A stretch of 64,000 nt of DNA, from contig NZ_FOEE01000003.1 in assembly GCF_900110555.1 (NCBI RefSeq), forward strand, positions 310,001 to 374,000, given 5' to 3'. The stretch is from Trujillonella endophytica. Lineage in GTDB: Bacteria > Actinomycetota > Actinomycetes > Mycobacteriales > Geodermatophilaceae. Every line of letters starts with the position of its first letter. Position 1 is the first letter of the stretch. Of this stretch, positions 1 to 64,000 are shown piece by piece. The notes beneath the pieces were generated by a model. The model worked only from the letters and a program-made list of their open reading frames with translations, was not told the DNA's origin and did no database searches. The position numbers and the translations under genes were made by a program.

Positions 1-6
1 TGTCGC

Positions 7-1437
7 TCATCGGGTGGACTCCTCGGAGGTCGGGGTGCTGTCGGCGCCCGGCCGCGGGCCCGGTTCCGTATCGGCGTCGTCGGCGTCACGGGAGGGGAGC
101 TCCAGGCGCACCCGGGAGGGCACGTGCCGCTCGACGGCGAGCACCTGCACCCGCAGGAGTCGGGGCTCGGGTTCGTCGGCGTGGACCAGGTCGCCCGGGT
201 CCGGGGGCAGCTCGATGGTCAGAGCGGTGCCCGGCTCCGGGAGGGTGCCGGCGGCGGCGATGACCAGGCCCGCGATGGTCTCGTAGGGCCCCCGCGGCAG
301 GTCGATCGCCAGCGCCCGCTCGACCTCGTCGACGTGCACGTCTCCCGGCATCTCCCAGATCCCGTCGCCGTCCACCGGGACGTACTCGGGGTGCTCGGCG
401 TCGTGCTCGTCGGTGATCTCGCCGACCAGTTCCTCCGCGAGGTCCTCGAGGGTGATCACGCCGGCGAAGCCGCCGTACTCGTCGATCACGCAGGCCATCT
501 GGTTGTTGCTCTCCGCCAGCAGGCGCAGCGCGTCGGGCAGCGGGGTGAAGGTGGAGACGACGAGGCACTCGCGGGCGATGGCCGTCACCCGGGCGGTGTC
601 CGGCTCGGTGGTGGTGAGCAGGTCGGCCAGCCGCACCACGCCGAGGACGTCGCCGGTGTCGGCGTCGAGCACCGGATAGCGGGAGTGCCCGGAGGCCATC
701 AGCTCGCGCAGGTGGCCGATCGTGTCGGTGTCGGCCACGGTGCCCACCCGGGGGCGGGGGATCATCGCGTGCACGACGTCGCGGTTGGGGAAGTCGAGGA
801 TGCGGTCGACCAGCATCGACAGCTCCGCGGGCAGATTCCCGCTCTCCCGGGACTCCTCGACGATGTGCTCGAGGTCGCGGGCGCTGGCGGCGTGCTCGAC
901 GTCGTGCACCGGCTCGATCTTCAGCGCTCGCAGCAGCAGGTTCGAGGCCTGGTCGAACACCCAGATCAACCAGCCGAACAGCTTCAGGTACGCGGTGGTG
1001 GACGAGGCCAGCCAGCGGGCGACCGGCTCCGGCCGGGCGATCGCCAGGTTCTTCGGGAACAGCTCGCCGAACAGCATCTGCACGATCGTGGAGAACAGCA
1101 GCGCCGCCACCGCGCCGATGCCGACGCTCACCCCCGGGGGCACGGCGACGTCGCCGAGCAGGGCGCCGAGCGACTCGCCGATCAGCGGCTCGGCGACGTA
1201 CCCGACGAGCAGGCCGGTGACGGTGATGCCGAGCTGGGCGCCGGAGAGCATGAACGACGTGCGGCGGGTGACCGCCAGCGCCCGCTTGGCCGGGACGTCA
1301 CCGGCGTCGGCGCGGGCGGCCAGCGCCGAGCGGTCGACCGCCATGTAGGCGAACTCCTGGGCCACGAAGTAGCCGGTGACCGCCGTGATCGCCAGGACCA
1401 CGAGCACGCCCAGCAGGAGGGAGAGGAGCTCCGTCAC
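7..1437 (-). CDS. CNNM-domain hemolysin/CorC-type membrane protein with CBS pair
   Basis: This 476-residue membrane protein belongs to the CNNM/CorC (TlyC-like) family, thought to take part in magnesium or divalent-cation efflux. The N-terminal CNNM domain has hydrophobic segments near residues 5-30, 60-85 and 95-125. A CBS pair follows (about 215-340), ending in the family hallmark DEYGGFAGVITLEDL, and then a C-terminal CorC_HlyC domain (about 355-440). A Ser/Thr/Pro-rich tail ends the protein. The GTG start overlaps by 4 bp the stop of a 21-codon frame that I do not regard as a gene. Family members often come in adjacent pairs; a partner could lie beyond the left edge. Family call is secure, substrate is not. 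Confidence 0.9.
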   Translation of the reverse strand: MTELLSLLLGVLVVLAITAVTGYFVAQEFAYMAVDRSALAARADAGDVPAKRALAVTRRTSFMLSGAQLGITVTGLLVGYVAEPLIGESLGALLGDVAVPPGVSVGIGAVAALLFSTIVQMLFGELFPKNLAIARPEPVARWLASSTTAYLKLFGWLIWVFDQASNLLLRALKIEPVHDVEHAASARDLEHIVEESRESGNLPAELSMLVDRILDFPNRDVVHAMIPRPRVGTVADTDTIGHLRELMASGHSRYPVLDADTGDVLGVVRLADLLTTTEPDTARVTAIARECLVVSTFTPLPDALRLLAESNNQMACVIDEYGGFAGVITLEDLAEELVGEITDEHDAEHPEYVPVDGDGIWEMPGDVHVDEVERALAIDLPRGPYETIAGLVIAAAGTLPEPGTALTIELPPDPGDLVHADEPEPRLLRVQVLAVERHVPSRVRLELPSRDADDADTEPGPRPGADSTPTSEESTR

Positions 1438-1912
1438 CGGCCACGCACCGCCTCATCGGGTTCCGGGTGCGTGGCCTGCGGATCGTGATCGGTGCTCATG
1501 ACTCTCTTCGACGAGGGGACGGAGCCGCGATCGGGCCCGTGGGCAGTCAACGCGGGGGCGGGGCCGCGCGTTCCGATCATCCGCCACTGCCCGGTCCGTG
1601 AGCGGTCCGGACCGCCCGGCGGGACGGATGGGACGGACGTGCACGGGGTGACGGCGTGTGGGACCGGTTCGGTCCGCCACCTCGGCATCGGCACTACAGT
1701 CGGTTCCGACCGGATCACTCGACGCCCCGAGGTCTCGAGCATCGTCCGCCGTCGGTGTCGCGGCTCGTGCCGGCACGGCCGCCCGCCGCGTCAGCCCCGA
1801 TCGAACAGGCTCAGAACTCGCTCATGACCGCACCACCTGCCCGGCCCGCCGACGTCCTCGGCCGCGGGTCCTCGACGTCGCCCGCGCCCGACCGCCGGAG
1901 AGGGGAGCGCGC
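1438..1912. other. Intergenic region between divergent genes
   Basis: No convincing gene lies in this 475-bp gap between the leftward CNNM gene and the rightward GtrA operon. It holds a perfect 14-bp palindrome at 1602-1615 (GCGGTCC/GGACCGC), two GGGACGG-type repeats near 1621-1637, and a possible -10 hexamer (TACAGT) near 1694 on the plus strand. It presumably carries both divergent promoters. Open frames here show no recognisable protein features. Confidence 0.4.
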
Positions 1913-2422
1913 ATGACCGGGCACCCCCGCGGACTCCTCGCCCAGCTGGTCCGGTTCCTGCTCGGCTCGGGGCTCGGACTGGTGGTGGACCTCTCGGTCT
2001 TCGCGATCGCGATCGCCGCAGGGGCGCCCGCATGGGCGGCCAACGTCCTCAGCGCCGGGTGCGCCGTCGTCGTCGTCTACCTGTTCGTCACGAAGTACGC
2101 CTTCGCCCACGGGCGGTCCCGGGCCTCGTTCGCGATGTTCGTCGCGTGGTACGCGCTGTCCATCGTCGTCTTCTCGGCGCTCATCGAGCTGACGCGCGAG
2201 GGGACGGGATGGCCCGCCTTCGTCTGCAAGCTGGCGTCGCTGCCGCCGTCCTTCGCCGCCAACTTCGTGGCCAGCCGCCTGCTCCTGCGGCCTCGCCCGG
2301 CGGACGGACCGACCGGCGGGGACGCCGTCGCTCCAGAGCCGGTAGGGCCGGCGCTGCTCGCCGATCGCGACCACGCCGGTGCCGGCGGACGGCGGGCGGT
2401 CCGGCAGCAGGAGGGAATGTGA
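1913..2422 (+). CDS. GtrA-family polytopic membrane protein
   Basis: A 169-residue GtrA-like protein with four predicted membrane helices (about residues 8-28, 34-56, 71-95 and 103-125) and a short charged tail. GtrA proteins are small integral membrane proteins proposed to flip polyprenyl-phosphate-linked sugars or to assist glycosyltransferases that use them. The ATG is chosen because a purine-rich GGAGAGGGGAG lies just upstream and the helices begin soon after; a longer frame upstream lacks any membrane or family signal. It is the first gene of a five-gene operon whose members overlap. The stop overlaps the GTG of the next gene (ATGTGA). Confidence 0.85.
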   Translation: MTGHPRGLLAQLVRFLLGSGLGLVVDLSVFAIAIAAGAPAWAANVLSAGCAVVVVYLFVTKYAFAHGRSRASFAMFVAWYALSIVVFSALIELTREGTGWPAFVCKLASLPPSFAANFVASRLLLRPRPADGPTGGDAVAPEPVGPALLADRDHAGAGGRRAVRQQEGM

Positions 2423-3009
2423 CCGGGAGGGGTGACGTGGGCTCTGCGCCCGGCATCGTCGACGCGCTGCTGTTCGACCTCGACGGCACCCTGGTCGACA
2501 CCCGAGCGGCCAACTACGAGGCGTACCGGGCGGCGTTCGCCGAGTCCGGCCACGAGCTCACGTCCGAGCAGTTCGCCGGCACCTGGGGCCGGGACTCGCG
2601 GGACTTCATCCCCGACCTGCTCCCCGGCCTCGACCGGCCGGGAGTCGATGCCATCCGGGCCGCCAAGAGCCGCCGGTACGCCGACCTGCTGGACCGGACC
2701 CGGGCCAACGACGCGCTCGTGGGCTTCCTGCGGCTGGTCGCGCCGACGCACCGCACCGCGCTGGTCAGCACGGCCAAGTCGCTCAACGGCCGGCAGATCC
2801 TCGAGACGCACGGGCTGACCCCGCTGTTCGACGTCGTCGTCTGGGGTGACGACGTCGCGCGGAGCAAGCCCGATCCGGAGGGCTACCTGCGGGCCCTGGG
2901 GGCGCTCGGGGCCGACCCGGCGCGGAGCCTGGCCTTCGAGGACTCCGAGACCGGCCGGCAGGCCGCGATCGCCGCGGGCATCCCCGTCCTCGAGGTGCCG
3001 CACTTCTGA
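2419..3009 (+). CDS. HAD-superfamily phosphatase or phosphomutase
   Basis: HAD-family hydrolase of about 196 residues. Motif I is FDLDGT with the nucleophile Asp20 and acid/base Asp22, motif II is the LVST segment, motif III is the Lys of RSKPDP, and motif IV is the acidic FEDSETG. The cap domain is the alpha-helical type of beta-phosphoglucomutase-like enzymes. A second in-frame GTG at 2437 has a better-spaced GGGAGG, so the protein may be six residues shorter. It probably dephosphorylates or isomerises a small sugar or polyol phosphate made in the same operon; the substrate cannot be read from sequence. Its TGA shares bases with the ATG of the next gene. Confidence 0.85.
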   Translation: MTGRGDVGSAPGIVDALLFDLDGTLVDTRAANYEAYRAAFAESGHELTSEQFAGTWGRDSRDFIPDLLPGLDRPGVDAIRAAKSRRYADLLDRTRANDALVGFLRLVAPTHRTALVSTAKSLNGRQILETHGLTPLFDVVVWGDDVARSKPDPEGYLRALGALGADPARSLAFEDSETGRQAAIAAGIPVLEVPHF

Positions 3010-5279
3010 TGGGAAGCCTCCGCTACTCCCGGGGCCGGCTCGCGCTCATCGCCGTCGCGCTCACCTCCCTGGCGGTCTTCACCGCCGTGTGCTGGTCGGA
3101 CCTGGCCGACATGTGGGCGCAGCTGTCGGACCGCCTGTCCGGCGAGCAGTGGATCCTGCTGGGCGTCGCCGCACTGGTCCAGCTCGCCGGGCACCTGCTC
3201 CGGGCCGCCCGGACCAAGGTGGTCATCGACAAGGTGCGGATCGGCAGCCTGGCGGGCCAGTTTCGCCATCTCTCGATCGGGTACCTGTTCAACCTCGTCT
3301 ATCCGCTGCGCGTCGGCGAGGTGGTCCGCTCCTACCTGATCGCCAAGACGCTGCGCATCAGCTTCCTGTACACGCTGCTGGCCGTCGTGCTGGAGCGACT
3401 GATCGACATCGTCCTGGTCTCGGGCGCCTTCCTCGTCTTCCTCGCCGTCGTCGGCGGGCCGGTCTCCGGCGTCGTGCCGATCACCGCCGCCGTGGCCCTC
3501 GTGGTGTCCCTGGTCGCCATCGCGGCGTTCGTCGCACTCGTGCGGGAGAACCGCCTCCTGCTGCGGCTCGCGTGGCGGGTCACCAGTTGGTTCAACGGCG
3601 ACCTGGAGAACCGGGCCCGCTTCAAGCTGTGGTCGGTGATCTTCGGCTTCCAGCGCTTCCTGCGCGATCGCCGACTGCTCGCCCGCTACGGGGTCCTCGC
3701 CCTCGCCTCCTGGCTCTGCTACGCCGCCGCGGCGGTCATGGTGGCGGCGACGGTGATCCCGGAGATGACCGACCGGGACGGCTCCGTCGCCGCCGCGGCG
3801 CCGTCCGTCGCGGTCAGCTCCGGAGTGGGCAACAGTGCCCCCGGGCGCTACCTCGCCGACATCGGCGGCTTCCTGGCCGACAGCACCGACCTGACTCCCA
3901 CGGACGTGGCGACGCTCGCCGCCGCGATCTGGCTCGTCACCAACCTGCCCGTCCTGCTCGTCGCCGTGGTCGCCGTGTTCGTCAACTGGGCGCGGCGGAT
4001 CAGCGACCCGGTGGCGGAGGCCGAGCCGGCGCCGTCGGACCGCTACGTGAACAAGCTGCGCCGCGAGGAGGACATCTCGGCGTCGATGACGCACTTCCTC
4101 GACACCTACTTCCGCCGTCAGCACCTCAGCCAGGTGATGCACCGGCTGGAGGTCGACGGCAATGTCAGCCTGGTCCGCTTCTTCAAGGGCGGTTCGAACG
4201 CCGTCACCCTGCTGGCGACCAACGGTTCCGGTGAGCTGTTCGTCAAGAAGATGGTGCCGCTGGAGCACGCGCACCGGCTGAAGAACCAGCACACCTGGCT
4301 CGCCGAGCGCGTCGACCACGAGCAGCTGGTGACGGTCCTGCGCGAGCGCACCGCCGTCGACCACTACTCCATCGACCTGGAGTACCGGCCCAGCAGCGTC
4401 CCGATGTTCGAGTACGTCCACGAGAACTCCCTCGCCGAGAGCGAGGCGAAGATCGCCGAGCTCTGGGAGTACATGTACGACCGGGTCTACTCGATCGAGC
4501 CCCCGGCGTACCGGCCGGACGTCCGCGACGACTACGTCGCCGAACGGTTCGTGCTGCGGGTCCGCGCCGCCGCCCGCTCCCACCCGGCGCTGGCCGAGGC
4601 CCTCAAGGGCGACCGGATCGTCGTCAACGGCCACGAGATGGACAACTTCGACCGGGTGCTGGACCGCATCCAGCGGGCTCCCGGCGCCTGGGACGACCTG
4701 GCCGTCTTCCAACCCAGCTCGCACATCCACGGCGACCTCACCGTCGACAACATCCTCGTGGACCTGCCCGGACGCGACGTCCTGGTGATCGATCCCTCGG
4801 ACGACAACCAGCTGCGCGGCCCGGTGATCGACTTCGCCCGCCAGATGCAGTCGCTGGCCTACGGCTACGAATTCCTCAACGAGGACGAGGAGCCGGTGCT
4901 GCTGAGCGAGCAGGACGGCGTCCCGGAGATCACCTACCGCGACGCCCGGTCGGCCCGGTACGCCGAGCTGGCCGACTTCGTGACCACCGAGATCATGCCC
5001 CGCAGGCTGCTCCCCGCCGAGCAGCGCGCGGTGCTCTTCCACGTGGGGCTGTTCTACGGTCGGATGCTCACCCACCGCGTGGCCATCAACTCCGGGACCG
5101 TGCTCAAGTACTACGGCGTGTGCATCCAGGCGCTCAACCGGTTCGTGGAGCAGTACGACCTGCCCGCACACGGGCAGGCGGACGAGACCCTCGGCGCCGA
5201 GCCGAGGCAGACCCCCGGCGCGGAGCCGAGGCAGACCCTCGGCGCGGAGCCGAGGCATGAGGAGGTCCTGACGCGGTGA
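3009..5279 (+). CDS. Lipid flippase-like membrane domain fused to a phosphotransferase (kinase) domain
   Basis: A 756-residue two-part protein. Residues 1 to about 330 form a polytopic domain of the lysylphosphatidylglycerol-synthase transmembrane/YbhN type (LERLIDIVLV in a helix; conserved YPLRVGEVVRSYL), a family linked to flipping of lipid-linked substrates. From about residue 350 follows a cytosolic domain of the aminoglycoside/choline-kinase fold: FVKK, then HIHGDLTVDN with catalytic Asp576 and Asn581, and Asp595 in VIDPSDD as metal ligand. The C-terminus carries three copies of an eight-residue repeat. The neighbours suggest that it phosphorylates a precursor used by the nucleotidyltransferase, or handles the lipid-linked product. 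MprF-type enzymes have a flippase of this family but an unrelated second domain. Confidence 0.8.
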   Translation: MGSLRYSRGRLALIAVALTSLAVFTAVCWSDLADMWAQLSDRLSGEQWILLGVAALVQLAGHLLRAARTKVVIDKVRIGSLAGQFRHLSIGYLFNLVYPLRVGEVVRSYLIAKTLRISFLYTLLAVVLERLIDIVLVSGAFLVFLAVVGGPVSGVVPITAAVALVVSLVAIAAFVALVRENRLLLRLAWRVTSWFNGDLENRARFKLWSVIFGFQRFLRDRRLLARYGVLALASWLCYAAAAVMVAATVIPEMTDRDGSVAAAAPSVAVSSGVGNSAPGRYLADIGGFLADSTDLTPTDVATLAAAIWLVTNLPVLLVAVVAVFVNWARRISDPVAEAEPAPSDRYVNKLRREEDISASMTHFLDTYFRRQHLSQVMHRLEVDGNVSLVRFFKGGSNAVTLLATNGSGELFVKKMVPLEHAHRLKNQHTWLAERVDHEQLVTVLRERTAVDHYSIDLEYRPSSVPMFEYVHENSLAESEAKIAELWEYMYDRVYSIEPPAYRPDVRDDYVAERFVLRVRAAARSHPALAEALKGDRIVVNGHEMDNFDRVLDRIQRAPGAWDDLAVFQPSSHIHGDLTVDNILVDLPGRDVLVIDPSDDNQLRGPVIDFARQMQSLAYGYEFLNEDEEPVLLSEQDGVPEITYRDARSARYAELADFVTTEIMPRRLLPAEQRAVLFHVGLFYGRMLTHRVAINSGTVLKYYGVCIQALNRFVEQYDLPAHGQADETLGAEPRQTPGAEPRQTLGAEPRHEEVLTR
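5184..5255 (+). repeat. Three in-frame 24-bp tandem repeats
   Basis: Three directly adjacent 24-bp units, nearly identical, encode (E/Q)T(L/P)GAEPR three times at the C-terminal end of the flippase-kinase protein. Units 2 and 3 differ at one base. Unit number is likely to vary between strains by slippage without shifting frame, changing only the length of a disordered tail. Confidence 0.9.
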
Positions 5280-6043
5280 AGGCCGTCATCGCCATCCCGG
5301 CCTACAACTGCGGCCCGCAGATCGGCCGCGTGCTCGACGAGATCACCGACGAGCTGGCCGCGCGGGTGGCCGAGATCTGGGTGATCGACAACCGCAGCAC
5401 CGACGACACCCTGCAGCGGGCGCTGGACCACCGGCGGTCGGGCCGGCTCCCCAACCTGCGGGTGTTCCGGAACCGGCAGAACAACAGCCTGGGCGGCACC
5501 CACAAGGTGGCGTTCGAGCACGCCCGCGCCGCGGGCCACACCCACGTGGTCATCCTGCACGGCGACAACCAGGCCAGGAGTGACGAGGCCGGGCTGCTGC
5601 TGGACCTCGCCGAGGCCCATCCCGAGACGCAGACGGTGCTCGGCTCGCGCTTCAGCCGGCATTCCCGCCTGCACGGCTACGACGCGAAGCGGATCTGGGG
5701 CAACCGGGCGCTCAACGCCGTCTACAGCGTCGTGGCCCTGCGCCGGCTCCAGGACCTCGGGTCGGGGCTGAACCTGTTCGCGCTGCGCGACCTGGACCCG
5801 GCGACCTACCTGCGGTTCGCGAACCATCTGACCTTCAACTACGAGCTGATCCTCGACCTGGTGCGCCGGGGCGTGCGCTTCGCCTACCTGCCCATCACCT
5901 GGCGCGAGGAGGACCAGGTGTCCAACGCGCGCAACTGGAACATCTTCCGGACCGCGCTGCGCAACCTCGCGCTGTGGCGACTGGGCCGGCGGACGTCGGA
6001 CCCCGCTCCGGACCGGGACTACGAGTGGGACGAGGTCCGGTGA
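5276..6043 (+). CDS. GT2-family glycosyltransferase
   Basis: A 255-residue soluble GT-A fold glycosyltransferase of family 2. The N-terminal nucleotide-binding part has AIPAYNCGPQIG and VIDNRSTDDT; the expected acidic metal-binding site is HGDNQ. The later GSRF and GSGLNLFALR segments resemble dolichol-phosphate mannosyltransferase-like enzymes. There is no C-terminal membrane helix, so the partner for membrane anchoring could be GtrA. The GTG start overlaps the stop of the kinase gene (GTGA). It probably moves an activated sugar, or a nucleotide-activated group made by the next gene, to a polyprenyl-phosphate or wall glycan. Confidence 0.85.
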   Translation: MKAVIAIPAYNCGPQIGRVLDEITDELAARVAEIWVIDNRSTDDTLQRALDHRRSGRLPNLRVFRNRQNNSLGGTHKVAFEHARAAGHTHVVILHGDNQARSDEAGLLLDLAEAHPETQTVLGSRFSRHSRLHGYDAKRIWGNRALNAVYSVVALRRLQDLGSGLNLFALRDLDPATYLRFANHLTFNYELILDLVRRGVRFAYLPITWREEDQVSNARNWNIFRTALRNLALWRLGRRTSDPAPDRDYEWDEVR

Positions 6044-6783
6044 CGGCCACCCTGCAGGTCCTCATGCCGATGGGCGGCCTGGGTACGCGCTTCCGCAAGG
6101 TGGGCATCGCCACGCCCAAGCCGCTCATCGAGGTCGACGGCGGTCCGATGTTCCAGCGGGCGCTGCGCTCCCTGGCCGCCTGGGACGGGGCCAGGCGGGT
6201 CGTGGTCGTGGTCCGGGCCGACGACGACGCCGAGCACGGCCTCACCGGGCACGTGCTCGACGCCGAGCCCGGTGCCGACATCGTCCTGCTGCACCACGAC
6301 ACGCGCGGGGCGGTGGAGACCTGCCTGCAGGCGCGGGACCACCTCGATCCGGACCTGCCGCTGGTGATCATGGACTGCGACATCGCCTTCGACAGCCCGG
6401 CGTACTTCGCCGCCCTGGCCGGGGCGGTCGAACGGCAGGACCTCGACGGACTGCTGCTGTCGTTCCGCTCCACCGAGCCGCGCTACAGCTTCGCCGAGGT
6501 GGACGCCGACGGCCTCGTCGTCCGCACCGCCGAGAAACAGGCCATCTCCGCCGACGCCCTCATGGGCGTCTACTCCTTCACCTCGGCCCGGGTCTTCCTC
6601 GAGGCGGCCGACCGGCTGATGGCCCGCCAGATCGACGCCGCCATGCCCGAGTACTACGTCTCGCTCGTCTTCAACGAGCTGATCGCCTCCGGGCGCCGCG
6701 TCGGCCTCGTGCGCGGCGACTTCTACTGCTTCGGCACCCCCGAGGAACTGGCCGCCTACCAGGCGACCGGCCGACCGGTCTGA
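6040..6783 (+). CDS. Sugar-phosphate nucleotidyltransferase-like protein
   Basis: A 247-residue nucleotidyltransferase of the GlmU/RmlA/LicC group. The signature loop GGLGTRFRKVGIATPKPLIEV sits at residues 12-32 (Gly-rich loop, then PKP with the catalytic-type Lys), DCDIAF near residue 108 supplies the metal-binding Asp, and EKQAIS resembles the EKP motif. The start is the GTG overlapping the GT2 stop; the gene closes the operon. It should form an NDP-linked sugar or polyol from a phosphate and an NTP, fitting the kinase and HAD enzyme upstream. The activated molecule is unknown. It ends 19 bp before the convergent stress-protein gene. Confidence 0.82.
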   Translation: MTATLQVLMPMGGLGTRFRKVGIATPKPLIEVDGGPMFQRALRSLAAWDGARRVVVVVRADDDAEHGLTGHVLDAEPGADIVLLHHDTRGAVETCLQARDHLDPDLPLVIMDCDIAFDSPAYFAALAGAVERQDLDGLLLSFRSTEPRYSFAEVDADGLVVRTAEKQAISADALMGVYSFTSARVFLEAADRLMARQIDAAMPEYYVSLVFNELIASGRRVGLVRGDFYCFGTPEELAAYQATGRPV

Positions 6784-6802
6784 CCGGCGCCGGCCGGCCG
6801 GG

Positions 6803-7714
6803 TCAGCGCTCCAGCGGGACGACGGCGACCGGGCAAGCGGCGCGGTGCAGCAGCCCGTAGGTGGTCGATCCCACCCGCCCGAACCGGCCGCGGTGCCGGT
6901 GCCCGACCACCAGCAGCTCGGCGCCAGCCGAGGCGTCGAGCAGCGCCGCGGCGGCGCGGTCGCGCACGACCGTCTCGGTGATCGGCACCCCGGGCTCCCG
7001 GTCCCGCCACCCGGCGACGGCCCGGGACAGCTTCCCGCGCTCGTCCTCCTCCACGACGCTCCAGTCGACGAACGGCCCGAACCCCCCGAGGGCGGCCTCC
7101 AGGCTCGGGTCTCGCCAGGCGTGCACGGCCTCCAGGCCCGTGGCGCGGGACGCGGCCTCGGCCACCGCGAACGCCAGCACCTCGTCGTCGCCGGAACCGC
7201 CCTCGATCCCCACGACGACCGGCCGGGTCCGCGCCGCGGTCTCGTCCCACTCCTCGGGGAGGGCGATCACGGGGCACCGGGCGTGCTGGGCCACCGCGCC
7301 GGCGGTCGATCCGAGCAGCAGGCCGGGCAGCCCGCCCAGGCCGCGCCGCCCGATCACGACGAGCGCGGCGTCGGCGGACAGCGCGAGCAGCCCGTCGACG
7401 GGGTGGTCGTCGACCACCGCCGCCGTCACGTCGCCCGAGCCGGTCTCCTGCCGCACGGTGTCGGCGGCGGCCTCCACCAGCAGGGTCGCGCTCTCCTCGA
7501 ACCGGGCCTTGACCTCGCGCCCGGCCATGGGCAGGGCGTCGTCGAACCCCTGCCAGGGGGTCACGTGCACCACCAGCAGTCCCACGCCGCGGCGGCGGGC
7601 GGCCTCTGCCGCGTACAGGGCGGCCTGCACCGACGGCTCGGAGCCGTCGACGCCCACGACGACCCGCCCGCCCGCGGACACCCCTGCGCCGGTCACCGGT
7701 TTCCTCGCACGCAT
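6803..7714 (-). CDS. Tandem-domain universal stress protein
   Basis: This 303-residue protein has two UspA domains, about residues 14-155 and 160-303. Domain 1 has the full ATP-binding pattern G-x2-G-x9-G-S (GRRGLGGLPGLLLGS). Domain 2 has GHRHRGRFGRVGS, where the second glycine of the pattern is replaced by His, so only one domain may bind ATP in the classical way. Tandem Usp proteins are numerous in actinobacteria and act in dormancy, hypoxia and stress. The ATG precedes MRARKP; no strong ribosome binding site is visible. Monocistronic by position. Confidence 0.9.
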   Translation of the reverse strand: MRARKPVTGAGVSAGGRVVVGVDGSEPSVQAALYAAEAARRRGVGLLVVHVTPWQGFDDALPMAGREVKARFEESATLLVEAAADTVRQETGSGDVTAAVVDDHPVDGLLALSADAALVVIGRRGLGGLPGLLLGSTAGAVAQHARCPVIALPEEWDETAARTRPVVVGIEGGSGDDEVLAFAVAEAASRATGLEAVHAWRDPSLEAALGGFGPFVDWSVVEEDERGKLSRAVAGWRDREPGVPITETVVRDRAAAALLDASAGAELLVVGHRHRGRFGRVGSTTYGLLHRAACPVAVVPLER

Positions 7715-7800
7715 CGGTCTGCACCCGGGTCGGCATCGGCGTCGGTCATCGGACGATCCCACCGGACGGGGGCGTCCCGGGGCAAGCCGTGCGCCGACGG

Positions 7801-7836
7801 CGACGGCCGCCCGGTCGGGGGACCGGGCGGCCGTCG
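7801..7836 (-). terminator. Strong hairpin terminator after the LysM gene
   Basis: A perfect 16-bp GC-rich stem (CGACGGCCGCCCGGTC and its complement) closes on a 4-nt GGGG loop, 27 bp beyond the stop of the leftward LysM gene. There is no T tract, as is usual in high-GC actinobacteria. Confidence 0.75.
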
Positions 7837-7863
7837 GCGCGCTCTGGAGGACTCGGGGGAGCC

Positions 7864-8904
7864 TCAGCCCACGTAGTTCACGTGCACGTGGTCGAAGTGG
7901 TTGGCGGTGACGCCGCCGCGGTTCGCCATGGGCTGCCACGCACCCGTGGGCGACGTGAGGATCCGCTGCTGCCAGATGACGTACTCGACGCCGAGCGCGT
8001 CCCAGTTGTCGCGGTGGTACTGCGCGATCGCATCGCCCAGGGCCGCGTCGGACAGGCACATGTAGTCGATCGCGAGGCCGGACGGGTGACCGTGCGGGTC
8101 CACGGCGCTGGGCCGGGTTCCGCCGAGGGTGATGGCCGCGGCGCCCGGGACGTTCGACACGACCGCGTTCGCGGCATTCTGGGCCTGGGGTCGCGTGGCG
8201 CCCGCGCTGTTGGTGATCCGCGCGATCGCCTGCACGGCCGCCGCCGCCGGCTGGACCGCCGGAGCCGGCGCGGGTGCCGGCGCCGGGGCGGCCTCGGGGG
8301 CAGGAGCCGGAGCGGGGGCAGGGGCCGGCTCGGGGGCGGGGGCGGGAGCGGGGGCAGGGGCCGGCTCGGGCGCGGGGGCCGGCTCGGGCGCGGGGGCCGG
8401 CTCGGGCGCGGGGGCCGGCTCCGGGGCCGGGGCAGGGGCCGGCGCGGGGAGGGGCACGGAGTCGCCCGCGCCACCGGTCGCCGGGATCTCGGCCGCAGTG
8501 CCGGTCACGGCGAGCACCTGGCCGGGGAGGATCAGGTCGGGGTTCGCGCCGATCACCCCGGCGTTGCGCTGGTAGAGCTGGCGCCACGGCTGGTCGAAGG
8601 AGGCGGCGATCCGCGAGACGGTGTCCCCGCGCTCGACGGTGTAGGACCCGTCGGGGGCGGCGTGCCGGCCGTAGGTGTCGGTCCGGTCCTCGTAGGTCTC
8701 CGGCGCGGCCGGGGCGTGCCCGGTCGGCAGCTGGGTGAGCAGTTCGGGGAGATCGCCGAAGCCGGACCAGCCGGCAGTGGTCGGCGCCGCCTGTGCGGTC
8801 GAGCTCAGCAGGCCGATGCCGACGACGGTGGCGCCCGCGGCGACGGGAGCGCGCGACAGGACCTTCTTCGTGCGGACGTAACGGGGAGCGCAGTGCTTGG
8901 GCAA
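7864..8904 (-). CDS. Secreted LysM protein with Pro-Ala repeat linker and peptidase-like C-terminal domain
   Basis: An exported cell-wall protein of about 346 residues. A basic N-terminus and hydrophobic stretch ending STAQAA form a signal peptide. A LysM domain (YTVERGDTVSRIA to LPGQVLAV, about residues 92-137) binds peptidoglycan. A linker of PAPAPE repeats spans the wall. The C-terminal ~115 residues (GHPSGLAIDY and HFDHVHV) match the ARB-07466-like domain found in actinobacterial wall hydrolases, with a metal-site look (His/Asp/HxH). The TTG start is inferred: it is the first plausible start after the riboswitch, with GGAGA 10 bp upstream; an in-frame GTG at 8925 is the alternative. Controlled by the c-di-AMP riboswitch upstream. 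Confidence 0.8.
   Translation of the reverse strand: MPKHCAPRYVRTKKVLSRAPVAAGATVVGIGLLSSTAQAAPTTAGWSGFGDLPELLTQLPTGHAPAAPETYEDRTDTYGRHAAPDGSYTVERGDTVSRIAASFDQPWRQLYQRNAGVIGANPDLILPGQVLAVTGTAAEIPATGGAGDSVPLPAPAPAPAPEPAPAPEPAPAPEPAPAPEPAPAPAPAPAPEPAPAPAPAPAPEAAPAPAPAPAPAVQPAAAAVQAIARITNSAGATRPQAQNAANAVVSNVPGAAAITLGGTRPSAVDPHGHPSGLAIDYMCLSDAALGDAIAQYHRDNWDALGVEYVIWQQRILTSPTGAWQPMANRGGVTANHFDHVHVNYVG
8363..8416. repeat. 18-bp tandem repeats encoding PAPAPE
   Basis: Three identical 18-bp units (GGCTCGGGCGCGGGGGCC on the plus strand) lie inside a larger Pro-Ala-Glu repeat region at about 8259-8454. They encode the extended wall-spanning linker of the LysM protein. Length polymorphism between strains is likely. 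Confidence 0.85.
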
Positions 8905-8932
8905 GGTGGTGAGTTCTCCGATCACCGCCGGT

Positions 8933-9095
8933 GAGGTGAGCTGTCGGGTTCGGGCGATCGGTGCCCGGCCGCGATGTGCGGCTTCACCCCGAGGCGCGCG
9001 GACGCGCCGTGGACCGTGGGTCCCCCACCCCTGCCCTGTGGGGAGTGGATGTCGGCCGGTGGGCAGGGTTGGGCGGACCGGCGCGACACGCCGCC
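8933..9095 (-). promoter_or_regulatory. c-di-AMP riboswitch (ydaO/yuaA type)
   Basis: Read on the minus strand, the segment has the conserved ydaO elements in order: a 5' part with GTCGCGCCGGTCCGCC, then CCAACCCTGCCCACCGG, GGGGGACCCACGG, GGGGTGAAGCCGC, and the diagnostic 3' end CCGAACCCGACAGCTCACCT. In actinobacteria this riboswitch sits upstream of rpf, NlpC/P60 and LysM wall genes, exactly the context here. High c-di-AMP normally turns expression off. Ends are approximate, set from the conserved blocks. Confidence 0.88.
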
Positions 9096-9220
9096 ATGTG
9101 CGGAGCGCAGCCAAAACGTTACGAGTCGCTATGTCGACTGTCGCCGTGACGGAGAACACCGGAACGACTACGGCCTGTTCGCAGTGGCGTGGCGGCAAAC
9201 TATGAGGAAGGTCACGTTCC

Positions 9221-10426
9221 TCAGAGCAGGGCGGCGTGCTGAGCGAGCCCGAACGCCCCGGCGTCGGCCCCCGGCAGGTCGAGGGCCAGGTCGGCGAGCA
9301 CCCGGCCGACGGCGGTGGCGGACTTGAACCCGTGGCCGCTGAACCCGGCCGCGAGCACCACCGGCCCGACCCGGTCGAGGACGAACTCCCCGGTCGGCGT
9401 GCTGGTGTAGGTGCAGGACACGGGAGCCGGGCGCTCGGCGTCCAGCCCCGGCAGCCACCGCCGCACGAACTCCATCAGCCGGGCCAGCTGCCGGGGGTCG
9501 GCCACCCGGTCCCGCCTGTCGGGGTGGCACTCCGGGCCGGTGCCGTGGAAACCCACCTTGACGCCCTCCCCCGGGCTGGCGAGGCCGTAGACGCCGCTGG
9601 GCCACCCCTCGCCCGGGTCGGGGTCGTAGGTGAACGCCGGCCACGCGGCGCCCGGGTCCAGTGCCGGGAAGTGCGCGGGCTGCTCCTGGGTCACCCGCAG
9701 CGGGGGCAGCTGGACCGACCCGCCGAGCAGGTCGGCGGTCCAGGCGCCCACGGCGACGACCGCGGTGCGCGCCCGCACGGCGGCGCCGGCGGCGCAGCGC
9801 ACCACCACGCCGTCGCCGTCGGCCTCCACCGCCGTGACCCGACGGTGGTGCCGGACCGTCGCGCCCGCGGCCACCGCGGCGGACTGCAGCGCGGTCACCG
9901 CGGCGTCGGCGTCCACCCGGCCGGCCGTGTGCGGCTCGTGCAGCACCGGCCCCGGGAACCGCAGGCCCGGCCACCGGTCCTCGGCGGCGGCCACCGACAG
10001 CCACTCGAACGGGACGCCGGCCCGCTCCATCGCCCCCGCGACGGTGACCAGCTGCTCCTGCCCGTGCGCCGCCGCCGTGGCGACGCCGGAGCCGGGGTGC
10101 AGCAGCCGGGTCCCGGTCTCGGCTTCCAGCTCGTGCCACAGCCGCCGCGCCTCGGCGACCAGCGCCTGGTGGTGCGCTTGCGCGTAGGTGCTGCGGTAGA
10201 TCCGGGAACGGCCGTGCGAGGCGCCCTGGACGTGCCCGGGGCCGAACTGCTCCAGCAGGACGACGCCGGCCCCGCGGCGGGCCAGGGACCACGCCGCGGC
10301 CGAGCCCATGACCCCGCCGCCGATCACGACGACGTCGGTCCGCGACGGCGTGGCGGCCGGGTGCAGCGCCGCGGTACCGGGGTGGGGGGCGGACGGGGAC
10401 GTCGGGGGAATCGGCTGCTCGGTCAT
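9221..10426 (-). CDS. FAD-dependent amine/amino-acid oxidase (sarcosine oxidase/MTOX-like)
   Basis: A 401-residue flavoenzyme of the DAO (sarcosine oxidase, N-methyltryptophan oxidase SolA) family. The Rossmann motif is VVVIGGGVMGSAAAWSLARR, followed by HGRSRIYR, typical of monomeric sarcosine oxidases with covalently bound flavin. GFSGHGFKSATAVG near the C-terminus is the second FAD-contact region. GAGGAG lies well placed before the ATG. It is the last gene of the SAM-riboswitch operon, so its substrate is probably the secondary or modified amino acid taken up by the transporter. SolA-like enzymes oxidise N-methyl or cyclic imino acids; the exact substrate is open. Confidence 0.85.
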   Translation of the reverse strand: MTEQPIPPTSPSAPHPGTAALHPAATPSRTDVVVIGGGVMGSAAAWSLARRGAGVVLLEQFGPGHVQGASHGRSRIYRSTYAQAHHQALVAEARRLWHELEAETGTRLLHPGSGVATAAAHGQEQLVTVAGAMERAGVPFEWLSVAAAEDRWPGLRFPGPVLHEPHTAGRVDADAAVTALQSAAVAAGATVRHHRRVTAVEADGDGVVVRCAAGAAVRARTAVVAVGAWTADLLGGSVQLPPLRVTQEQPAHFPALDPGAAWPAFTYDPDPGEGWPSGVYGLASPGEGVKVGFHGTGPECHPDRRDRVADPRQLARLMEFVRRWLPGLDAERPAPVSCTYTSTPTGEFVLDRVGPVVLAAGFSGHGFKSATAVGRVLADLALDLPGADAGAFGLAQHAALL

Positions 10427-10452
10427 GGGCTCGGTCTCCTCGTCGGTTCCGC

Positions 10453-11439
10453 TCAGGCGCCCAGGCCCGGCGGGTTGGTCTCGGCGCGGTCGATCGCCTC
10501 GGCCTCCAGGCCCCAGCGCTCGAGCACCTCGGCGTAGGTGCCGTCGTCGATGGCGTGGTTGATGGCCGCCGTGAAGGCCTCGGCCAGGCCGTTGCCCCGG
10601 GCGGTGGCGACGGCGATGTCGGCCGTGTCGGGCCAGCCGCCGTTCACGGTCCCGACGACCGCGAAGTCCTCGGGCGCGGTCGCCGCGGCGTAGGCGGCCG
10701 TCGGGTTGGGGCCGAAGTAGGTGTCCAGCCGGCCCGACTGCAGCGCGAGGGTGACGTCGCTCCAGGACTCGTAGTAGTCGATGGACACCGGATCGAGCCC
10801 GGCGGCCTGGTTCTCCTCGTCCCAGGCCAGCAGGATCTGCTCCTGGTTCGTGCCCGAGCCGACGCCGACGGTCAGCCCGGCGATGTCCGCGGCCTCGTCG
10901 ATGGCGTCCACGTCGCTGTCGGCGGGGACCAGCCAGCTCAGCTGGTCGACGCGGTAGGTGGAGAAGTCGAAGAGCTCCTTGCGCTCCTCGGTCACGGTGA
11001 CGTTGGAGATCGTCGCGTCGACCTCGCCGGACTGCGTGGCCAGCGGCCAGTTCGACCAGTCGTTGACGACGAGTTCGAGCTCCAGGTCCAGCGCGTCGGC
11101 GACGAGGGTGGCGATGTCGGTCTCGCTGCCGATCACCGTCTGGTTGTCGTCGGCGAAGAAGCCCAGCGGGACGGCGCCCTGCGTGATGGAGACGCGCAGC
11201 ACCCCGTCGGGGAAGGCGCCGTCGGGCAGCAGGGCGACCGCCTCGTCGCTGACCGTGGTGTGGATGCGGTCCTGGTCCGGCGAGGTGTTGATGGCGATCG
11301 CCGAGCCGCCGCCGCTGCCGCCGGACTCGGACCGGGACTGCTCCTCGATGTCGGCGGAGTTGCTGCACGCCGCGAGCGCCAGCGCGGACACGGTGGCCAG
11401 GACGGGGACGAACAGAGCTCGTCGGGTACGGGCGGTCAC
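10453..11439 (-). CDS. Amino-acid ABC transporter substrate-binding lipoprotein
   Basis: A 328-residue periplasmic-type binding protein (SBP family 3). The signal sequence ends in the lipobox LAAC, so the mature protein is lipid-anchored through Cys. The body has the family signatures GSETDIATLVADALDLELELV and SGEVDATISNVTVTEERKELFDFS. The GTG start is preferred over a longer frame because GAGGAGA lies 7 bp before it and the signal peptide begins right after. With the ATPase and permease it forms a polar amino-acid uptake system. Control by a SAM-IV riboswitch points to a sulfur-containing ligand such as cystine, methionine or an S-modified derivative. Confidence 0.9.
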   Translation of the reverse strand: MTARTRRALFVPVLATVSALALAACSNSADIEEQSRSESGGSGGGSAIAINTSPDQDRIHTTVSDEAVALLPDGAFPDGVLRVSITQGAVPLGFFADDNQTVIGSETDIATLVADALDLELELVVNDWSNWPLATQSGEVDATISNVTVTEERKELFDFSTYRVDQLSWLVPADSDVDAIDEAADIAGLTVGVGSGTNQEQILLAWDEENQAAGLDPVSIDYYESWSDVTLALQSGRLDTYFGPNPTAAYAAATAPEDFAVVGTVNGGWPDTADIAVATARGNGLAEAFTAAINHAIDDGTYAEVLERWGLEAEAIDRAETNPPGLGA

Positions 11440-11529
11440 GGGGGTTCTCCTCGGGTGAGGCGCGCGGGCGCGCGCCATCGGCGGGCGGCGCGGGTGCGCC
11501 GTCCGGGGTTCTGGGGGAGTGCTGGCGGG

Positions 11530-12321
11530 CTAGAGGACCCGGGCCAGGAAGGCCTTCGTCCGCTCGTGCTGCGGGGCGTCGAGCACCTGCTCGGGTGGTC
11601 CCTGCTCGACGATCCGGCCGGCGTCCATGAAGACCACCTGGTCGGCCGCCCGGCGGGCGAAGCCGATCTCGTGGGTGACGACGATCATCGTGGTGCCGCC
11701 CCGGGCGAGCTCCTCGATGACCCCGAGCACGTCGCCGACGAGCTCGGGGTCCAGCGCCGACGTCGGCTCGTCGAACAGCAGCACCGCCGGCCGCATGGCC
11801 AGGGCGCGGGCGATGGCGACGCGCTGCTGCTGACCCCCGGAGAGCTGCCGCGGGTAGGCGGCGGCCTTCTCGGCCAGCCCGACCTGCTCGAGCAGCGCCC
11901 TGGCCTCGACCACGACCTCCGACCGGCGCCGCCCCTGGGCCGACACCGGCGCCTCGACGACGTTGTCCAGCGCCGTCAGGTGCGGAAAGAGGTTGAAGGC
12001 CTGGAACACGAACCCGAAGCGCGTGCGCTGCCGGAGCACGTCCTGCTCCTTGAGCTCGTGCAGCCGCTCGCCGCCGCGGTGCGGCCGGCGCCGGTAGCCG
12101 ACCAGTTCGCCGTCGAGGGCCACGAACCCGCGGTCGACCTTCTCCAGGTGGTTGATGCTGCGCAACAGCGTCGACTTCCCCGAGCCGGAGGGGCCGAGGA
12201 CGACCGTCACGGTGCCCGGTTCGACGACCAGATCGACGCCGGCGAGCACCTCGTGGCTGCCGTAGCTCTTGTGCACACCGCGGACCTCGACCCGGCCCGG
12301 CCGGGTGGGAGTGGTCGTCAT
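11530..12321 (-). CDS. Amino-acid ABC transporter ATPase
   Basis: A 263-residue ABC ATPase of the polar amino-acid (GlnQ/TcyC) type. Walker A is GPSGSGKST, the Q-loop region is [11 protein letters not shown], the ABC signature is LSGGQQQR, Walker B is [12 protein letters not shown] and the switch His is in VTHEIGFA. Roughly 35 residues after the Walker A motif there is a short Arg/Gly-rich insertion (RRRPHRGGE) not seen in the shortest homologues. The ATG overlaps the permease stop (ATGA). It powers the transporter encoded by the adjacent permease and lipoprotein. Confidence 0.93.
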
Positions 12322-13298
12322 CGGGGCGCCGTCCCGTCGGGGCGCGAGCCGACCCGGGCCAGCCCGGCGGTGAGGTTGGTGCGCAGCCGCTGCAGGGGCG
12401 TGGGCGGCAGCGTGCGGACGGCACCGCGGGCGTAGTACCGCTCGACGTAGTACTGCACCACCGTCACCACCGTGGTCAGGACGACGTACCAGACGGCGGC
12501 GACCACGAGCATCGGGAGCACCCGCTGGGTCCGGCCGTAGATGACCTGCACGGTGTAGAAGAGCTCGCCCAGGGCCAGCACGTAGACGATCGAGGTGCCC
12601 TTGAAGAGGCCGATCACCTCGTTGACCGCCGTCGGCACGATGGCCCGCATGGCCTGGGGCAGCACGATCCGGGTCTGCTGCCGGCGGCGCGGGATGCCCA
12701 GCGACGCGGCGGCCTCCAGCTGGCCCTGGTCCACCGACAGGATCCCGGCGCGCACGATCTCGGCGGAGTAGGCGGCCTGGTGCAGCCCCAGCCCGAGGAT
12801 GGCGGCGCCGAACTTGTCGATCAGCGACAGGGTGTCGACGCTGGCGAACGACGGGCCGAACGGGATCCCGAAGTCCAGGGACTCGTAGAGGTAGGCGAGG
12901 TTGTACCAGAGCAGCAGCTGCAGGATCAGCGGCACCGACCGGAAGATCCAGGTGTAGCCCCAGCTGACCGCCTGCAGCAGTGGCGAGCGCGACAGCCGCA
13001 TCAGGGCCAGCACCGTGCCGAGCGCGAAGCCGAGGACCGCGGTGATGAGGGTCAGCTGGACGGTCGTCCAGACGCCGCGGACGATGGACTCCTCGGTGAG
13101 GTAGGCCGCGACGACGTCCCACTCCCACCGCGGGTTCGTGATGAGCGAGTTGAGCACCATCGCCAGTCCGACGGCGACGACGCCCGTGGCCACCCAGCGC
13201 CCCGGGTGCCGGGCGGGCACGACCCGGAGCTGGTCGAACGGCGTGTCGGGCGGCGGCGCGACCGTGCCCGCGGTCGGCTCGGGCGCGAGCGTGGTCAC
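12318..13298 (-). CDS. Amino-acid ABC transporter permease
   Basis: A 326-residue membrane permease of the HisMQ/GlnP class. An N-terminal helix (about 37-55) precedes the BPD_transp_1 domain with five helices. The conserved EAA-like loop is [22 protein letters not shown], and a [13 protein letters not shown] segment matches the family. Only one permease gene is present, so the channel is probably a homodimer. The GTG start overlaps the stop of the GNAT gene (GTGA). Part of the SAM-IV-controlled operon. Confidence 0.92.
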
Positions 13299-13840
13299 GC
13301 GGCACCCCCCAGGGACTTCTGGAAGGCGTAGGCGAACCGCTCCGGGGTCAGGGTGCGCAGCGTCGCCAGGTCGGTGGGGTGCGGGACGGCGACGTCGAAC
13401 AGCGGGGTCCAGCCGGCGGAGAGGTACAGCGCCTTCGCCTCCGGCTGGCGGGGCCCGGTGGTCAGGTACATGCGCGTGTAGCCGCGGTCGGCGGCGCGCT
13501 GCTCCAGCTCCGCGAGCACCCGTCGGGCCAGTCCTCGCCGGCGGTGCGCGGCCGAGGTCCACATCCGCTTGACCTCGGCGGTCCCGGGGTCGGGGTGCCG
13601 GCGGAACGCGCCGCCGGCGATCGGGGCGCCGTCCTCCACGAGCAGGAGCAGCTCGCCGTCGGGCGGCAGGAACTCCTCGGCCGGGTAGCGCGCGAGCTCC
13701 TCGGCCGCGCCGCCGAAGAGGTCGCCGTAGCGGGTGTCGTACTCGACCTGCAGCTCGGCGAACAGCGGTGCGGCCAGGGCGTCGTGCGGATGGACGGCGA
13801 CGACGGCGAGGCCGGGGGAGGCGGAGGGGTGCAGCGACAT
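13295..13840 (-). CDS. GNAT-family N-acetyltransferase
   Basis: A 181-residue GNAT acetyltransferase. The acetyl-CoA binding loop is [22 protein letters not shown], preceded by the acidic-rich strand GTAEVKRMW and followed by LSAGWTPL, the usual order. The ATG has GGAG 8 bp upstream. It is the first enzyme gene after the SAM-IV riboswitch and leader ORF and is translationally coupled to the permease. In Bacillus, acetyltransferases encoded with cystine-type transporters (SnaA, SnaB) acetylate S-modified cysteines for salvage; the same role is an attractive inference here but not shown by sequence. Confidence 0.85.
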
Positions 13841-13923
13841 GCGGGTACTCCGGAGAGGGCGGGGGAGGGCGCGGGCAGGCCGCGGCACCGCGCCGACGAG
13901 CGGCGAGCGGTGTCGCGGGGGGC

Positions 13924-13941
13924 GCCGGCCGAGCGGCCGGC
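13924..13941 (-). terminator. Candidate attenuator hairpin between leader ORF and GNAT gene
   Basis: A perfect 7-bp stem GCCGGCC/GGCCGGC with a 4-nt loop lies 20 bp beyond the stop of the Cys-ending leader ORF and before the first operon gene. Its position fits a translation-dependent attenuator, but GC-rich hairpins are common here by chance. Confidence 0.35.
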
Positions 13942-13960
13942 GGCGGTCAGCGGTCTGCGG

Positions 13961-14059
13961 TCAGCGACAGAGCGAGCTGTCGGTGCGCAGCAGGTCGATC
14001 ACCGGGCGGCCGACCAGGTCGGGGACGACGGGTCGCGCGCCGGGCGGCGGGGTGCTCAC
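13961..14059 (-). CDS. Short leader peptide ending in SSLCR
   Basis: A 32-codon ORF reading VSTPPPGARPVVPDLVGR, then PVIDLLRTDSSLCR and stop. A GAGGAG sits 8 bp before the GTG, an excellent spacing. It lies between the SAM-IV aptamer and the operon. The C-terminal pattern (V/I)DLxRxxSxLCR resembles the short actinobacterial leader peptides found in front of sulfur-metabolism and sulfur-transport genes, which end in a Cys codon close to the stop. It probably senses cysteine supply by ribosome stalling. Similarity to that family is from memory of its consensus. Confidence 0.65.
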   Translation of the reverse strand: MSTPPPGARPVVPDLVGRPVIDLLRTDSSLCR

Positions 14060-14089
14060 GGGTCTGGCTCCTCGTACCGAGCCCCGACG

Positions 14090-14203
14090 GGGCTGCTGAC
14101 TTGCCACCGCGGGGTGCGGCGGCCAGGTCGTCACCCGGGGCACCCCGTCGCAGCGGAGGGTTGCCGGCCAGCGAGCCGGGGCTTGGTGCTGGCACTCAGG
14201 ACC
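14090..14203 (-). promoter_or_regulatory. SAM-IV riboswitch
   Basis: On the minus strand the segment runs GGTCCTGAGTGCCAGC, then CCCCGGCTCGCTGGCC, GGCAACCCTCC, GGGGTGCCCCGGGTGACGACC and a final GGCAAGTC pseudoknot strand. This order and these blocks match the actinobacterial SAM-IV aptamer closely, including the mycobacterial one used for structure work. SAM binding would repress the downstream leader, GNAT and transporter genes. Ends are set by the conserved helices. Confidence 0.9.
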
Positions 14204-14211
14204 TGGCCGGA

Positions 14212-14241
14212 ACCCTAGGGTGCGGAGGTCAATCCCGTCAA
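14212..14241 (-). promoter_or_regulatory. Candidate promoter of the SAM-IV-controlled operon
   Basis: A TTGACG -35 (14241-14236) and TAGGGT -10 (14217-14212) are separated by 18 bp on the minus strand. Transcription would start a few bases before the first helix of the SAM-IV aptamer, a consistent arrangement. Confidence 0.6.
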
Positions 14242-14292
14242 ATCCGATCGGCTTACTAGGGTTTGGAAACGCCGCTCGATGACGTGAGCAAC

Positions 14293-14335
14293 ACCACCCG
14301 ACCACCTCGGGTGGTTTGCCGACCATTCTGGTCGG
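14293..14335. promoter_or_regulatory. Two inverted repeats, candidate TetR operators
   Basis: Two perfect inverted repeats sit immediately before the tetR start: ACCACCCGA-5 bp-TCGGGTGGT (14293-14315) and CCGACCA-3 bp-TGGTCGG (14319-14335). Their size and position, 20 bp from the GTG, suit autorepression by the adjacent regulator and control of the exporter gene. Confidence 0.6.
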
Positions 14336-14355
14336 TCACCGCCTACCGTGGCCTC

Positions 14356-14955
14356 GTGGCGCGACCCTTCCGGCAGCAGGTGGACGAGGGCATCCTCGAC
14401 CGCGCCGCCGCGCTCTTCGCCCGCCGCGGGTTCGCCAAGACCTCGGTGCAGGACGTGGCCGACGCGGTCGGGTTGTCGAAGGCCGGTCTGCTGCACCACT
14501 TCCCGACCAAGGACGTGCTGTACGCCGCCGTCGTCGCCCAGGCCGACACCCTCGCCGCCCGTGTCCTCGACCAGTTGGGCGACCTCCCGGCCGGGCCGGA
14601 GCGGGACCGCAGGGCCGTGGAGACGATGGTCGACGTCGCCCTCGGCCACCCGGGTCTCGTCGCGCTGCTGCTCGCGCCGGCGATCCAGTCCGGCGTCGAT
14701 CCTGCCGCCCCCATCGCCGACGGCCCGCTGCGGGTGTTCGTCGAGGACCCGGAGACCGCCCCGCCCGAACGGCTGGTCCGGGTGCTCGGCGCCTACGCCG
14801 CGCTCGCCGTCCTGACCCTCGCGGCCCACCAGCAGGACCGGACCACCGCGTGGCGCCGGCACATCGTCGCCACCTGCCTCGACGCGCTCGGCTCCGCGGA
14901 GCCCACCACCGCGACCGTCGCGCCCCGTCCCCACCCCGAACCGAACGAGGCCTGA
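14356..14955 (+). CDS. TetR-family transcriptional regulator
   Basis: A 199-residue TetR regulator. The N-terminal helix-turn-helix is evident in ILDRAAALFARRGFAKTS and VQDVADAVGLSKAGLLHHFPTKDVLY; the C-terminal ligand domain is not diagnostic. The GTG start gives the standard 10-residue lead before the first helix; an earlier ATG at 14263 would place the inverted repeats inside the coding region, so it is rejected. The gene ends 5 bp before the MMPL exporter and is surely cotranscribed with it, suggesting that it represses the exporter until a lipophilic ligand binds. Confidence 0.9.
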   Translation: MARPFRQQVDEGILDRAAALFARRGFAKTSVQDVADAVGLSKAGLLHHFPTKDVLYAAVVAQADTLAARVLDQLGDLPAGPERDRRAVETMVDVALGHPGLVALLLAPAIQSGVDPAAPIADGPLRVFVEDPETAPPERLVRVLGAYAALAVLTLAAHQQDRTTAWRRHIVATCLDALGSAEPTTATVAPRPHPEPNEA

Positions 14956-14960
14956 TCCGC

Positions 14961-17141
14961 ATGGCTGTGCTGCTCTCCCGACTCGGCGCGTTCTCCGCCC
15001 GGCGCCGCCTCCCCGTGCTGCTCGTCTGGCTCGCCGTCCTGGCGGGCGGCGGCGTCGGCGCCGTCACCCTGGGCGGGGAGACGGCGGGCAGTTTCGCCAT
15101 CCCCGGCCAGGAGTCGACCACCGCCCTCGAGCGCATCGACGAGGAGTTCGGCGGGGTCGCCGGCGCGACCGCCCGGGTGGTCTTCCAGGCGGAGGAGGGG
15201 CAGAACCTCCTGCCGCACGTGGCGGCGATCCAGGCCGTGGCCGGCGAGCTCGCCCGGCTGCCCGGGGTCGTGTCGGCGGCGGACCCGTTCGACCCGGCGA
15301 ACCCCGGCGTGAACTCCGCGGAGCCGACCATCGCCTACGTCACCGTCACCTACGACGCCGCCCCCGGCGAGGTGCCGCCCGGGCAGCAGGACGCGCTCGC
15401 GGACGCCGTCGAGGACGCGCGCGGCAGCAGCGGCCTCACCGTCGAGGTCGGTGGCGAGGCGGTCCAGGCGCCGCCGCACATCGGTGGCCCGGCCGAGGTC
15501 ATCGGCGTCGTCGTCGCCCTGCTCGTCCTGGCGGTGACCTTCGGCTCGCTGCTGCTCGCCGGGATGAACCTGCTCTCGGCCGTGATCGGCGTCGGCATCG
15601 GCGTCCTCGGCGTCACCATCGCCACCGGCTTCACCGAGCTGTCCTCGACCACGCCGATCCTGGCCGCGATGCTGGGCCTGGCCGTGGGGATCGACTACGC
15701 GCTGTTCATCATCACGCGCTACCGCCAGGAACTGCGCCGCGGCTCCGACGTGGACACGGCCATCGCCACCGCCGTGGGCACGGCCGGGTCCGCGGTCGTG
15801 ACCGCCGGCCTCACCGTGGTGATCGCCCTGGCCGGCCTGTCGGTCGTCGGCATCCCGTTCCTGACGCAGATGGGCGTGGCCGCCGCCGCGACGATCGTCG
15901 TCGCCGTCCTGGTCGCCCTCACGCTGGTGCCCGCCGTGCTCGGCTACCTGGGTGCCCGCGCGCTGCCGCGGAAGCTGCGCGCCGCCGCCGGGACGGGGCC
16001 GGCGCCGGCGTCGAGCGGCGGGCGCGGATGGCTGGCCCGCTGGGTCGCCGCCGTCACCCGGCGCCGGGTGCTGTCGCTGCTGCTGACCGTGGTGGCCCTG
16101 GGCGTCGTCTCGATCCCGTTCGCCTCGATGCAGACCACGCTCGTGCAGGACCCGCCGGAGGGCAGCAGCGCCGCGCGCGCGCAGACGCTGCTCGCCGGCG
16201 GCTTCGGCGAGGGCTTCAACGGGCCCCTGGTGGTCCTGTTCGAGGGGGAGGGCGCCGCGGACGCCGCCCGGCGCGCCGTCTCCACGGTGTCCGGGACGGA
16301 CGACGTCGCCCGCGCCGTCGCCGGGAACGTGAACACCGACGGCACCGCCGCGACGCTCAACGTCATCCCGGAGTCCGGACCCTCCGACCCCGCCACCGAG
16401 CGCCTGGTGGCCGACCTGCGCGCCGCGTTCGCCGACCTCGACGGGATCGAGGTGTCGGTCACCGGTGCCACGGCGGTGAGCGTCGACGTCGCCCAGGCCC
16501 TCGACGACGCCCTGCCGGTGTACCTGCTGCTGGTCGTCGGCCTGGCGCTGGTGCTGCTGGTCCTGGTCTTCCGCTCGCTGCTGGTGCCGCTGGTCGGGGT
16601 GCTGGGCTTCCTGCTCACCGTCGGCGCCTCGCTCGGCGCCACGGTCGCGGTGTTCCAGTGGGGGTGGCTCGCCGGCGCGGTGAACCTCGACGCCACCGGC
16701 CCGCTGATCAGCCTCGCGCCGATCCTGGTGATCGGGATCCTGTTCGGGCTGGCGATGGACTACCAGATCTTCCTGGTCTCCCGGATGCACGAGGCGCACA
16801 GCTCCGGGGTCGAGCCGCTGGCGGCGATCCGGACCGGCTTCCGGCAGGCCGCCCCGGTCGTCGTGGCCGCCGCGCTGATCATGTTCTCGGTGTTCGCCGG
16901 CTTCGTGCCCGCCGGCGAGGAGACGATCAAGATGATCGCCTTCGCGCTGGCGATGGGCATCGTGTTCGACGCGTTCGTCGTCCGGATGGTGCTGGTGCCC
17001 GCGGCGCTCGCGCTGCTGGGGGAGCGGGCGTGGTGGCTGCCGCGCTGGCTGGGCTGGCTGCCGCGGGTGGACGTCGAGGGCGCGGCGCTGGAGCGGGCGG
17101 TCCCGGTCGCCGCGGAGCCGGTCGGCGCCGGGACGCGCTGA
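14961..17141 (+). CDS. MMPL/RND-family lipid or drug exporter
   Basis: A 726-residue MMPL transporter with 12 predicted helices in two halves. Each half has a soluble extracytoplasmic domain after its first helix (about residues 35-190 and 385-510) and a helical bundle carrying the proton-relay motif: GIDYALFIITR in the first and AMDYQIFLVSR in the second. Length and topology match small actinobacterial MMPL proteins, unlike the >900-residue mycobacterial lipid exporters. It has no large C-terminal cytosolic domain. Substrate is unknown; the linked TetR suggests an inducible export of a hydrophobic compound. Confidence 0.9.
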   Translation: MAVLLSRLGAFSARRRLPVLLVWLAVLAGGGVGAVTLGGETAGSFAIPGQESTTALERIDEEFGGVAGATARVVFQAEEGQNLLPHVAAIQAVAGELARLPGVVSAADPFDPANPGVNSAEPTIAYVTVTYDAAPGEVPPGQQDALADAVEDARGSSGLTVEVGGEAVQAPPHIGGPAEVIGVVVALLVLAVTFGSLLLAGMNLLSAVIGVGIGVLGVTIATGFTELSSTTPILAAMLGLAVGIDYALFIITRYRQELRRGSDVDTAIATAVGTAGSAVVTAGLTVVIALAGLSVVGIPFLTQMGVAAAATIVVAVLVALTLVPAVLGYLGARALPRKLRAAAGTGPAPASSGGRGWLARWVAAVTRRRVLSLLLTVVALGVVSIPFASMQTTLVQDPPEGSSAARAQTLLAGGFGEGFNGPLVVLFEGEGAADAARRAVSTVSGTDDVARAVAGNVNTDGTAATLNVIPESGPSDPATERLVADLRAAFADLDGIEVSVTGATAVSVDVAQALDDALPVYLLLVVGLALVLLVLVFRSLLVPLVGVLGFLLTVGASLGATVAVFQWGWLAGAVNLDATGPLISLAPILVIGILFGLAMDYQIFLVSRMHEAHSSGVEPLAAIRTGFRQAAPVVVAAALIMFSVFAGFVPAGEETIKMIAFALAMGIVFDAFVVRMVLVPAALALLGERAWWLPRWLGWLPRVDVEGAALERAVPVAAEPVGAGTR

Positions 17142-17142
17142 C

Positions 17143-17161
17143 CGGCCGGCCCAGCCGGCCG
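17143..17161. terminator. Bidirectional hairpin between convergent genes
   Basis: CGGCCGGC and its complement form an 8-bp stem with a 3-nt CCA loop, located between the stops of the rightward exporter and the leftward DUF1028 gene, so it can serve both. Confidence 0.55.
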
Positions 17162-17166
17162 CACGG

Positions 17167-17988
17167 TCAGTCGAGCAGGCGGGTGACCGCGGCCAGCCGG
17201 CCGTCGCCGGCCATCGCGGCCAGCCACTGGGACCAGCCGGGTCGCTCCCGCATCGCCTCCAGGGCGCCGCGGGCGGCGGCCCGGTCGCCGCGCCGGGATG
17301 CGGCCAGGGCGGCGTAGAGGTCGCGCGCCCCCTCGGGGGCGAACACCGCCAGGGTGTCGTAGTCGCGGTCGTCGTAGGCGCGCTGCAGGTTGCGCAGCAT
17401 CCGCAGCTGCGCCACCGGGTCGCCGGAGTCGTCGACCCGCAGGTCGACGCGTACGCCGTCGTCCTCCTCGGTCTCCGGTCGCCCGCCGACCACCAGCAGC
17501 GCCGCCGACTGGCGGCCCCGCAGGTCCCCGCCGGCGTCCTGCCCGGCCGACAGCGCGGCGAGCAACCGGTCGGGCAGGTCGCCCGCAGCGCGACCCAGGG
17601 CGTCGAGCATGGCCGGCAGGACCTCGGACGAGGCCAGCATGTTGCCCTGCACGCACGCGCCGTCGCCGACCAGGTGCCCGCTGACCGGGAAGGTGCCCGG
17701 GCCGGTGTCGGCCGCGACCTCACCGGCCGCGGAGAGGACGGCCAGCTGCCGGTCGTCGTCCCCGGCCGCGTGCGCCGCCCGCCGCACCAGGTCCGCCGGC
17801 GGCGTCCCCTCGGCCAGCCCGGCCAGGAGCACGCCCCCGAGCCCCCGGGGGCTGCGCGCCTGCACGGCCACCACGCCCACGCCCGGCCGCGCCCGGGGCA
17901 CGGCCCGGCCGACGGCGAGGATGCAGGAGGCGACGGCCACCCCGAGGTCGCCGGTGGCCGGGTCGCGGGCGACGACGGAGAAGGTCAC
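17167..17988 (-). CDS. DUF1028-family protein (Ntn-hydrolase-like)
   Basis: A 273-residue DUF1028 protein. The N-terminal TFSVVARDPATGDLGVAVAS is the family signature, and the fold is predicted to be Ntn-hydrolase-like, though no member has an established activity known to me. The protein continues with QGNMLASSEVLPAML and a C-terminal helical part (about 200-273) with Ala/Arg-rich repeats like a TPR. It starts with GTG; the ribosome site is poor. It lies 15 bp beyond the CoA-transferase operon and may be its last gene. Confidence 0.8.
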   Translation of the reverse strand: MTFSVVARDPATGDLGVAVASCILAVGRAVPRARPGVGVVAVQARSPRGLGGVLLAGLAEGTPPADLVRRAAHAAGDDDRQLAVLSAAGEVAADTGPGTFPVSGHLVGDGACVQGNMLASSEVLPAMLDALGRAAGDLPDRLLAALSAGQDAGGDLRGRQSAALLVVGGRPETEEDDGVRVDLRVDDSGDPVAQLRMLRNLQRAYDDRDYDTLAVFAPEGARDLYAALAASRRGDRAAARGALEAMRERPGWSQWLAAMAGDGRLAAVTRLLD

Positions 17989-18003
17989 CGATCGCCCGCG
18001 GGC

Positions 18004-18687
18004 TCAGGTGGTGGCGGGCTGGGCGGTGGCGGGCAGGGTCATGGGGGCGACGTCGTCGGCCACGGTGAGCGGCGCGCCGGTGGCGGCGAGCACCTCGTCG
18101 ACGGAGACGCCGGGGGCGGTCTCGCGGAGCACGAACCCGGCGGGAGTGACGTCGACGACGGCGAGGTCGGTGACGATCCGGTCGACGCAGGCCTTGCCGG
18201 TGAGCGGCAGGGTGCACTCCTGGACCAGCTTGGGCGACCCGTCGCGGGCGACGTGCTCCATCATGATGATCACCTGGCGGGCGCCGTGGACGAGGTCCAT
18301 CGCCCCGCCCATGCCGTTGACCATCTTGCCGGGGATGAGCCAGTTGGCCAGGTCGCCGCGGGGGTTGACCTGCATCGCGCCGAGGACGGCGACGTCGAGG
18401 TGCTTGCCGCGGATCATCGCGAACGAGGCCGCGGAGTCGAAGTAGCTGGCGCCGGGCAGCACCGTGACGGTCTCCTTGCCGGCGTTGATGAGGTCCGGGT
18501 CCTCCTCGCCGTCGACGGGGTAGGGCCCGACGCCGAGGATGCCGTTCTCCGAGTGCAGCACCACGTGCACGCCCTCGGGGATGAAGTTGGGCACGAGGGT
18601 GGGCATGCCGATGCCGAGGTTGACGTAGGAGCCGTCGGTCAGCTCCCCGGCCACGCGGGCGGCGAGCTCGTCGCGGGTGAGTGCCAT
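18004..18687 (-). CDS. scoB: 3-oxoacid CoA-transferase subunit B
   Basis: A 227-residue beta subunit of a succinyl-CoA:3-oxoacid CoA-transferase. The catalytic glutamate is Glu47 in HSENGILG, and [16 protein letters not shown] and [14 protein letters not shown] match the family. Together with the alpha subunit it moves CoA from succinyl-CoA to acetoacetate or a related oxoacid. It starts one base after the alpha-subunit stop, a normal arrangement. Adipate-type (PcaJ) or acetoacetate specificity cannot be distinguished; no aromatic-degradation genes are near. Confidence 0.92.
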
Positions 18688-18688
18688 G

Positions 18689-19462
18689 TCAGTTCCCCTC
18701 CGGGGTGCTGGCCGTCCGGGGGCGGGTGGTCAGCTTCTCGATGCCCTTGCCCTCGGGGCCCACCTCGACGATCCGGTCGACGAAGACCCCGGGCAGGTGG
18801 ACGTGCTCGGCGGGGATCTCGCCGGGTTCGACCAGCCGCTCGACCTCGGCGATGGTGACCCGCCCGGCCATGGCCGCCAGCGGGTTGAAGTTCGCCGCCG
18901 ACCGGGCGAACACCAGGTTGCCGTGCCGGTCGCCGACCGCGGCGCGGACCAGTCCGAAGTCGGCGGTCAGCGCGGTCTCCAGCACGTACTGCTGCCCGCC
19001 GAACTCGCGCACCTCCTTGGGCTTGGAGGTCTCGACCACGGTGCCCTCGGCGTCGTAGCGCACCGGGATGCCGCCGTCGGCGACCATCGTGCCGACGCCG
19101 GTGGGGGTGTAGAACGCCGGGATGCCCGCGCCGCCGGCGCGCAGCCGCTCGGCGAGGGTGCCCTGCGGGGTGAGCTCGACCTCCAGCTGACCGGACAGGT
19201 ACAGCCGGGCCAGTTCCTTGTTGCCGCCGACGAACGAGCTGATCGTCCGGCGGATCCGACCGGCGTACAGCAGCACGCCGAGGGCCTGGTCGTCGACGCC
19301 GCAGTTGTTCGAGATCGTCGTCAGCTCGCGCACGCCGGCGTCGCGGATCGCCGCGATCAGCCGGATCGGCACGCCGCACAGGCCGAAGCCGCCGACGGCC
19401 AGCACGGCCCCGCTCCCGATGTCGGTCACCGCCTCGCGTGCGGAGGCCACCACCTTGTCCAT
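18689..19462 (-). CDS. scoA: 3-oxoacid CoA-transferase subunit A
   Basis: A 257-residue alpha subunit. The GGFGLCGVP glycine-rich motif binds the CoA part, and [18 protein letters not shown] and [13 protein letters not shown] agree with ScoA. The ATG of MDKVVAS is chosen; longer in-frame starts add low-complexity residues with no homology. It forms the heterodimeric transferase with the adjacent beta subunit. Confidence 0.92.
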
Positions 19463-19505
19463 GCAGGAACCACCGTCCGTCGCGTGCGGCCGGCCTGCTC
19501 CCGCG

Positions 19506-20309
19506 TCAGGTGGGGCGGCCCAGCTCGCGGATGCCTTCGATGCGGGTTCCGAGCGTAGCCGTGACGCGTTCATCGGTCGCCCGCCGGGGGAGCCGGGACA
19601 GGTCGGGAGCGGTGACGAGGACGACGGACGCCCCGGCGGCCAGCGGCGCCAGGAGCCAGGCCACCGGACCGGCCTCGGCCGCGGTGCGCGTGTCGACCAG
19701 GATGCGGTCGCCCTCGCCGATCCCCAGCCGTCCCGCCAGCTCGGCGGCGGTGTCCACGATGCCCTCGAGGGTCAGCTCCAGCCCGCCGACCAGCAGGCCC
19801 GGGGCGGTGGGCTCCGGCGGCTGCCACGGGGTGAAGACGTCGCCTTGGGTGCGGACCTCGATCGCGAAGTCGCGGGCGGGCCCCGCGTAGCCGGTCATGC
19901 CCGCGCCCATGGGGTGCAGCGACAGCCCGAGCAGCTCGGGGACGTCCATCTCCTCCAGCGGGCCCAGCCGCCCCTGGTCGGCCAGCACCACGTCGGCGTC
20001 GGCCAGCGCGCCGTCGTCCTCGGCGGCCGGCTCGAACACGGTGGCGCCGCAGCTCCAGGCCGCCATCAGCACCGCGGCGGTCTGCCAGTGGGCCGGCAGG
20101 ACCAGCGCCACGCGGCTGCCCGGCCCCACGTCGAACTCCTCCTGCAGGAGATTGGCCGTCTTGGCCACCCAGTTGGCGAACGTGGTGGCCGACAGCTCCA
20201 CCCGGGAGGCGGCGACGTCGTCGTAGTGCGTGAGCAGGGGAGCGGCCGGCGCGCGACGCAGTGCCGCGCGCAGGAGGTCGGGCGGTGTGGAGGGCTTCGT
20301 GATGCGCAC
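19506..20309 (-). CDS. TIGR03089-family protein (reduced AMP-binding-like)
   Basis: A 267-residue protein resembling the N-terminal half of acyl-AMP-forming enzymes (FANWVAKTANLLQEEFDVGPGSRVALVLPAHWQTAAVLMAAWSCG region, kept here in short form). It lacks the Thr/Ser/Gly-rich phosphate loop and the C-terminal lid of real adenylating enzymes, so it is unlikely to activate a carboxylic acid. This matches the actinobacterial family TIGR03089, of unknown function and often found near wall-glycan genes. It starts with GTG and is divergent from the arabinan-precursor operon. Confidence 0.75.
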   Translation of the reverse strand: MRITKPSTPPDLLRAALRRAPAAPLLTHYDDVAASRVELSATTFANWVAKTANLLQEEFDVGPGSRVALVLPAHWQTAAVLMAAWSCGATVFEPAAEDDGALADADVVLADQGRLGPLEEMDVPELLGLSLHPMGAGMTGYAGPARDFAIEVRTQGDVFTPWQPPEPTAPGLLVGGLELTLEGIVDTAAELAGRLGIGEGDRILVDTRTAAEAGPVAWLLAPLAAGASVVLVTAPDLSRLPRRATDERVTATLGTRIEGIRELGRPT

Positions 20310-20391
20310 GCGACGAGAGTGCCCTGTGACGGGGCGGTTCCCCCCGCGCGTTCCCGGGCTGTCAGGTCACGGCGCGGTTACAGTTCCTCCG

Positions 20392-20937
20392 ATGACCGCC
20401 ACCTCCCGGAGCGCCGGTTCCCGGCTCGTACGCCTGGACCATGCACTGCTCCGCTCCACCCGGCGGGCCCTGGGCTCCACTCCCGCCGTCCCGGTGGCCC
20501 AGGGGATGTCCCACTTCGGCGAGCACGCCCTCGGCTGGATCGCGCTGGGGACGGCCGGCTGGCTGTCCGGCCGGCGCCGCGCCGACTGGGTCGCGGGCAC
20601 CGCGGGGGTCGTGGCGGCCCATGCCGCCGGCGTGGTCGTCAAGCGCGTGGTGCGGCGGGTGCGCCCGCAGCTGGAGGACGTGCCGGCGCTGGTGGCGACA
20701 CCGAGCCGCCTCTCGTTCCCCAGCGCGCACAGCTGCTCGACCGCTGCCGCCGCCGTCGGCTTCGCGCCGATGGTCGGCCGCGCTCCCATGGCCGGCCTGA
20801 CGGCAGCGATGCTCGTCTCGCGGGTGCTGCTGGGCGTGCACTACCCGTCCGACGTCGTCTCGGGGGCGGCACTGGGCGCCGGCACGGCGACCCTCGTCCG
20901 GCGGCGCCTGACCCGACTCGAAGGTAGGAAGGCGTGA
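20392..20937 (+). CDS. PAP2-family phosphatase, likely for decaprenyl-phospho-phosphoribose
   Basis: A 181-residue membrane phosphatase. The PAP2 motifs are KRVVRRVRP (motif 1), PSAHS (motif 2) and SRVLLGVHYPSDV (motif 3, with catalytic His). It matches the position and size of the Rv3807c-type enzyme, which removes the 5-phosphate from decaprenylphosphoryl-phosphoribose before DprE1 acts. First gene of the DPA operon; its stop overlaps the GTG of the UbiA gene. The role is inferred from gene order. Confidence 0.85.
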   Translation: MTATSRSAGSRLVRLDHALLRSTRRALGSTPAVPVAQGMSHFGEHALGWIALGTAGWLSGRRRADWVAGTAGVVAAHAAGVVVKRVVRRVRPQLEDVPALVATPSRLSFPSAHSCSTAAAAVGFAPMVGRAPMAGLTAAMLVSRVLLGVHYPSDVVSGAALGAGTATLVRRRLTRLEGRKA

Positions 20938-21956
20938 CCGTGACCCGCTCGCAGCCCGGCTCCCCGGACGCCGCCGTCGCCCCGGCCGGCGCCGCGCCGG
21001 CCCCGGCCGCAACCCCGGCCCCGGCCGCTCCGCCGTCCCCACCGGCCTCGCCCCCTCTGGCTCCACGCCTGGAGGGCTGGCGGGGCACCTTCGCCTGGGG
21101 CGTCGTCCGCGCCGTGCGGCCCCGGCAGTGGGCGAAGAACGTCCTCGTCCTCGCGGCTCCGCTCGCGGCGGGCAAGGTGTTCGACGTCGACGTGCTGGGC
21201 CCCACGGCCGCCGCGTTCCTGCTCTTCTGCGTGGCCGCCTCCGGCGTCTACCTGGTCAACGACACGATCGACGTCGACGAGGACCGCCGGCACCCGCGCA
21301 AGCGGTTCCGGCCGATCGCCGCGGGCATCGTGCCCAAGAGCCTGGCCCTGTCGATGGCGGCGGTGTTCTTCGTCGCCGCGCTCGTGATCGCCGTGCTGCT
21401 CACCCGGCCGGCCCTGGCCTGGGTGCTGGGCAGCTACGTGGTGATCCAGCTGGGCTACTGCCTCTTCCTCAAGAACCAGCCGGTCATCGACCTCGCGGTC
21501 GTCGCCTCCGGCTTCCTGCTGCGCGGCATCGCCGGCGGTGTCGCCGCCGGGCTGGAGCTGTCGCAGTGGTTCCTGCTCGTCGCGGCCTTCGGCTCGCTGT
21601 TCATGGTCGCCGGCAAGCGCTACTCCGAGCTGGTCCTCATCGGTGACGCTGCCGCCACCCGCAAGACGCTGCAGGAGTACTCGGGCAGCTACCTGCGCTT
21701 CGTCTGGAGCCTGTCGGCCGCGGTGACCCTGACCGCGTACAGCTTGTGGGCCTTCGAGATGGGGGAGACCCAGGACGGCGCCCCCTGGTCGCTGATCTCC
21801 ATCGCCCCGTTCGTGCTGGCGATCCTGCTGTACGCCCGGGACGTCGACAAGGGCGAGGCCGGGGCGCCGGAGGACATCGTCCTGGGCGACCGGGTCCTGC
21901 TGGCCCTCGGCGTGATCTGGGCCGCCACCATGGCGCTGGGTGTCTACGGTGTCTGA
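20934..21956 (+). CDS. ubiA: Decaprenyl-phosphate phosphoribosyltransferase (UbiA family)
   Basis: A 340-residue UbiA-fold membrane enzyme with about eight helices after an Ala/Pro-rich cytosolic N-terminal 45 residues. The diagnostic Mg-prenyl site is NDTIDVDEDRRHPRKRFRPIA, the pattern of the Rv3806c group. A second acidic loop is YARDVDKGEAG. It joins PRPP to decaprenyl phosphate, the first step toward the arabinose donor DPA. The N-terminal extension is longer and more Pro-rich than in mycobacteria. GTG starts overlap the previous stop; an in-frame GTG six bases on is an alternative. Confidence 0.92.
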   Translation: MTVTRSQPGSPDAAVAPAGAAPAPAATPAPAAPPSPPASPPLAPRLEGWRGTFAWGVVRAVRPRQWAKNVLVLAAPLAAGKVFDVDVLGPTAAAFLLFCVAASGVYLVNDTIDVDEDRRHPRKRFRPIAAGIVPKSLALSMAAVFFVAALVIAVLLTRPALAWVLGSYVVIQLGYCLFLKNQPVIDLAVVASGFLLRGIAGGVAAGLELSQWFLLVAAFGSLFMVAGKRYSELVLIGDAAATRKTLQEYSGSYLRFVWSLSAAVTLTAYSLWAFEMGETQDGAPWSLISIAPFVLAILLYARDVDKGEAGAPEDIVLGDRVLLALGVIWAATMALGVYGV

Positions 21957-23388
21957 AAAGGGACCCCGTTCCCCCCACGCCTCGCACGCTCGCAGCGGGA
22001 CCCTGCAGGGGGCCGGGCGAAGCCCTGAGACTCTGACGGGGTGGGGGCGCACCGCGCCCACGCCCGCGCTGCTCGAGCGCGTGGGCGACGAGGCCGACGT
22101 GCGCAAGGTCCTCGCCGAGGCCCGGGGCCGCGGCCTGGTCGCGCGCGGGCTGGCCCGCAGCTACGGGGACGCGGCCCAGAACGCCGGGGGGCACGTGCTG
22201 GACATGACCGGCGCGGACCGCGTGCTGGACGTGGACCTGGCCGCGGCGGAGGTCGAGGTCGAGGCCGGCATCTCGCTGGACCGGCTGATGAACCTCTTCG
22301 TCCCGCTGGGCATGTTCGTCCCGGTCACCCCCGGCACCCGCTACGTGACCGTCGGCGGGGCGATCGCCGCCGACATCCACGGCAAGAACCACCACGTCGC
22401 CGGCAGCTTCGCCCAGCACGTGCGCTGGCTGGACCTGCTGACCGCCGACGGCCAGGTCCGCCGGGTGGGTCCCGCGCAGGACCCGGCGCTCGGGGCGGAC
22501 GCCGACCCGGACCTGTTCTGGGCCACGGCGGGCGGCATGGGCCTCACCGGCGTCATCCTGCGCGCCCGGGTCCGGATGAAGCCGATCGAGTCCTCGCAGA
22601 CGCTGGTCGACACCGACCGGACGCCGGACCTGGACTCGCTGCTGGCCCTGCTCACCGAGTCCGACCACCTCTACGACTACTCGGTGGCCTGGATCGACTG
22701 CGTCGCCAAGGGCGCCCGCATGGGCCGGTCGGTGCTCACCCGCGGGCGGTTCGCGCGGCGCGACGAGCTGCCTGCCCGCAAGCAGGCGGACCCCCTGCGG
22801 TACTCGCAGGCGGTCAAGCTCTCGGTCCCCGACGTCTTCCCGCCGGGCCTGCTGAACCTCGCCACGGTGTCGGCGTTCAACGAGCTCTGGTACCGCAAGG
22901 CGCCGGCGCGGAAGCGGGACCAGCTGCAGAGCATCCCGACCTTCTTCCACCCGCTCGACAGCGTGGGCGCCTGGAACCGCATCTACGGCCCGCGGGGCTT
23001 CGTGCAGTACCAGGTGACCGTGCCGTTCGGGCACGAGGAGACGGTGCGCCGGCTGCTCGAGCGGATCAGCGGCTCCGGGCACGCCTCGTTCCTGGCCGTG
23101 CTCAAGCGGTTCGGCGAGGGCAACCCGGGGATGCTGTCCTACCCCTCGCCGGGCTGGACGCTGGCGCTGGACATCCCCGTCGTCCGGGGGTTGGCCGCGC
23201 TGCTGGACGAGCTGGACGAGCTCGTCGTGGACGTCGGCGGGCGCACCTACCTCGCCAAGGACTCCCGCGTGCGCCCGGAGGTGTTCGAGCGCATGTACCC
23301 GCGGCTGGAAGACTTCCGCGCCGTGCGTGCCCGCGTGGACCCCGACGGACTCTTCACCTCCGACCTGGCCAGGAGGCTGCACCTGTGA
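21940..23388 (+). CDS. dprE1: Decaprenylphosphoryl-ribose 2'-oxidase
   Basis: A 482-residue FAD oxidoreductase, the target of benzothiazinones in mycobacteria. FAD contacts are in VGGAIAADIHGKNHHVAGSF, and the substrate Lys is Lys440 in YLAKDSR (mycobacterial Lys418). Exactly 31 residues before it, where M. tuberculosis has the drug-reactive Cys387, this protein has Ala409 in GWTLALDIP. It oxidises DPR to the 2-keto form for DprE2. GTG 21940 is used; GTG 21949 is equally possible. Both overlap the upstream gene. The N-terminal ~40 residues look unstructured. Confidence 0.93.
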   Translation: MSTVSEKGPRSPHASHARSGTLQGAGRSPETLTGWGRTAPTPALLERVGDEADVRKVLAEARGRGLVARGLARSYGDAAQNAGGHVLDMTGADRVLDVDLAAAEVEVEAGISLDRLMNLFVPLGMFVPVTPGTRYVTVGGAIAADIHGKNHHVAGSFAQHVRWLDLLTADGQVRRVGPAQDPALGADADPDLFWATAGGMGLTGVILRARVRMKPIESSQTLVDTDRTPDLDSLLALLTESDHLYDYSVAWIDCVAKGARMGRSVLTRGRFARRDELPARKQADPLRYSQAVKLSVPDVFPPGLLNLATVSAFNELWYRKAPARKRDQLQSIPTFFHPLDSVGAWNRIYGPRGFVQYQVTVPFGHEETVRRLLERISGSGHASFLAVLKRFGEGNPGMLSYPSPGWTLALDIPVVRGLAALLDELDELVVDVGGRTYLAKDSRVRPEVFERMYPRLEDFRAVRARVDPDGLFTSDLARRLHL

Positions 23389-24140
23389 TCGACGCGCTCG
23401 GCTCCGTGGGTTCCCTGCTGCTGGTGGGCGGAACCTCCGACATCGCCGTCGCCACCGCCCGCCGCTACCTGCAGGAACGGCCGCTGCGCGTGGTCGTGGC
23501 CGCGCGCGACAGCGACCGGCGCAGCGCCGTGGTCGAGGAGCTGCGCACCGCCGGGGGGACCGTCGAGGTCGTCGACTTCGATGCTGATGACCCGGCGTCG
23601 CCGGCGCGGATGGTCGCCGCGGCCACGGCCGGCGGGGACGTCGACGTCGCCCTGGTCGCCTTCGGCCAGCTGGGCGACCAGTCGCAGCTGGCGCGGGACG
23701 CGGACGCCGTCGCCGCGCTGGCGCAGGTCAACTACGTGGCACCCGTCGTCGTCGGCACCGTCCTCGCCGAGCGGATGCGCCGCCAGGGGCACGGGACGAT
23801 CGTCGCGCTCTCCTCGGTCGCGGGGGAGCGGGCCCGGGCCTCCAACTTCGTCTACGGCTCGACCAAGGCCGGGATGGACGCCTTCTTCAGCGGCCTCGCC
23901 GACTCCCTCGTCGGCAGCGGGGCCTCGGTCCTGGTGGTCCGCCCCGGTTTCGTGCGGTCGAAGATGACCGAGGGCCTGCCGCCCGCGCCGCTGGCCACGA
24001 CGCCCGAGGCGGTGGCCGAGGCGATCGTGACCGGCGTCCGCAAGGGTCGGCACACGGTGTGGGTGCCCGGCGCGATGCGCTGGGTGATGAGCGGTCTCCG
24101 GCACGCCCCCCGCGCGATCTTCCGTAAACTCCCCCTGTGA
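23385..24140 (+). CDS. dprE2: Decaprenylphosphoryl-keto-ribose reductase
   Basis: A 251-residue short-chain dehydrogenase. The NAD(P) motif is LLVGGTSDIAVATA, the catalytic Ser lies in ALSSVAGE and the Tyr/Lys pair in VYGSTKAG. It reduces DprE1's product to decaprenyl-phospho-arabinose, the only known arabinofuranose donor. AGGAGG sits 8 bp before the GTG, which overlaps the dprE1 stop. The order dprE1-dprE2 is the same as in mycobacteria. Confidence 0.92.
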   Translation: MIDALGSVGSLLLVGGTSDIAVATARRYLQERPLRVVVAARDSDRRSAVVEELRTAGGTVEVVDFDADDPASPARMVAAATAGGDVDVALVAFGQLGDQSQLARDADAVAALAQVNYVAPVVVGTVLAERMRRQGHGTIVALSSVAGERARASNFVYGSTKAGMDAFFSGLADSLVGSGASVLVVRPGFVRSKMTEGLPPAPLATTPEAVAEAIVTGVRKGRHTVWVPGAMRWVMSGLRHAPRAIFRKLPL

Positions 24141-25351
24141 CCGTGGCGCTGCGTGCCGCACGGGCAGCGCTGGTCAGGGAGGTCCGGGAGTCCGGCACCG
24201 CGGAACGGGCGCTCTGGATGGCCGTCGTCGCCATCGCCGCCGTCCGCGTCTGGCAGGGCTACAAGAACGCCGGCGACCTGCGGATCGTCTGGTACGCGGG
24301 ACGGCACCTCCTCGACGGGGCACCGGTCTTCATCGACGAGGGCTTCCTCTACCTCCCGACCTCCGCGGTCCTGGCCGCTCCCTTCGCTCTCCTGCGCGAG
24401 GGTCACGGCATGGGCGTCGGCGTCCTGCTGTGCTGCTGCGCCGTCGTGGTCCTCGCCACGGCGTCGGTGCGGCTGCTGGCCGCGCCCGGCCCCCGCTGGC
24501 TCGCTCCGGCGGTCTCCCTGGCCGTCCTGACCAGCTATGCCGGCGGGGATCTCATCGCCGTGGCGAACTCCGAGTTCGTCCCGCTGGCCATGCTGCCCTT
24601 CATCCTCGCCGCGGCCGCCCGGGGCCGGTGGACGACCTTCGCCGTGCTGCTCGGGCTGAGCATCGTGGTCAAGCCGTTCCTCATCGGCCTGCTGCTGCTC
24701 CCGCTCCTCGCGTTCCGCCCCCGCGCGCTCGCCATCGCCGTCGGGATCCCCGTCGTCGGATCGGCGCTGTCGCTGCTGCTGGTGGCCGACCCGGGCAACT
24801 TCTTCGACGTCACGATCCCCAGCCTGCTCCGCGGCCAGGAGAAGACCGAGAACCCGGCGAACGCATCCCTGGCGCACCTGCTCGACTACGCCGGTCTCCC
24901 CGAGAAGCTGGTCCTGGGGCTGCGCGTCGTCATGGTCGTGATCGGCGTCGGCGCTGCTGTCGTCCGCTGGCGCCGGACCGGCGGTGATCCGGTCGTGCGC
25001 GTCGTGGAGGTCGGCGTGCTGCTGCTCCTGACCAGCAGCCTCGCCTCCTCGGTGGTCTGGTCCCACTACGCGCTGCTGCTGGTGCCCGTGTTCGTCATCG
25101 CGGGGCGGCCCGGGGCGGTCACGGGGCGGACGGCGGTACTGTGGCCGCTGCTCCTGCCCGTCCTCGCCCTGGGCTACCCCGCGAACGTCCCGACGATCTG
25201 GGGCACCGTCATGGTCCGGGTCGGCCTCTCCCTGCTGGCCATCCTGCTGGTCCTGGCCTGGCGGTACGCCGTGCTCCCGCCGCGAGACGTCCGATCGCCG
25301 CAGGCGGCCGAGCCGGCCCGTCCCGCGGAGGCGGAGCAGCTCCGGCGCTAG
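24137..25351 (+). CDS. GT87-family arabinofuranosyltransferase-like membrane protein
   Basis: A 404-residue protein with about ten membrane helices, of the DUF2029/GT87 group that includes AftC, the alpha-1,3 arabinan-branching enzyme. The acidic YAGRHLLDGAPVFIDEGFLYLPT segment after helix 1 resembles the catalytic loop of GT-C enzymes. The gene overlaps dprE2 (GTGA), which strongly suggests that it uses the DPA made by that operon. Exact linkage cannot be told. The C-terminal tail is polar and probably cytosolic. A paralogue lies about 25 kb downstream. Confidence 0.8.
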   Translation: MTVALRAARAALVREVRESGTAERALWMAVVAIAAVRVWQGYKNAGDLRIVWYAGRHLLDGAPVFIDEGFLYLPTSAVLAAPFALLREGHGMGVGVLLCCCAVVVLATASVRLLAAPGPRWLAPAVSLAVLTSYAGGDLIAVANSEFVPLAMLPFILAAAARGRWTTFAVLLGLSIVVKPFLIGLLLLPLLAFRPRALAIAVGIPVVGSALSLLLVADPGNFFDVTIPSLLRGQEKTENPANASLAHLLDYAGLPEKLVLGLRVVMVVIGVGAAVVRWRRTGGDPVVRVVEVGVLLLLTSSLASSVVWSHYALLLVPVFVIAGRPGAVTGRTAVLWPLLLPVLALGYPANVPTIWGTVMVRVGLSLLAILLVLAWRYAVLPPRDVRSPQAAEPARPAEAEQLRR

Positions 25352-25379
25352 GGAGGCGGCAGAGGAGGCGTCCCGGCCC

Positions 25380-25398
25380 CCTCCGCGTCCGGCGGAGG
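25380..25398. terminator. Short hairpin between convergent genes
   Basis: A 7-bp stem CCTCCGC/GCGGAGG with a 5-nt loop lies between the stops of the GT87 gene and the first LCP gene. Weak but positioned for bidirectional termination. Confidence 0.4.
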
Positions 25399-25411
25399 CG
25401 GCGCAGCGCTC

Positions 25412-26956
25412 TCAGTTGATGCAGCTCCGGTCGGCGGCGTTGCGCTGGTCGGCGCCGGTGACCTCGCCGGGCGCGGGCTGAGCGGGAACGGGCACGCCGA
25501 CGCCGGTGAAGTCCTCGCCGAGCACGAGCTGCACCGTGCCGGCGGTCAGGGTGTCGTCGAGCTCGACGAGCACCCCGGGGATCACCGCGGCGACGGTGGC
25601 GGCGAGCGCCTCGTCCCCGGCGGCGTGCCGGACGACGGTTCGGGTGTAGTCGCTGGAGTCGGCGTTGCCGGTGCCGGCGACGGGGAACCCGGCCTCCTCG
25701 AGCTCGCCCGCGGCGCCGGCCGCCAGACCGGAGATCCCCGAGCCGTTGAGCACCTCGACGGGCACCGAGGCGGGGTCGACCGTGGCCGGCGGCTCGGCCG
25801 GATCCGGCGCCGGCTCCGCCGACAGCTGGGCGAAGAAGGCGTGCAGGGTCTCCTCGTCCTCCAGCCGGACGATCGCCCCGGCGCCGTCGACCCGGTCGTC
25901 GCCGACGTAGGGGACGGTCTGGAACTCGATGCGGTCCAGCGTCACCGACTGCATCTGCCGCGCCAGCTGGAACAGGTCGAGGTCCTGGTCCACGGTCAGC
26001 GACCGGGCGACCGCCTCCACCAGGTCGCGCTGCTTGCCGGGGTCGAGCAGCACGTCGCCGGACAGCATGTTGCGCAGCACGCCGGCGATGAACACCTGCT
26101 GGCGGATGATGCGGTCGTAGTCGCCGTTGATGCCGTGCCGCTGCCGGACGAACTTCAGCGCGTCCGCGCCGGAGATGACCTGCGGGCCGGCCGGGAAGAA
26201 GGCGCCGGAGAACTCCCGGTCGTCCACGGCCGCGCACAGGTTGACCTCGACGCCGCCGACGACGCTGGTCAGCTCGAAGAAGCCGAGCAGGTCCACCTCG
26301 GCGTAGTGGTCGATCTGCAGGCCGCTCAGCGCGGAGATCGTCTGCACGAGCAGCTGCGCGCCGCCGGCCTGCCGCTCGGACTCGGGCCGGCCGTCGTCCA
26401 CCGAGCTGTACCCGAAGGCGTAGGCGGCGTTCAGCTTGTTCCAGCCGTGCCCCGGGATCTCGACGTAGGAGTCGCGCGGAAAGGACACGAACGACGCCGC
26501 GGAGCCGTCGGCCGGGAGGTGCACCAGGATGATCGTGTCGGTGTTGAGGCCCGAGTCGGTGCCCGCGTTGAGCTCGCGCAGCTGCTCCTCGGTGAGGTTG
26601 GCGCGGCTGTCGCTGCCGACCAGCAGCAGGTTCATCGCCTCCGGGACGTCGCCGGACTCCTCGTTGCCGCTGTCGGGGATCGCGTCGGTGCGGTTGATCG
26701 ACGCCTCGGCCAGCTGCCCGAGGTACCAGCTCCACCCGGTGGTCGCGAGCACCACGGCGGACAGCACGCCGGCCAGGACGCGCGTGACGACGGTGGCGCG
26801 CCGGGTGGGGCGCCGAGCGGGACGGTCGGCGGCCAGCGGATCGTGCCCGCCGGGGTGCGCCGGCCGGCCGGAGCCGGCCCGGCCCAGGCGCGGATCCAGC
26901 CGGGGCGGCAGGGACCGGCCGTCGCCGCCGTGGGGATCGGGCCTCCTGGTGCTCAC
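25412..26956 (-). CDS. LCP-family wall glycan ligase with LytR_C domain (copy 1)
   Basis: A 514-residue LytR-CpsA-Psr protein. A cytosolic Arg/Pro-rich N-terminus is followed by one membrane helix (about 60-80), the extracellular LCP domain (about 108-320; SFPRDSYVEIPG with the conserved Arg, NAAYAFG, FVRQRHG, DRIIRQQ) and a C-terminal LytR_C domain (about 400-490). Such enzymes transfer undecaprenyl- or decaprenyl-linked polymers such as arabinogalactan to peptidoglycan. It is a close tandem paralogue of the next gene. Start is GTG with a GAGGGACGAGG ribosome site. Confidence 0.92.
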   Translation of the reverse strand: MSTRRPDPHGGDGRSLPPRLDPRLGRAGSGRPAHPGGHDPLAADRPARRPTRRATVVTRVLAGVLSAVVLATTGWSWYLGQLAEASINRTDAIPDSGNEESGDVPEAMNLLLVGSDSRANLTEEQLRELNAGTDSGLNTDTIILVHLPADGSAASFVSFPRDSYVEIPGHGWNKLNAAYAFGYSSVDDGRPESERQAGGAQLLVQTISALSGLQIDHYAEVDLLGFFELTSVVGGVEVNLCAAVDDREFSGAFFPAGPQVISGADALKFVRQRHGINGDYDRIIRQQVFIAGVLRNMLSGDVLLDPGKQRDLVEAVARSLTVDQDLDLFQLARQMQSVTLDRIEFQTVPYVGDDRVDGAGAIVRLEDEETLHAFFAQLSAEPAPDPAEPPATVDPASVPVEVLNGSGISGLAAGAAGELEEAGFPVAGTGNADSSDYTRTVVRHAAGDEALAATVAAVIPGVLVELDDTLTAGTVQLVLGEDFTGVGVPVPAQPAPGEVTGADQRNAADRSCIN

Positions 26957-27120
26957 CCCTCGTCCCTCCCTCGGCCTCCGCGATTCAGGTCATCGAGGCG
27001 AGTGTGGGACGGCGGCGGCTCGGCCGGGAATGGCAAGAACTGACCAGGTGGGCAGCGCGTAGCTGTTCTCGGTGCCCTGGGTGACGCCGGGACCGCGCCC
27101 CGTGAGGACGGCGGGGGTGC

Positions 27121-28719
27121 TCAGTTGATGCAGGTGGTGTCCTGCGCCGTCCGCAGGTCCTCCCCGGCCACCTCGTCGGCCGGGGTCGCCGCGGTGACGG
27201 GCACGCCGATGCCGGTGAAGTCCTCGCCGAGGACGAGCTGCACCGTGCCGGCGGTCAGGGTGTCGTCGAGCTCGACGAGCACGCCGGGGACCGCTGCGGC
27301 GACGGTGGCGGCGAGCGCCTCGTCCCCGGCGGCGTGCCGGACGACGGTCTGCGTGTAGTCGGCGGAGTCGGCGTTGCCGGTGCCGGCGACGGGGAAGCCG
27401 GCCTCCTCGAGCTCGCCGGCGGCGTCGGCGGCCAGCCCCGGGGTCCCCGAGCCGTTGAGCACCTCGACGGGCACCGAGGCGGGGTCGACGGTGGCCGGGG
27501 GTGCCGCAGGCTCCTCGGCGGGCGCCGCGGGCTCGGCGGACAGCTGCGCGAAGAACGCGTGCAGCGTCTCCTCGTCCTCCAGCCGGATGATCGAGCGACC
27601 CTGCTCGTCCCGCTCGTCCCCGACGTAGGGGACCGTCTGGAACTCGATGCTGCCCTCGGTCACCGACTGCATCTGGCGGGCGAGCCCGAACAGGTCGAGG
27701 TCCTCGTCCACCGTCAGTGCCTGCGAGGCCGCCTCGACGAGCTGCCGCTGCTTGCCCAGGTCGAGGAGCACGTCCTCGGACAGCATCTTGCGCAGGACAC
27801 CGGCGATGAACACCTGCTGGCGGATGATGCGGTCGTAGTCGCCGCGCGGCAGGCCGTGCCGCTGCCGGACGAAGCGCAGCGCGTCGGCGCCGGAGATGGT
27901 CTGCGGGCCGGCGGCGAAGACGGCGCCCGAGTAGGCGCGGTCGTCCACGGCCGCGCACAGGTTGACCTCGACGCCGCCGACGACGCTGCTGAGCTGGAAG
28001 AACCCGAGCAGGTCGACCTCGGCGTAGTGGTCGATCTGCAGGCCGGTCAGCTCGGAGATCGTCTGCACCAGCAGCTGCGCGCCACCGGCCTGCCGCTCGG
28101 GCTCGGGCATCGAGTCGTCCACGCCGTTGTAGCCGTAGGCGTAGGCGGCGTTCAGCTTGTCCCAGCCGTAGCCGGGGATCTTCACGTAGGAGTCGCGCGG
28201 AAAGGACACGAACGACGCCGCGGAGCCGTCCGCGGGCACGTGCACCAGGATGATCGTGTCGGTGTTGAGCCCGGAGTCCTCGCCGGCGTTGAGCTCGCGC
28301 AGCTGCTCGTCGGTGAGGTCGGCGCGGCTGTCGCTGCCGACCAGCAGCAGGTTCATCGCCTCCGTGGCCTCGCCGGTGCCCTCGTTGCCGGTGTCGGGGA
28401 TCGCGTCGGTGCGGTTGACCGAGGCCTCCGCGACCTGACCCAGGTACCAGCTCCAGCCGGTGGTGGACAGCAGCACGGCGGACAGCAGCCCGGCCAGCGC
28501 GCGGACGACGATGGTGGTGCGGCGGGTGCGGCCACGGCGGGCGGGGCCGGCGGCGTCCGCCGGTGCGTGGCCGGCGGGCGCGGCGGGCCTCGGCGCCCGG
28601 CTGGAGCCGGATCGGCCCACCCGCGGGTCCAGGCGGGGCGGCAGCGACCGGTCGCCCGACGCTCCGGGCTCGGCCGACCGCCCGGACTCGCCGGGCGGGG
28701 TGGGCTTCTTCGGGCTCAC
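27121..28719 (-). CDS. LCP-family wall glycan ligase with LytR_C domain (copy 2)
   Basis: A 532-residue LCP protein with the same layout as its neighbour: Pro/Arg-rich cytosolic end, one helix, LCP domain with SFPRDSYVKIPG, NAAYAYG and FVRQRHGLPRGDYDRIIRQQ, and a LytR_C domain. Long stretches are identical to copy 1, at both protein and DNA level, so they arose by tandem duplication. The GTG before SPKKPTPP is chosen because a GGAAGGA site precedes it; the longer frame to 29007 has no domain. The two copies differ mostly at the termini and in a linker (AAPAEEPAAPP). Confidence 0.9.
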   Translation of the reverse strand: MSPKKPTPPGESGRSAEPGASGDRSLPPRLDPRVGRSGSSRAPRPAAPAGHAPADAAGPARRGRTRRTTIVVRALAGLLSAVLLSTTGWSWYLGQVAEASVNRTDAIPDTGNEGTGEATEAMNLLLVGSDSRADLTDEQLRELNAGEDSGLNTDTIILVHVPADGSAASFVSFPRDSYVKIPGYGWDKLNAAYAYGYNGVDDSMPEPERQAGGAQLLVQTISELTGLQIDHYAEVDLLGFFQLSSVVGGVEVNLCAAVDDRAYSGAVFAAGPQTISGADALRFVRQRHGLPRGDYDRIIRQQVFIAGVLRKMLSEDVLLDLGKQRQLVEAASQALTVDEDLDLFGLARQMQSVTEGSIEFQTVPYVGDERDEQGRSIIRLEDEETLHAFFAQLSAEPAAPAEEPAAPPATVDPASVPVEVLNGSGTPGLAADAAGELEEAGFPVAGTGNADSADYTQTVVRHAAGDEALAATVAAAVPGVLVELDDTLTAGTVQLVLGEDFTGIGVPVTAATPADEVAGEDLRTAQDTTCIN

Positions 28720-29039
28720 GGAGGCGTCCTTCCCTGGTGCTGGCGCGCGCCCCCGGTCCCGGTCCGCTGCGTGGGACCCATCCGTCACCTGCGCGCGGTC
28801 GCATCGACCGCCGAGGGGCGCACCGCGAGAGTAGGTGGCGACGGCGCGGGGGAGCGGGTGGAGCGGGGACGACACGGGACGGCTGGGACGGACGGGACGG
28901 GACGGCGCTCGCGAGGGGGAGAGGCGGTCGCGGGGCGCCGGCCGGGCCTCGGTGGACCGGTCCGTCCCACGGGTCGCACCCGTCCCGGGACACCCGCCGC
29001 CTGCCACGGGCGGCCCGCCCCCGCAGGTACCGTGCGGGA
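28720..29039. other. Divergent intergenic region with GGGACGG repeats
   Basis: Between the leftward LCP gene and the rightward Wzm operon lie 320 bp without a convincing gene. The middle (about 28884-28904) contains four head-to-tail copies of a GGGACGG-like heptamer. Promoters for both directions must be here but no clear -35/-10 pair stands out. Confidence 0.4.
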
Positions 29040-29873
29040 GTGAGTTCGGCAGCAGTGACCCCGTCGCCCCTCGGGAGGGCTTTCCAGGATCTCCGGGCGG
29101 GGTGGGGGCAGCGGGAGCTGTGGGGCCACCTCGGCTGGCAGGACATCAGGCAGCGCTACCGGCGGTCCCTCCTCGGCCCGCTGTGGATCACCATCAGCAT
29201 GGCCGTCACCGCCATCGCGCTGGGCATCCTCTACGCCGGGCTGTTCGGCAACCCCCTCGAGGAGCAGCTGCCGTACATCCTCGTCGGCTTCATCGTCTGG
29301 GGATTCATCTCCGGCTGCGTGAACGAGGGCTCCGAGGTCTTCATCGCCAACGAGGGCCTGATCAAGCACCTGCCCTCGCCGATCAGCGTGCACGTGTTCC
29401 GGCTGATCTGGCGGCAGATGCTGTTCTTCGCGCACAACCTCGTCGTCTACGCGGTGATGCTCATCGTCTTCCCGCAGCCGCTGACCTGGCGCAGCCTCGC
29501 CGCCATCCCGGCCTTCGCGCTGATCGTCCTGAACGGGGCCTGGGTCGCGCTGCTGGCCGGGATCATCAGCACGCGGTTCCGCGACCTGACCCCGATCACG
29601 CAGAGCATCGTGCAGCTGATGTTCTTCCTGACCCCGATCGTCTGGATCTACGACGATCTGATCAACAGCCCCAACCCCGACGTCGCCGATCGGGCGCGCC
29701 TGGCGGAGTTCAACCCCTTCCTGCACTTCATCGAGATCATCCGTGCGCCCATGCTCGGAGCCGACCAGCAGATCCGACACTGGCTGGTGGTCCTCGCGAT
29801 CACCGTCGTCGGCTGGGTCCTGGCGATCCTCGTGATGCGGCGCTACCGCGCCCGCGTCGCGTACTGGGTCTGA
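29040..29873 (+). CDS. wzm: Galactan exporter permease (Wzm-type ABC-2)
   Basis: A 277-residue ABC-2 type permease with six predicted helices (from about residue 40). The segment QRYRRSLLGPLWITIS before helix 1 and the FNPFLHFIEIIRAP segment near the last helix are typical of polysaccharide exporters such as Rv3783. With the ATPase next door it exports the lipid-linked galactan. GTG 29040 is used; GTG 29055 is also possible. The gene heads an operon with the ATPase, GlfT1 and a methyltransferase. Confidence 0.9.
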   Translation: MSSAAVTPSPLGRAFQDLRAGWGQRELWGHLGWQDIRQRYRRSLLGPLWITISMAVTAIALGILYAGLFGNPLEEQLPYILVGFIVWGFISGCVNEGSEVFIANEGLIKHLPSPISVHVFRLIWRQMLFFAHNLVVYAVMLIVFPQPLTWRSLAAIPAFALIVLNGAWVALLAGIISTRFRDLTPITQSIVQLMFFLTPIVWIYDDLINSPNPDVADRARLAEFNPFLHFIEIIRAPMLGADQQIRHWLVVLAITVVGWVLAILVMRRYRARVAYWV

Positions 29874-29914
29874 CGGTCCGCGGTACCGGGCGTCCACGCC
29901 AGAGAGGCACACCA

Positions 29915-30688
29915 GTGGTCAGCATCACGACGCGCGACGCGTCGGTCGACTTCCCCATCTTCGACGCGAAGAGCCGTTCGCTGAAGAAGACGGTGCTCGG
30001 GGTCGTCGGCGGCAACATCGACAGCGGCGCGAAGGTCCCGGTCATCCAGGCCCTGCACGAGGTGACGGTGGACCTGGAGGACGGCGCCCGCGTGGGTCTC
30101 GTCGGCCACAACGGCGCCGGCAAGTCCACGCTGCTCCGGCTGCTCGCCGGCATCTACGAGCCGACCAGTGGCACCGCCGTCGTCCACGGCAAGGTCGCGC
30201 CCGTGTTCGACCTCGGCGTCGGGATGGACCCGGAGATCTCCGGGTACGAGAACATCCTGATCCGCGGGCTGTTCCTCGGCATGACCCGCAAGCAGATGGA
30301 GAAGCGGGTCGACGACATCGCGGAGTTCACCGAGCTCGGCGACTTCCTCTCGATGCCGCTGCGCACCTACTCCACGGGTATGCGGGTGCGCCTGGCGCTG
30401 GGCGTGGTCACCAGCATCGACCCGGAGATCCTGCTCCTGGACGAGGGGATCGGGGCCGTGGACGCGGCCTTCCTGGAGAAGGCCCGCGACCGCCTCGGCG
30501 ACCTCGTCGCGCGTGCCGGCCTGCTGGTGTTCGCCTCCCACTCCGACGAGTTCCTGCGCCAGCTGTGCACCAGCGCGATCTGGATGGAGCACGGGCGGAT
30601 CAAGCAGCAGGGGTCGCTCAAGGAGGTCCTCACGGCCTACAAGGGCCCCGAGGCCTGGCCGCTCGAGAAGGGCCACGGCGCGGCATGA
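29915..30688 (+). CDS. wzt: Galactan exporter ATPase (Wzt-type)
   Basis: A 257-residue ABC ATPase. Walker A is GHNGAGKST, the signature is YSTGMRVRLALG, and Walker B is ILLLDEGIGAVD, with the GMDPEISGYENI segment of polysaccharide exporters. It ends soon after the ATPase fold, lacking the C-terminal carbohydrate-binding domain of some Wzt proteins, which means export is not gated by a terminal sugar cap. An AGAGAGG site lies before the GTG. It corresponds to Rv3781. Confidence 0.9.
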   Translation: MVSITTRDASVDFPIFDAKSRSLKKTVLGVVGGNIDSGAKVPVIQALHEVTVDLEDGARVGLVGHNGAGKSTLLRLLAGIYEPTSGTAVVHGKVAPVFDLGVGMDPEISGYENILIRGLFLGMTRKQMEKRVDDIAEFTELGDFLSMPLRTYSTGMRVRLALGVVTSIDPEILLLDEGIGAVDAAFLEKARDRLGDLVARAGLLVFASHSDEFLRQLCTSAIWMEHGRIKQQGSLKEVLTAYKGPEAWPLEKGHGAA

Positions 30689-31605
30689 CCGCGTCCGCCG
30701 CCCGACCGCCCGGCGAGCTCGTCGTCGCGGTGATCGTCACGCGCCACAGGGATGCGCTGCTCCGGGAGAGCCTGCGCAGCGTGGCGAGCCAGAGCCGGCC
30801 GGTGGACCGGGTCGTCGTCGTCGACAACGGCGCGTCGGCCGAGACCGCCGCGGTCGTGGCCGAGTGCGCCGCGGAGACGGTCTACCTGCCCTCGCACGCC
30901 AACCTGGGGGGCGCCGGGGGCTTCGCCCTCGGGCTGCTCACCGCGCTCTCGCTGGGCGCGGACTGGGTCTGGTGCGCCGACGACGACGGCCGCCCCGACG
31001 GCACCGCCGTCCTCGCGACGCTGCTCGAGGAGGCGCGGGCGCGGGACCTGGCGGAGGTGTCGCCGGCCGTCGTCGACGAGGCCGACCCGGGCCGGCTGGC
31101 CTTCCCCCTCCGGCGGGGGCTGCGCTGGCGGTCCGCCGTCGCCGACTTCGCGCCGGACGAGTTCCTGCCGTCCTACGCCTCGCTGTTCAACGGGGCGCTG
31201 TTCCGCGCCGACGCCTTCCGCGCGGTCGGCGTCCCCGACCTGCGGCTGTTCATCCGCGGCGACGAGACCGAGATCCACCGCCGGCTGACGCGCTCGGGCC
31301 TGCGGTTCGGGACGACGATGCGCGTCCGCTACCTGCACCCGCAGGGCGGTGACGAGTTCCTGCCGATCCTCGGCGGTCGCCTGTCGGCGCAGTACCCGTC
31401 CGACGACGTGAAGCGGTTCTACGTCTACCGCAACCGCGGGTACCTGATGGCCCAGCCCGGCATGCGCTGGCTGTTCCCCCTGGAACTGGTCCGCTTCGGC
31501 TACTTCTTCCTGAGCCGGAAGGACGTCCGCGGGCTGCGGAGCTGGCTCACCCTCACCCGCGCCGGACGCCAGGAGCGATTCGGCCCACCCGGCAGCGCCG
31601 GATGA
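30685..31605 (+). CDS. glfT1: Galactofuranosyltransferase GlfT1-like (GT2)
   Basis: A 306-residue GT2 enzyme. The donor site shows VTRHRD and VVDNGAS, the metal-binding motif is CADDDGRPDG, and the later acidic motif IRGDETEIHRR matches the GlfT1 pattern. GlfT1 adds the first galactofuranoses to the rhamnosyl linker. It overlaps the Wzt gene (ATGA) and lies between Wzt and a methyltransferase, close to the mycobacterial Rv3781-Rv3783 order. The assignment rests on motif and context. Confidence 0.82.
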   Translation: MTASAARPPGELVVAVIVTRHRDALLRESLRSVASQSRPVDRVVVVDNGASAETAAVVAECAAETVYLPSHANLGGAGGFALGLLTALSLGADWVWCADDDGRPDGTAVLATLLEEARARDLAEVSPAVVDEADPGRLAFPLRRGLRWRSAVADFAPDEFLPSYASLFNGALFRADAFRAVGVPDLRLFIRGDETEIHRRLTRSGLRFGTTMRVRYLHPQGGDEFLPILGGRLSAQYPSDDVKRFYVYRNRGYLMAQPGMRWLFPLELVRFGYFFLSRKDVRGLRSWLTLTRAGRQERFGPPGSAG

Positions 31606-31624
31606 CGTCCCGGAGGACACAGAG

Positions 31625-32509
31625 ATGATCGATCGCGCGAGGACAGCCGTGCGCGGGAAGCTGGTGCGCGCCGCGCGAGAGGCTGCCCGGGAGGCCGTCC
31701 AGGAGGCCCGGCCGGAGGAGACGCGGGCGCTCCTGCGCCAGCTCGTGGGCCTGGCCGAGGCCGAGCGGCAGCGCGCCGAGCAGCGCGCCGAGGCGCTCGG
31801 CCGTCAGGTCGAGGACCTGCGCGCGGAGGTCCTGCGGGCCCAGCAGGCGATCGCCGGCTACGAGCACCGGCACCGTCGCGACATCGGGTTCGCCGGTGAC
31901 GTCCTCGCGCTGGAGGAGACGACGCGCTTCGTCCTGGAGCAGATGCCGGGCCTCCCGCGCTACCCGGACCCGCACGACACCCTCCGGCACGGGCTCCGCC
32001 TCGTCGGTGAGCTCCCCGGGCTGGTCCTGGAGTTCGGGGTCGGGAGCGGCGGGACGCTGCGGGTCATCGCCGAGGAGTGCCCCGGTCGACCGGTGGTCGG
32101 CTTCGACGTGTTCAGCGGCCTGCCCGAGACCTGGCGCAGCGACTTCCCGGTGGGCGCCTTCGCCCAGGAGGCGCTGCCCGAGGTGCCGGGGGCCGAGCTG
32201 GTCGTCGGGCTCTTCGAGGACACCCTCCCGGGCTTCCTCGCCGAGCACGAGGGACCGGTGGCCTTCCTGCACCTGGACGCCGACCTGTACTCCTCCACGA
32301 AGACGGTGCTCGACCTGCTGGGCGACCGACTGGTGCCGGGGACGATCGTGGTCTTCGACGAGTACTTCAACTACCCCGGCTGGCAGGACCACGAGCACCG
32401 GGCCTGGGGGGAGTTCGTCGAGCGGACGGGTGTCACCTACCGCTGGGAGGCCTACAGCCTCGACCACGAGCAGCTGGTCGCCACGGTGCTGACGACGCCC
32501 TGGGGCTGA
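31625..32509 (+). CDS. TylF/MycF-like class I methyltransferase
   Basis: A 294-residue protein. Residues 1-75 form a charged helical region rich in Arg/Glu/Ala (probably coiled coil), and the rest is a SAM-dependent methyltransferase. The SAM motif is EFGVGSGGTLR; HLDADLYSSTKTVLDLL and FDEYFNYPGWQDHE match the TylF/macrocin O-methyltransferase group (metal-binding sugar O-methyltransferases). GGAGGACAC precedes the ATG. As last gene of the galactan export operon it might O-methylate a galactan or rhamnan residue. That role is inference. Confidence 0.8.
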   Translation: MIDRARTAVRGKLVRAAREAAREAVQEARPEETRALLRQLVGLAEAERQRAEQRAEALGRQVEDLRAEVLRAQQAIAGYEHRHRRDIGFAGDVLALEETTRFVLEQMPGLPRYPDPHDTLRHGLRLVGELPGLVLEFGVGSGGTLRVIAEECPGRPVVGFDVFSGLPETWRSDFPVGAFAQEALPEVPGAELVVGLFEDTLPGFLAEHEGPVAFLHLDADLYSSTKTVLDLLGDRLVPGTIVVFDEYFNYPGWQDHEHRAWGEFVERTGVTYRWEAYSLDHEQLVATVLTTPWG

Positions 32510-32516
32510 GCCGGTC

Positions 32517-32572
32517 CACGACGCCGAACGCCGGTGTCCCCCCGTGCGGGGACACCGGCGTTCGGCGTCGTG
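32517..32572. terminator. Perfect 25-bp bidirectional terminator hairpin
   Basis: Two 25-nt arms, fully complementary, close on a 6-nt CCGTGC loop. It begins 7 bp after the methyltransferase stop and ends 11 bp before the stop of the convergent glf operon, and so should end transcription from both sides. Confidence 0.9.
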
Positions 32573-32583
32573 AGGTCCGACCG

Positions 32584-33483
32584 TCAGAGGACGGTGCGGG
32601 GGAAGCGCGGCTTCGGGTCGAAGCGGATGCCCTCGACCCACTTGCGGGCCAGCCGGCGGCGCAGCGGCCACGGCACCCCGCCGCCGCGGAGGCCGCTGAA
32701 CAGCCGCTGCGCGAAGCGCAGGGCCGCGAACGCGTCCTCGTGGTGCCAGCGGTAGGAGGCCTCGTTGCGCACGCCGTACTCGAACTTCCACATGTTGCCG
32801 GCGTTGACGTCGCCGAAGTTCACGCCGCGGTTCACGCCGAGGTCGTGCAGGACGCCGCTGGTCAGGACCTGGACGCCCGGCCCGGCCTTGGACAGGCGGC
32901 GGGTGTACTCCTGGTCGTCGAACCAGATGAAGTACTCGGCCAGCGGCAGCCCGAACTGGGTGAGCGCCCAGCGCGGGAACATCACGGAGACGAACGAGCA
33001 GGAGTTCACCAGCACGCTCTGCTCGCCGCGCGCGAGGAGCTTGCCCCAGTCCCAGGTCGGCTCGGGGTTGTTCATCTCGCAGATGTCGCCGTCGGTCCAG
33101 CGGACGACCGAGCAGGCGAAGGGCAGGCGCATGCCCATGCTGTCCTCGGCCCGCGCGTGCCCATCGAGCAGGGTGCGGAGGGCGTCGGAGTCGGCGTAGC
33201 AGTCGTCGTCCATGATCCAGACGAAGTCGGCGCCCTGCTCGTAGGCCAGGGACATGCCGTGCGCGAAGCCACCGGCGCCGCCGGTGTTCTCGCTCAGCCG
33301 CTCGACGGTCACCGTGGGGCGGCCCTCGTAGGCGGCCAGCACCTCGGCCGTGGAGTCGGTCGACGCGTTGTCGACGATGATCACCTGGTCGGCGGGGCGG
33401 TCCTGGGCCAGGACGTTCTCGACGACCTTGCCGAGCTTGTCGGCGCGGTTGTACGTGACGATGACCGCGGCCACGTTCGTCAT
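32584..33483 (-). CDS. GT2-family glycosyltransferase, galactofuranosyltransferase-like
   Basis: A 299-residue GT2 enzyme with VIVTYNRADKL, VDNASTDST, a DDDCYADSD metal motif and IWFDDQEYTRRL as second acidic site, the layout of GlfT-type enzymes. It is cotranscribed with glf and overlaps the GT4 gene (ATGA). It is about half as long as mycobacterial GlfT2 (which has extra N- and C-terminal domains), so it is not a direct counterpart. It probably extends or modifies galactan with UDP-galactofuranose from Glf. Confidence 0.8.
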   Translation of the reverse strand: MTNVAAVIVTYNRADKLGKVVENVLAQDRPADQVIIVDNASTDSTAEVLAAYEGRPTVTVERLSENTGGAGGFAHGMSLAYEQGADFVWIMDDDCYADSDALRTLLDGHARAEDSMGMRLPFACSVVRWTDGDICEMNNPEPTWDWGKLLARGEQSVLVNSCSFVSVMFPRWALTQFGLPLAEYFIWFDDQEYTRRLSKAGPGVQVLTSGVLHDLGVNRGVNFGDVNAGNMWKFEYGVRNEASYRWHHEDAFAALRFAQRLFSGLRGGGVPWPLRRRLARKWVEGIRFDPKPRFPRTVL

Positions 33484-35077
33484 GAGGCCCACCTTTCGTA
33501 GAGCGCCCGGGTCCAGTCCCGGGCTCGCGGCAGGGCGGCGAAGGCGTCCACCCGGCTGCGCTGTTGGAGGAGCAGGCGGGCGGCGAGGCCCGGGTCGTCG
33601 CAGAGCTGCACGACGGCCCGCTCGGCCGCGGCGAGGAAGGCCAGCGGCGCGCGGGGCACGAGCATCGCCTCGGGGACGACGGAGGCCTGCGAGCCGACGT
33701 CGGCGCTGAGCACGAGCACGCCGTGGGCGTCGGCCTCGAACGAGGTGAGCGTGACGCCCTCGTTGTCGGAGCTGATGACCAGGACGTCGGCCTCCGCGAG
33801 CGTGTCGGCGACCGGGCGGCCGGTCCCGCGCAGCTCCACGACGCCGGCCAGGCCGAGCCGCGCGTGGTCGGCGCGGACCTCCGCGGCCAGCTCGCCGTCG
33901 CCGTGCATCACGAACCGCACCCGGTCGCCGAGCCGCTTGTGCAGCCGGGCGGCGAGGCGGAGGAACAGGTAGGGGCGCTTCTGCTGGGTGAAGCGGCCCA
34001 CGAAGGCCACCGTCAGCGGCGCTCCGGGGGCCCGCGGCGCCGCGGCGACGGCGGGGGAGCCGGCCGGATCGACGGTGAGGTCGGCGAGCGTCGCGAGGCT
34101 GACCTTCTCCCGCGGCAGTCCCTGCCGGTCCACGAGATAGTCGCGCAGCTGCGGGGAGATGACGTGGTGGGAGTCCATCACGTTGGACATCCGCAGCGCG
34201 ATGTCGACGAACCCGCCGGTGCGCCACTCCAGGACGTGCAGCGAGTCCACCAGCGACGTCCCCGGGTAGTGCGCGCGGATCCAGGGCAGGCGGTTGTACA
34301 GCCAGGTGCAGTGGTGCACGTGCACGCCGCGGACGTCGAACCGCCGGAACAGGTCGCTGAGCAGCCGGGACTCCTGCTCGCCCGTCATCGGGTGGGAGAG
34401 CGGGATGACCAGCGCGTCGTCGAAGACCGGGCGGGCGATGTCGGGGTGCCCGGAGGGGCGGTCGCTCAGGACGATCGGGACCAGGCCGGCGTCGCGCGCC
34501 ATCCCGACCGTCTCGGCCGCCCACTTCTCGGCGCCGCCGAGCTCGAGCCAGTGCAGGCCGAACAGCACCGCGCGCGGGCTGCCGGAGGCCGAGCCGGTCC
34601 CGCGGGTCTGGGACCGCCCGACCCGCGGGATGGGCCGGGAGAGCCGCCGGTTCTCCAGCCGGTCGGTGCGCTTCTGGCGCGCGACGTCGAAGGCCACGGG
34701 GATGCGCGCGCGGACGGCGCTGCGGACCTCGTGGACCCGCCCCGGTGGGCGCTCCAGGCGCATCAGCGACTCCGGCGGGCCGCCGAGGTCCACCACGACG
34801 TCCACCGCGGCGGTCGCGGAGACCGGCGTCCCGGTGGCCTGCGCCTCGATGGTGCCGACGACGGTCCGGTCCGACGGCCACTCGATGCGGGTGGTCGACT
34901 GGTCGGTCAGCGACGGCGGGTGGGGGCCGTCGGTGCGCAGCACCGTGAGGCGCACGCGCTGCCCCGGTCGTACCAGCGTGTGGTAGGCCAGCGCGCCCTG
35001 GAGCAGCCGGCTCTCGCGGGGGGAGAGGGCCGAGAACCAGTCCGGCTCCTCGACGAGCTGGTAGACGTCGACGCCCA

Positions 35078-35078
<1 letters not shown>
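33480..35078 (-). CDS. GT4-family glycosyltransferase with unrecognised N-terminal region
   Basis: A 532-residue protein. The C-terminal ~360 residues are a GT-B glycosyltransferase: LHWLELGGAEKWAAE opens the first Rossmann half, and VAFVGRFTQQKRP, then SSDNEGVTLTSFEADAHG, give the family 4 donor site with the EX7E-like acidic motif. The first ~110 residues are beta-strand rich and I recognise no domain; a basic linker (about 115-165) follows. It shares a TGATG junction with glf, so a role in galactan is likely. The acceptor is unknown. Confidence 0.82.
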
Positions 35079-38294
<3,216 letters not shown>

Positions 38295-38426
38295 GTCCAC
38301 CCTCTCCTGCGGTGCGCGGCCCGTCGCCGCGCGGAGGCGCCGGGAAGCCTCCCACGCCGGGTGACCGGGACGCCGCGACCGGCGCGGTCCGCGGCCGGGC
38401 GCGTCGGGCCGGATACGTTCGTCCCC

Positions 38427-39398
38427 ATGGACACGCCCGAGGACCGGCCGCTGCGCGTCGTGGCGGTGACGTACTCCCCGGGGGAGACGCTCGAGGGCTT
38501 CGTGCGGTCGCTCGCCACGGCCACGACCCGGCCCACCGAGGTCGTGCTGGCCGACAACGGGTCCACCGACGGCGCACCCGAGGCCGCGGTCGCCGCGCAC
38601 CCGCACGTGCGGCTCCTGCGCACCGGCGGCAACGTCGGGTACGGCGCCGCGGTCAACGCCGGGATGGCCGGGCTGACCGAGGGCTGGGCGCTCGTGGCCA
38701 ACCCCGACGTCCGCTTCGAGCCCGGCTCGGTCGACGATCTGCTCGCCGTGGCCGACCGCTGGCCCCGCGCCGCGACCGTCGGCCCGGCGATCCGGACGCC
38801 CGAGGGCGAGCTGTACCCCTCCGCGCGCGACCTGCCGCGGCTGTCCACCGGGATCGGGCACGCCCTGGTCGGGTGGGTGTGGCCGGGCAATCCGTGGACG
38901 GCGCGCTACCGGCGCGAGCGCGAGGCGCCCCGGGAGCGGCCGGCCGGGTGGTTGTCGGGCTCGTGCCTGCTGGTGGACGTCGCGGCCTTCTCCTCGGTCG
39001 GCGGCTTCGACCCGGGCTACTTCATGTACTTCGAGGACGTCGACCTCGCCGAGCGGCTGGGGCGCCGCGGCTGGCTGCACGTCTACGCGCCGTCGGCCGT
39101 CGTCGTCCACGAGGGCGGGCACGCCACCCGGCGCGAGCCGCACCGGATGGCGCGGGTGCACCACACCAGCGCGCTGCGCTACCTGTCCGCGCGGCACCCC
39201 GGCCGGCGCAACGCGCCGCTGCGGGCGGGCCTGCGGGCGGGCCTGGGGGCCCGGATGCTGGTGTCCTACGTCAGCGGGCGGGTGGCCGCCGGCGCGCCGT
39301 TCCAGCGCCGGGCCGACGACGTCGGCCGCGCCCGGGTCCCGGGCGGGGCGAAACTGGCCCGGCCGAGCCGCGCCGCGCGCGACGGGGTGGCCCGGTGA
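38427..39398 (+). CDS. wbbL: Rhamnosyltransferase WbbL-like (GT2)
   Basis: A 323-residue GT2 enzyme with VAVTYSPGETL, LADNGSTDG, VANPDVRFEPG and, in the acceptor half, GSCLLV and FMYFEDVDLAERL, the WbbL signature. WbbL adds rhamnose to decaprenyl-PP-GlcNAc, completing the linker between arabinogalactan and peptidoglycan. It overlaps manC just as Rv3265c is next to Rv3264c. Its upstream 132 bp are shared with the divergent aftA gene and hold the promoters. Confidence 0.87.
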   Translation: MDTPEDRPLRVVAVTYSPGETLEGFVRSLATATTRPTEVVLADNGSTDGAPEAAVAAHPHVRLLRTGGNVGYGAAVNAGMAGLTEGWALVANPDVRFEPGSVDDLLAVADRWPRAATVGPAIRTPEGELYPSARDLPRLSTGIGHALVGWVWPGNPWTARYRREREAPRERPAGWLSGSCLLVDVAAFSSVGGFDPGYFMYFEDVDLAERLGRRGWLHVYAPSAVVVHEGGHATRREPHRMARVHHTSALRYLSARHPGRRNAPLRAGLRAGLGARMLVSYVSGRVAAGAPFQRRADDVGRARVPGGAKLARPSRAARDGVAR

Positions 39399-40492
39399 GG
39401 CACGCCGTGATCATGGCCGGCGGGTCGGGCACGCGGCTGTGGCCGCTGTCGCGCGCCGAGCGGCCCAAGCAGCTGCTGGACGTCGTCGCCGAGCCCGGCG
39501 GCGGGGCGCACAGCCTGCTGGCGGAGGCCTTCACCCGGCTGGAGGCGGTGCTCCCCGCCGAGCGGATCTGGGTGTGCACCGCCGCCCGCTACGGCGAGCA
39601 GGTGCGCGCCGCGCTGCCCCGGCTGCGCGCCGACCGGCTGGTGCTCGAGCCGGTGGCCCGTGACACGGCCAACGCCGTCGGGCTCACCGCGGCGCTGGTG
39701 GCCGACGCCGATCCGGACGCCGAGCTCGCGGTGGTCAGTGCCGACCACGTCATCCGCCCCGTCGAGCGGTTCGCCGACGCGCTGCGCACGGCCTACGACG
39801 CGCTGGCCGCCCGGCCGCGCTCGCTGGTCACCCTCGGCATCCGGCCGACCTCGCCGGCCACCGGGTTCGGCTACGTGCGCCGGGGCGGGCCGACGGAGGT
39901 GCCGGGCGTCGCCGAGGCCGCGGCATTCGTGGAGAAGCCCGACCGCTCGACCGCCGAGGAATACCTGGCCTCGGGGGAGTACCTGTGGAACTCGGGCATG
40001 TTCGTCTGGCGGGCCCGCACCGTGCTCGACGCGCTGGCCGAGCACCTGCCCGAGAGCGCCGCGGGGCTGGCCCGGGTCGTCGCCGCGCCGGCGGGGGAGC
40101 GGCGCACCGCCGTCCTCGCCGAGGTCTTCCCGACGCTGCCGAAGATCAGCGTCGACTACGCGGTGCTGGAGCCCGCCGCCCGCGAGCCGGGGCGGGTGCT
40201 GGTCGCCGACCTGGACGTGGACTGGCTGGACGTGGGCTCCTGGCCGGCGTTGGCGCAGACGCTGGAGACGGCGGGCGGCAACGCCGTCCGCGGGCTGTCG
40301 GTCGCCCTCGACGCGGCCGGGAACATCGTGTTCAGCGACGACCCGGAGCACCTCGTCGCGCTGGTCGGGCTGCGCGACAGCGTCGTGGTGCACACCGCCG
40401 ACGTCACGATGGTCTGCCCGGTCTCCGACGCGGAGCGCGTCAAGCAGCTGCTGGCCGAGATCGAGGCCCGGCACGGGTCCCGCTTCTCCTGA
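39395..40492 (+). CDS. manC: Mannose-1-phosphate guanylyltransferase
   Basis: A 365-residue enzyme that makes GDP-mannose from GTP and mannose-1-phosphate. The N-terminal loop is [14 protein letters not shown], followed by [26 protein letters not shown] and NSGMFVWR. It lacks a fused isomerase domain, hence is the monofunctional type; ManA and ManB are encoded farther right. GTG overlaps the wbbL stop. Confidence 0.95.
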
Positions 40493-40506
40493 CTAACCTC
40501 GGCTGC

Positions 40507-41277
40507 ATGACGAGCTTCGAGGTCGCCGCCGTCGTCTCCGGAGGGGCCTCGGGCCTCGGCGCCGCCACCGCGCGGGCCCTGGCCGCGCGCGGCGCGGCCG
40601 TGACGATCCTGGACCTGAACGCCGACGCCGGCGAGGCGCTGGCCGCCGAGCTCGGCGGGAAGGCGGCCTTCGTCCGCACCGACGTCACCGACGAGGCGTC
40701 GGTGGCGGCGGCGATCGCCGCGGCGACCGGCGCGGGCCTGCCGCTGCGGATCGCCGTCAACTGCGCCGGCATCGGCTGGGCCGAGCGCACGGTCGCCCGC
40801 GACGGCTCCCCGCACGGGCTGGAGCAGTTCACGAAGACGGTGATGATCAACCTCGTCGGCACGTTCAACGTGCTGCGGCTGGCCGCCGCCGCGATGGCGC
40901 GGACCGAGCCGGCCGAGGACGGCGAGCGCGGCGTGATCGTCAACACCGCCTCGATCGCCGCCTACGAGGGGCAGATCGGCCAGGTCGCGTACGCGGCGTC
41001 CAAGGGCGGGATCGTGGGACTGACCCTGCCGGCGGCGCGGGACCTGGCCGGGATCGGCGTCCGGGTCTGCACGATCGCTCCGGGGCTGGTCGACACGCCG
41101 CTGCTGGCCGGCCTCCCCGAGGAGGCGCGCACGGCACTGGCGGCCGGCATCCCGTTCCCGCGGCGCCTGGGCCGCCCCGACGACTTCGCGCAGCTGGCCC
41201 TCGCGATCGTCGAGCACGGATACCTCAACGGCGAGGTCGTCCGGATGGACGGCGCCCTCCGGATGGCGCCCCGCTGA
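40507..41277 (+). CDS. Short-chain dehydrogenase (3-hydroxyacyl-CoA dehydrogenase type 2-like)
   Basis: A 256-residue classical SDR. The cofactor loop is [21 protein letters not shown], the catalytic Ser lies in [14 protein letters not shown], and the Tyr/Lys pair is YAASKGG. The Asp at the end of strand 2 (LDLNAD) predicts NAD use. Closest in style to the HSD17B10/3-hydroxyacyl-CoA group. An enoyl-CoA hydratase gene lies two genes on, so a role in acyl-CoA oxidation is plausible. Confidence 0.88.
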
Positions 41278-41335
41278 CCTGCCCGCCGATCACCCCCGAC
41301 GCGAGCACCGCTTCCCCCGCACCCCGGAGCACGCC

Positions 41336-42283
41336 GTGAGCACCACCACCACCCTGTCCCGCCCGGCCCCCCCGTCGTTCGAGGACGCCTTCGCGCCGGA
41401 CTGGCCGCTCGACGTCCGGCGCACGCTGTCGGTGCACCTGCGCGGCACCGGCGACCCCACGCTGCGCTTCGAGCCCGACCGGGTCTGGCGCGTGACGAGC
41501 ACCCCCGACGGTGCGGCGACGGTGCGGATCGCCGTGGTGTCGGGCGAGGTGCGGATCGCCGCCTGGGGGCCGGGCGCGGAGTGGGCCGGCAGCCGCGTGC
41601 CGGCCTGGCTCGGCAGGGACGACGACCCGTCGGAGCTGGACTGCGGGGACCACCCGCTGCTGTCCCGGCTGCACCGCACCACCCCGTGGCTGCGCCTGGG
41701 CCGCACCGGGCGGACCTGGGACTGCCTCGTCCCGGCCGTGCTGGAGCAGAAGGTCACCACCACCGAGGCGCACCGGGTGTGGCGGGCGCTGCTGCGGCTG
41801 GCGGGGGAGCCCGCGCCCGGCCCGGCGCCCGACGGCATGCGGGTGCCGCCGTCCCCGCGCCGGCTGCTGGAGGTGACCGACTGGGAGTGGCACCGCTGCG
41901 GCCTGGACGGCGCCCGGCGGCGGGCGCTGCGCGCGGTCACCTCGGTGGCGGCCCGCATGGAGCCCCCGGAGGCGCTCGACTCCGCCGACCTGCAGCGCCG
42001 GCTGCGGACCGTGCCGGGCATCGGTGTGTGGACGGCGGCCGAGGTGGTGCAGCGGGTCTTCGGCTGCCCCGACACCGTGAGCTACGGCGACTACCACCTG
42101 AAGAACCAGGTCGGCTTCGCGCTCACGGGGGCCGCCCGCACCGACGACGACGCGATGATGGCGCTGCTGGAGCCGTGGCGCGGGCAGCGGCACCGGGTGG
42201 TGCGGCTGCTGCTGGCCAACGGGCTCGCGCGAGCCCCGCGCTTCGGCCCGCGCAACGCCCCGACCGACCACCGCCGGATCTGA
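41336..42283 (+). CDS. HhH-GPD DNA-3-methyladenine glycosylase (AlkA-like)
   Basis: A 315-residue base-excision-repair glycosylase. LEQKVTTTEAHRVWRALLRL precedes the helix-hairpin-helix VPGIGVWTAAEV, and the likely catalytic Asp is in VSYGDYHLKN. The N-terminal ~100 residues are the AlkA-like beta domain. It would remove alkylated purines from DNA. GTG start after GCACGCC; no relation to neighbouring genes. Confidence 0.88.
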   Translation: MSTTTTLSRPAPPSFEDAFAPDWPLDVRRTLSVHLRGTGDPTLRFEPDRVWRVTSTPDGAATVRIAVVSGEVRIAAWGPGAEWAGSRVPAWLGRDDDPSELDCGDHPLLSRLHRTTPWLRLGRTGRTWDCLVPAVLEQKVTTTEAHRVWRALLRLAGEPAPGPAPDGMRVPPSPRRLLEVTDWEWHRCGLDGARRRALRAVTSVAARMEPPEALDSADLQRRLRTVPGIGVWTAAEVVQRVFGCPDTVSYGDYHLKNQVGFALTGAARTDDDAMMALLEPWRGQRHRVVRLLLANGLARAPRFGPRNAPTDHRRI

Positions 42284-42296
42284 GGAAGGCCGAGAC

Positions 42297-42995
42297 GTGC
42301 CCGCACAGGACACCGATGCAACCGTGGTGGTGGAGCGCGTCGGCGCCGTCCTCTCCGTGGAGCTGGACCGCCCCGACAAGCTCAACGCCGCGAGCCCGCA
42401 GCTGCAGGCCGACCTCAACGCCGCGCTGCGCGCGGCGGCCGCGGACGACGACGTCCGGGCGGTCGTGCTCAGCGGCCGCGGCCGCGGTCTCTCCTCGGGC
42501 GGTGACACGGCGGTGCTGGAGCAGCTCGTCACCGGGACCGCCGCCGAGGAGCTGCAGCGGGAGCTGTCGGACCTGACCGCGGAGCGCCTGCGGCTGGCCT
42601 TCGCCGAGCTCGTCAAGCCGCTGGTCGTCGCCGTGCACGGCTTCGCGATCGGCTGGGGCGCGGAGCTGGTCGCGATGGCCGACGTCGCCGTCATGGACGA
42701 CGACGCCTATCTCCAGGAGCCGCACGCCCGCTTCGGCATCGCCCCGGCCCCGGCGTGCGAGCTGGTGTGGTCGCGGTTCGTGCCGCCGGGCGTGCTGACC
42801 GAGATCCTGGGGCTGGGCCGCCGGGTGCCCGCCGACGAGGCGCTGCGCTGGGGCCTGGTCGCCCGGGTCGTGCCCGCGGGGTCGGCGCGGACCGCCGCGC
42901 TCGAGCTGGCCGCGGAGCTGGCGCAGGTGCCCGCGAGCGGGCTGGCGGCGGTCAAGCGCGCGGTCCACCGCGAGGTCGTCGCGCGGCTGGCCTGA
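42297..42995 (+). CDS. Enoyl-CoA hydratase/isomerase family protein
   Basis: A 232-residue crotonase-fold protein. The oxyanion-hole segments are GRGLSSGGDTAVL and FAIGWGAELVAMADVAVM. Of the two usual catalytic glutamates, one could be the Glu of LQEPHARFGI; the other position is not clear, so the reaction may be other than hydration. The protein is shorter than the 255-residue average. It ends 16 bp before the convergent rmlA gene. Confidence 0.85.
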   Translation: MPAQDTDATVVVERVGAVLSVELDRPDKLNAASPQLQADLNAALRAAAADDDVRAVVLSGRGRGLSSGGDTAVLEQLVTGTAAEELQRELSDLTAERLRLAFAELVKPLVVAVHGFAIGWGAELVAMADVAVMDDDAYLQEPHARFGIAPAPACELVWSRFVPPGVLTEILGLGRRVPADEALRWGLVARVVPAGSARTAALELAAELAQVPASGLAAVKRAVHREVVARLA

Positions 42996-43011
42996 CCGGC
43001 GCCGCCGGGCC

Positions 43012-43881
43012 TCAGTGCGGACCGGCGAGCAGGCCCGTCAGGTAGACCCCGTAGCCGCTCTTGCCCAGCGGCTCGGCGATCGCCTGCAGGTCGGCGTCGG
43101 ACAGCCAGCCCTGCCGCCAGGCGACCTCCTCGATGCAGCCGATCTTGAGCCCCTGCCGCTCCTCGACGACCGAGACGAACTCGGTCGCCTGGCGCAACGA
43201 GGCGAAGGTGCCGGTGTCCAGCCACGCGGTGCCCCGGTCGAGCACGGTGACGGTCAGCCGGCCCTGGTGCAGGTAGTGCTCGTTGACCGCCGTGATCTCC
43301 AGCTCGCCGCGCGCGCTGGGCGTGATCCCGCGGGCGACGTCGACGACGCCGGCCTCGTAGAAGTACAGCCCGGGCACGGCGTAGGAGCTCTTGGGGGCGG
43401 CCGGCTTCTCCTCGATGGAGAGCACCCGGCCCGCGCCGTCGAACTCCACGACGCCGTACTCCTGCGGGTTCGCCACGTGGTAGGCGAACACGTGCCCGCC
43501 GTCGGGGGCGGGCAGCCGGCCCAGGGCGGTGCCCAGGCCGGCGCCGTAGAAGATGTTGTCGCCCAGGACCAGCGCGACCGACTCGCCGCCGATGAAGTCC
43601 GCGCCGATGAGGAACGCCTGGGCCAGGCCCTCGGGTCGCTCCTGGACGGCGTACTCGATGCGCATGCCCAGCCGGCCGCCGTCGCCCAGCAGGGCGCGGA
43701 AGGCGGCCTGGTCGCCGGGGGTGGTGATGACCAGCACCTCGCGGACGCCGGCCATCATCAGCGTCGACAGCGGGTAGTACACCATCGGCTTGTCGTAGAC
43801 CGGCATCAGCTGCTTGCTGACTGCCTGGGTGATGGGGAAGAGGCGACTGCCCGTGCCCCCGGCCAGGATGATCCCGCGCAT
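43012..43881 (-). CDS. rmlA: Glucose-1-phosphate thymidylyltransferase
   Basis: A 289-residue RmlA that starts dTDP-rhamnose synthesis. [31 protein letters not shown] is present in full at the N-terminus (positions 3-33), LGDNIFYG binds metal and nucleotide, and EEKPAAPKS supplies the EKP motif. dTDP-rhamnose is the WbbL donor. It is 29 bp after fbiB, same direction; no rmlB, C or D gene is in the window. Confidence 0.95.
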
Positions 43882-43910
43882 GGGCAGGGACGCTACCGAC
43901 TCCGTGCTGG

Positions 43911-44987
43911 TCAGGCGGGCGGTGAGCCCAGCCACAACCTTCCGACGAGTGAGGAGCCGCCCGGGGTGCCGACCGGCTCCCACCGGCTGGCCCACCCCTC
44001 GGCGTGCAGCTGCACCACGACCGCCCCGAGGACCGCACCGAGGTTGAGCGCCGTGGTGATCGTCGCGCGCTCGGGCAGGTGGACGTCGACCACGCCGTCC
44101 CCCTGGCCTCCGTAGCGCAGCACGACCGGGAACTCGGGCAGGGCGGCGACGGCGGCCCGGAAGGCGTCGGCCACCGCGTCCAGCTCGCCGGGCCGGGGCA
44201 CCAGCTCGCCCTCGGGCGCCCGGCTGGCCACCAGGTCGCGCGTGCCGTACCGGAAGAGGTCGCCGGGGCCCAGGCGCACCAGCGGCCGGGTGCCGGGGTC
44301 CTCGGCCGGCCGGTCGACGGCCCAGCCGCGGACGACGGCCACGGGCAGGCCGGCGAGCTTGCCCTTCACCAGGTCCGCGGCGGCGGCCAGCTCGTCGACG
44401 ACGGCGACCTGCGTGGTCTCCAGCTGGTTGCCGTGCGCGTCGATCGTGCCGCGGAAGTCGGCCAGCGGCGCGATGCCGGCCGCGCCCACGGCGACGTCGG
44501 TCAGCCCCTCCCGCCACGTGCGGCCGAAGGTGTCGCTGACCACCACGGCGACGTCCACGCCGAGCAGTTCGGCCAGGCGGGCGCGCAGCCGGGCGGCCGA
44601 GGCGTCGGCGTCCTCGGGCAGCAGGACGAGGGAGTCCCCGGCGACGTTGGAGGCGTCGATGCCGGCGGCGGCCACCACCCAGCCGTGCCGGGTCTCGACG
44701 ATCCGCAGGGGCCCGCGGCGGGCCACGACGCGCACGGTCTCGTCGTCGATGGCGCGCTGCCGGGCGGCCTCGCGGTCCTCGCCGGGGGCGACGGACACCA
44801 GCCGGCCCTCGACCTTGGCCACGACCTTGGAGGTCACGACGACGACGTCCTCGTCGGCCAGCCAGGGCGCGGCCCCGGCGATCGCGCCCGCCAGGTCGTC
44901 GCCCGGCCCGAACTCCGGCAACCCCGGCACGGGATGCACCGAGAGCCCCGCCGGCGGCACCGCGGGCACCGGCGGCGGCTCAGACAC
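43911..44987 (-). CDS. fbiB: Coenzyme F420-0 gamma-glutamyl ligase with shortened C-terminal domain
   Basis: A 358-residue FbiB-like protein. The N-terminal ~250 residues are the CofE ligase, with [45 protein letters not shown] and [20 protein letters not shown]. Actinobacterial FbiB normally continues with a ~200-residue FMN/nitroreductase domain (448 residues in M. tuberculosis). Here only about 100 residues remain, keeping a nitroreductase-like end ([20 protein letters not shown], then W). It adds glutamates to F420-0, but the FMN reductase function is doubtful. GTG overlaps fbiA by 8 bp. Confidence 0.85.
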
Positions 44988-45939
44988 CCGCGGCCTCGAG
45001 GGCCGCACGGGCCAGCGCGGCGGTGGTCTCGGGGGAGGACATCAGCAGCGGCACCTGCCGGACGTCGACGCCCGGCACGTCGGCGGCGTCCCCCGGGGCG
45101 ACCAGCCACGCGTCGAGCAGGCCCCCGTCGGTGCGGGCCCCGTAGTGCCGGCCGACGCCCTCGGCGCTGACCTCGACGCCGACCACCGGCAGGCACCGGT
45201 CGGCCATGCCGCGCACCGGCCCGCCGCCGACGATGGGGGACACCGCGACGATCTTCCCGGGCGAGGCCAGCAGCGCCGCGCGCATCCCGGGCACCCCGAG
45301 CACGGTGCCGACGGAGACAACCGGGTTGGACGGCGCCAGCAGCACCGCGTCGGCGCGGGCGAGGGCCTCGACCACCCCGGGCGCGGGGCGGGCGTCGTCG
45401 ACGCCGACCTGGACGAACCCGGAGGCGGGGAGCTCCGCCCGGTGCCGCACCCACCACTCCTGGAAATGGATCGCCGCGGGCCGGCCGGTGTCCGGGTCGT
45501 CGACGACCACGTGGGTCTCGACCCGCTGGTCGCTCATCGGCAGCAGGTCGACGCCGGGCTGCCAGCGGTCCGCGAGCGCCGCCGTCACCTGCGACAGGGG
45601 GTAGCCGGCGTCGAGCATCCGGGTCCGGATGAGGTGGGTGGCCAGGTCGCGGTCGCCGAGGCCGAACCAGGTGGGCTCCGCGCCGTAGGCGGCCAGTTCC
45701 TCCTTGACCCGCCAGGTCTCGCCGGCCAGGCCCCACCCCCGCTCGGGGTCGATGCCACCGCCGAGGGTGTACATGACCGTGTCGAGGTCGGGGCAGATCC
45801 GCATCCCGTGCAGGGTGACGTCGTCGCCGGTGTTGACGACCGCGGTGATCCGTGACCCCCGTGTGACGTCCTTGAGTCCGGTGAGGAACCGGGCGCCGCC
45901 GATGCCGCCGGCCAGTACGACGATCTCCACGAAACTCAT
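44980..45939 (-). CDS. fbiA: 2-phospho-L-lactate/PEP transferase for F420
   Basis: A 319-residue CofD/FbiA. VVLAGGIGGARFLTGL opens the protein, NTGDDVTLHGMRICPDLDTVMYTL binds the deazaflavin and metal, and LAPSNPVVSVGTVL contacts the nucleotide side. It joins the phosphoenolpyruvyl or lactyl moiety to Fo. It heads the fbiA-fbiB-rmlA run, divergent from whiB2 as in mycobacteria. Confidence 0.95.
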   Translation of the reverse strand: MSFVEIVVLAGGIGGARFLTGLKDVTRGSRITAVVNTGDDVTLHGMRICPDLDTVMYTLGGGIDPERGWGLAGETWRVKEELAAYGAEPTWFGLGDRDLATHLIRTRMLDAGYPLSQVTAALADRWQPGVDLLPMSDQRVETHVVVDDPDTGRPAAIHFQEWWVRHRAELPASGFVQVGVDDARPAPGVVEALARADAVLLAPSNPVVSVGTVLGVPGMRAALLASPGKIVAVSPIVGGGPVRGMADRCLPVVGVEVSAEGVGRHYGARTDGGLLDAWLVAPGDAADVPGVDVRQVPLLMSSPETTAALARAALEAAGV

Positions 45940-46056
45940 CGTGCCTCATGGGCACTTGTGCACTGTTCGCCCGGCGTGTCGCGGCCCAGGACGAGATGTG
46001 ACGAACGATCTGTGACTGGTGGGGCTCCTGTGGTCATTTGGTTACACCATGCGAAG

Positions 46057-46086
46057 TTGACGGTCACCCAACGACACGCGTGTAAT
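46057..46086 (+). promoter_or_regulatory. Candidate whiB2 promoter
   Basis: TTGACG and TGTAAT are separated by 18 bp, 82 bp before the whiB2 start. This is one of the best sigma-70-like matches in the window and lies in the unusually AT-rich part of the fbiA-whiB2 intergenic region. Confidence 0.6.
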
Positions 46087-46168
46087 TCCCGCGGTGTCAC
46101 CGAGAGCTGACCCGCGGGATCGTCTCGTGGATCGCCCCGGCGACGAGAGCGAGAGGGGACGCATCGTC

Positions 46169-46504
46169 ATGGCTGAGGTGTCGTGGTTGAGCGAGTACGT
46201 GAGCGCGTCGGAGCGGTCGGCCGACCGGGGGACCGTTGCCTCGACTCCCGCCTTCGGCAGCCTGCTGGGCCTGGGTGACGACGATGCGCAGTCCTGGCAG
46301 GAGCGCTCGCTCTGTGCCGAGACCGACCCGGAGGCGTTCTTCCCCGAGAAGGGCGGCTCCACGCGCGAGGCGAAGAAGATCTGCACCGGCTGCGAGGTCA
46401 AGGCCGAGTGCCTGGAGTACGCGCTGGCCAACGACGAGCGCTTCGGCATCTGGGGCGGGCTCTCCGAGCGCGAGCGTCGCCGGCTCCGCCGCCGCGCGGT
46501 CTGA
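46169..46504 (+). CDS. whiB2: WhiB-family iron-sulfur regulator, WhiB2-like
   Basis: A 111-residue Wbl protein. Four cluster-binding cysteines (Cys49, 72, 75 and 81) show the C-x2-C-x5-C spacing; GIWGG (93-97) and the basic tail RRRLRRR follow. WhiB2 (WhmD, Streptomyces WhiB) controls septation and division with its partner regulator. The ATG with a GAGAGGGGA site is chosen over an upstream in-frame GTG. The divergent position relative to fbiA is conserved in mycobacteria and supports the WhiB2 type. Confidence 0.93.
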   Translation: MAEVSWLSEYVSASERSADRGTVASTPAFGSLLGLGDDDAQSWQERSLCAETDPEAFFPEKGGSTREAKKICTGCEVKAECLEYALANDERFGIWGGLSERERRRLRRRAV

Positions 46505-46511
46505 CGAAGGA

Positions 46512-46546
46512 CCCCTCGCGAGCTCGGGGTGGGTCCCTGCGAGGGG
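46512..46546 (+). terminator. Hairpin after whiB2
   Basis: CCCCTCGC and GCGAGGGG form an 8-bp stem around a 19-nt loop that itself has pairing potential, 8 bp beyond the whiB2 stop. Confidence 0.5.
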
Positions 46547-46584
46547 GCCGCGGGGCGATGGCCGACCCCTGATGAGATGGGGCC

Positions 46585-47403
46585 GTGCAGACGCGGGTGG
46601 TCGGCGGCCGGAATCGCGTCGCCGGTGAGGTCCGCGCCGCCGCCGCGCTGATGGCGGCGCTGGGGGCTCCCGTCCCGGCGCGCGCGCCGTGGCTGACCGC
46701 CGTCCTGAACGCCCGGCCCGCCCACCGGCCCATCGCGGTGGTCGTCGAGGGGAACGCCGGGTCCCGGCCCGACGGGCTGGCCCTGCTGTCGGCCCGCCGG
46801 CGCGGCGCCGCGCTCGCGGTGACGCTGCTCGGCGACGGCGCGGGCGTCGTGCCGCCGGGGCGGCCGCCGGGCCGGCTGCTGGCCCGGGACGACGACGTGG
46901 CCGCGCGGCTGGCCGCCGGGGTGCTGGCCGTCGTCGGCGACCGGGGGACGCCGTGGACGCTGTCCTTGGCCGGTCTGCCCCTGGGCGACCCCACGTCGCG
47001 TGCCCTGGGGGCCCTGCGCCCGGACGCGGCCTTCGCCACGGCCCGCAGCAGCCGGCTGGTCGACCGGCTGGACGCCCTCGGCCCGCCGGTCAGCCGCAGC
47101 CGCGCCCCCCGCGACGTCGAGCGCGTGCTGCCCGGGCTGCTCGCCGCCCAGCCCGATCGGCGGGTGCGCGCCGCCCTGCGGGCCACCGCCCGGCTGCACG
47201 CGGCGATCGGCCAGGTGGAGGCCGCCGTCGTGGGCGAGGGCGACGCGATGCGGGCGGCCTTGCTGACCCTCGTCGACGGCGCCGACCGGCAGCCGTGGGT
47301 CGGCTGCGGCGAGCCCGAGGCGTTCGGCCGGGAGATGGGGGCGCCCACGACGTCGGTGCGCCTCGCCGGTGGGTGGCTCAGCCGCCCCGTCGTACCGCGC
47401 TGA
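46585..47403 (+). CDS. Uncharacterised 272-residue protein
   Basis: I do not recognise this protein. It is Ala/Arg/Leu-rich, has no signal peptide or clear membrane helix, and its first half alternates beta and alpha (HRPIAVVVEGNAG, ALAVTLLGDG, WTLSLAGLPLGD), faintly like the N-terminal half of BioF2/FemAB-like acyltransferases. Its 3' end overlaps the convergent next gene by 26 bp. Coding potential is good (strong third-position GC). GTG start. Confidence 0.65.
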   Translation: MQTRVVGGRNRVAGEVRAAAALMAALGAPVPARAPWLTAVLNARPAHRPIAVVVEGNAGSRPDGLALLSARRRGAALAVTLLGDGAGVVPPGRPPGRLLARDDDVAARLAAGVLAVVGDRGTPWTLSLAGLPLGDPTSRALGALRPDAAFATARSSRLVDRLDALGPPVSRSRAPRDVERVLPGLLAAQPDRRVRAALRATARLHAAIGQVEAAVVGEGDAMRAALLTLVDGADRQPWVGCGEPEAFGREMGAPTTSVRLAGGWLSRPVVPR

Positions 47404-48421
47404 CGGCCGGGTCGGGCAGCGATTCCGCCCGCTCGGTGCCCAGGAACAGCGTGCCGCGCGCCGGTACCCAGGCGTCCTCGGCGGCCGGCCCGTCGGCGGC
47501 CAGCGTGACCGCGAACTCGTAGACCCGGCCGGTGTAGGCCGGGGGTCCGCCCGCGGGCCTGGTGTAGGTGGGGAAGCGCCCCGTGAGGCGCAGCCCGCCG
47601 TTCTCGGCGCTCGACCGCAGGGCGGGAGAGGGCAGGTCAGCGTACTCGACCGGGCCGGGGGAGCACCCCGCCGCCGCCGGGTCCACGGGTGCCCAGGGCA
47701 TCAGGCAGTTCCAGGTCGGCAGCCGCAGGTGCGCCAGCGCGGTGCCGTCGGACCGCGCGGTCACGCCGACCGTCGGGACGGCGACCGTCACCCCGACGGC
47801 GCGGCGCTCGAGCACCAGCGGCGCGAAGGCCAGGCGGGCGGCGTGCCCGCCGGCGTCGAGCGGGACCGACACCACGGCCAGGGCCCCGGCGCCGGCCTCC
47901 CCGGGCGCGGGGTCGGTCGGTGGCGGGGGCAGGGCGGGCAGCCGGGGCGGGGTGGATGTGGTGCTGTTCCCGGCCGTGGGGCCGGCCGTGGTCCGGGCCG
48001 CGGGGCCGCCCGGGGTGCCGCCCGGCTCCGGATCCGGGTCCGCGTCGAGGCTCGCGACGCCGGCGAGCAGGGCCACCAGGGCCAGCGCGGCGACCGCCAT
48101 CGCCGCCAGCACCCGGCCGGTCGACGGGCCGTCCGTCGCGTCGTCGTGCGGCGCGGGTGCGACCCGCGCCCGCGCCCGCGCCGGCGCCGGGACCGCGCCG
48201 GGCGGGGGCTCGCCGGGGGTGCCGGGGGGCAGGAGCCGGAACGCCGGAAGGTCGTCGTCCGGGAAGGCGCCGCGCGGCGGGGGCGCGGCGGAGGCGGTCA
48301 CCGGGCGGGCCGGCCGCGGGCGGCCCCGGCCGACGGGCGCGGCGAGCAGCCCGGTCAGCCCGAGCAGGACGGCGCCGAGCGCGAGCCAGAGCGCGGGGGC
48401 GGCGTCCATCGCGCTCAGCAT
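47378..48421 (-). CDS. Uncharacterised membrane-anchored protein with extracytoplasmic domain
   Basis: A 347-residue protein of unknown function. It has a helix at about 5-25, a Pro/Arg-rich cytosolic loop, a second helix at about 105-125 and a Pro/Thr-rich stretch before a ~180-residue extracytoplasmic domain rich in beta strands with two cysteines. No family is recognised. The ATG at 48409 is an alternative. The stop lies inside the end of the convergent gene. Confidence 0.65.
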   Translation of the reverse strand: MLSAMDAAPALWLALGAVLLGLTGLLAAPVGRGRPRPARPVTASAAPPPRGAFPDDDLPAFRLLPPGTPGEPPPGAVPAPARARARVAPAPHDDATDGPSTGRVLAAMAVAALALVALLAGVASLDADPDPEPGGTPGGPAARTTAGPTAGNSTTSTPPRLPALPPPPTDPAPGEAGAGALAVVSVPLDAGGHAARLAFAPLVLERRAVGVTVAVPTVGVTARSDGTALAHLRLPTWNCLMPWAPVDPAAAGCSPGPVEYADLPSPALRSSAENGGLRLTGRFPTYTRPAGGPPAYTGRVYEFAVTLAADGPAAEDAWVPARGTLFLGTERAESLPDPAVSAVRRGG

Positions 48422-48505
48422 CGCAGGACGGTCCCCGGGGCCACCGCGCCGTCGGGGCAGCGGCCCCTGGGTGCGGGCGGCCGGGCGGGCTGGGACGATC
48501 CGCGC

Positions 48506-49396
48506 ATGGTCGGCGACGGGTCCGGTGCTCCCGGGAGCGCGTTGGAGCAGCGGCTCGGCGCGCTCCTCGCGGAACTGGGTGTGGCCGCCGAGCCGATGAC
48601 CGTGGCCGACCACTCCGCGGTGCTGGGCACCGTGACGGGGGTGCTGCCCGACCGGGTCCTCGACCTGGCGGTCACCGAGAGCGGACGGCGCCGGCTGCGC
48701 GCGGAGCTGCGCGGCCGCCGCTGGGCCGAGGAGCGCGGCATCGGTGTGCCGGAGGTGCTCGCGGCCGCCGACGACGGCCGCTGGCTGCTCTCGCGCCGGT
48801 TGCACCCCGCCCCCTCGGGCGGACCGCGCTGGACGGAGGCCGCCGTCGACGCCGCCGTCCGCATCGCCCCGCTGCCCGCGCCGTCCGGCGCGCCGTGGCG
48901 ACCCGCGTCCGGTGGCGGGCTGAGCCGGCTCCGCGGCACGGTGCAGGACACCGGGCGGCTGGTGCGCGCGGGCGTGCCCCTGGGGGAGGTGCGTGCCGTC
49001 CGCGCCGCCGCGGCGCAGCTGCCGCTCTCGGAGGTGACGCACGGCGACCTCTGCGCGGCCAACGCCGTCCTCGACGCCGACCGCGGGCTCGTGGTCCTGG
49101 AGTGGACGGGGGTGCGGGCGGCCTCCCGGCATCGGGACCTGCTCACCCTCTGGGCCTCGACGCCGGACGAGGAGGACCGGGCGGAGATCGCCGACGTCGT
49201 CCTCGATCGCACCGCCGGATGGGAGGGGCCCGACGTCGGGCTGCTGTGGCACGCGATCGCGCTCGAGCAGCTCGTCGAGCGGGTGACCGGCTACGGCTGG
49301 GCCGACGGACCGGACGTCGGCGCCGCCCGGCAGCGGCTGGCGGAGGCCCGGCAGCGCGCGGTGGAGCTGGGCAGCCCCGTTCCCGTGCGGGGCTGA
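48506..49396 (+). CDS. Aminoglycoside phosphotransferase-like protein with degenerate active site
   Basis: A 296-residue protein of the APH/choline-kinase fold. The catalytic loop is THGDLCAANAVLDAD, with the Asp and Asn kept; the second metal site, normally D-x-D/E in IDW, reads VLEWTGV, so its Asp is Glu. The N-terminal nucleotide loop is not recognisable. It may be a weak kinase or a pseudo-kinase. The ATG is chosen at the first residue after the divergent gene. Function unknown. Confidence 0.7.
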   Translation: MVGDGSGAPGSALEQRLGALLAELGVAAEPMTVADHSAVLGTVTGVLPDRVLDLAVTESGRRRLRAELRGRRWAEERGIGVPEVLAAADDGRWLLSRRLHPAPSGGPRWTEAAVDAAVRIAPLPAPSGAPWRPASGGGLSRLRGTVQDTGRLVRAGVPLGEVRAVRAAAAQLPLSEVTHGDLCAANAVLDADRGLVVLEWTGVRAASRHRDLLTLWASTPDEEDRAEIADVVLDRTAGWEGPDVGLLWHAIALEQLVERVTGYGWADGPDVGAARQRLAEARQRAVELGSPVPVRG

Positions 49397-49489
49397 GCCG
49401 GCACCGGACGGAGCGTTCCGCCGTGAAGGTTCGTCACTGTCGTCCCACTGGGCGCGGGCCCCTCAGCTACCGCACGTAGTCGTTCCGAT

Positions 49490-50788
49490 GTGGATAGTTT
49501 CCGCAACGTGATCGATGTCCGCCCGGCCGCCGCATCGCCGACCGGCCGGCGCACCGCACCGCACTCCGCGCTCACCGCCGTCCTGTGGCCGCTGGCCCTG
49601 ATGGCCGCCGCGCACCTCGCGCTGCAGGCCTACTCCGGTGAGCGGTACGACGTCGACTTCCGCGCCCTCCACGACGGCGCGACGCGGTTCTGGGACGGCG
49701 CCTCCGTCTACGCCGACCCGTGGTTCCTGCTGACCCCCAGCGGGTTGCTGGCGATGCTGCCGTTCGGGCTCGTCGGCCACGACGTGGCGTTCGCCGTCTG
49801 GACCACCGTGTCGATCGCCGCCGCGGCGACCGGCATCGCGTGCGCGCTGCGCTTCGTCGGTGCGCCGCTGACGGGGGCCGTGGCCGCGGCGACCACCCTC
49901 GGTGTCTGCGTCAGCGAGGCGCTGACGTCGACGCTCCTGCTCGGCAATCTCAACAACTCGCTCCTGCTGGCGCTCGGGGCCGGGTTCCTCCTGGCCGACC
50001 TGCGCGGCCGGTGGGTGCTCGCCGGGGTCCTGCTCGGGGTGTCCCTGGCCCTGAAGCCGGTGCTGGTCCTGTTGCTGCTGGTGCCGCTGTTGCGGCGGCG
50101 GTGGCAGACGCTGGGCTGGGCGATCTCGATCCCGGTGGTCCTCAACGTCGTCGGGCTGGCGCTGGTCCCCGCGCGCTCGGACTTCTTCTCCGTGACGGTC
50201 CCGAACCTGCTCACCTCACGGGTGGGGTGGAACAACTCGCTCTGGGCCACGGGCACCTACTTCGGCGTGCCCGCCTGGGCGATCGCCGCGGCCCGGCTCC
50301 TGGTGCTGGTGCTGGCCGTCGTCGCCGTGTGGCGGCTGCGGGTGGTCGAGGACGCGGTGCTGCGGAGCTCCGCCTCCTACGGCCTCCTGGTCCTGGCAAT
50401 GTTCCTGTCGGGCTCGCTGAGCCAGGCCTACTACTCGCTGTTCCTCGTGCCGCTCCTGGTCACGGTCGTGCGGGCCGGATCCGCGATGCGCAGCCCGGCG
50501 GCGTGGTTCGCGGTGTGCCTGTTCACCGGGCCCAACCACTGGACGTTCCCCGGGTCCCCGGGGCTGACCGACACCGTCGACGTCGCCCGGTGGCCCGTCG
50601 GCTGGTCGATCCTGTTCGGGGTGCTCGTCGTGTGGGCGTGGCGCCAGGCCCGGCCCGGCGTGCCGGACGTCCCCGCCCCGCCGGAGGAGCCGCAGGACAC
50701 CGTCGTCCTCCCGCCCTTGCCCCGGCACGGCAGGCCGATCCGCACCCGGATCGCGGGTCCCCGCAGCACGGTCCGCTCGGGGGTCTGA
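49490..50788 (+). CDS. GT87-family membrane glycosyltransferase (second copy)
   Basis: A 432-residue polytopic protein of the DUF2029/GT87 family, related in layout to the GT87 protein after dprE2. The loop after helix 1 has DVDFRALHDGATRFWDGASVYADP, and ALKPVLVLLLLVPLL marks the mid-region. A polar C-terminal tail (about 385-432) is cytosolic. It is probably an arabinofuranosyl- or mannosyltransferase using a polyprenyl-phospho-sugar; polyprenyl-linked mannose would fit the GDP-mannose genes nearby. Start is GTG. Confidence 0.8.
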   Translation: MDSFRNVIDVRPAAASPTGRRTAPHSALTAVLWPLALMAAAHLALQAYSGERYDVDFRALHDGATRFWDGASVYADPWFLLTPSGLLAMLPFGLVGHDVAFAVWTTVSIAAAATGIACALRFVGAPLTGAVAAATTLGVCVSEALTSTLLLGNLNNSLLLALGAGFLLADLRGRWVLAGVLLGVSLALKPVLVLLLLVPLLRRRWQTLGWAISIPVVLNVVGLALVPARSDFFSVTVPNLLTSRVGWNNSLWATGTYFGVPAWAIAAARLLVLVLAVVAVWRLRVVEDAVLRSSASYGLLVLAMFLSGSLSQAYYSLFLVPLLVTVVRAGSAMRSPAAWFAVCLFTGPNHWTFPGSPGLTDTVDVARWPVGWSILFGVLVVWAWRQARPGVPDVPAPPEEPQDTVVLPPLPRHGRPIRTRIAGPRSTVRSGV

Positions 50789-50792
50789 GCAC

Positions 50793-50819
50793 CCGGCCGC
50801 GGCGATGCGCCGCGGCCGG
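50793..50819. terminator. Bidirectional hairpin between convergent genes
   Basis: A perfect 12-bp stem CCGGCCGCGGCG with an ATG loop lies 5 bp after the GT87 stop and just before the stop of the convergent metallopeptidase-like gene. Confidence 0.75.
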
Positions 50820-50820
50820 C

Positions 50821-51288
50821 TCAGCCCGTGGGGTCGATCTCCTCGGGGTCGCGGCCCAGCAGGACGGCGACCTGGTCGACGACGACGTCGCGCACCAGGT
50901 CGGCGAGATCCTCCGGGTCGTGCGCCCGGATCTCCAGCGGTCGCCGGTAGACGATGATCCGCGCCGGCACGTCGCGGCCGTCCTCGCGGTGGGCGGGGAG
51001 GACCCGCGCCAGGGGCACGCTGCCGTCGTCCAGCACGTCGGCGTCGAGCACGACCTCGTCGGGGCTGGTGTGCTCCACCCAGGGAACGTCCTCGACGGCG
51101 AACTCCACGCCGGCGAGCTCGCGCTCCCAGCGCCGCTCGAGCTCCTCGACCGCGTCGAGGACGAGGTCGTCGAACTGCTCGGCGCGGCTGCGCGACAGCG
51201 GGACCTCCGCCGGCACGAGCCGTCCGCGCAGCCCACGGCCGTGCCGGTCCCGGCGGGAGCGGGTCGGGCGGCGCGGAGGTCGGGTCAT
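50821..51288 (-). CDS. Metallopeptidase-family (zincin-like) protein lacking HExxH
   Basis: A 155-residue protein matching the position and size of Rv3259. Family members with activity carry HExxHxxG in the last third. Here that segment reads VVVDQVAVLLGRDPEEI, with no His, so zinc binding and proteolysis are unlikely. The basic Arg-rich N-terminus could bind nucleic acid or be disordered. The family assignment comes from position and the LxDLVRD...LGxDPEEID ending. Confidence 0.7.
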   Translation of the reverse strand: MTRPPRRPTRSRRDRHGRGLRGRLVPAEVPLSRSRAEQFDDLVLDAVEELERRWERELAGVEFAVEDVPWVEHTSPDEVVLDADVLDDGSVPLARVLPAHREDGRDVPARIIVYRRPLEIRAHDPEDLADLVRDVVVDQVAVLLGRDPEEIDPTG

Positions 51289-51307
51289 GGCGGCAGAAGG
51301 GTACGTC

Positions 51308-52075
51308 TCAGCGGGGCAGCCGGCGCCACAGCGCGCGCGGGGTGACCTGCATCAGGGCAGACAGCAGGCGGAGCCGCCCCGGGACCCAGACGACCTCCCG
51401 GTCGCGGGCGAGCGCGCCGGCCACCGCGTCGGCGACGGTGTCCGGGGTGCTCGACAGCGGGGCCGGCGACATGCCCCGGGTCATCCGGCCGACGACGAAG
51501 CCGGGCCGGACCAGGAGCAGCCGTACCCCCGAGCCGGTCAGGGCGTCGGAGAGCCCGCTGGCGAAGCCGTCGAGCCCGGCCTTGGCCGACCCGTACACGT
51601 AGTTGGCGCGGCGGACCCGGACGCCGGCGACCGAGGAGAAGACGACGATCCGGCCGCGGCCGGCCTCGCGGTAGCGCTGCGCGAGGAGGGTGAGCAGGTG
51701 TACCTGGGCGACGTAGTCGGTGTGCACGACCGCGACCGCGGCGGCCGGGTCCTGCTCGGCGGCGACCTGGTCGCCCAGCACCCCGAAGGCGACGAGCGTG
51801 GTGGCGGGCAGGCCGTACCGGCGCTCGATCTGGGCCAGGACCTCGGCGTGGCCGGCCAGGTCGTCGGCGTCGAACTCGATGCAGTGCACGGCCTCGGCGC
51901 CGGCCCCCTGAAGGTTGCGCACCTCCTCGTCGAGGTCGTCGGCGCGGCGCGCGGCCAGGACGACGCGCGTCGAGCCGGCGGCGACCAGGCGTCGCGCGAT
52001 GGCGAGCCCGATCTCGCTGCGCCCGCCGAGGACGAGTACGGCATCGCTGTCGGTGCGCACCTGGGGCCTCGTCAC
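51308..52075 (-). CDS. Short-chain dehydrogenase, DprE2-like paralogue
   Basis: A 255-residue SDR similar to DprE2: the loop LVLGGRSEIGLAIA, FSSVAGVRVRRANYVYGSAKAG and the GFVVGRMT segment parallel the DprE2 copy in the arabinan operon. The catalytic Ser, Tyr and Lys are present. GTG 52075 is chosen because it places the cofactor loop normally; the ATG at 52141 extends into the divergent promoter. It may act on another polyprenyl-phospho-keto-sugar or serve as backup. Confidence 0.82.
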   Translation of the reverse strand: MTRPQVRTDSDAVLVLGGRSEIGLAIARRLVAAGSTRVVLAARRADDLDEEVRNLQGAGAEAVHCIEFDADDLAGHAEVLAQIERRYGLPATTLVAFGVLGDQVAAEQDPAAAVAVVHTDYVAQVHLLTLLAQRYREAGRGRIVVFSSVAGVRVRRANYVYGSAKAGLDGFASGLSDALTGSGVRLLLVRPGFVVGRMTRGMSPAPLSSTPDTVADAVAGALARDREVVWVPGRLRLLSALMQVTPRALWRRLPR

Positions 52076-52185
52076 GGTGCCATCGTGCAGGATGTGGCTC
52101 CTGCACTCGTCACGCGAGAAACCCGGTGTGCCTGCTGCCATCGTCGCGCTCTCGCGTCTACTGTTCGACGCGTGAGGAACCGGTG

Positions 52186-52536
52186 GTGAGGCAGTCCCGA
52201 CGCTGCTCGCGCAGCGGTTGCGCGCAGCCGGCGGGCGCGACCTTGACCTACGTCTACGCGGAGTCGACCGCTGTCGTGGGTCCGTTGGCGACCTTCTCGG
52301 AGCCGCACAGCTACGACCTCTGCGAGTTCCACGCCCAGCGGCTCACGGTGCCCCGGGGCTGGGAGGTCGTCCGGCACGAGATCGACGTCGACGACGTCGG
52401 CCCGACCGGGGACGACCTGCTGGCGCTGGCCGACGCCGTCCGCGAGGCCGCGCGCCCCGAGCCGCCACGCGATCCGGCCGACGACGGTCGTGGCACGCGC
52501 CGCGGGCACCTGCGGGTCCTGCCCGACCTCAGCTGA
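52186..52536 (+). CDS. DUF3499-family protein
   Basis: A 116-residue DUF3499 protein. It begins RQSRRCSRSGCAQPAGATLTYVYAE and has YDLCEFHAQR farther on: CxxxxC and CxxH pairs that look like a small zinc site. This is the ortholog position of Rv3258c, between Rv3259 and manB. Function unknown. The second of two adjacent GTG codons is used; GAGGAA lies upstream. Confidence 0.85.
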   Translation: MRQSRRCSRSGCAQPAGATLTYVYAESTAVVGPLATFSEPHSYDLCEFHAQRLTVPRGWEVVRHEIDVDDVGPTGDDLLALADAVREAARPEPPRDPADDGRGTRRGHLRVLPDLS

Positions 52537-52836
52537 GCCCCATCCGCGCCGACCCGAGCCGACCCGGCGGGTCGGAGGAATTTCTCGTACACAGGTTCGA
52601 TGCCGGCGAGTTCGCGAGCCTCCGATCAGCAGGAACGGGACCGTGGACAGGGCCCGGGCCTGCGGACGAACAGGCCGCCGCCACTCCTCCGATCGGGCAC
52701 GGTCCGAGGCATGCGAGTCATCCCTGCGGTCCGCAGGGCCGCTCCGCCGTGCCCGGCGTGCGGCCACGTCCATAGGATCGACCGGCGCGCGGCCGGGCCG
52801 AGTCGTCGCGAGGATCCGGCGAGGGGTGACGAACAC
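52537..52836. other. Intergenic region before manB
   Basis: Three hundred bases hold no convincing gene. A hairpin CCGACCC-GGC-GGGTCGG at 52559-52575 lies soon after DUF3499 and may end its transcript. An upstream in-frame extension of manB here encodes CPACGH but has no family match, so it is not annotated. The manB promoter must be within this stretch. Confidence 0.4.
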
Positions 52837-54201
52837 GTGGGCGATCTGCGCTCGATCATCAAGGCGTACGACGTCCGTGGCGTGGTGCCCGACGAGTGGG
52901 ACGAGAGCGTCGCCCGCCGGATCGGCGCGGCCTTCGGCGAGTTCGTGCGGAGCGAGAGCGGTGCGAGCGCCGTCGTCACGGCCCACGACATGCGCGACTC
53001 GTCGATCCCCCTGTCGCGTGCCTTCGCCGAGGGCGTCCTCTCCCGCGGCGTGGACGTGGTCGAGGCGGGCCTGGGCTCGACCGACCTCCTCTACTTCGCG
53101 GCCGGCTCGCTGGACATCCCCGGCGCCATGTTCACCGCGAGCCACAACCCCGCGCAGTACAACGGCATCAAGATGTGCCGCGCCGGAGCCGCGCCCATCG
53201 GCCAGGAGTCCGGTCTGGTCACCATCCGGGAGTGGGCCGAGCGCGACACCTACGACCGTGCCCCCGACCGGCAGGCGACCATCGGCCAGCGCGACCTGCT
53301 GTCGGAGTACGCCAGATACCTGCGCGGGCTCGTCGACCTCTCGGGCATCCGCCGGCTGCGCGTCGTCGTCGACGCCGGCAACGGGATGGGCGGGCACACC
53401 GTGCCGGTCGTCCTCGACGGCCTGCCGCTGGACGTGGTGCCGCTGTACTTCGAGCTCGACGGGAGCTTCCCCAACCACGAGGCCAACCCGCTCGATCCCG
53501 CCAACCTGGTCGATCTCCAGGCGGCCGTCGTGCGCGAGGGCGCCGACATCGGCCTGGCCTTCGACGGCGACGCGGACCGCGTCTTCGTCGTCGACGAACG
53601 CGGTGAGCCGGTGAGCCCCTCGGCGATCACGGCCCTGGTCGCCGTCCGGGAACTGGCGAAGGGCCGCGGGACCACGATCATCCACAACCTGATCACCTCG
53701 CGGGCGGTGCCGGAGATCGTTCGCGAGCACGGGGGCGATCCGGTGCGCACGCGGGTCGGGCACTCGTTCATCAAGGCCGAGATGGCCCGCACCGACGCCG
53801 TCTTCGGTGGAGAGCACTCGGCCCACTACTACTTCCGCGACTTCTGGCGTGCCGACACGGGCATGCTCGCCGCGATGCACGTGCTCGCCGCGCTCGGCGA
53901 GCAGAGCCGGCCTCTGTCGGAGCTCACCGCCGCCTACAGCCGCTACGCGGCGTCCGGGGAGATCAACTCGACGGTGGACAACGCGGCGGCCCGGACCGCG
54001 GCGGTGCGCAAGGCGTTCGAGGGCGGCGAGGGTGCCGTCCTCGACGAGCTGGACGGGCTGACGGTCGAGCTGGCGGACGGCTCGTGGTTCAACCTGCGGG
54101 CGAGCAACACCGAGCCGCTGCTGCGGCTCAACGTCGAGGCGCCGGACGCGGCCACGATGGAACGGCTACGGGACCGAGTACTGGAGATGGTGCGCGCATG
54201 A
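52837..54201 (+). CDS. manB: Phosphomannomutase/phosphoglucomutase
   Basis: A 454-residue alpha-D-phosphohexomutase. The phosphoserine loop is TASHNP with Ser102, the metal loop is DGDADR, the sugar-binding loop is GEHSAHYYF, and RASNTEPLLRL binds phosphate. It converts mannose-6-phosphate to mannose-1-phosphate for ManC. The GTG is chosen because it begins the standard IIKAYDVRG lead. Next to Rv3256c-like genes as in mycobacteria. Confidence 0.94.
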   Translation: MGDLRSIIKAYDVRGVVPDEWDESVARRIGAAFGEFVRSESGASAVVTAHDMRDSSIPLSRAFAEGVLSRGVDVVEAGLGSTDLLYFAAGSLDIPGAMFTASHNPAQYNGIKMCRAGAAPIGQESGLVTIREWAERDTYDRAPDRQATIGQRDLLSEYARYLRGLVDLSGIRRLRVVVDAGNGMGGHTVPVVLDGLPLDVVPLYFELDGSFPNHEANPLDPANLVDLQAAVVREGADIGLAFDGDADRVFVVDERGEPVSPSAITALVAVRELAKGRGTTIIHNLITSRAVPEIVREHGGDPVRTRVGHSFIKAEMARTDAVFGGEHSAHYYFRDFWRADTGMLAAMHVLAALGEQSRPLSELTAAYSRYAASGEINSTVDNAAARTAAVRKAFEGGEGAVLDELDGLTVELADGSWFNLRASNTEPLLRLNVEAPDAATMERLRDRVLEMVRA

Positions 54202-54446
54202 CCGAGACATCGACGGGGTCGACTTCGGGGCCGCTGGGCCTGGACCCCGCCCTGCTGGAGATCCTCGCCTGCCCCGACACCCACCACAGCCCGCTGACGG
54301 CCGACGAGGCCGCGAGCGAGCTGCTGTGCACCACCTGCGACCGGGCGTTCCCGGTCCGCGACGGCATCCCCGTGCTGCTGCTCGACGAGGCCCGCCACCG
54401 GGACGCCGACGAGCTGGCCAGGCAGCGGGGGACCACCGGCGCATGA
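54198..54446 (+). CDS. Trm112-like small zinc-ribbon protein
   Basis: An 82-residue protein with LLEILACPDTHHSPL and LLCTTCDRAFPVRDGIPVLLLDEA, the Trm112/YcaR family pattern. Cysteines of the CPDT and CTTC positions form a partial zinc site (three Cys visible). It overlaps both neighbours (ATGA at each end), so the three are made together. Trm112 proteins activate methyltransferases in eukaryotes; in this bacterial context the role is unknown. Confidence 0.85.
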   Translation: MTETSTGSTSGPLGLDPALLEILACPDTHHSPLTADEAASELLCTTCDRAFPVRDGIPVLLLDEARHRDADELARQRGTTGA

Positions 54447-55591
54447 CCTCTCCGGAGCTGGCCGAGGAGGTCCTCGACGACCTGGAGGTGCTGCGCGCCC
54501 GTGACCCGCGGGGACTGCTGCCCGCCGTCGCCGGGGCCGGCGCGCAGGTCCGGGAGACCGCGCGCCTGACCGAGGAGGCCGGGCTCGAGCGGGTCGCCGA
54601 GGGCGGGCGCCCCCGCGGGCTGGTCATCGTGGCCCGCCGCGAGGGTGCGGTGGCCGCCTCGGTCCTGCGTGCGTTGCTGGGGCCCACCAGCCCGGTCACC
54701 GTCGACGTCGTCCCGGGTCCGGACCTGCCGGTCTGGACGGGGCCCACCGACATCACCGTGGTGGCCACCCGGACCGGTGCCGGCAGGTACGCCGTCGCCC
54801 CGGCCTACGAGGCCGCTCGTCGCGGCGTGACCCTGGTCGGCATCGGCGCCGAGGACGCGCCGCTGCGCGCCGCCTGCTCGACCGCCCGTGCGCCCTACGT
54901 GCCGCTGCCGCGGTCCCGGGTGCGCCACACGACGCTGTGGTCGCTGCTGACCCCGCTGCTCAAGCTGGCCACCGACCTCGGCCTGGTGTCCGCGCAGACG
55001 GCCGACCTCGCGGCGATCGCCGACGCACTCGACGAGGTCGCCCGCGAGTGCGGCCCCGCGCAGGAGTCCTTCGTCAACCCCGCCAAGACGCTGGCGCTCG
55101 AGCTCCTGGACGCGCTGCCCGTCATCGCGGCGGAGGGCCCGCTGGCCGGCGCGGCGGCCACCCGCGTGGCCGACCAGCTCGAGACCCTCGCGGGCCTGCC
55201 GGTCACGACCTTCCGGCTGCCCGACCAGCGGGTCGCCGCGCGCGCGGTGCTGAGCGGTCCGCTGGCCGCCCGGGACGGGGACGACGACGGCTTCTTCCGC
55301 GATCGTGCCGAGGACTCCGGCCGCCGGCTGCGACTGCTGACCATCCGCGACACCGACGGGGGTGATCACGACGGTCACGGCGAGCGCGAGCCGCGGTCGG
55401 CCGCCGAGGCCATGCACGAGGTGCTGAGCACCGCGGCGACGGCGAACGTCCCGGTCAGTGGTCTCGCCGAGCACGGGGACCCCGAGCGCCACGGCCGCAT
55501 GTGCCAGCTGGCCCGCCAGCTGGCCGTCGCCGACTTCAGCGCCGTCTACCTCGCCCTCGCGCTGGACCAGGAGCGGGCACTCCGGGCGTGA
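54443..55591 (+). CDS. SIS-domain protein (PGI/PMI-like, Rv3256c type)
   Basis: A 382-residue protein with two Rossmann-like SIS halves (about 35-180 and 215-380). LVIVARREGAVAASVLRALLG and DITVVATRTGAGRYAVAPAYEAARRGVTLV form the first; the second contains NPAKTLALELLDALPVI. It matches the SIS protein found between manB and manA in mycobacteria. A phosphomannose-isomerase-like activity has been suggested for such proteins, yet a real ManA is also present here. Function open. Confidence 0.82.
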   Translation: MTSPELAEEVLDDLEVLRARDPRGLLPAVAGAGAQVRETARLTEEAGLERVAEGGRPRGLVIVARREGAVAASVLRALLGPTSPVTVDVVPGPDLPVWTGPTDITVVATRTGAGRYAVAPAYEAARRGVTLVGIGAEDAPLRAACSTARAPYVPLPRSRVRHTTLWSLLTPLLKLATDLGLVSAQTADLAAIADALDEVARECGPAQESFVNPAKTLALELLDALPVIAAEGPLAGAAATRVADQLETLAGLPVTTFRLPDQRVAARAVLSGPLAARDGDDDGFFRDRAEDSGRRLRLLTIRDTDGGDHDGHGEREPRSAAEAMHEVLSTAATANVPVSGLAEHGDPERHGRMCQLARQLAVADFSAVYLALALDQERALRA

Positions 55592-55673
55592 CCAACCGGT
55601 CGCGCGACGCGACCGGACGCCCCACCATCGACGACAACGGCCGACGAGTGCCGAGCAACCGGAAGGACCTCCC

Positions 55674-56621
55674 GTGGCCGGTGGACTGGCAGCCCTGCTG
55701 GACGACGTCGCGACGCTGACGCGCGCGGCGGCGGCCTCGATCGACGACATCGGCGCCGCTGCCGCGAAGGCCAGCGCGAAGGCCGCCGGCGTGGTCGTGG
55801 ACGACACCGCGGTGACCCCCCAGTACGTCCGGGGACTGGCCGCCGAGCGCGAGATCCCGATCGTGCTCCGCATCGCCAAGGGGTCGATGCGCAACAAGCT
55901 GCTCTTCATCCTCCCGGCGATCATGCTGCTCAGTCAGTTCGCCGAGGTCCTGCTCACCCCGTTGCTCATGCTCGGCGGCACCTACCTCTGCTACGAGGGC
56001 GCCGAGAAGGTGTGGGAGAAGGTCAGCGGGCACGGCCACGGCCACGGCGGCGAGGACGACGAGCCCAAGGACGAGAACACCATCGTCTCGGGCGCCGTCC
56101 GCACCGACTTCATCCTCTCCGCCGAGATCATGGTGATCTCGCTGAACGAGGTGACCGACGAGCCGTTCGTCGCCCGCCTCCTGACGCTCGTCGTGGTGGC
56201 CATCGCCATCACGGTGCTGGTCTACGGCGTCGTCGGACTGATCGTGAAGATGGACGACGCCGGGCTGCGCCTGGCCGAGCGGGGCACCGGCGCGGCGGCC
56301 GGGTTCGGGCGCGGCCTGGTCAAGGCGATGCCCAAGCTCCTCACCGCGCTCACCGTCATCGGGACCGCCGCGATGCTGTGGGTCGGCGGCCACATCCTCC
56401 TGGTGGGCGCCGACGAGCTCGGCTGGACGGGCCCCTACCACCTGGTCCACGAGATCGAGCACGCGGTGGAGGAGGCCACCGGGGCGCTCGGCGGCGTCCT
56501 GGCCTGGTGCGCGAACACGCTGGCCAGCGCCTTCGTCGGCCTCATCGTCGGCGCGATCGTCGTGGTCGTGGTCATGCTCGTGCAGCGGGTCCGCGGCAAG
56601 GGCCGGGCGGCCGCGCACTGA
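55674..56621 (+). CDS. DUF808/YedI-family membrane protein
   Basis: A 315-residue DUF808 protein. The N-terminal GGLAALLDDVATLTRAAAASIDDIGAAAAKASAKAAGVVVDDTAVTPQYV region is the family signature in two parts; about five helices follow, and a His-rich GHGHGHGGEDDE loop (about 120-130) might bind metal. GGAAGGA precedes the GTG by 6 bp. No function is established for the family. Confidence 0.9.
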   Translation: MAGGLAALLDDVATLTRAAAASIDDIGAAAAKASAKAAGVVVDDTAVTPQYVRGLAAEREIPIVLRIAKGSMRNKLLFILPAIMLLSQFAEVLLTPLLMLGGTYLCYEGAEKVWEKVSGHGHGHGGEDDEPKDENTIVSGAVRTDFILSAEIMVISLNEVTDEPFVARLLTLVVVAIAITVLVYGVVGLIVKMDDAGLRLAERGTGAAAGFGRGLVKAMPKLLTALTVIGTAAMLWVGGHILLVGADELGWTGPYHLVHEIEHAVEEATGALGGVLAWCANTLASAFVGLIVGAIVVVVVMLVQRVRGKGRAAAH

Positions 56622-56668
56622 CCTCTCGCGGGCGGCCGGACGGCGCGACCACTGGAACAGTGGGGGAC

Positions 56669-58465
56669 ATGGACCGGGGGACGACCGACCGCACGCTGCT
56701 GTCACCCGAGCGCCGGCGCGCCGATCGCACCCGCCTGATCGACGGCGTCGTCGACGTCCTGGTGATCGGGGGCGGCGTCACCGGCGCCGGGGCGGCTCTC
56801 GACGCCGCCAGCCGCGGCCTGTCCGTGGGTCTGCTGGAGGCCCGGGACTGGGCGGCCGGCACGTCCAGCCGCTCCAGCAAGCTCATCCACGGCGGGCTGC
56901 GCTACCTGGAGCAGCTGGCCTTCCCGCTGGTGCACGAGGCGCTGCAGGAGCGCTCCCGGCTGGTCACGACGATCGCCCCGCACCTGGTCCGGCCCCTGCC
57001 CTTCCTGCTGCCGCTGACCTCTCCGGTGTGGCAGCGCGCCTACTACGGCGCCGGCGTCGCGCTGTACGACGCCCTCGGTGCCGCGCTGACCGCCGACCGC
57101 GGGGTCCCGACCCACCGGCACCTGTCTCGCCGCGCCGCCCTCGCCGAGTTCCCCGGGCTGCGCCGCGACGCCATCAGGGGCGCGATCCGCTACTGGGACG
57201 CCCAGGTCGACGACGCGCGGCACACCCTGGCCGTCGTCCGGACCGCGGCCGGTCTCGGTGCCGCCGCGCTGTCCAGCGCGCGGGTCACCGCGCTGCTACG
57301 CGACGGCGGGGACGACGCCGCCCCGGTGGTCGGCGTGCGGGTGGCCGACCTGACCGACGGGTCGTCCTTCGTGGTCCGGGCGCGCAGCGTCGTCGCCGCG
57401 ACCGGCGTGTGGAGCGACGACGTGGGGGAGATGCTCGGCGACGCCGCCCCCAGCCTGCGGGTGCGCGCGAGCAAGGGCGTACACCTGGTGGTGCCGCGGG
57501 ACGCGATCGACGGCGGCGAGTTCGCCCGCGGCGCCTCCGGCGGCGTGGCCACGGCCGGCGGGCCCGACGAGCAGCGGCCGGGGCTGATCCTGCGGACGCC
57601 GACCAGCGTGCTGTTCGTCATCCCCTGGGGCGAGCAGTGGATCGTCGGCACCACCGACACCCCGTGGCGGCTCGACCGCGACCACCCCGCCGCCAGCAGC
57701 GCCGACATCGGCTACCTGCTGGGGCAGGTCAACCGGGTGCTCACCCGGCCGCTCACCCCCGACCGCATCATCGGCGTCTACGCCGGCCTGCGGCCGCTGC
57801 TGGCCGGGGAGGCCGACCAGACCAGCCGGCTCTCGCGGGAGCACGCGGTGGTCACGCCCGCGCCCGGCCTGGTGCTCGTGGCCGGCGGCAAGTACACGAC
57901 CTACCGGGTGATGGCGGCCGACGCGGTCGACGCGGCCACCGAGGGCCTGCCCGGCGTGCCGGAGTCCCGGACGGCGCAGCTGCCGCTGGTCGGGGCGCAC
58001 CGCTGGAACGCGGTGAAGGACGCCGCCCCGGACCTCGCGGCCGCCGCCGGCCTGCCCGAGGACACGGTCGCGCGGCTGCTGCAGCGGCACGGCGACCAGG
58101 TCGGTGCCGTCCTCGCCCTGGCCGCGAGCGACCCGGAACTGGCCCGGCCGCTGCCCGGCGCGCCCGCGCACCTGGCCGCTGAGGTGGTGCACGCCGTCAC
58201 GGCCGAGGGCGCGCTGCACCTGGACGACGTCCTCACCCGGCGCACCCGGGTCTCGATCACCACCCCTCACCGCGGGACCGAGTCGGCCCGGGCGGTCGCC
58301 GAGCTCATGCGCGGCGTGCTCGGCTGGGACGACGAGCGGACCGACCGTGAGGTCGCCCACTACGAGGCGCGCGTCGCCGCCGAGCGGGAGTCGCAACGGA
58401 TGCCCGACGACCGGACCGCGGACGCCGCACGCCTGGGGGCGCCGGACGTGCGCGCCGCGGTCTGA
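56669..58465 (+). CDS. glpD: Aerobic glycerol-3-phosphate dehydrogenase
   Basis: A 598-residue FAD enzyme that oxidises glycerol-3-phosphate to dihydroxyacetone phosphate and feeds electrons to quinone. The FAD motif is VLVIGGGVTGAGAALDAASRG; SSRSSKLIHGGLRYLEQ and WGEQWIVGTTDTPW are diagnostic, and a C-terminal helical domain (about 400-598) completes it. GGGGGA precedes the ATG. No glycerol kinase or facilitator gene is next to it. Confidence 0.95.
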   Translation: MDRGTTDRTLLSPERRRADRTRLIDGVVDVLVIGGGVTGAGAALDAASRGLSVGLLEARDWAAGTSSRSSKLIHGGLRYLEQLAFPLVHEALQERSRLVTTIAPHLVRPLPFLLPLTSPVWQRAYYGAGVALYDALGAALTADRGVPTHRHLSRRAALAEFPGLRRDAIRGAIRYWDAQVDDARHTLAVVRTAAGLGAAALSSARVTALLRDGGDDAAPVVGVRVADLTDGSSFVVRARSVVAATGVWSDDVGEMLGDAAPSLRVRASKGVHLVVPRDAIDGGEFARGASGGVATAGGPDEQRPGLILRTPTSVLFVIPWGEQWIVGTTDTPWRLDRDHPAASSADIGYLLGQVNRVLTRPLTPDRIIGVYAGLRPLLAGEADQTSRLSREHAVVTPAPGLVLVAGGKYTTYRVMAADAVDAATEGLPGVPESRTAQLPLVGAHRWNAVKDAAPDLAAAAGLPEDTVARLLQRHGDQVGAVLALAASDPELARPLPGAPAHLAAEVVHAVTAEGALHLDDVLTRRTRVSITTPHRGTESARAVAELMRGVLGWDDERTDREVAHYEARVAAERESQRMPDDRTADAARLGAPDVRAAV

Positions 58466-58615
58466 GCGGGGCCCTCGGGCGGGCTCCCGGCGGACCTCGG
58501 CGCGACACTCCCCGCGCGCCGCTGCGAGGGGCATCACCTCGCCAGGGGGATGCCCTTCGCGCCCGCGGTGGGCTACACAGCTCCCGTGCCCAACTCGCCG
58601 GTAACCTCGTCGACG

Positions 58616-59791
58616 ATGTGGCAGCTCACCAGCAACGTGCGGCACTACCCGTGGGGCAGTCACACCGTGATCCCCGAGCTGCTCGGCCGGCCGACGCCCG
58701 CCGACCAGCCGCACGCCGAGCTGTGGATGGGCGCACACCCCGACCTGCCCAGCGTGCTGGCCGACGGGCGGCCGCTGGACAAGGCGATCCTCGCCGAGCC
58801 GGACGCCCTGCTCGGCGCCCGGGTGCGCGAGCGCTTCGGCACCCGGCTGCCCTTCCTGATGAAGGTGCTCGCCGCCGAGACGCCGCTGTCGCTGCAGGCG
58901 CACCCCACCATCGAGCAGGCCATGGCCGGGTACGCGGCCGAGGAGGCCGCCGGAGTTCCGCAGGACGACCCCACCCGGACCTTCAAGGACCCCTGGCACA
59001 AGCCCGAGCTGCTGCTCGCGCTGACCACCTTCGAGGCGCTCTGCGGCTTCCGCCCGGTCGAGGAGTCGCTGCACTGCCTCGCCAAGCTCCAGCTCCCCGA
59101 GCTCAAGCCCACCATCGCCGCGCTCGCCCGCGGCGGCCTGCGCGCCGCCATCCCGCAGCTCATCGCGCTGTCGGGCAAGCGGCGCACCCACCTCGTCGAG
59201 GCGGTCGCCCGCCGCGCCGCGCAGTTCGTCGCCGCCGCGGACCCCGAGTTCATCAACACCTACCGCTGGGCCGCCCGCCTGGCCGAGACCTACCCGGGTG
59301 ATGCGGGCGTGGTCATCTCCCTGCTGTGCAACCACCTGAAGCTCGCGCCCGGTGAGGCGATCTTCCTGCCCGCGGGCAACCTGCACGCCTACCTGTGCGG
59401 CGCGGGCGTGGAGGTCATGGCCAGCTCGGACAACGTCCTGCGCGGCGGCCTGACCCGCAAGCACGTCGACCTGGCGGCGCTCATCGAGGTCCTCGACTTC
59501 ACCGACGGCAAGGTGCCCGTGCTGCACCCCGTGCTCGGCCCCGGCGGGCTGCGCTACCCGGTGCCCGTCGAGGACTTCGACCTGACCCGCTGCCAGCTCG
59601 ACGCGCAGGTGGGCAGCCTCACCACCGCCGGGCCGCAGGTCCTGCTGTGCACCGAGGGCGAGGCGGTGCTCGCCTCCGCCGACGGCGATCTCGTGCTGCG
59701 CCGGGGCGAGTCGGCGTTCGTGCCGGCCGGGCAGCCGGTGAGCGCCCGCGGACCCGCCGTCCTCTACCGGACGACCACGAACCTGCGCTGA
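58616..59791 (+). CDS. manA: Mannose-6-phosphate isomerase, class I
   Basis: A 391-residue cupin isomerase that links fructose-6-phosphate to mannose-6-phosphate. Zinc ligands are visible in SLQAHPTIEQA (Gln/His), HKPELLLAL (Glu), and LPAGNLHAYL (His). The central helical insertion is normal for this class. The ATG begins the canonical WQLTSNVRHYPWGS. A TAACCT hexamer ends 8 bp before the ATG, so the message may be leaderless. Completes the ManA-ManB-ManC route. Confidence 0.95.
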   Translation: MWQLTSNVRHYPWGSHTVIPELLGRPTPADQPHAELWMGAHPDLPSVLADGRPLDKAILAEPDALLGARVRERFGTRLPFLMKVLAAETPLSLQAHPTIEQAMAGYAAEEAAGVPQDDPTRTFKDPWHKPELLLALTTFEALCGFRPVEESLHCLAKLQLPELKPTIAALARGGLRAAIPQLIALSGKRRTHLVEAVARRAAQFVAAADPEFINTYRWAARLAETYPGDAGVVISLLCNHLKLAPGEAIFLPAGNLHAYLCGAGVEVMASSDNVLRGGLTRKHVDLAALIEVLDFTDGKVPVLHPVLGPGGLRYPVPVEDFDLTRCQLDAQVGSLTTAGPQVLLCTEGEAVLASADGDLVLRRGESAFVPAGQPVSARGPAVLYRTTTNLR

Positions 59792-59876
59792 CCCCGGCGC
59801 GGCTCCTCGGGCCCGTCTGCCAGCGGTCGTAGCGTCGGCGGGTCCGGAACACCGTCGCCCCGGGAGGGCCCGCGCC

Positions 59877-60803
59877 ATGCGCATCGCCGGCCCGCTGCGG
59901 CCCGTCGTCGCCCTCGCGGCGGCCCTGGTCGTCCTCGGCGGCTGCGAGACCACCTACGGCAGCGACACGTCCGGCACCGCGGCCGAGGTCCCCGCCGACG
60001 CCCCCGCCGACGCGCCGGCCGACGCCCCGGCGGAGGACCCCGGCGGCGCCCGCCCGGACACCGCGCTGGCCGCGCTGGGCGAGGTCGCCGTCCGCGGCCG
60101 CGCGCCGCAGACCGGCTACGACCGCGACCTGTTCGGCGCCGGCTGGGTGGACACCGACCGCAACGGCTGCGACACCCGCAACGACGTGCTGGCCCGCGAC
60201 CTGACCGGGGAGACGTTCAAGCCGGGCACCCACGACTGCGTCGTCGTCTCGGGCACCCTCGCCGATCCCTACTCCGGGACGACGATCGAGTTCCGCCGCG
60301 GGCAGGACACGAGCGACGACGTGCAGATCGACCACGTCGTCGCCCTGTCCGACGCCTGGCAGAAGGGCGCGCAGGGCTGGGACGACGCCACCCGTACCGC
60401 CTTCGCCAACGACCCGGCGAACCTGCTGGCCGTCGACGGGCCGCTCAACCAGCAGAAGAGCGACGGCGACGCCGCGACCTGGCTGCCGCCCAACCGCGCC
60501 TACCGGTGCGACTACGTCGCCCGCCAGGTCGCGGTCAAGCTGCACTACGGGCTGTGGATGACCGCCGCCGAGCGGGACGCCACGGCCCGCGTCCTCGCCG
60601 ACTGCCCCGACCAGCCCCTCCCCGACGGCGCCCCCGCCGCGGACCCGCCCGGGACCGGCGCGCAGGACGCACCGGACGCGCCGGTCCTCTACGCCGACTG
60701 CGCGGCGGTCCGCGCGGCCGGCGCCGCGCCGATCCGGCGCGGTGACCCCGGCTTCGACCCGGCCTTCGACGGGGACGGCGACGGCGTCGGCTGCGAGTCC
60801 TGA
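59877..60803 (+). CDS. Secreted HNH-nuclease lipoprotein with Excalibur domain
   Basis: A 308-residue lipoprotein. The signal ends in VLGGC, followed by a short Ala/Pro/Asp repeat linker (PADAPADAPADAP). The central domain is the DUF1524/GmrSD-type HNH nuclease (DVQIDHVVALSDAW, NLLAVDGPLNQQKSD), and the last ~40 residues form an Excalibur calcium-binding domain (YADCAAVRAAGAAP to DGDGDGVGCES). This layout is common in actinobacterial exported nucleases, probably for using external DNA. Confidence 0.9.
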   Translation: MRIAGPLRPVVALAAALVVLGGCETTYGSDTSGTAAEVPADAPADAPADAPAEDPGGARPDTALAALGEVAVRGRAPQTGYDRDLFGAGWVDTDRNGCDTRNDVLARDLTGETFKPGTHDCVVVSGTLADPYSGTTIEFRRGQDTSDDVQIDHVVALSDAWQKGAQGWDDATRTAFANDPANLLAVDGPLNQQKSDGDAATWLPPNRAYRCDYVARQVAVKLHYGLWMTAAERDATARVLADCPDQPLPDGAPAADPPGTGAQDAPDAPVLYADCAAVRAAGAAPIRRGDPGFDPAFDGDGDGVGCES

Positions 60804-60956
60804 CCCCACGAGGGGGACGCCGCGATCCTGACGGCGCGCGCGCCCGGGGTTACCCTGGAGGAGGCACGAGCCCCGCCGAGGCCTCGGCATGCTCGCTTCT
60901 CCCCGCACCCCCGGACCCGCCGCGACCGTCGCGTCGGGCCTGATCCCTGGAGCGAC

Positions 60957-62453
<1,497 letters not shown>

Positions 62454-62494
62454 GCCGCCGAGCCCCCCTCGCGGGGGACTCGCGGTGCCTCTGG

Positions 62495-62528
62495 GACACC
62501 CGTCCGGTCATCCGACCGGGCGGGTGTC
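62495..62528 (+). terminator. Hairpin between sahH and mtrA
   Basis: A 15-bp stem (one G-U pair) with an ATCC loop lies 41 bp after the sahH stop and 35 bp before mtrA, so the two genes are probably separate transcripts. Confidence 0.75.
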
Positions 62529-62563
62529 GCCGTTTGCGGGGTGCGACAGCGCAGAATGGCCCC

Positions 62564-63271
<708 letters not shown>

Positions 63272-63326
63272 GCGGAGCGCGCCGTGGGAGCGAGCCGGTC
63301 GTTCCCGTGAGTGGCGCCCCCGTCCC

Positions 63327-64000
63327 GTGACCGCACGGCCCGCGGAGGCGCCCGTCGCCGTCCCACCTCCTGCGCCGGTGAGCGGGCCACCCGGCGGCGC
63401 ACCCGGTCCCGTCCGGGTGCGGCGGCGACTGCAGGTCCGCGCCGCCCGCACGCGGCGTGCGGCGCGCCGGCTGGCGGCCACCGCTGTGCACGCGTGGCGG
63501 TCGTCGCTGCACGTGCGGATCGGCGCGATCACCATGGTCGTCGCGGGCACCGTCGTGATCATCGTCAGCCTCGTCCTGTTCAGCCAGATCCGTGACCAGC
63601 TCCTGTCGGTCAAGCGCGACGCGGCCATCGACCAGGCGCAGGCCGGCGTCGTGTACGCCCGCGACGAGGTCGCCGGGATCGCCACCGGCGATGCCGCGAG
63701 CCTGCGGTCCACCCTGAGCCGGACGGTCGAGGGGCTGCGCAGCCGGGCCGGCTCGGCCGGTGACTTCGACGTCGTCATGATCCACCGCAGCGGCGACCGG
63801 GAGCTCGCCGCGGGCCGGCGGGGGGTCGTCGACGCGCTGCCCGACGGCCTGCGGGCGGGCGTGGACTCCGGAGGCCAGTTCTCCCAGTACGCCCCGGTGC
63901 CCGACGCCGAGGGCGTGCCCCAGCCGACTCTGCTGATCGGGGCGCCGGTCACGGTCGACGCAACCGGCGACGAGCGGATCGAGCTGTACTACGCCTTCCC
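63327..64000 (+). CDS. mtrB: Sensor histidine kinase MtrB, truncated by window end
   Basis: The first 224 residues of MtrB. A basic, Arg/Pro-rich cytosolic end is followed by a membrane helix (about 65-90, TMVVAGTVVIIVSLVLF) and the start of the extracytoplasmic sensor domain (RDQLLSVKRDAAIDQAQAGVVYARDEV onward). The second helix, HAMP and kinase domains lie beyond the right edge. Start is uncertain: GTG at 63327 couples to a 20-codon frame, and GTG at 63378 and 63417 are in frame too. Confidence 0.85.
   Translation, partial: MTARPAEAPVAVPPPAPVSGPPGGAPGPVRVRRRLQVRAARTRRAARRLAATAVHAWRSSLHVRIGAITMVVAGTVVIIVSLVLFSQIRDQLLSVKRDAAIDQAQAGVVYARDEVAGIATGDAASLRSTLSRTVEGLRSRAGSAGDFDVVMIHRSGDRELAAGRRGVVDALPDGLRAGVDSGGQFSQYAPVPDAEGVPQPTLLIGAPVTVDATGDERIELYYAF

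Follow-up and report, generated by a model that had tools for sequence, protein, structure and literature searches.

What is made by an operon that joins a GtrA protein, a HAD phosphatase, a flippase-kinase fusion, a glycosyltransferase and a nucleotidyltransferase? We examined this question in a 64,000-nt stretch of DNA from the soil actinobacterium Trujillonella endophytica (GCF_900110555.1, contig NZ_FOEE01000003.1, positions 310,001-374,000; hereafter the window), in which the operon occupies positions 1913-6783 of the plus strand. An earlier note on this DNA had described five genes overlapping by 1-4 bp. We found five intact open reading frames with successive overlaps of 4, 1, 4 and 4 bp (Table 1), and Pfam matches together with the predicted kinase fold agree with the families that had been named. 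None of the five proteins passed an equivalog cut-off among the NCBIfam families listed, which leaves them without an assigned substrate.

Table 1. Coordinates of the operon genes and of neighboring features in the window
Feature	Position	Strand	Observation
Site of the GT-C gene in 15/15 relatives	1438..1912		No GT-C found here; 217 nt align to the L049 upstream sequence (78%)
GtrA/DPMS-type small membrane protein, 169 aa	1913..2422	+	PF04138 (GtrA_DPMS_TM) 39.8 bits, cut-off 26.1
HAD phosphatase or phosphomutase-like protein, 196 aa	2419..3009	+	Beta-PGM/sugar-phosphatase branch; PF13419 (HAD_2) 91.3 bits
Flippase-kinase fusion, 756 aa	3009..5279	+	MprF-type half ~14-330; APH-fold kinase half ~353-717
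GT2 glycosyltransferase, 255 aa	5276..6043	+	PF00535 (Glycos_transf_2) 54.8 bits
Sugar-1-phosphate-type nucleotidyltransferase, 247 aa	6040..6783	+	PF12804 (NTP_transf_3) 45.2 and PF00483 (NTP_transferase) 35.2, above cut-off
PAP2-type, decaprenyl-phosphate phosphoribosyltransferase (DPPR synthase), DprE1 and DprE2 genes	20287..24140	+	Arabinan donor pathway
GT87-type GT-C candidates	24137-25351; 49490-50788		
Two LCP-family glycopolymer ligases	25412-26956; 27121-28875	-	TIGR00350 110 and 115 bits, cut-off 62.3
AftA-like arabinofuranosyltransferase	36363..39164	-	PF12250 and PF12249 above cut-off

Predicted activities of the five products

The PF04138 score places the first protein in the GtrA flippase family, with flipping itself predicted, and we regard it as a putative flippase or as a putative membrane protein that partners the GT2 enzyme. 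The closest solved chains to the HAD protein are the phosphatase TM_1254 and beta-PGM. Residues D20, D22, T118, K150 and D175, which presumably fill the HAD motif roles, are identical throughout 18 sequences.

Both halves of the fusion were assigned with the help of predicted models. The membrane half scored 69.4 bits against PF03706 (LPG_synthase_TM; cut-off, 33.4) and 35.2 against TIGR00374, under the cut-off of 43.2, and its model matched MprF (VIA-align Z 15.7, rmsd 4.0, 236 aligned). Its LPG_synthase_TM domain and MprF-like fold identify it as UPF0104/MprF-type, with a predicted flippase role. The kinase half fell under the Pfam APH cut-off (18.3 bits versus 23.2), and its model matched glucosamine kinase (VIA-align Z 12.2, rmsd 5.4, 288 aligned) and maltokinase (Z 12.0, rmsd 5.2, 295 aligned); this fold match rests on a fusion model of middling quality (mean pLDDT, 65). 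K413, H574, D576, N581 and D595 are identical throughout 18 sequences, and we take the last four to hold the kinase motif roles. By predicted fold and conserved catalytic residues, this half is an APH-fold small-molecule kinase. PI3K-like kinases, which plain Foldseek ranked first for the fusion, were set aside at TM-scores near 0.1.

The best NCBIfam relative of the GT2 enzyme is AglJ (E 9.4e-12, under that family's cut-off), which we take to be a dolichyl-phosphate sugar enzyme. Other polyprenyl-phosphate enzymes are likewise among its nearest relatives, below cut-off, and no membrane segment was found in it by hydropathy. It lies in the range of polyprenyl/dolichyl-phosphate sugar synthases, an activity predicted from sequence. 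The nucleotidyltransferase aligns over nearly its whole length (E 1.5e-22) with 4evw, a Vibrio cholerae chain that we assume is linked to BcbE. BcbE is found in capsule loci of Gram-negative bacteria, with an unsettled substrate. This likeness to BcbE-like capsule nucleotidyltransferases gave no help on the substrate here, since BcbE is a glycosyltransferase by annotation only in the available text of PMC11641403.

Conservation of the operon and the upstream GT-C gene

Of 17 related loci, 16 hold all five genes in an unchanged order, which argues against a chance assembly; the genes are kept together in relatives, and the loss of conservation that the earlier note had named as evidence against its candidate system was not found. 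The relatives' proteins are 48-96% identical to those of the window. The seventeenth locus, L065, holds four of the five genes: its fusion is 53% identical, and BLAST at 1e-5 found no GtrA match in it, leaving GtrA homologues in 16 of the 17 loci. The GtrA and HAD frames are separated by 5-116 bp in 15 of the 16 GtrA-bearing loci and share the 4-bp overlap only in L049, as judged from uncertain, script-chosen starts. GT2 identity is 85-96% within the family, 70% in L065 and 45% in L071.

The fusion is present in 16 of 112 Geodermatophilaceae genomes and on a contig of Blastococcus sp. CPCC 205250. A scan of the order detected it in 6 of 200 genomes, including the window's own and one weak, kinase-only match (G076). 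A profile scan of the class returned 3 of 394 (the window's own and the distant G723 and G736), and in the class of G445 it was found in G445 itself (1 of 24 genomes). Nucleotidyltransferase matches of at least 77% identity occur only in the 16 fusion-bearing genomes among the 112 of the family. Across the phylum, 151 of 296 genomes have a match, and among the matches listed identity is 26-45% except for the window's own and G445 (62%); the nucleotidyltransferase alone is therefore no marker of the operon.

A sixth gene lies directly upstream of GtrA in all 15 relatives whose upstream side is visible, overlapping it by 4 bp in 14 loci and by 7 bp in one. The predicted model of its product (pTM 0.87) matched Pmt4 (Z 19.1, rmsd 4.5, 370 aligned), PglB (18.1, 5.0, 431), ArnT (17.4, 5.4, 463) and AftD (15.6, 5.4, 558), and by this predicted fold it is clearly a GT-C transferase. 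Of the 16 fusion-bearing genomes, 15 hold a strong relative (E 1e-144 or better), as does one of the 96 others, G280, which has an analogous operon; a further 17 fusion-negative genomes hold weak ones (E 1e-4 to 1e-37). In the window's whole genome, one query protein of this family found no match, nor did eight within 78 kb around the operon. The window and L049 have a changed upstream sequence in common.

The earlier claim that every required step is covered by these five genes is not supported in this light, as the external GT-C is encoded by the sixth gene. No GT-C of this family was found in the window's genome, and so the final step of the model given below is missing from this copy; it would require a different GT-C, possibly one of the two GT87-type proteins; the protein of 24137-25351 had no match in G281, G282 or G240. 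Genera group differently in a tree of the fusion (18 rows) and one of the GT-C (13 rows, comprising the GT-C of L065 and 12 of the 15 upstream ones, with L060, L062 and L063 outside alignment A6). Since long branches meet in the GT-C tree, these differences no more than suggest exchange of the GT-C.

The fusion gene lies 3.6-3.8 kb from a TIGR03089 gene in 14 of 16 cases, with DPPR synthase, DprE1, DprE2 and LCP genes nearby. In the window, the five genes have left this site: the TIGR03089 gene is about 14 kb away, and they are found on the opposite side of it. Three of the window's four arabinan donor genes score above NCBIfam equivalog cut-offs (NF008978, 409 bits; NF053785, 679; NF053786, 366), and the PAP2-type protein matches below cut-off only. 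Neighborhood genes were called with a simple GC3 caller, which may have misplaced starts or missed genes.

A predicted route and competing readings

Gene content, conservation, synteny and the predicted folds of the GT-C and both fusion halves were obtained by computation; from them we infer each reaction, sugar and acceptor of the following route. The operon probably makes its own activated sugar, builds a polyprenyl-linked donor and flips it outward for wall-glycan decoration, in keeping with the earlier note, which had suggested a polyprenyl-phospho donor or decoration of a wall glycan. The HAD enzyme would dephosphorylate its sugar-phosphate substrate, the kinase domain of APH fold would phosphorylate the sugar at C1, and the nucleotidyltransferase would produce an NDP-sugar. 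The GT2 enzyme would transfer the sugar onto polyprenyl phosphate, and the resulting lipid-linked sugar would be flipped outward by the MprF-type half, GtrA or both. Passing the sugar to a wall-linked glycan would fall to a GT-C enzyme, which is usually encoded by the first gene of a six-gene operon; the neighboring genes, our sole guide to the acceptor, make the nearby-encoded arabinan-containing polymer the most likely one. With two flippase candidates and a GT2 lacking a predicted membrane segment, these role assignments are putative.

The operon might instead make and flip a glycosylated phospholipid, as gpgSDF makes glucosaminyl-PG in Pseudomonas, with GtrA and GT-C incidental or serving another step. 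The UPF0104/MprF family does include GpgF, the predicted gpgSDF flippase (PMC12713373), and the searches described above found no GT-C for the window's operon. However, all 15 relatives with a visible upstream side encode GtrA together with a GT-C that overlaps it, which speaks against this reading, as does a GT2 nearest to AglJ, whereas GpgS is described as a GT4 enzyme in the available text of PMC12713373, and we consider it unlikely.

Variant operons bear on another possibility, that the kinase phosphorylates a lipid-linked sugar or lipid carrier at the membrane, for phosphosugar decoration or carrier recycling. L068 and L069 have analogous operons in which a non-homologous kinase of the P-loop type is joined to a GT87-like membrane protein, and with two unrelated kinases fused to membrane proteins, membrane tethering seems to have arisen twice. 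In L071, however, flippase and kinase are separate genes, and the kinase-like protein, encoded between the flippase and nucleotidyltransferase genes, has no predicted membrane segment. With either type of fused kinase there are also HAD and nucleotidyltransferase genes, in line with a pathway through soluble precursors, and a membrane substrate for the kinase appears unlikely.

The five genes could also be inactive leftovers of a six-gene system that has lost its GT-C. This would accord with the missing family GT-C and the moved block, but is unlikely given the intact frames, the GT87-type candidates and dN/dS values of 0.06-0.28 against L049, which, with the shared changed upstream sequence, indicate that selection on the genes probably continued after the change. 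A role in inositol lipids was discarded, since neither an inositol-phosphate synthase nor a CDP-alcohol transferase is among the five genes.

Known systems and the place of the operon

Literature searches, in keeping with the earlier note, found no characterized pathway with this gene set. A GT-A enzyme with a GtrA flippase and a GT-C is nevertheless a recognized system. The multi-component transmembrane glycosylation systems presented in the available part of PMC8035078 (CsbB-GtcA-YfhO, GtlA-GtcA-GtlB and GtsABC) share with our operon the GT-A and GtrA components and the GT-C found in its relatives (15 of 15 loci, by model fold), and placement with wall-polymer genes is common to both. In contrast to these, our operon adds a HAD protein, a kinase, a nucleotidyltransferase and a second, MprF-type flippase candidate; its GT2 has no predicted membrane segments, and the window copy has no GT-C. 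The mechanism class of what the note had offered as a candidate undescribed system is thus already known, while the attached sugar-activation module and the flippase-kinase fusion look new.

AmgK is an APH-fold kinase and MurU a nucleotidyltransferase. The MupP-AmgK-MurU route to UDP-MurNAc likewise applies a HAD phosphatase, an APH-fold kinase and a nucleotidyltransferase in series to a sugar phosphate, but as described in the available text of PMC5371407 it is a recycling pathway that is not lipid-linked, whereas the kinase here is fused to a membrane half. Orthology to MurU (18.7 bits versus a cut-off of 250) or MupP (NF009696, 33.8 versus 359) was not found.

The membrane half belongs to the UPF0104/COG0392 flippases (AglD C-terminal domain, MprF N-terminal domain and GpgF), for which the available text of PMC5898192 and PMC12713373 mentions no kinase fusion partner. 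In archaea, genes for a PMT/STT3-related enzyme and for an AglD-like glycosyltransferase are conserved neighbors of UPF0104 genes, whose products are predicted flippases (PMC5898192). Three-component pentofuranose addition in Citrobacter youngae also uses a lipid-linked donor, a flippase and an extracytoplasmic GT-C, but its donor comes from a polyprenyl phosphoribose synthase, its flippase is of the MATE type, and the available text names no kinase or nucleotidyltransferase (PMC11127046). The Actinoplanes gsf cluster, although GtrA-dependent, was rejected as a counterpart, having no flippase-kinase fusion, HAD protein or nucleotidyltransferase in the available part of PMC13390465.

A broader proposal is tentative and, in our view, doubtful: wall glycosylation of a class not yet described, whose membrane machinery for the lipid-linked sugar has a small-molecule kinase anchored to it. 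This arrangement would have evolved on two occasions from unrelated kinases, one of APH fold joined to an MprF-type flippase and one of P-loop PRK type joined to a GT87-like protein. Such a class would feed a dedicated, perhaps new NDP-sugar and would occupy a serotype-like variable neighborhood around the TIGR03089 and LCP ligase genes, in which replacement of the GT-C is independent of the genes that make the donor.

Three-component systems add the common sugars Glc, Gal and GlcNAc (Table 1 of PMC8035078, as available). The operon's own activation module points to a sugar not otherwise present and offers a concrete route to finding it. The operon would also place a variable decoration island within an arabinan/LCP wall locus of Geodermatophilaceae, and the finding that two unrelated kinases are each fused to a membrane partner suggests that sugar activation is coupled to export or transfer.

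Five overlapping genes and a membrane-fused kinase

The earlier note had described an overlapping five-gene operon, and the ORF calls bear this out: the genes lie on the same strand and overlap by 4, 1, 4, and 4 bp.

Coordinates of the operon, two further window genes, and two analogous operons
Feature	Location	Coordinates	Strand	Description
GtrA gene	window	1913-2422	+	Pfam GtrA domain
HAD gene	window	2419-3009	+	Pfam HAD domain
Fusion gene, 756 aa	window	3009-5279	+	Pfam LPG_synthase_TM; kinase half by fold
GT2 gene	window	5276-6043	+	Pfam GT2 domain
Nucleotidyltransferase gene	window	6040-6783	+	Pfam nucleotidyltransferase domain
GT87 protein	window	24137-25351		directly after DprE2
AftA	window	36363-39164		
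PRK-type operon	L068 (G280)	4045-15081		GtrA, GT2, tandem nucleotidyltransferase, HAD, membrane protein-kinase fusion
PRK-type operon	L069 (G222)	8728-16852		GtrA, GT2, tandem nucleotidyltransferase, HAD, membrane protein-kinase fusion

The C-terminal half of the fusion scored 18.3 against Pfam APH, under the cut-off of 23.2. In a structural model (mean pLDDT 65), this half aligned over 288 residues with glucosamine kinase (Z 12.2, rmsd 5.4) and over 295 with maltokinase (Z 12.0, rmsd 5.2), and the N-terminal half over 236 with MprF (Z 15.7, rmsd 4.0). By its predicted fold, the C-terminal half is a kinase. Across 18 sequences, no variation was seen at H574, D576, N581, and D595 of the kinase half, at D20, D22, T118, K150, and D175 of the HAD protein, or at G12, G13, G15, R17, K27, P28, D112, D114, E165, and K166 of the nucleotidyltransferase, residues with motif roles in their families. 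At the fusion C-terminus (window ~5190-5262), three near-identical LGAEPRQ-type repeats add 16 residues absent from 17 aligned relatives.

By family logic, the HAD protein, kinase, and nucleotidyltransferase would act in series to produce an NDP-sugar. The MupP-AmgK-MurU series resembles this in its serial steps but differs in that orthology of the window HAD protein to MupP and of the nucleotidyltransferase to MurU was not found. PMC5371407 places MupP in that series. GtrA, the MprF-type half of the fusion, or both would be the candidate flippases; UPF0104 proteins are proposed flippases in glycosylation (PMC5898192). No described pathway with the five-gene set was found in searches of an open-licence library.

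Conservation, the sixth gene of relatives, and the window's altered copy

The fusion occurs in 16 of 112 Geodermatophilaceae genomes (4 of 12 genera), and nucleotidyltransferase matches of at least 77% identity occur in exactly these 16. Of 17 related loci examined, 16 hold all five genes in one order: 15 from the family and L049 (a contig of Blastococcus sp. CPCC 205250, the nearest named relative, with a fusion 86% identical to that of the window). The remaining locus, L065 (G445, from a different class of the phylum), encodes the HAD protein, fusion, GT2, and nucleotidyltransferase; a search there for GtrA found no match. Outside the family and beyond G445, we found a 29% fusion relative in G723, kinase-level matches in G076 and G736, and nothing else.

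In all 15 loci with a visible upstream side (L050-L064), GtrA is overlapped by the gene for a membrane protein, a putative external sugar transferase (GT-C) with a called length of 771-1100 aa; the overlap is 4 bp in 14 loci and 7 bp in one. In L065, the GT-C gene adjoins the nucleotidyltransferase gene on the opposite strand. Pfam gave no family for the two copies tested (L058 upstream and L065); a second L058 copy had a sub-cut-off YfhO match. The L058 model (mean pLDDT 83.9, pTM 0.87) aligned best with Pmt4 in VIA-align (Z 19.1, rmsd 4.5, 370 aligned), followed by PglB, ArnT, OST, AftD, and Emb and ending with ALG6 (9.8, 4.3, 280). Apart from row 40, an entry for GPI transamidase (10.3), we take rows 1-42 to be GT-C enzymes or complexes containing one; the score then falls to 8.4. 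Foldseek placed ArnT first (E 2.2e-5). Of the 16 genomes with the fusion, 15 have strong GT-C relatives (E 1e-144 or better), as does one of the 96 others (G280); weak relatives occur in 17 further genomes without the fusion.

The window's genome had no match to this GT-C family, and eight GT-C queries against 78 kb around the operon gave nothing better than E 0.001. L049, with 473 nt available upstream of GtrA, had no GT-C match below E 0.037. The distance between the fusion and the TIGR03089 gene is 3.6-3.8 kb in 14 of 16 genomes, 11.6 kb in G281, and 14.2 kb in the window's genome, where the five genes sit on the opposite side of TIGR03089 from usual and a PAP2-type gene is its direct neighbor. 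L049 shares the altered arrangement with the window: the two align over 217 nt upstream of GtrA (78%) and, with gene order unchanged, over 6.7 kb beyond the operon (84%). A simple NG86 count between them gave dN/dS from 0.06 (GT2) to 0.28 (GtrA), values that argue against decay. The GT87 protein after DprE2, without a match in G281, G282, or G240, is a candidate substitute GT-C; a second GT87 protein (window 49490-50788) is 33% alike, with the paralogue placed at 49574-50683.

Analogous operons with other kinase arrangements

In L068 and L069, a membrane protein is fused to a P-loop PRK/uridine-kinase domain (98 and 102 bits), so the kinase family is unrelated to the APH-fold kinase, yet again membrane-fused. 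The membrane protein scored 16.5 (under the cut-off) and 32.7 (over it) against GT87, respectively, and neither HAD protein had a BLAST match to the window HAD at 0.01. L068, ~11 kb from TIGR03089, also carries two GT-Cs of the relatives' upstream family; a 196-aa protein there has no Pfam match. L069 shares the neighborhood but sits past purK, not between TIGR03089 and the LCP gene.

L071 (G523, a different class) encodes 45% GT2 and 32% nucleotidyltransferase matches and a separate flippase-like LPG_synthase_TM protein (25.7 bits, under the cut-off). Pfam matches nothing in a separate 493-aa protein, but this contains an HGDxxxxN stretch and resembles the kinase-bearing G723 fusion by BLAST (35%, E 3.6e-5). 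Together, these sequence variants support the fusion halves as probable separate functions in one pathway.

The cassette within a wall-polymer locus

DPPR synthase, DprE1, and DprE2 (equivalog level) and two LCP ligases are encoded at window 20287-28875; because these and AftA lie together, the window encodes an arabinan-type wall polymer pathway. Within the stretches covered in relatives, four (L055, L056, L060, and L061) have PAP2-, DPPR synthase-, and DprE1-like genes, and eight have LCP matches. The neighborhood presumably resembles the mycobacterial purK-purE-fadE25-LCP region.

We compared the same locus in 20 hand-picked genomes of the 96 without the fusion. An LCP gene directly adjoins TIGR03089 in 14 of the 20, with no gene called between, and L101 has a 26% LCP match beside it. 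Arabinan-donor genes lie between TIGR03089 and LCP in L092 and L093. L082 (G282, the window's genus) lacks the cassette and has LCP, DprE2, DprE1, and UbiA genes; TIGR03089 was not called there as a gene of its own. Other glycosylation genes occupy the locus in L089 (GtrA and a GT2-like gene) and L098 (GT-C and GT2 matches). Between TIGR03089 and c8 (a homologue of window 17167-17988), L089 encodes GtrA, a GT2-like protein (355 aa, ~2 membrane segments), and a larger protein (1131 aa, ~13 segments), which together may form a plain three-component system at this locus.

Ten of the 17 loci (L050, L055-L062, and L064) have, bordering the cassette directly beside the nucleotidyltransferase gene, a gene of a cluster that includes an acyltransferase-3/SGNH protein (the L058 copy); in L051 and L053, this gene is one gene away. 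Since fusion-negative genomes keep the locus without the cassette or with other genes, the cassette fills an optional slot within a wall-polymer locus, and, because the acyltransferase-cluster gene borders it, the polymer that it would decorate may also be O-acetylated.
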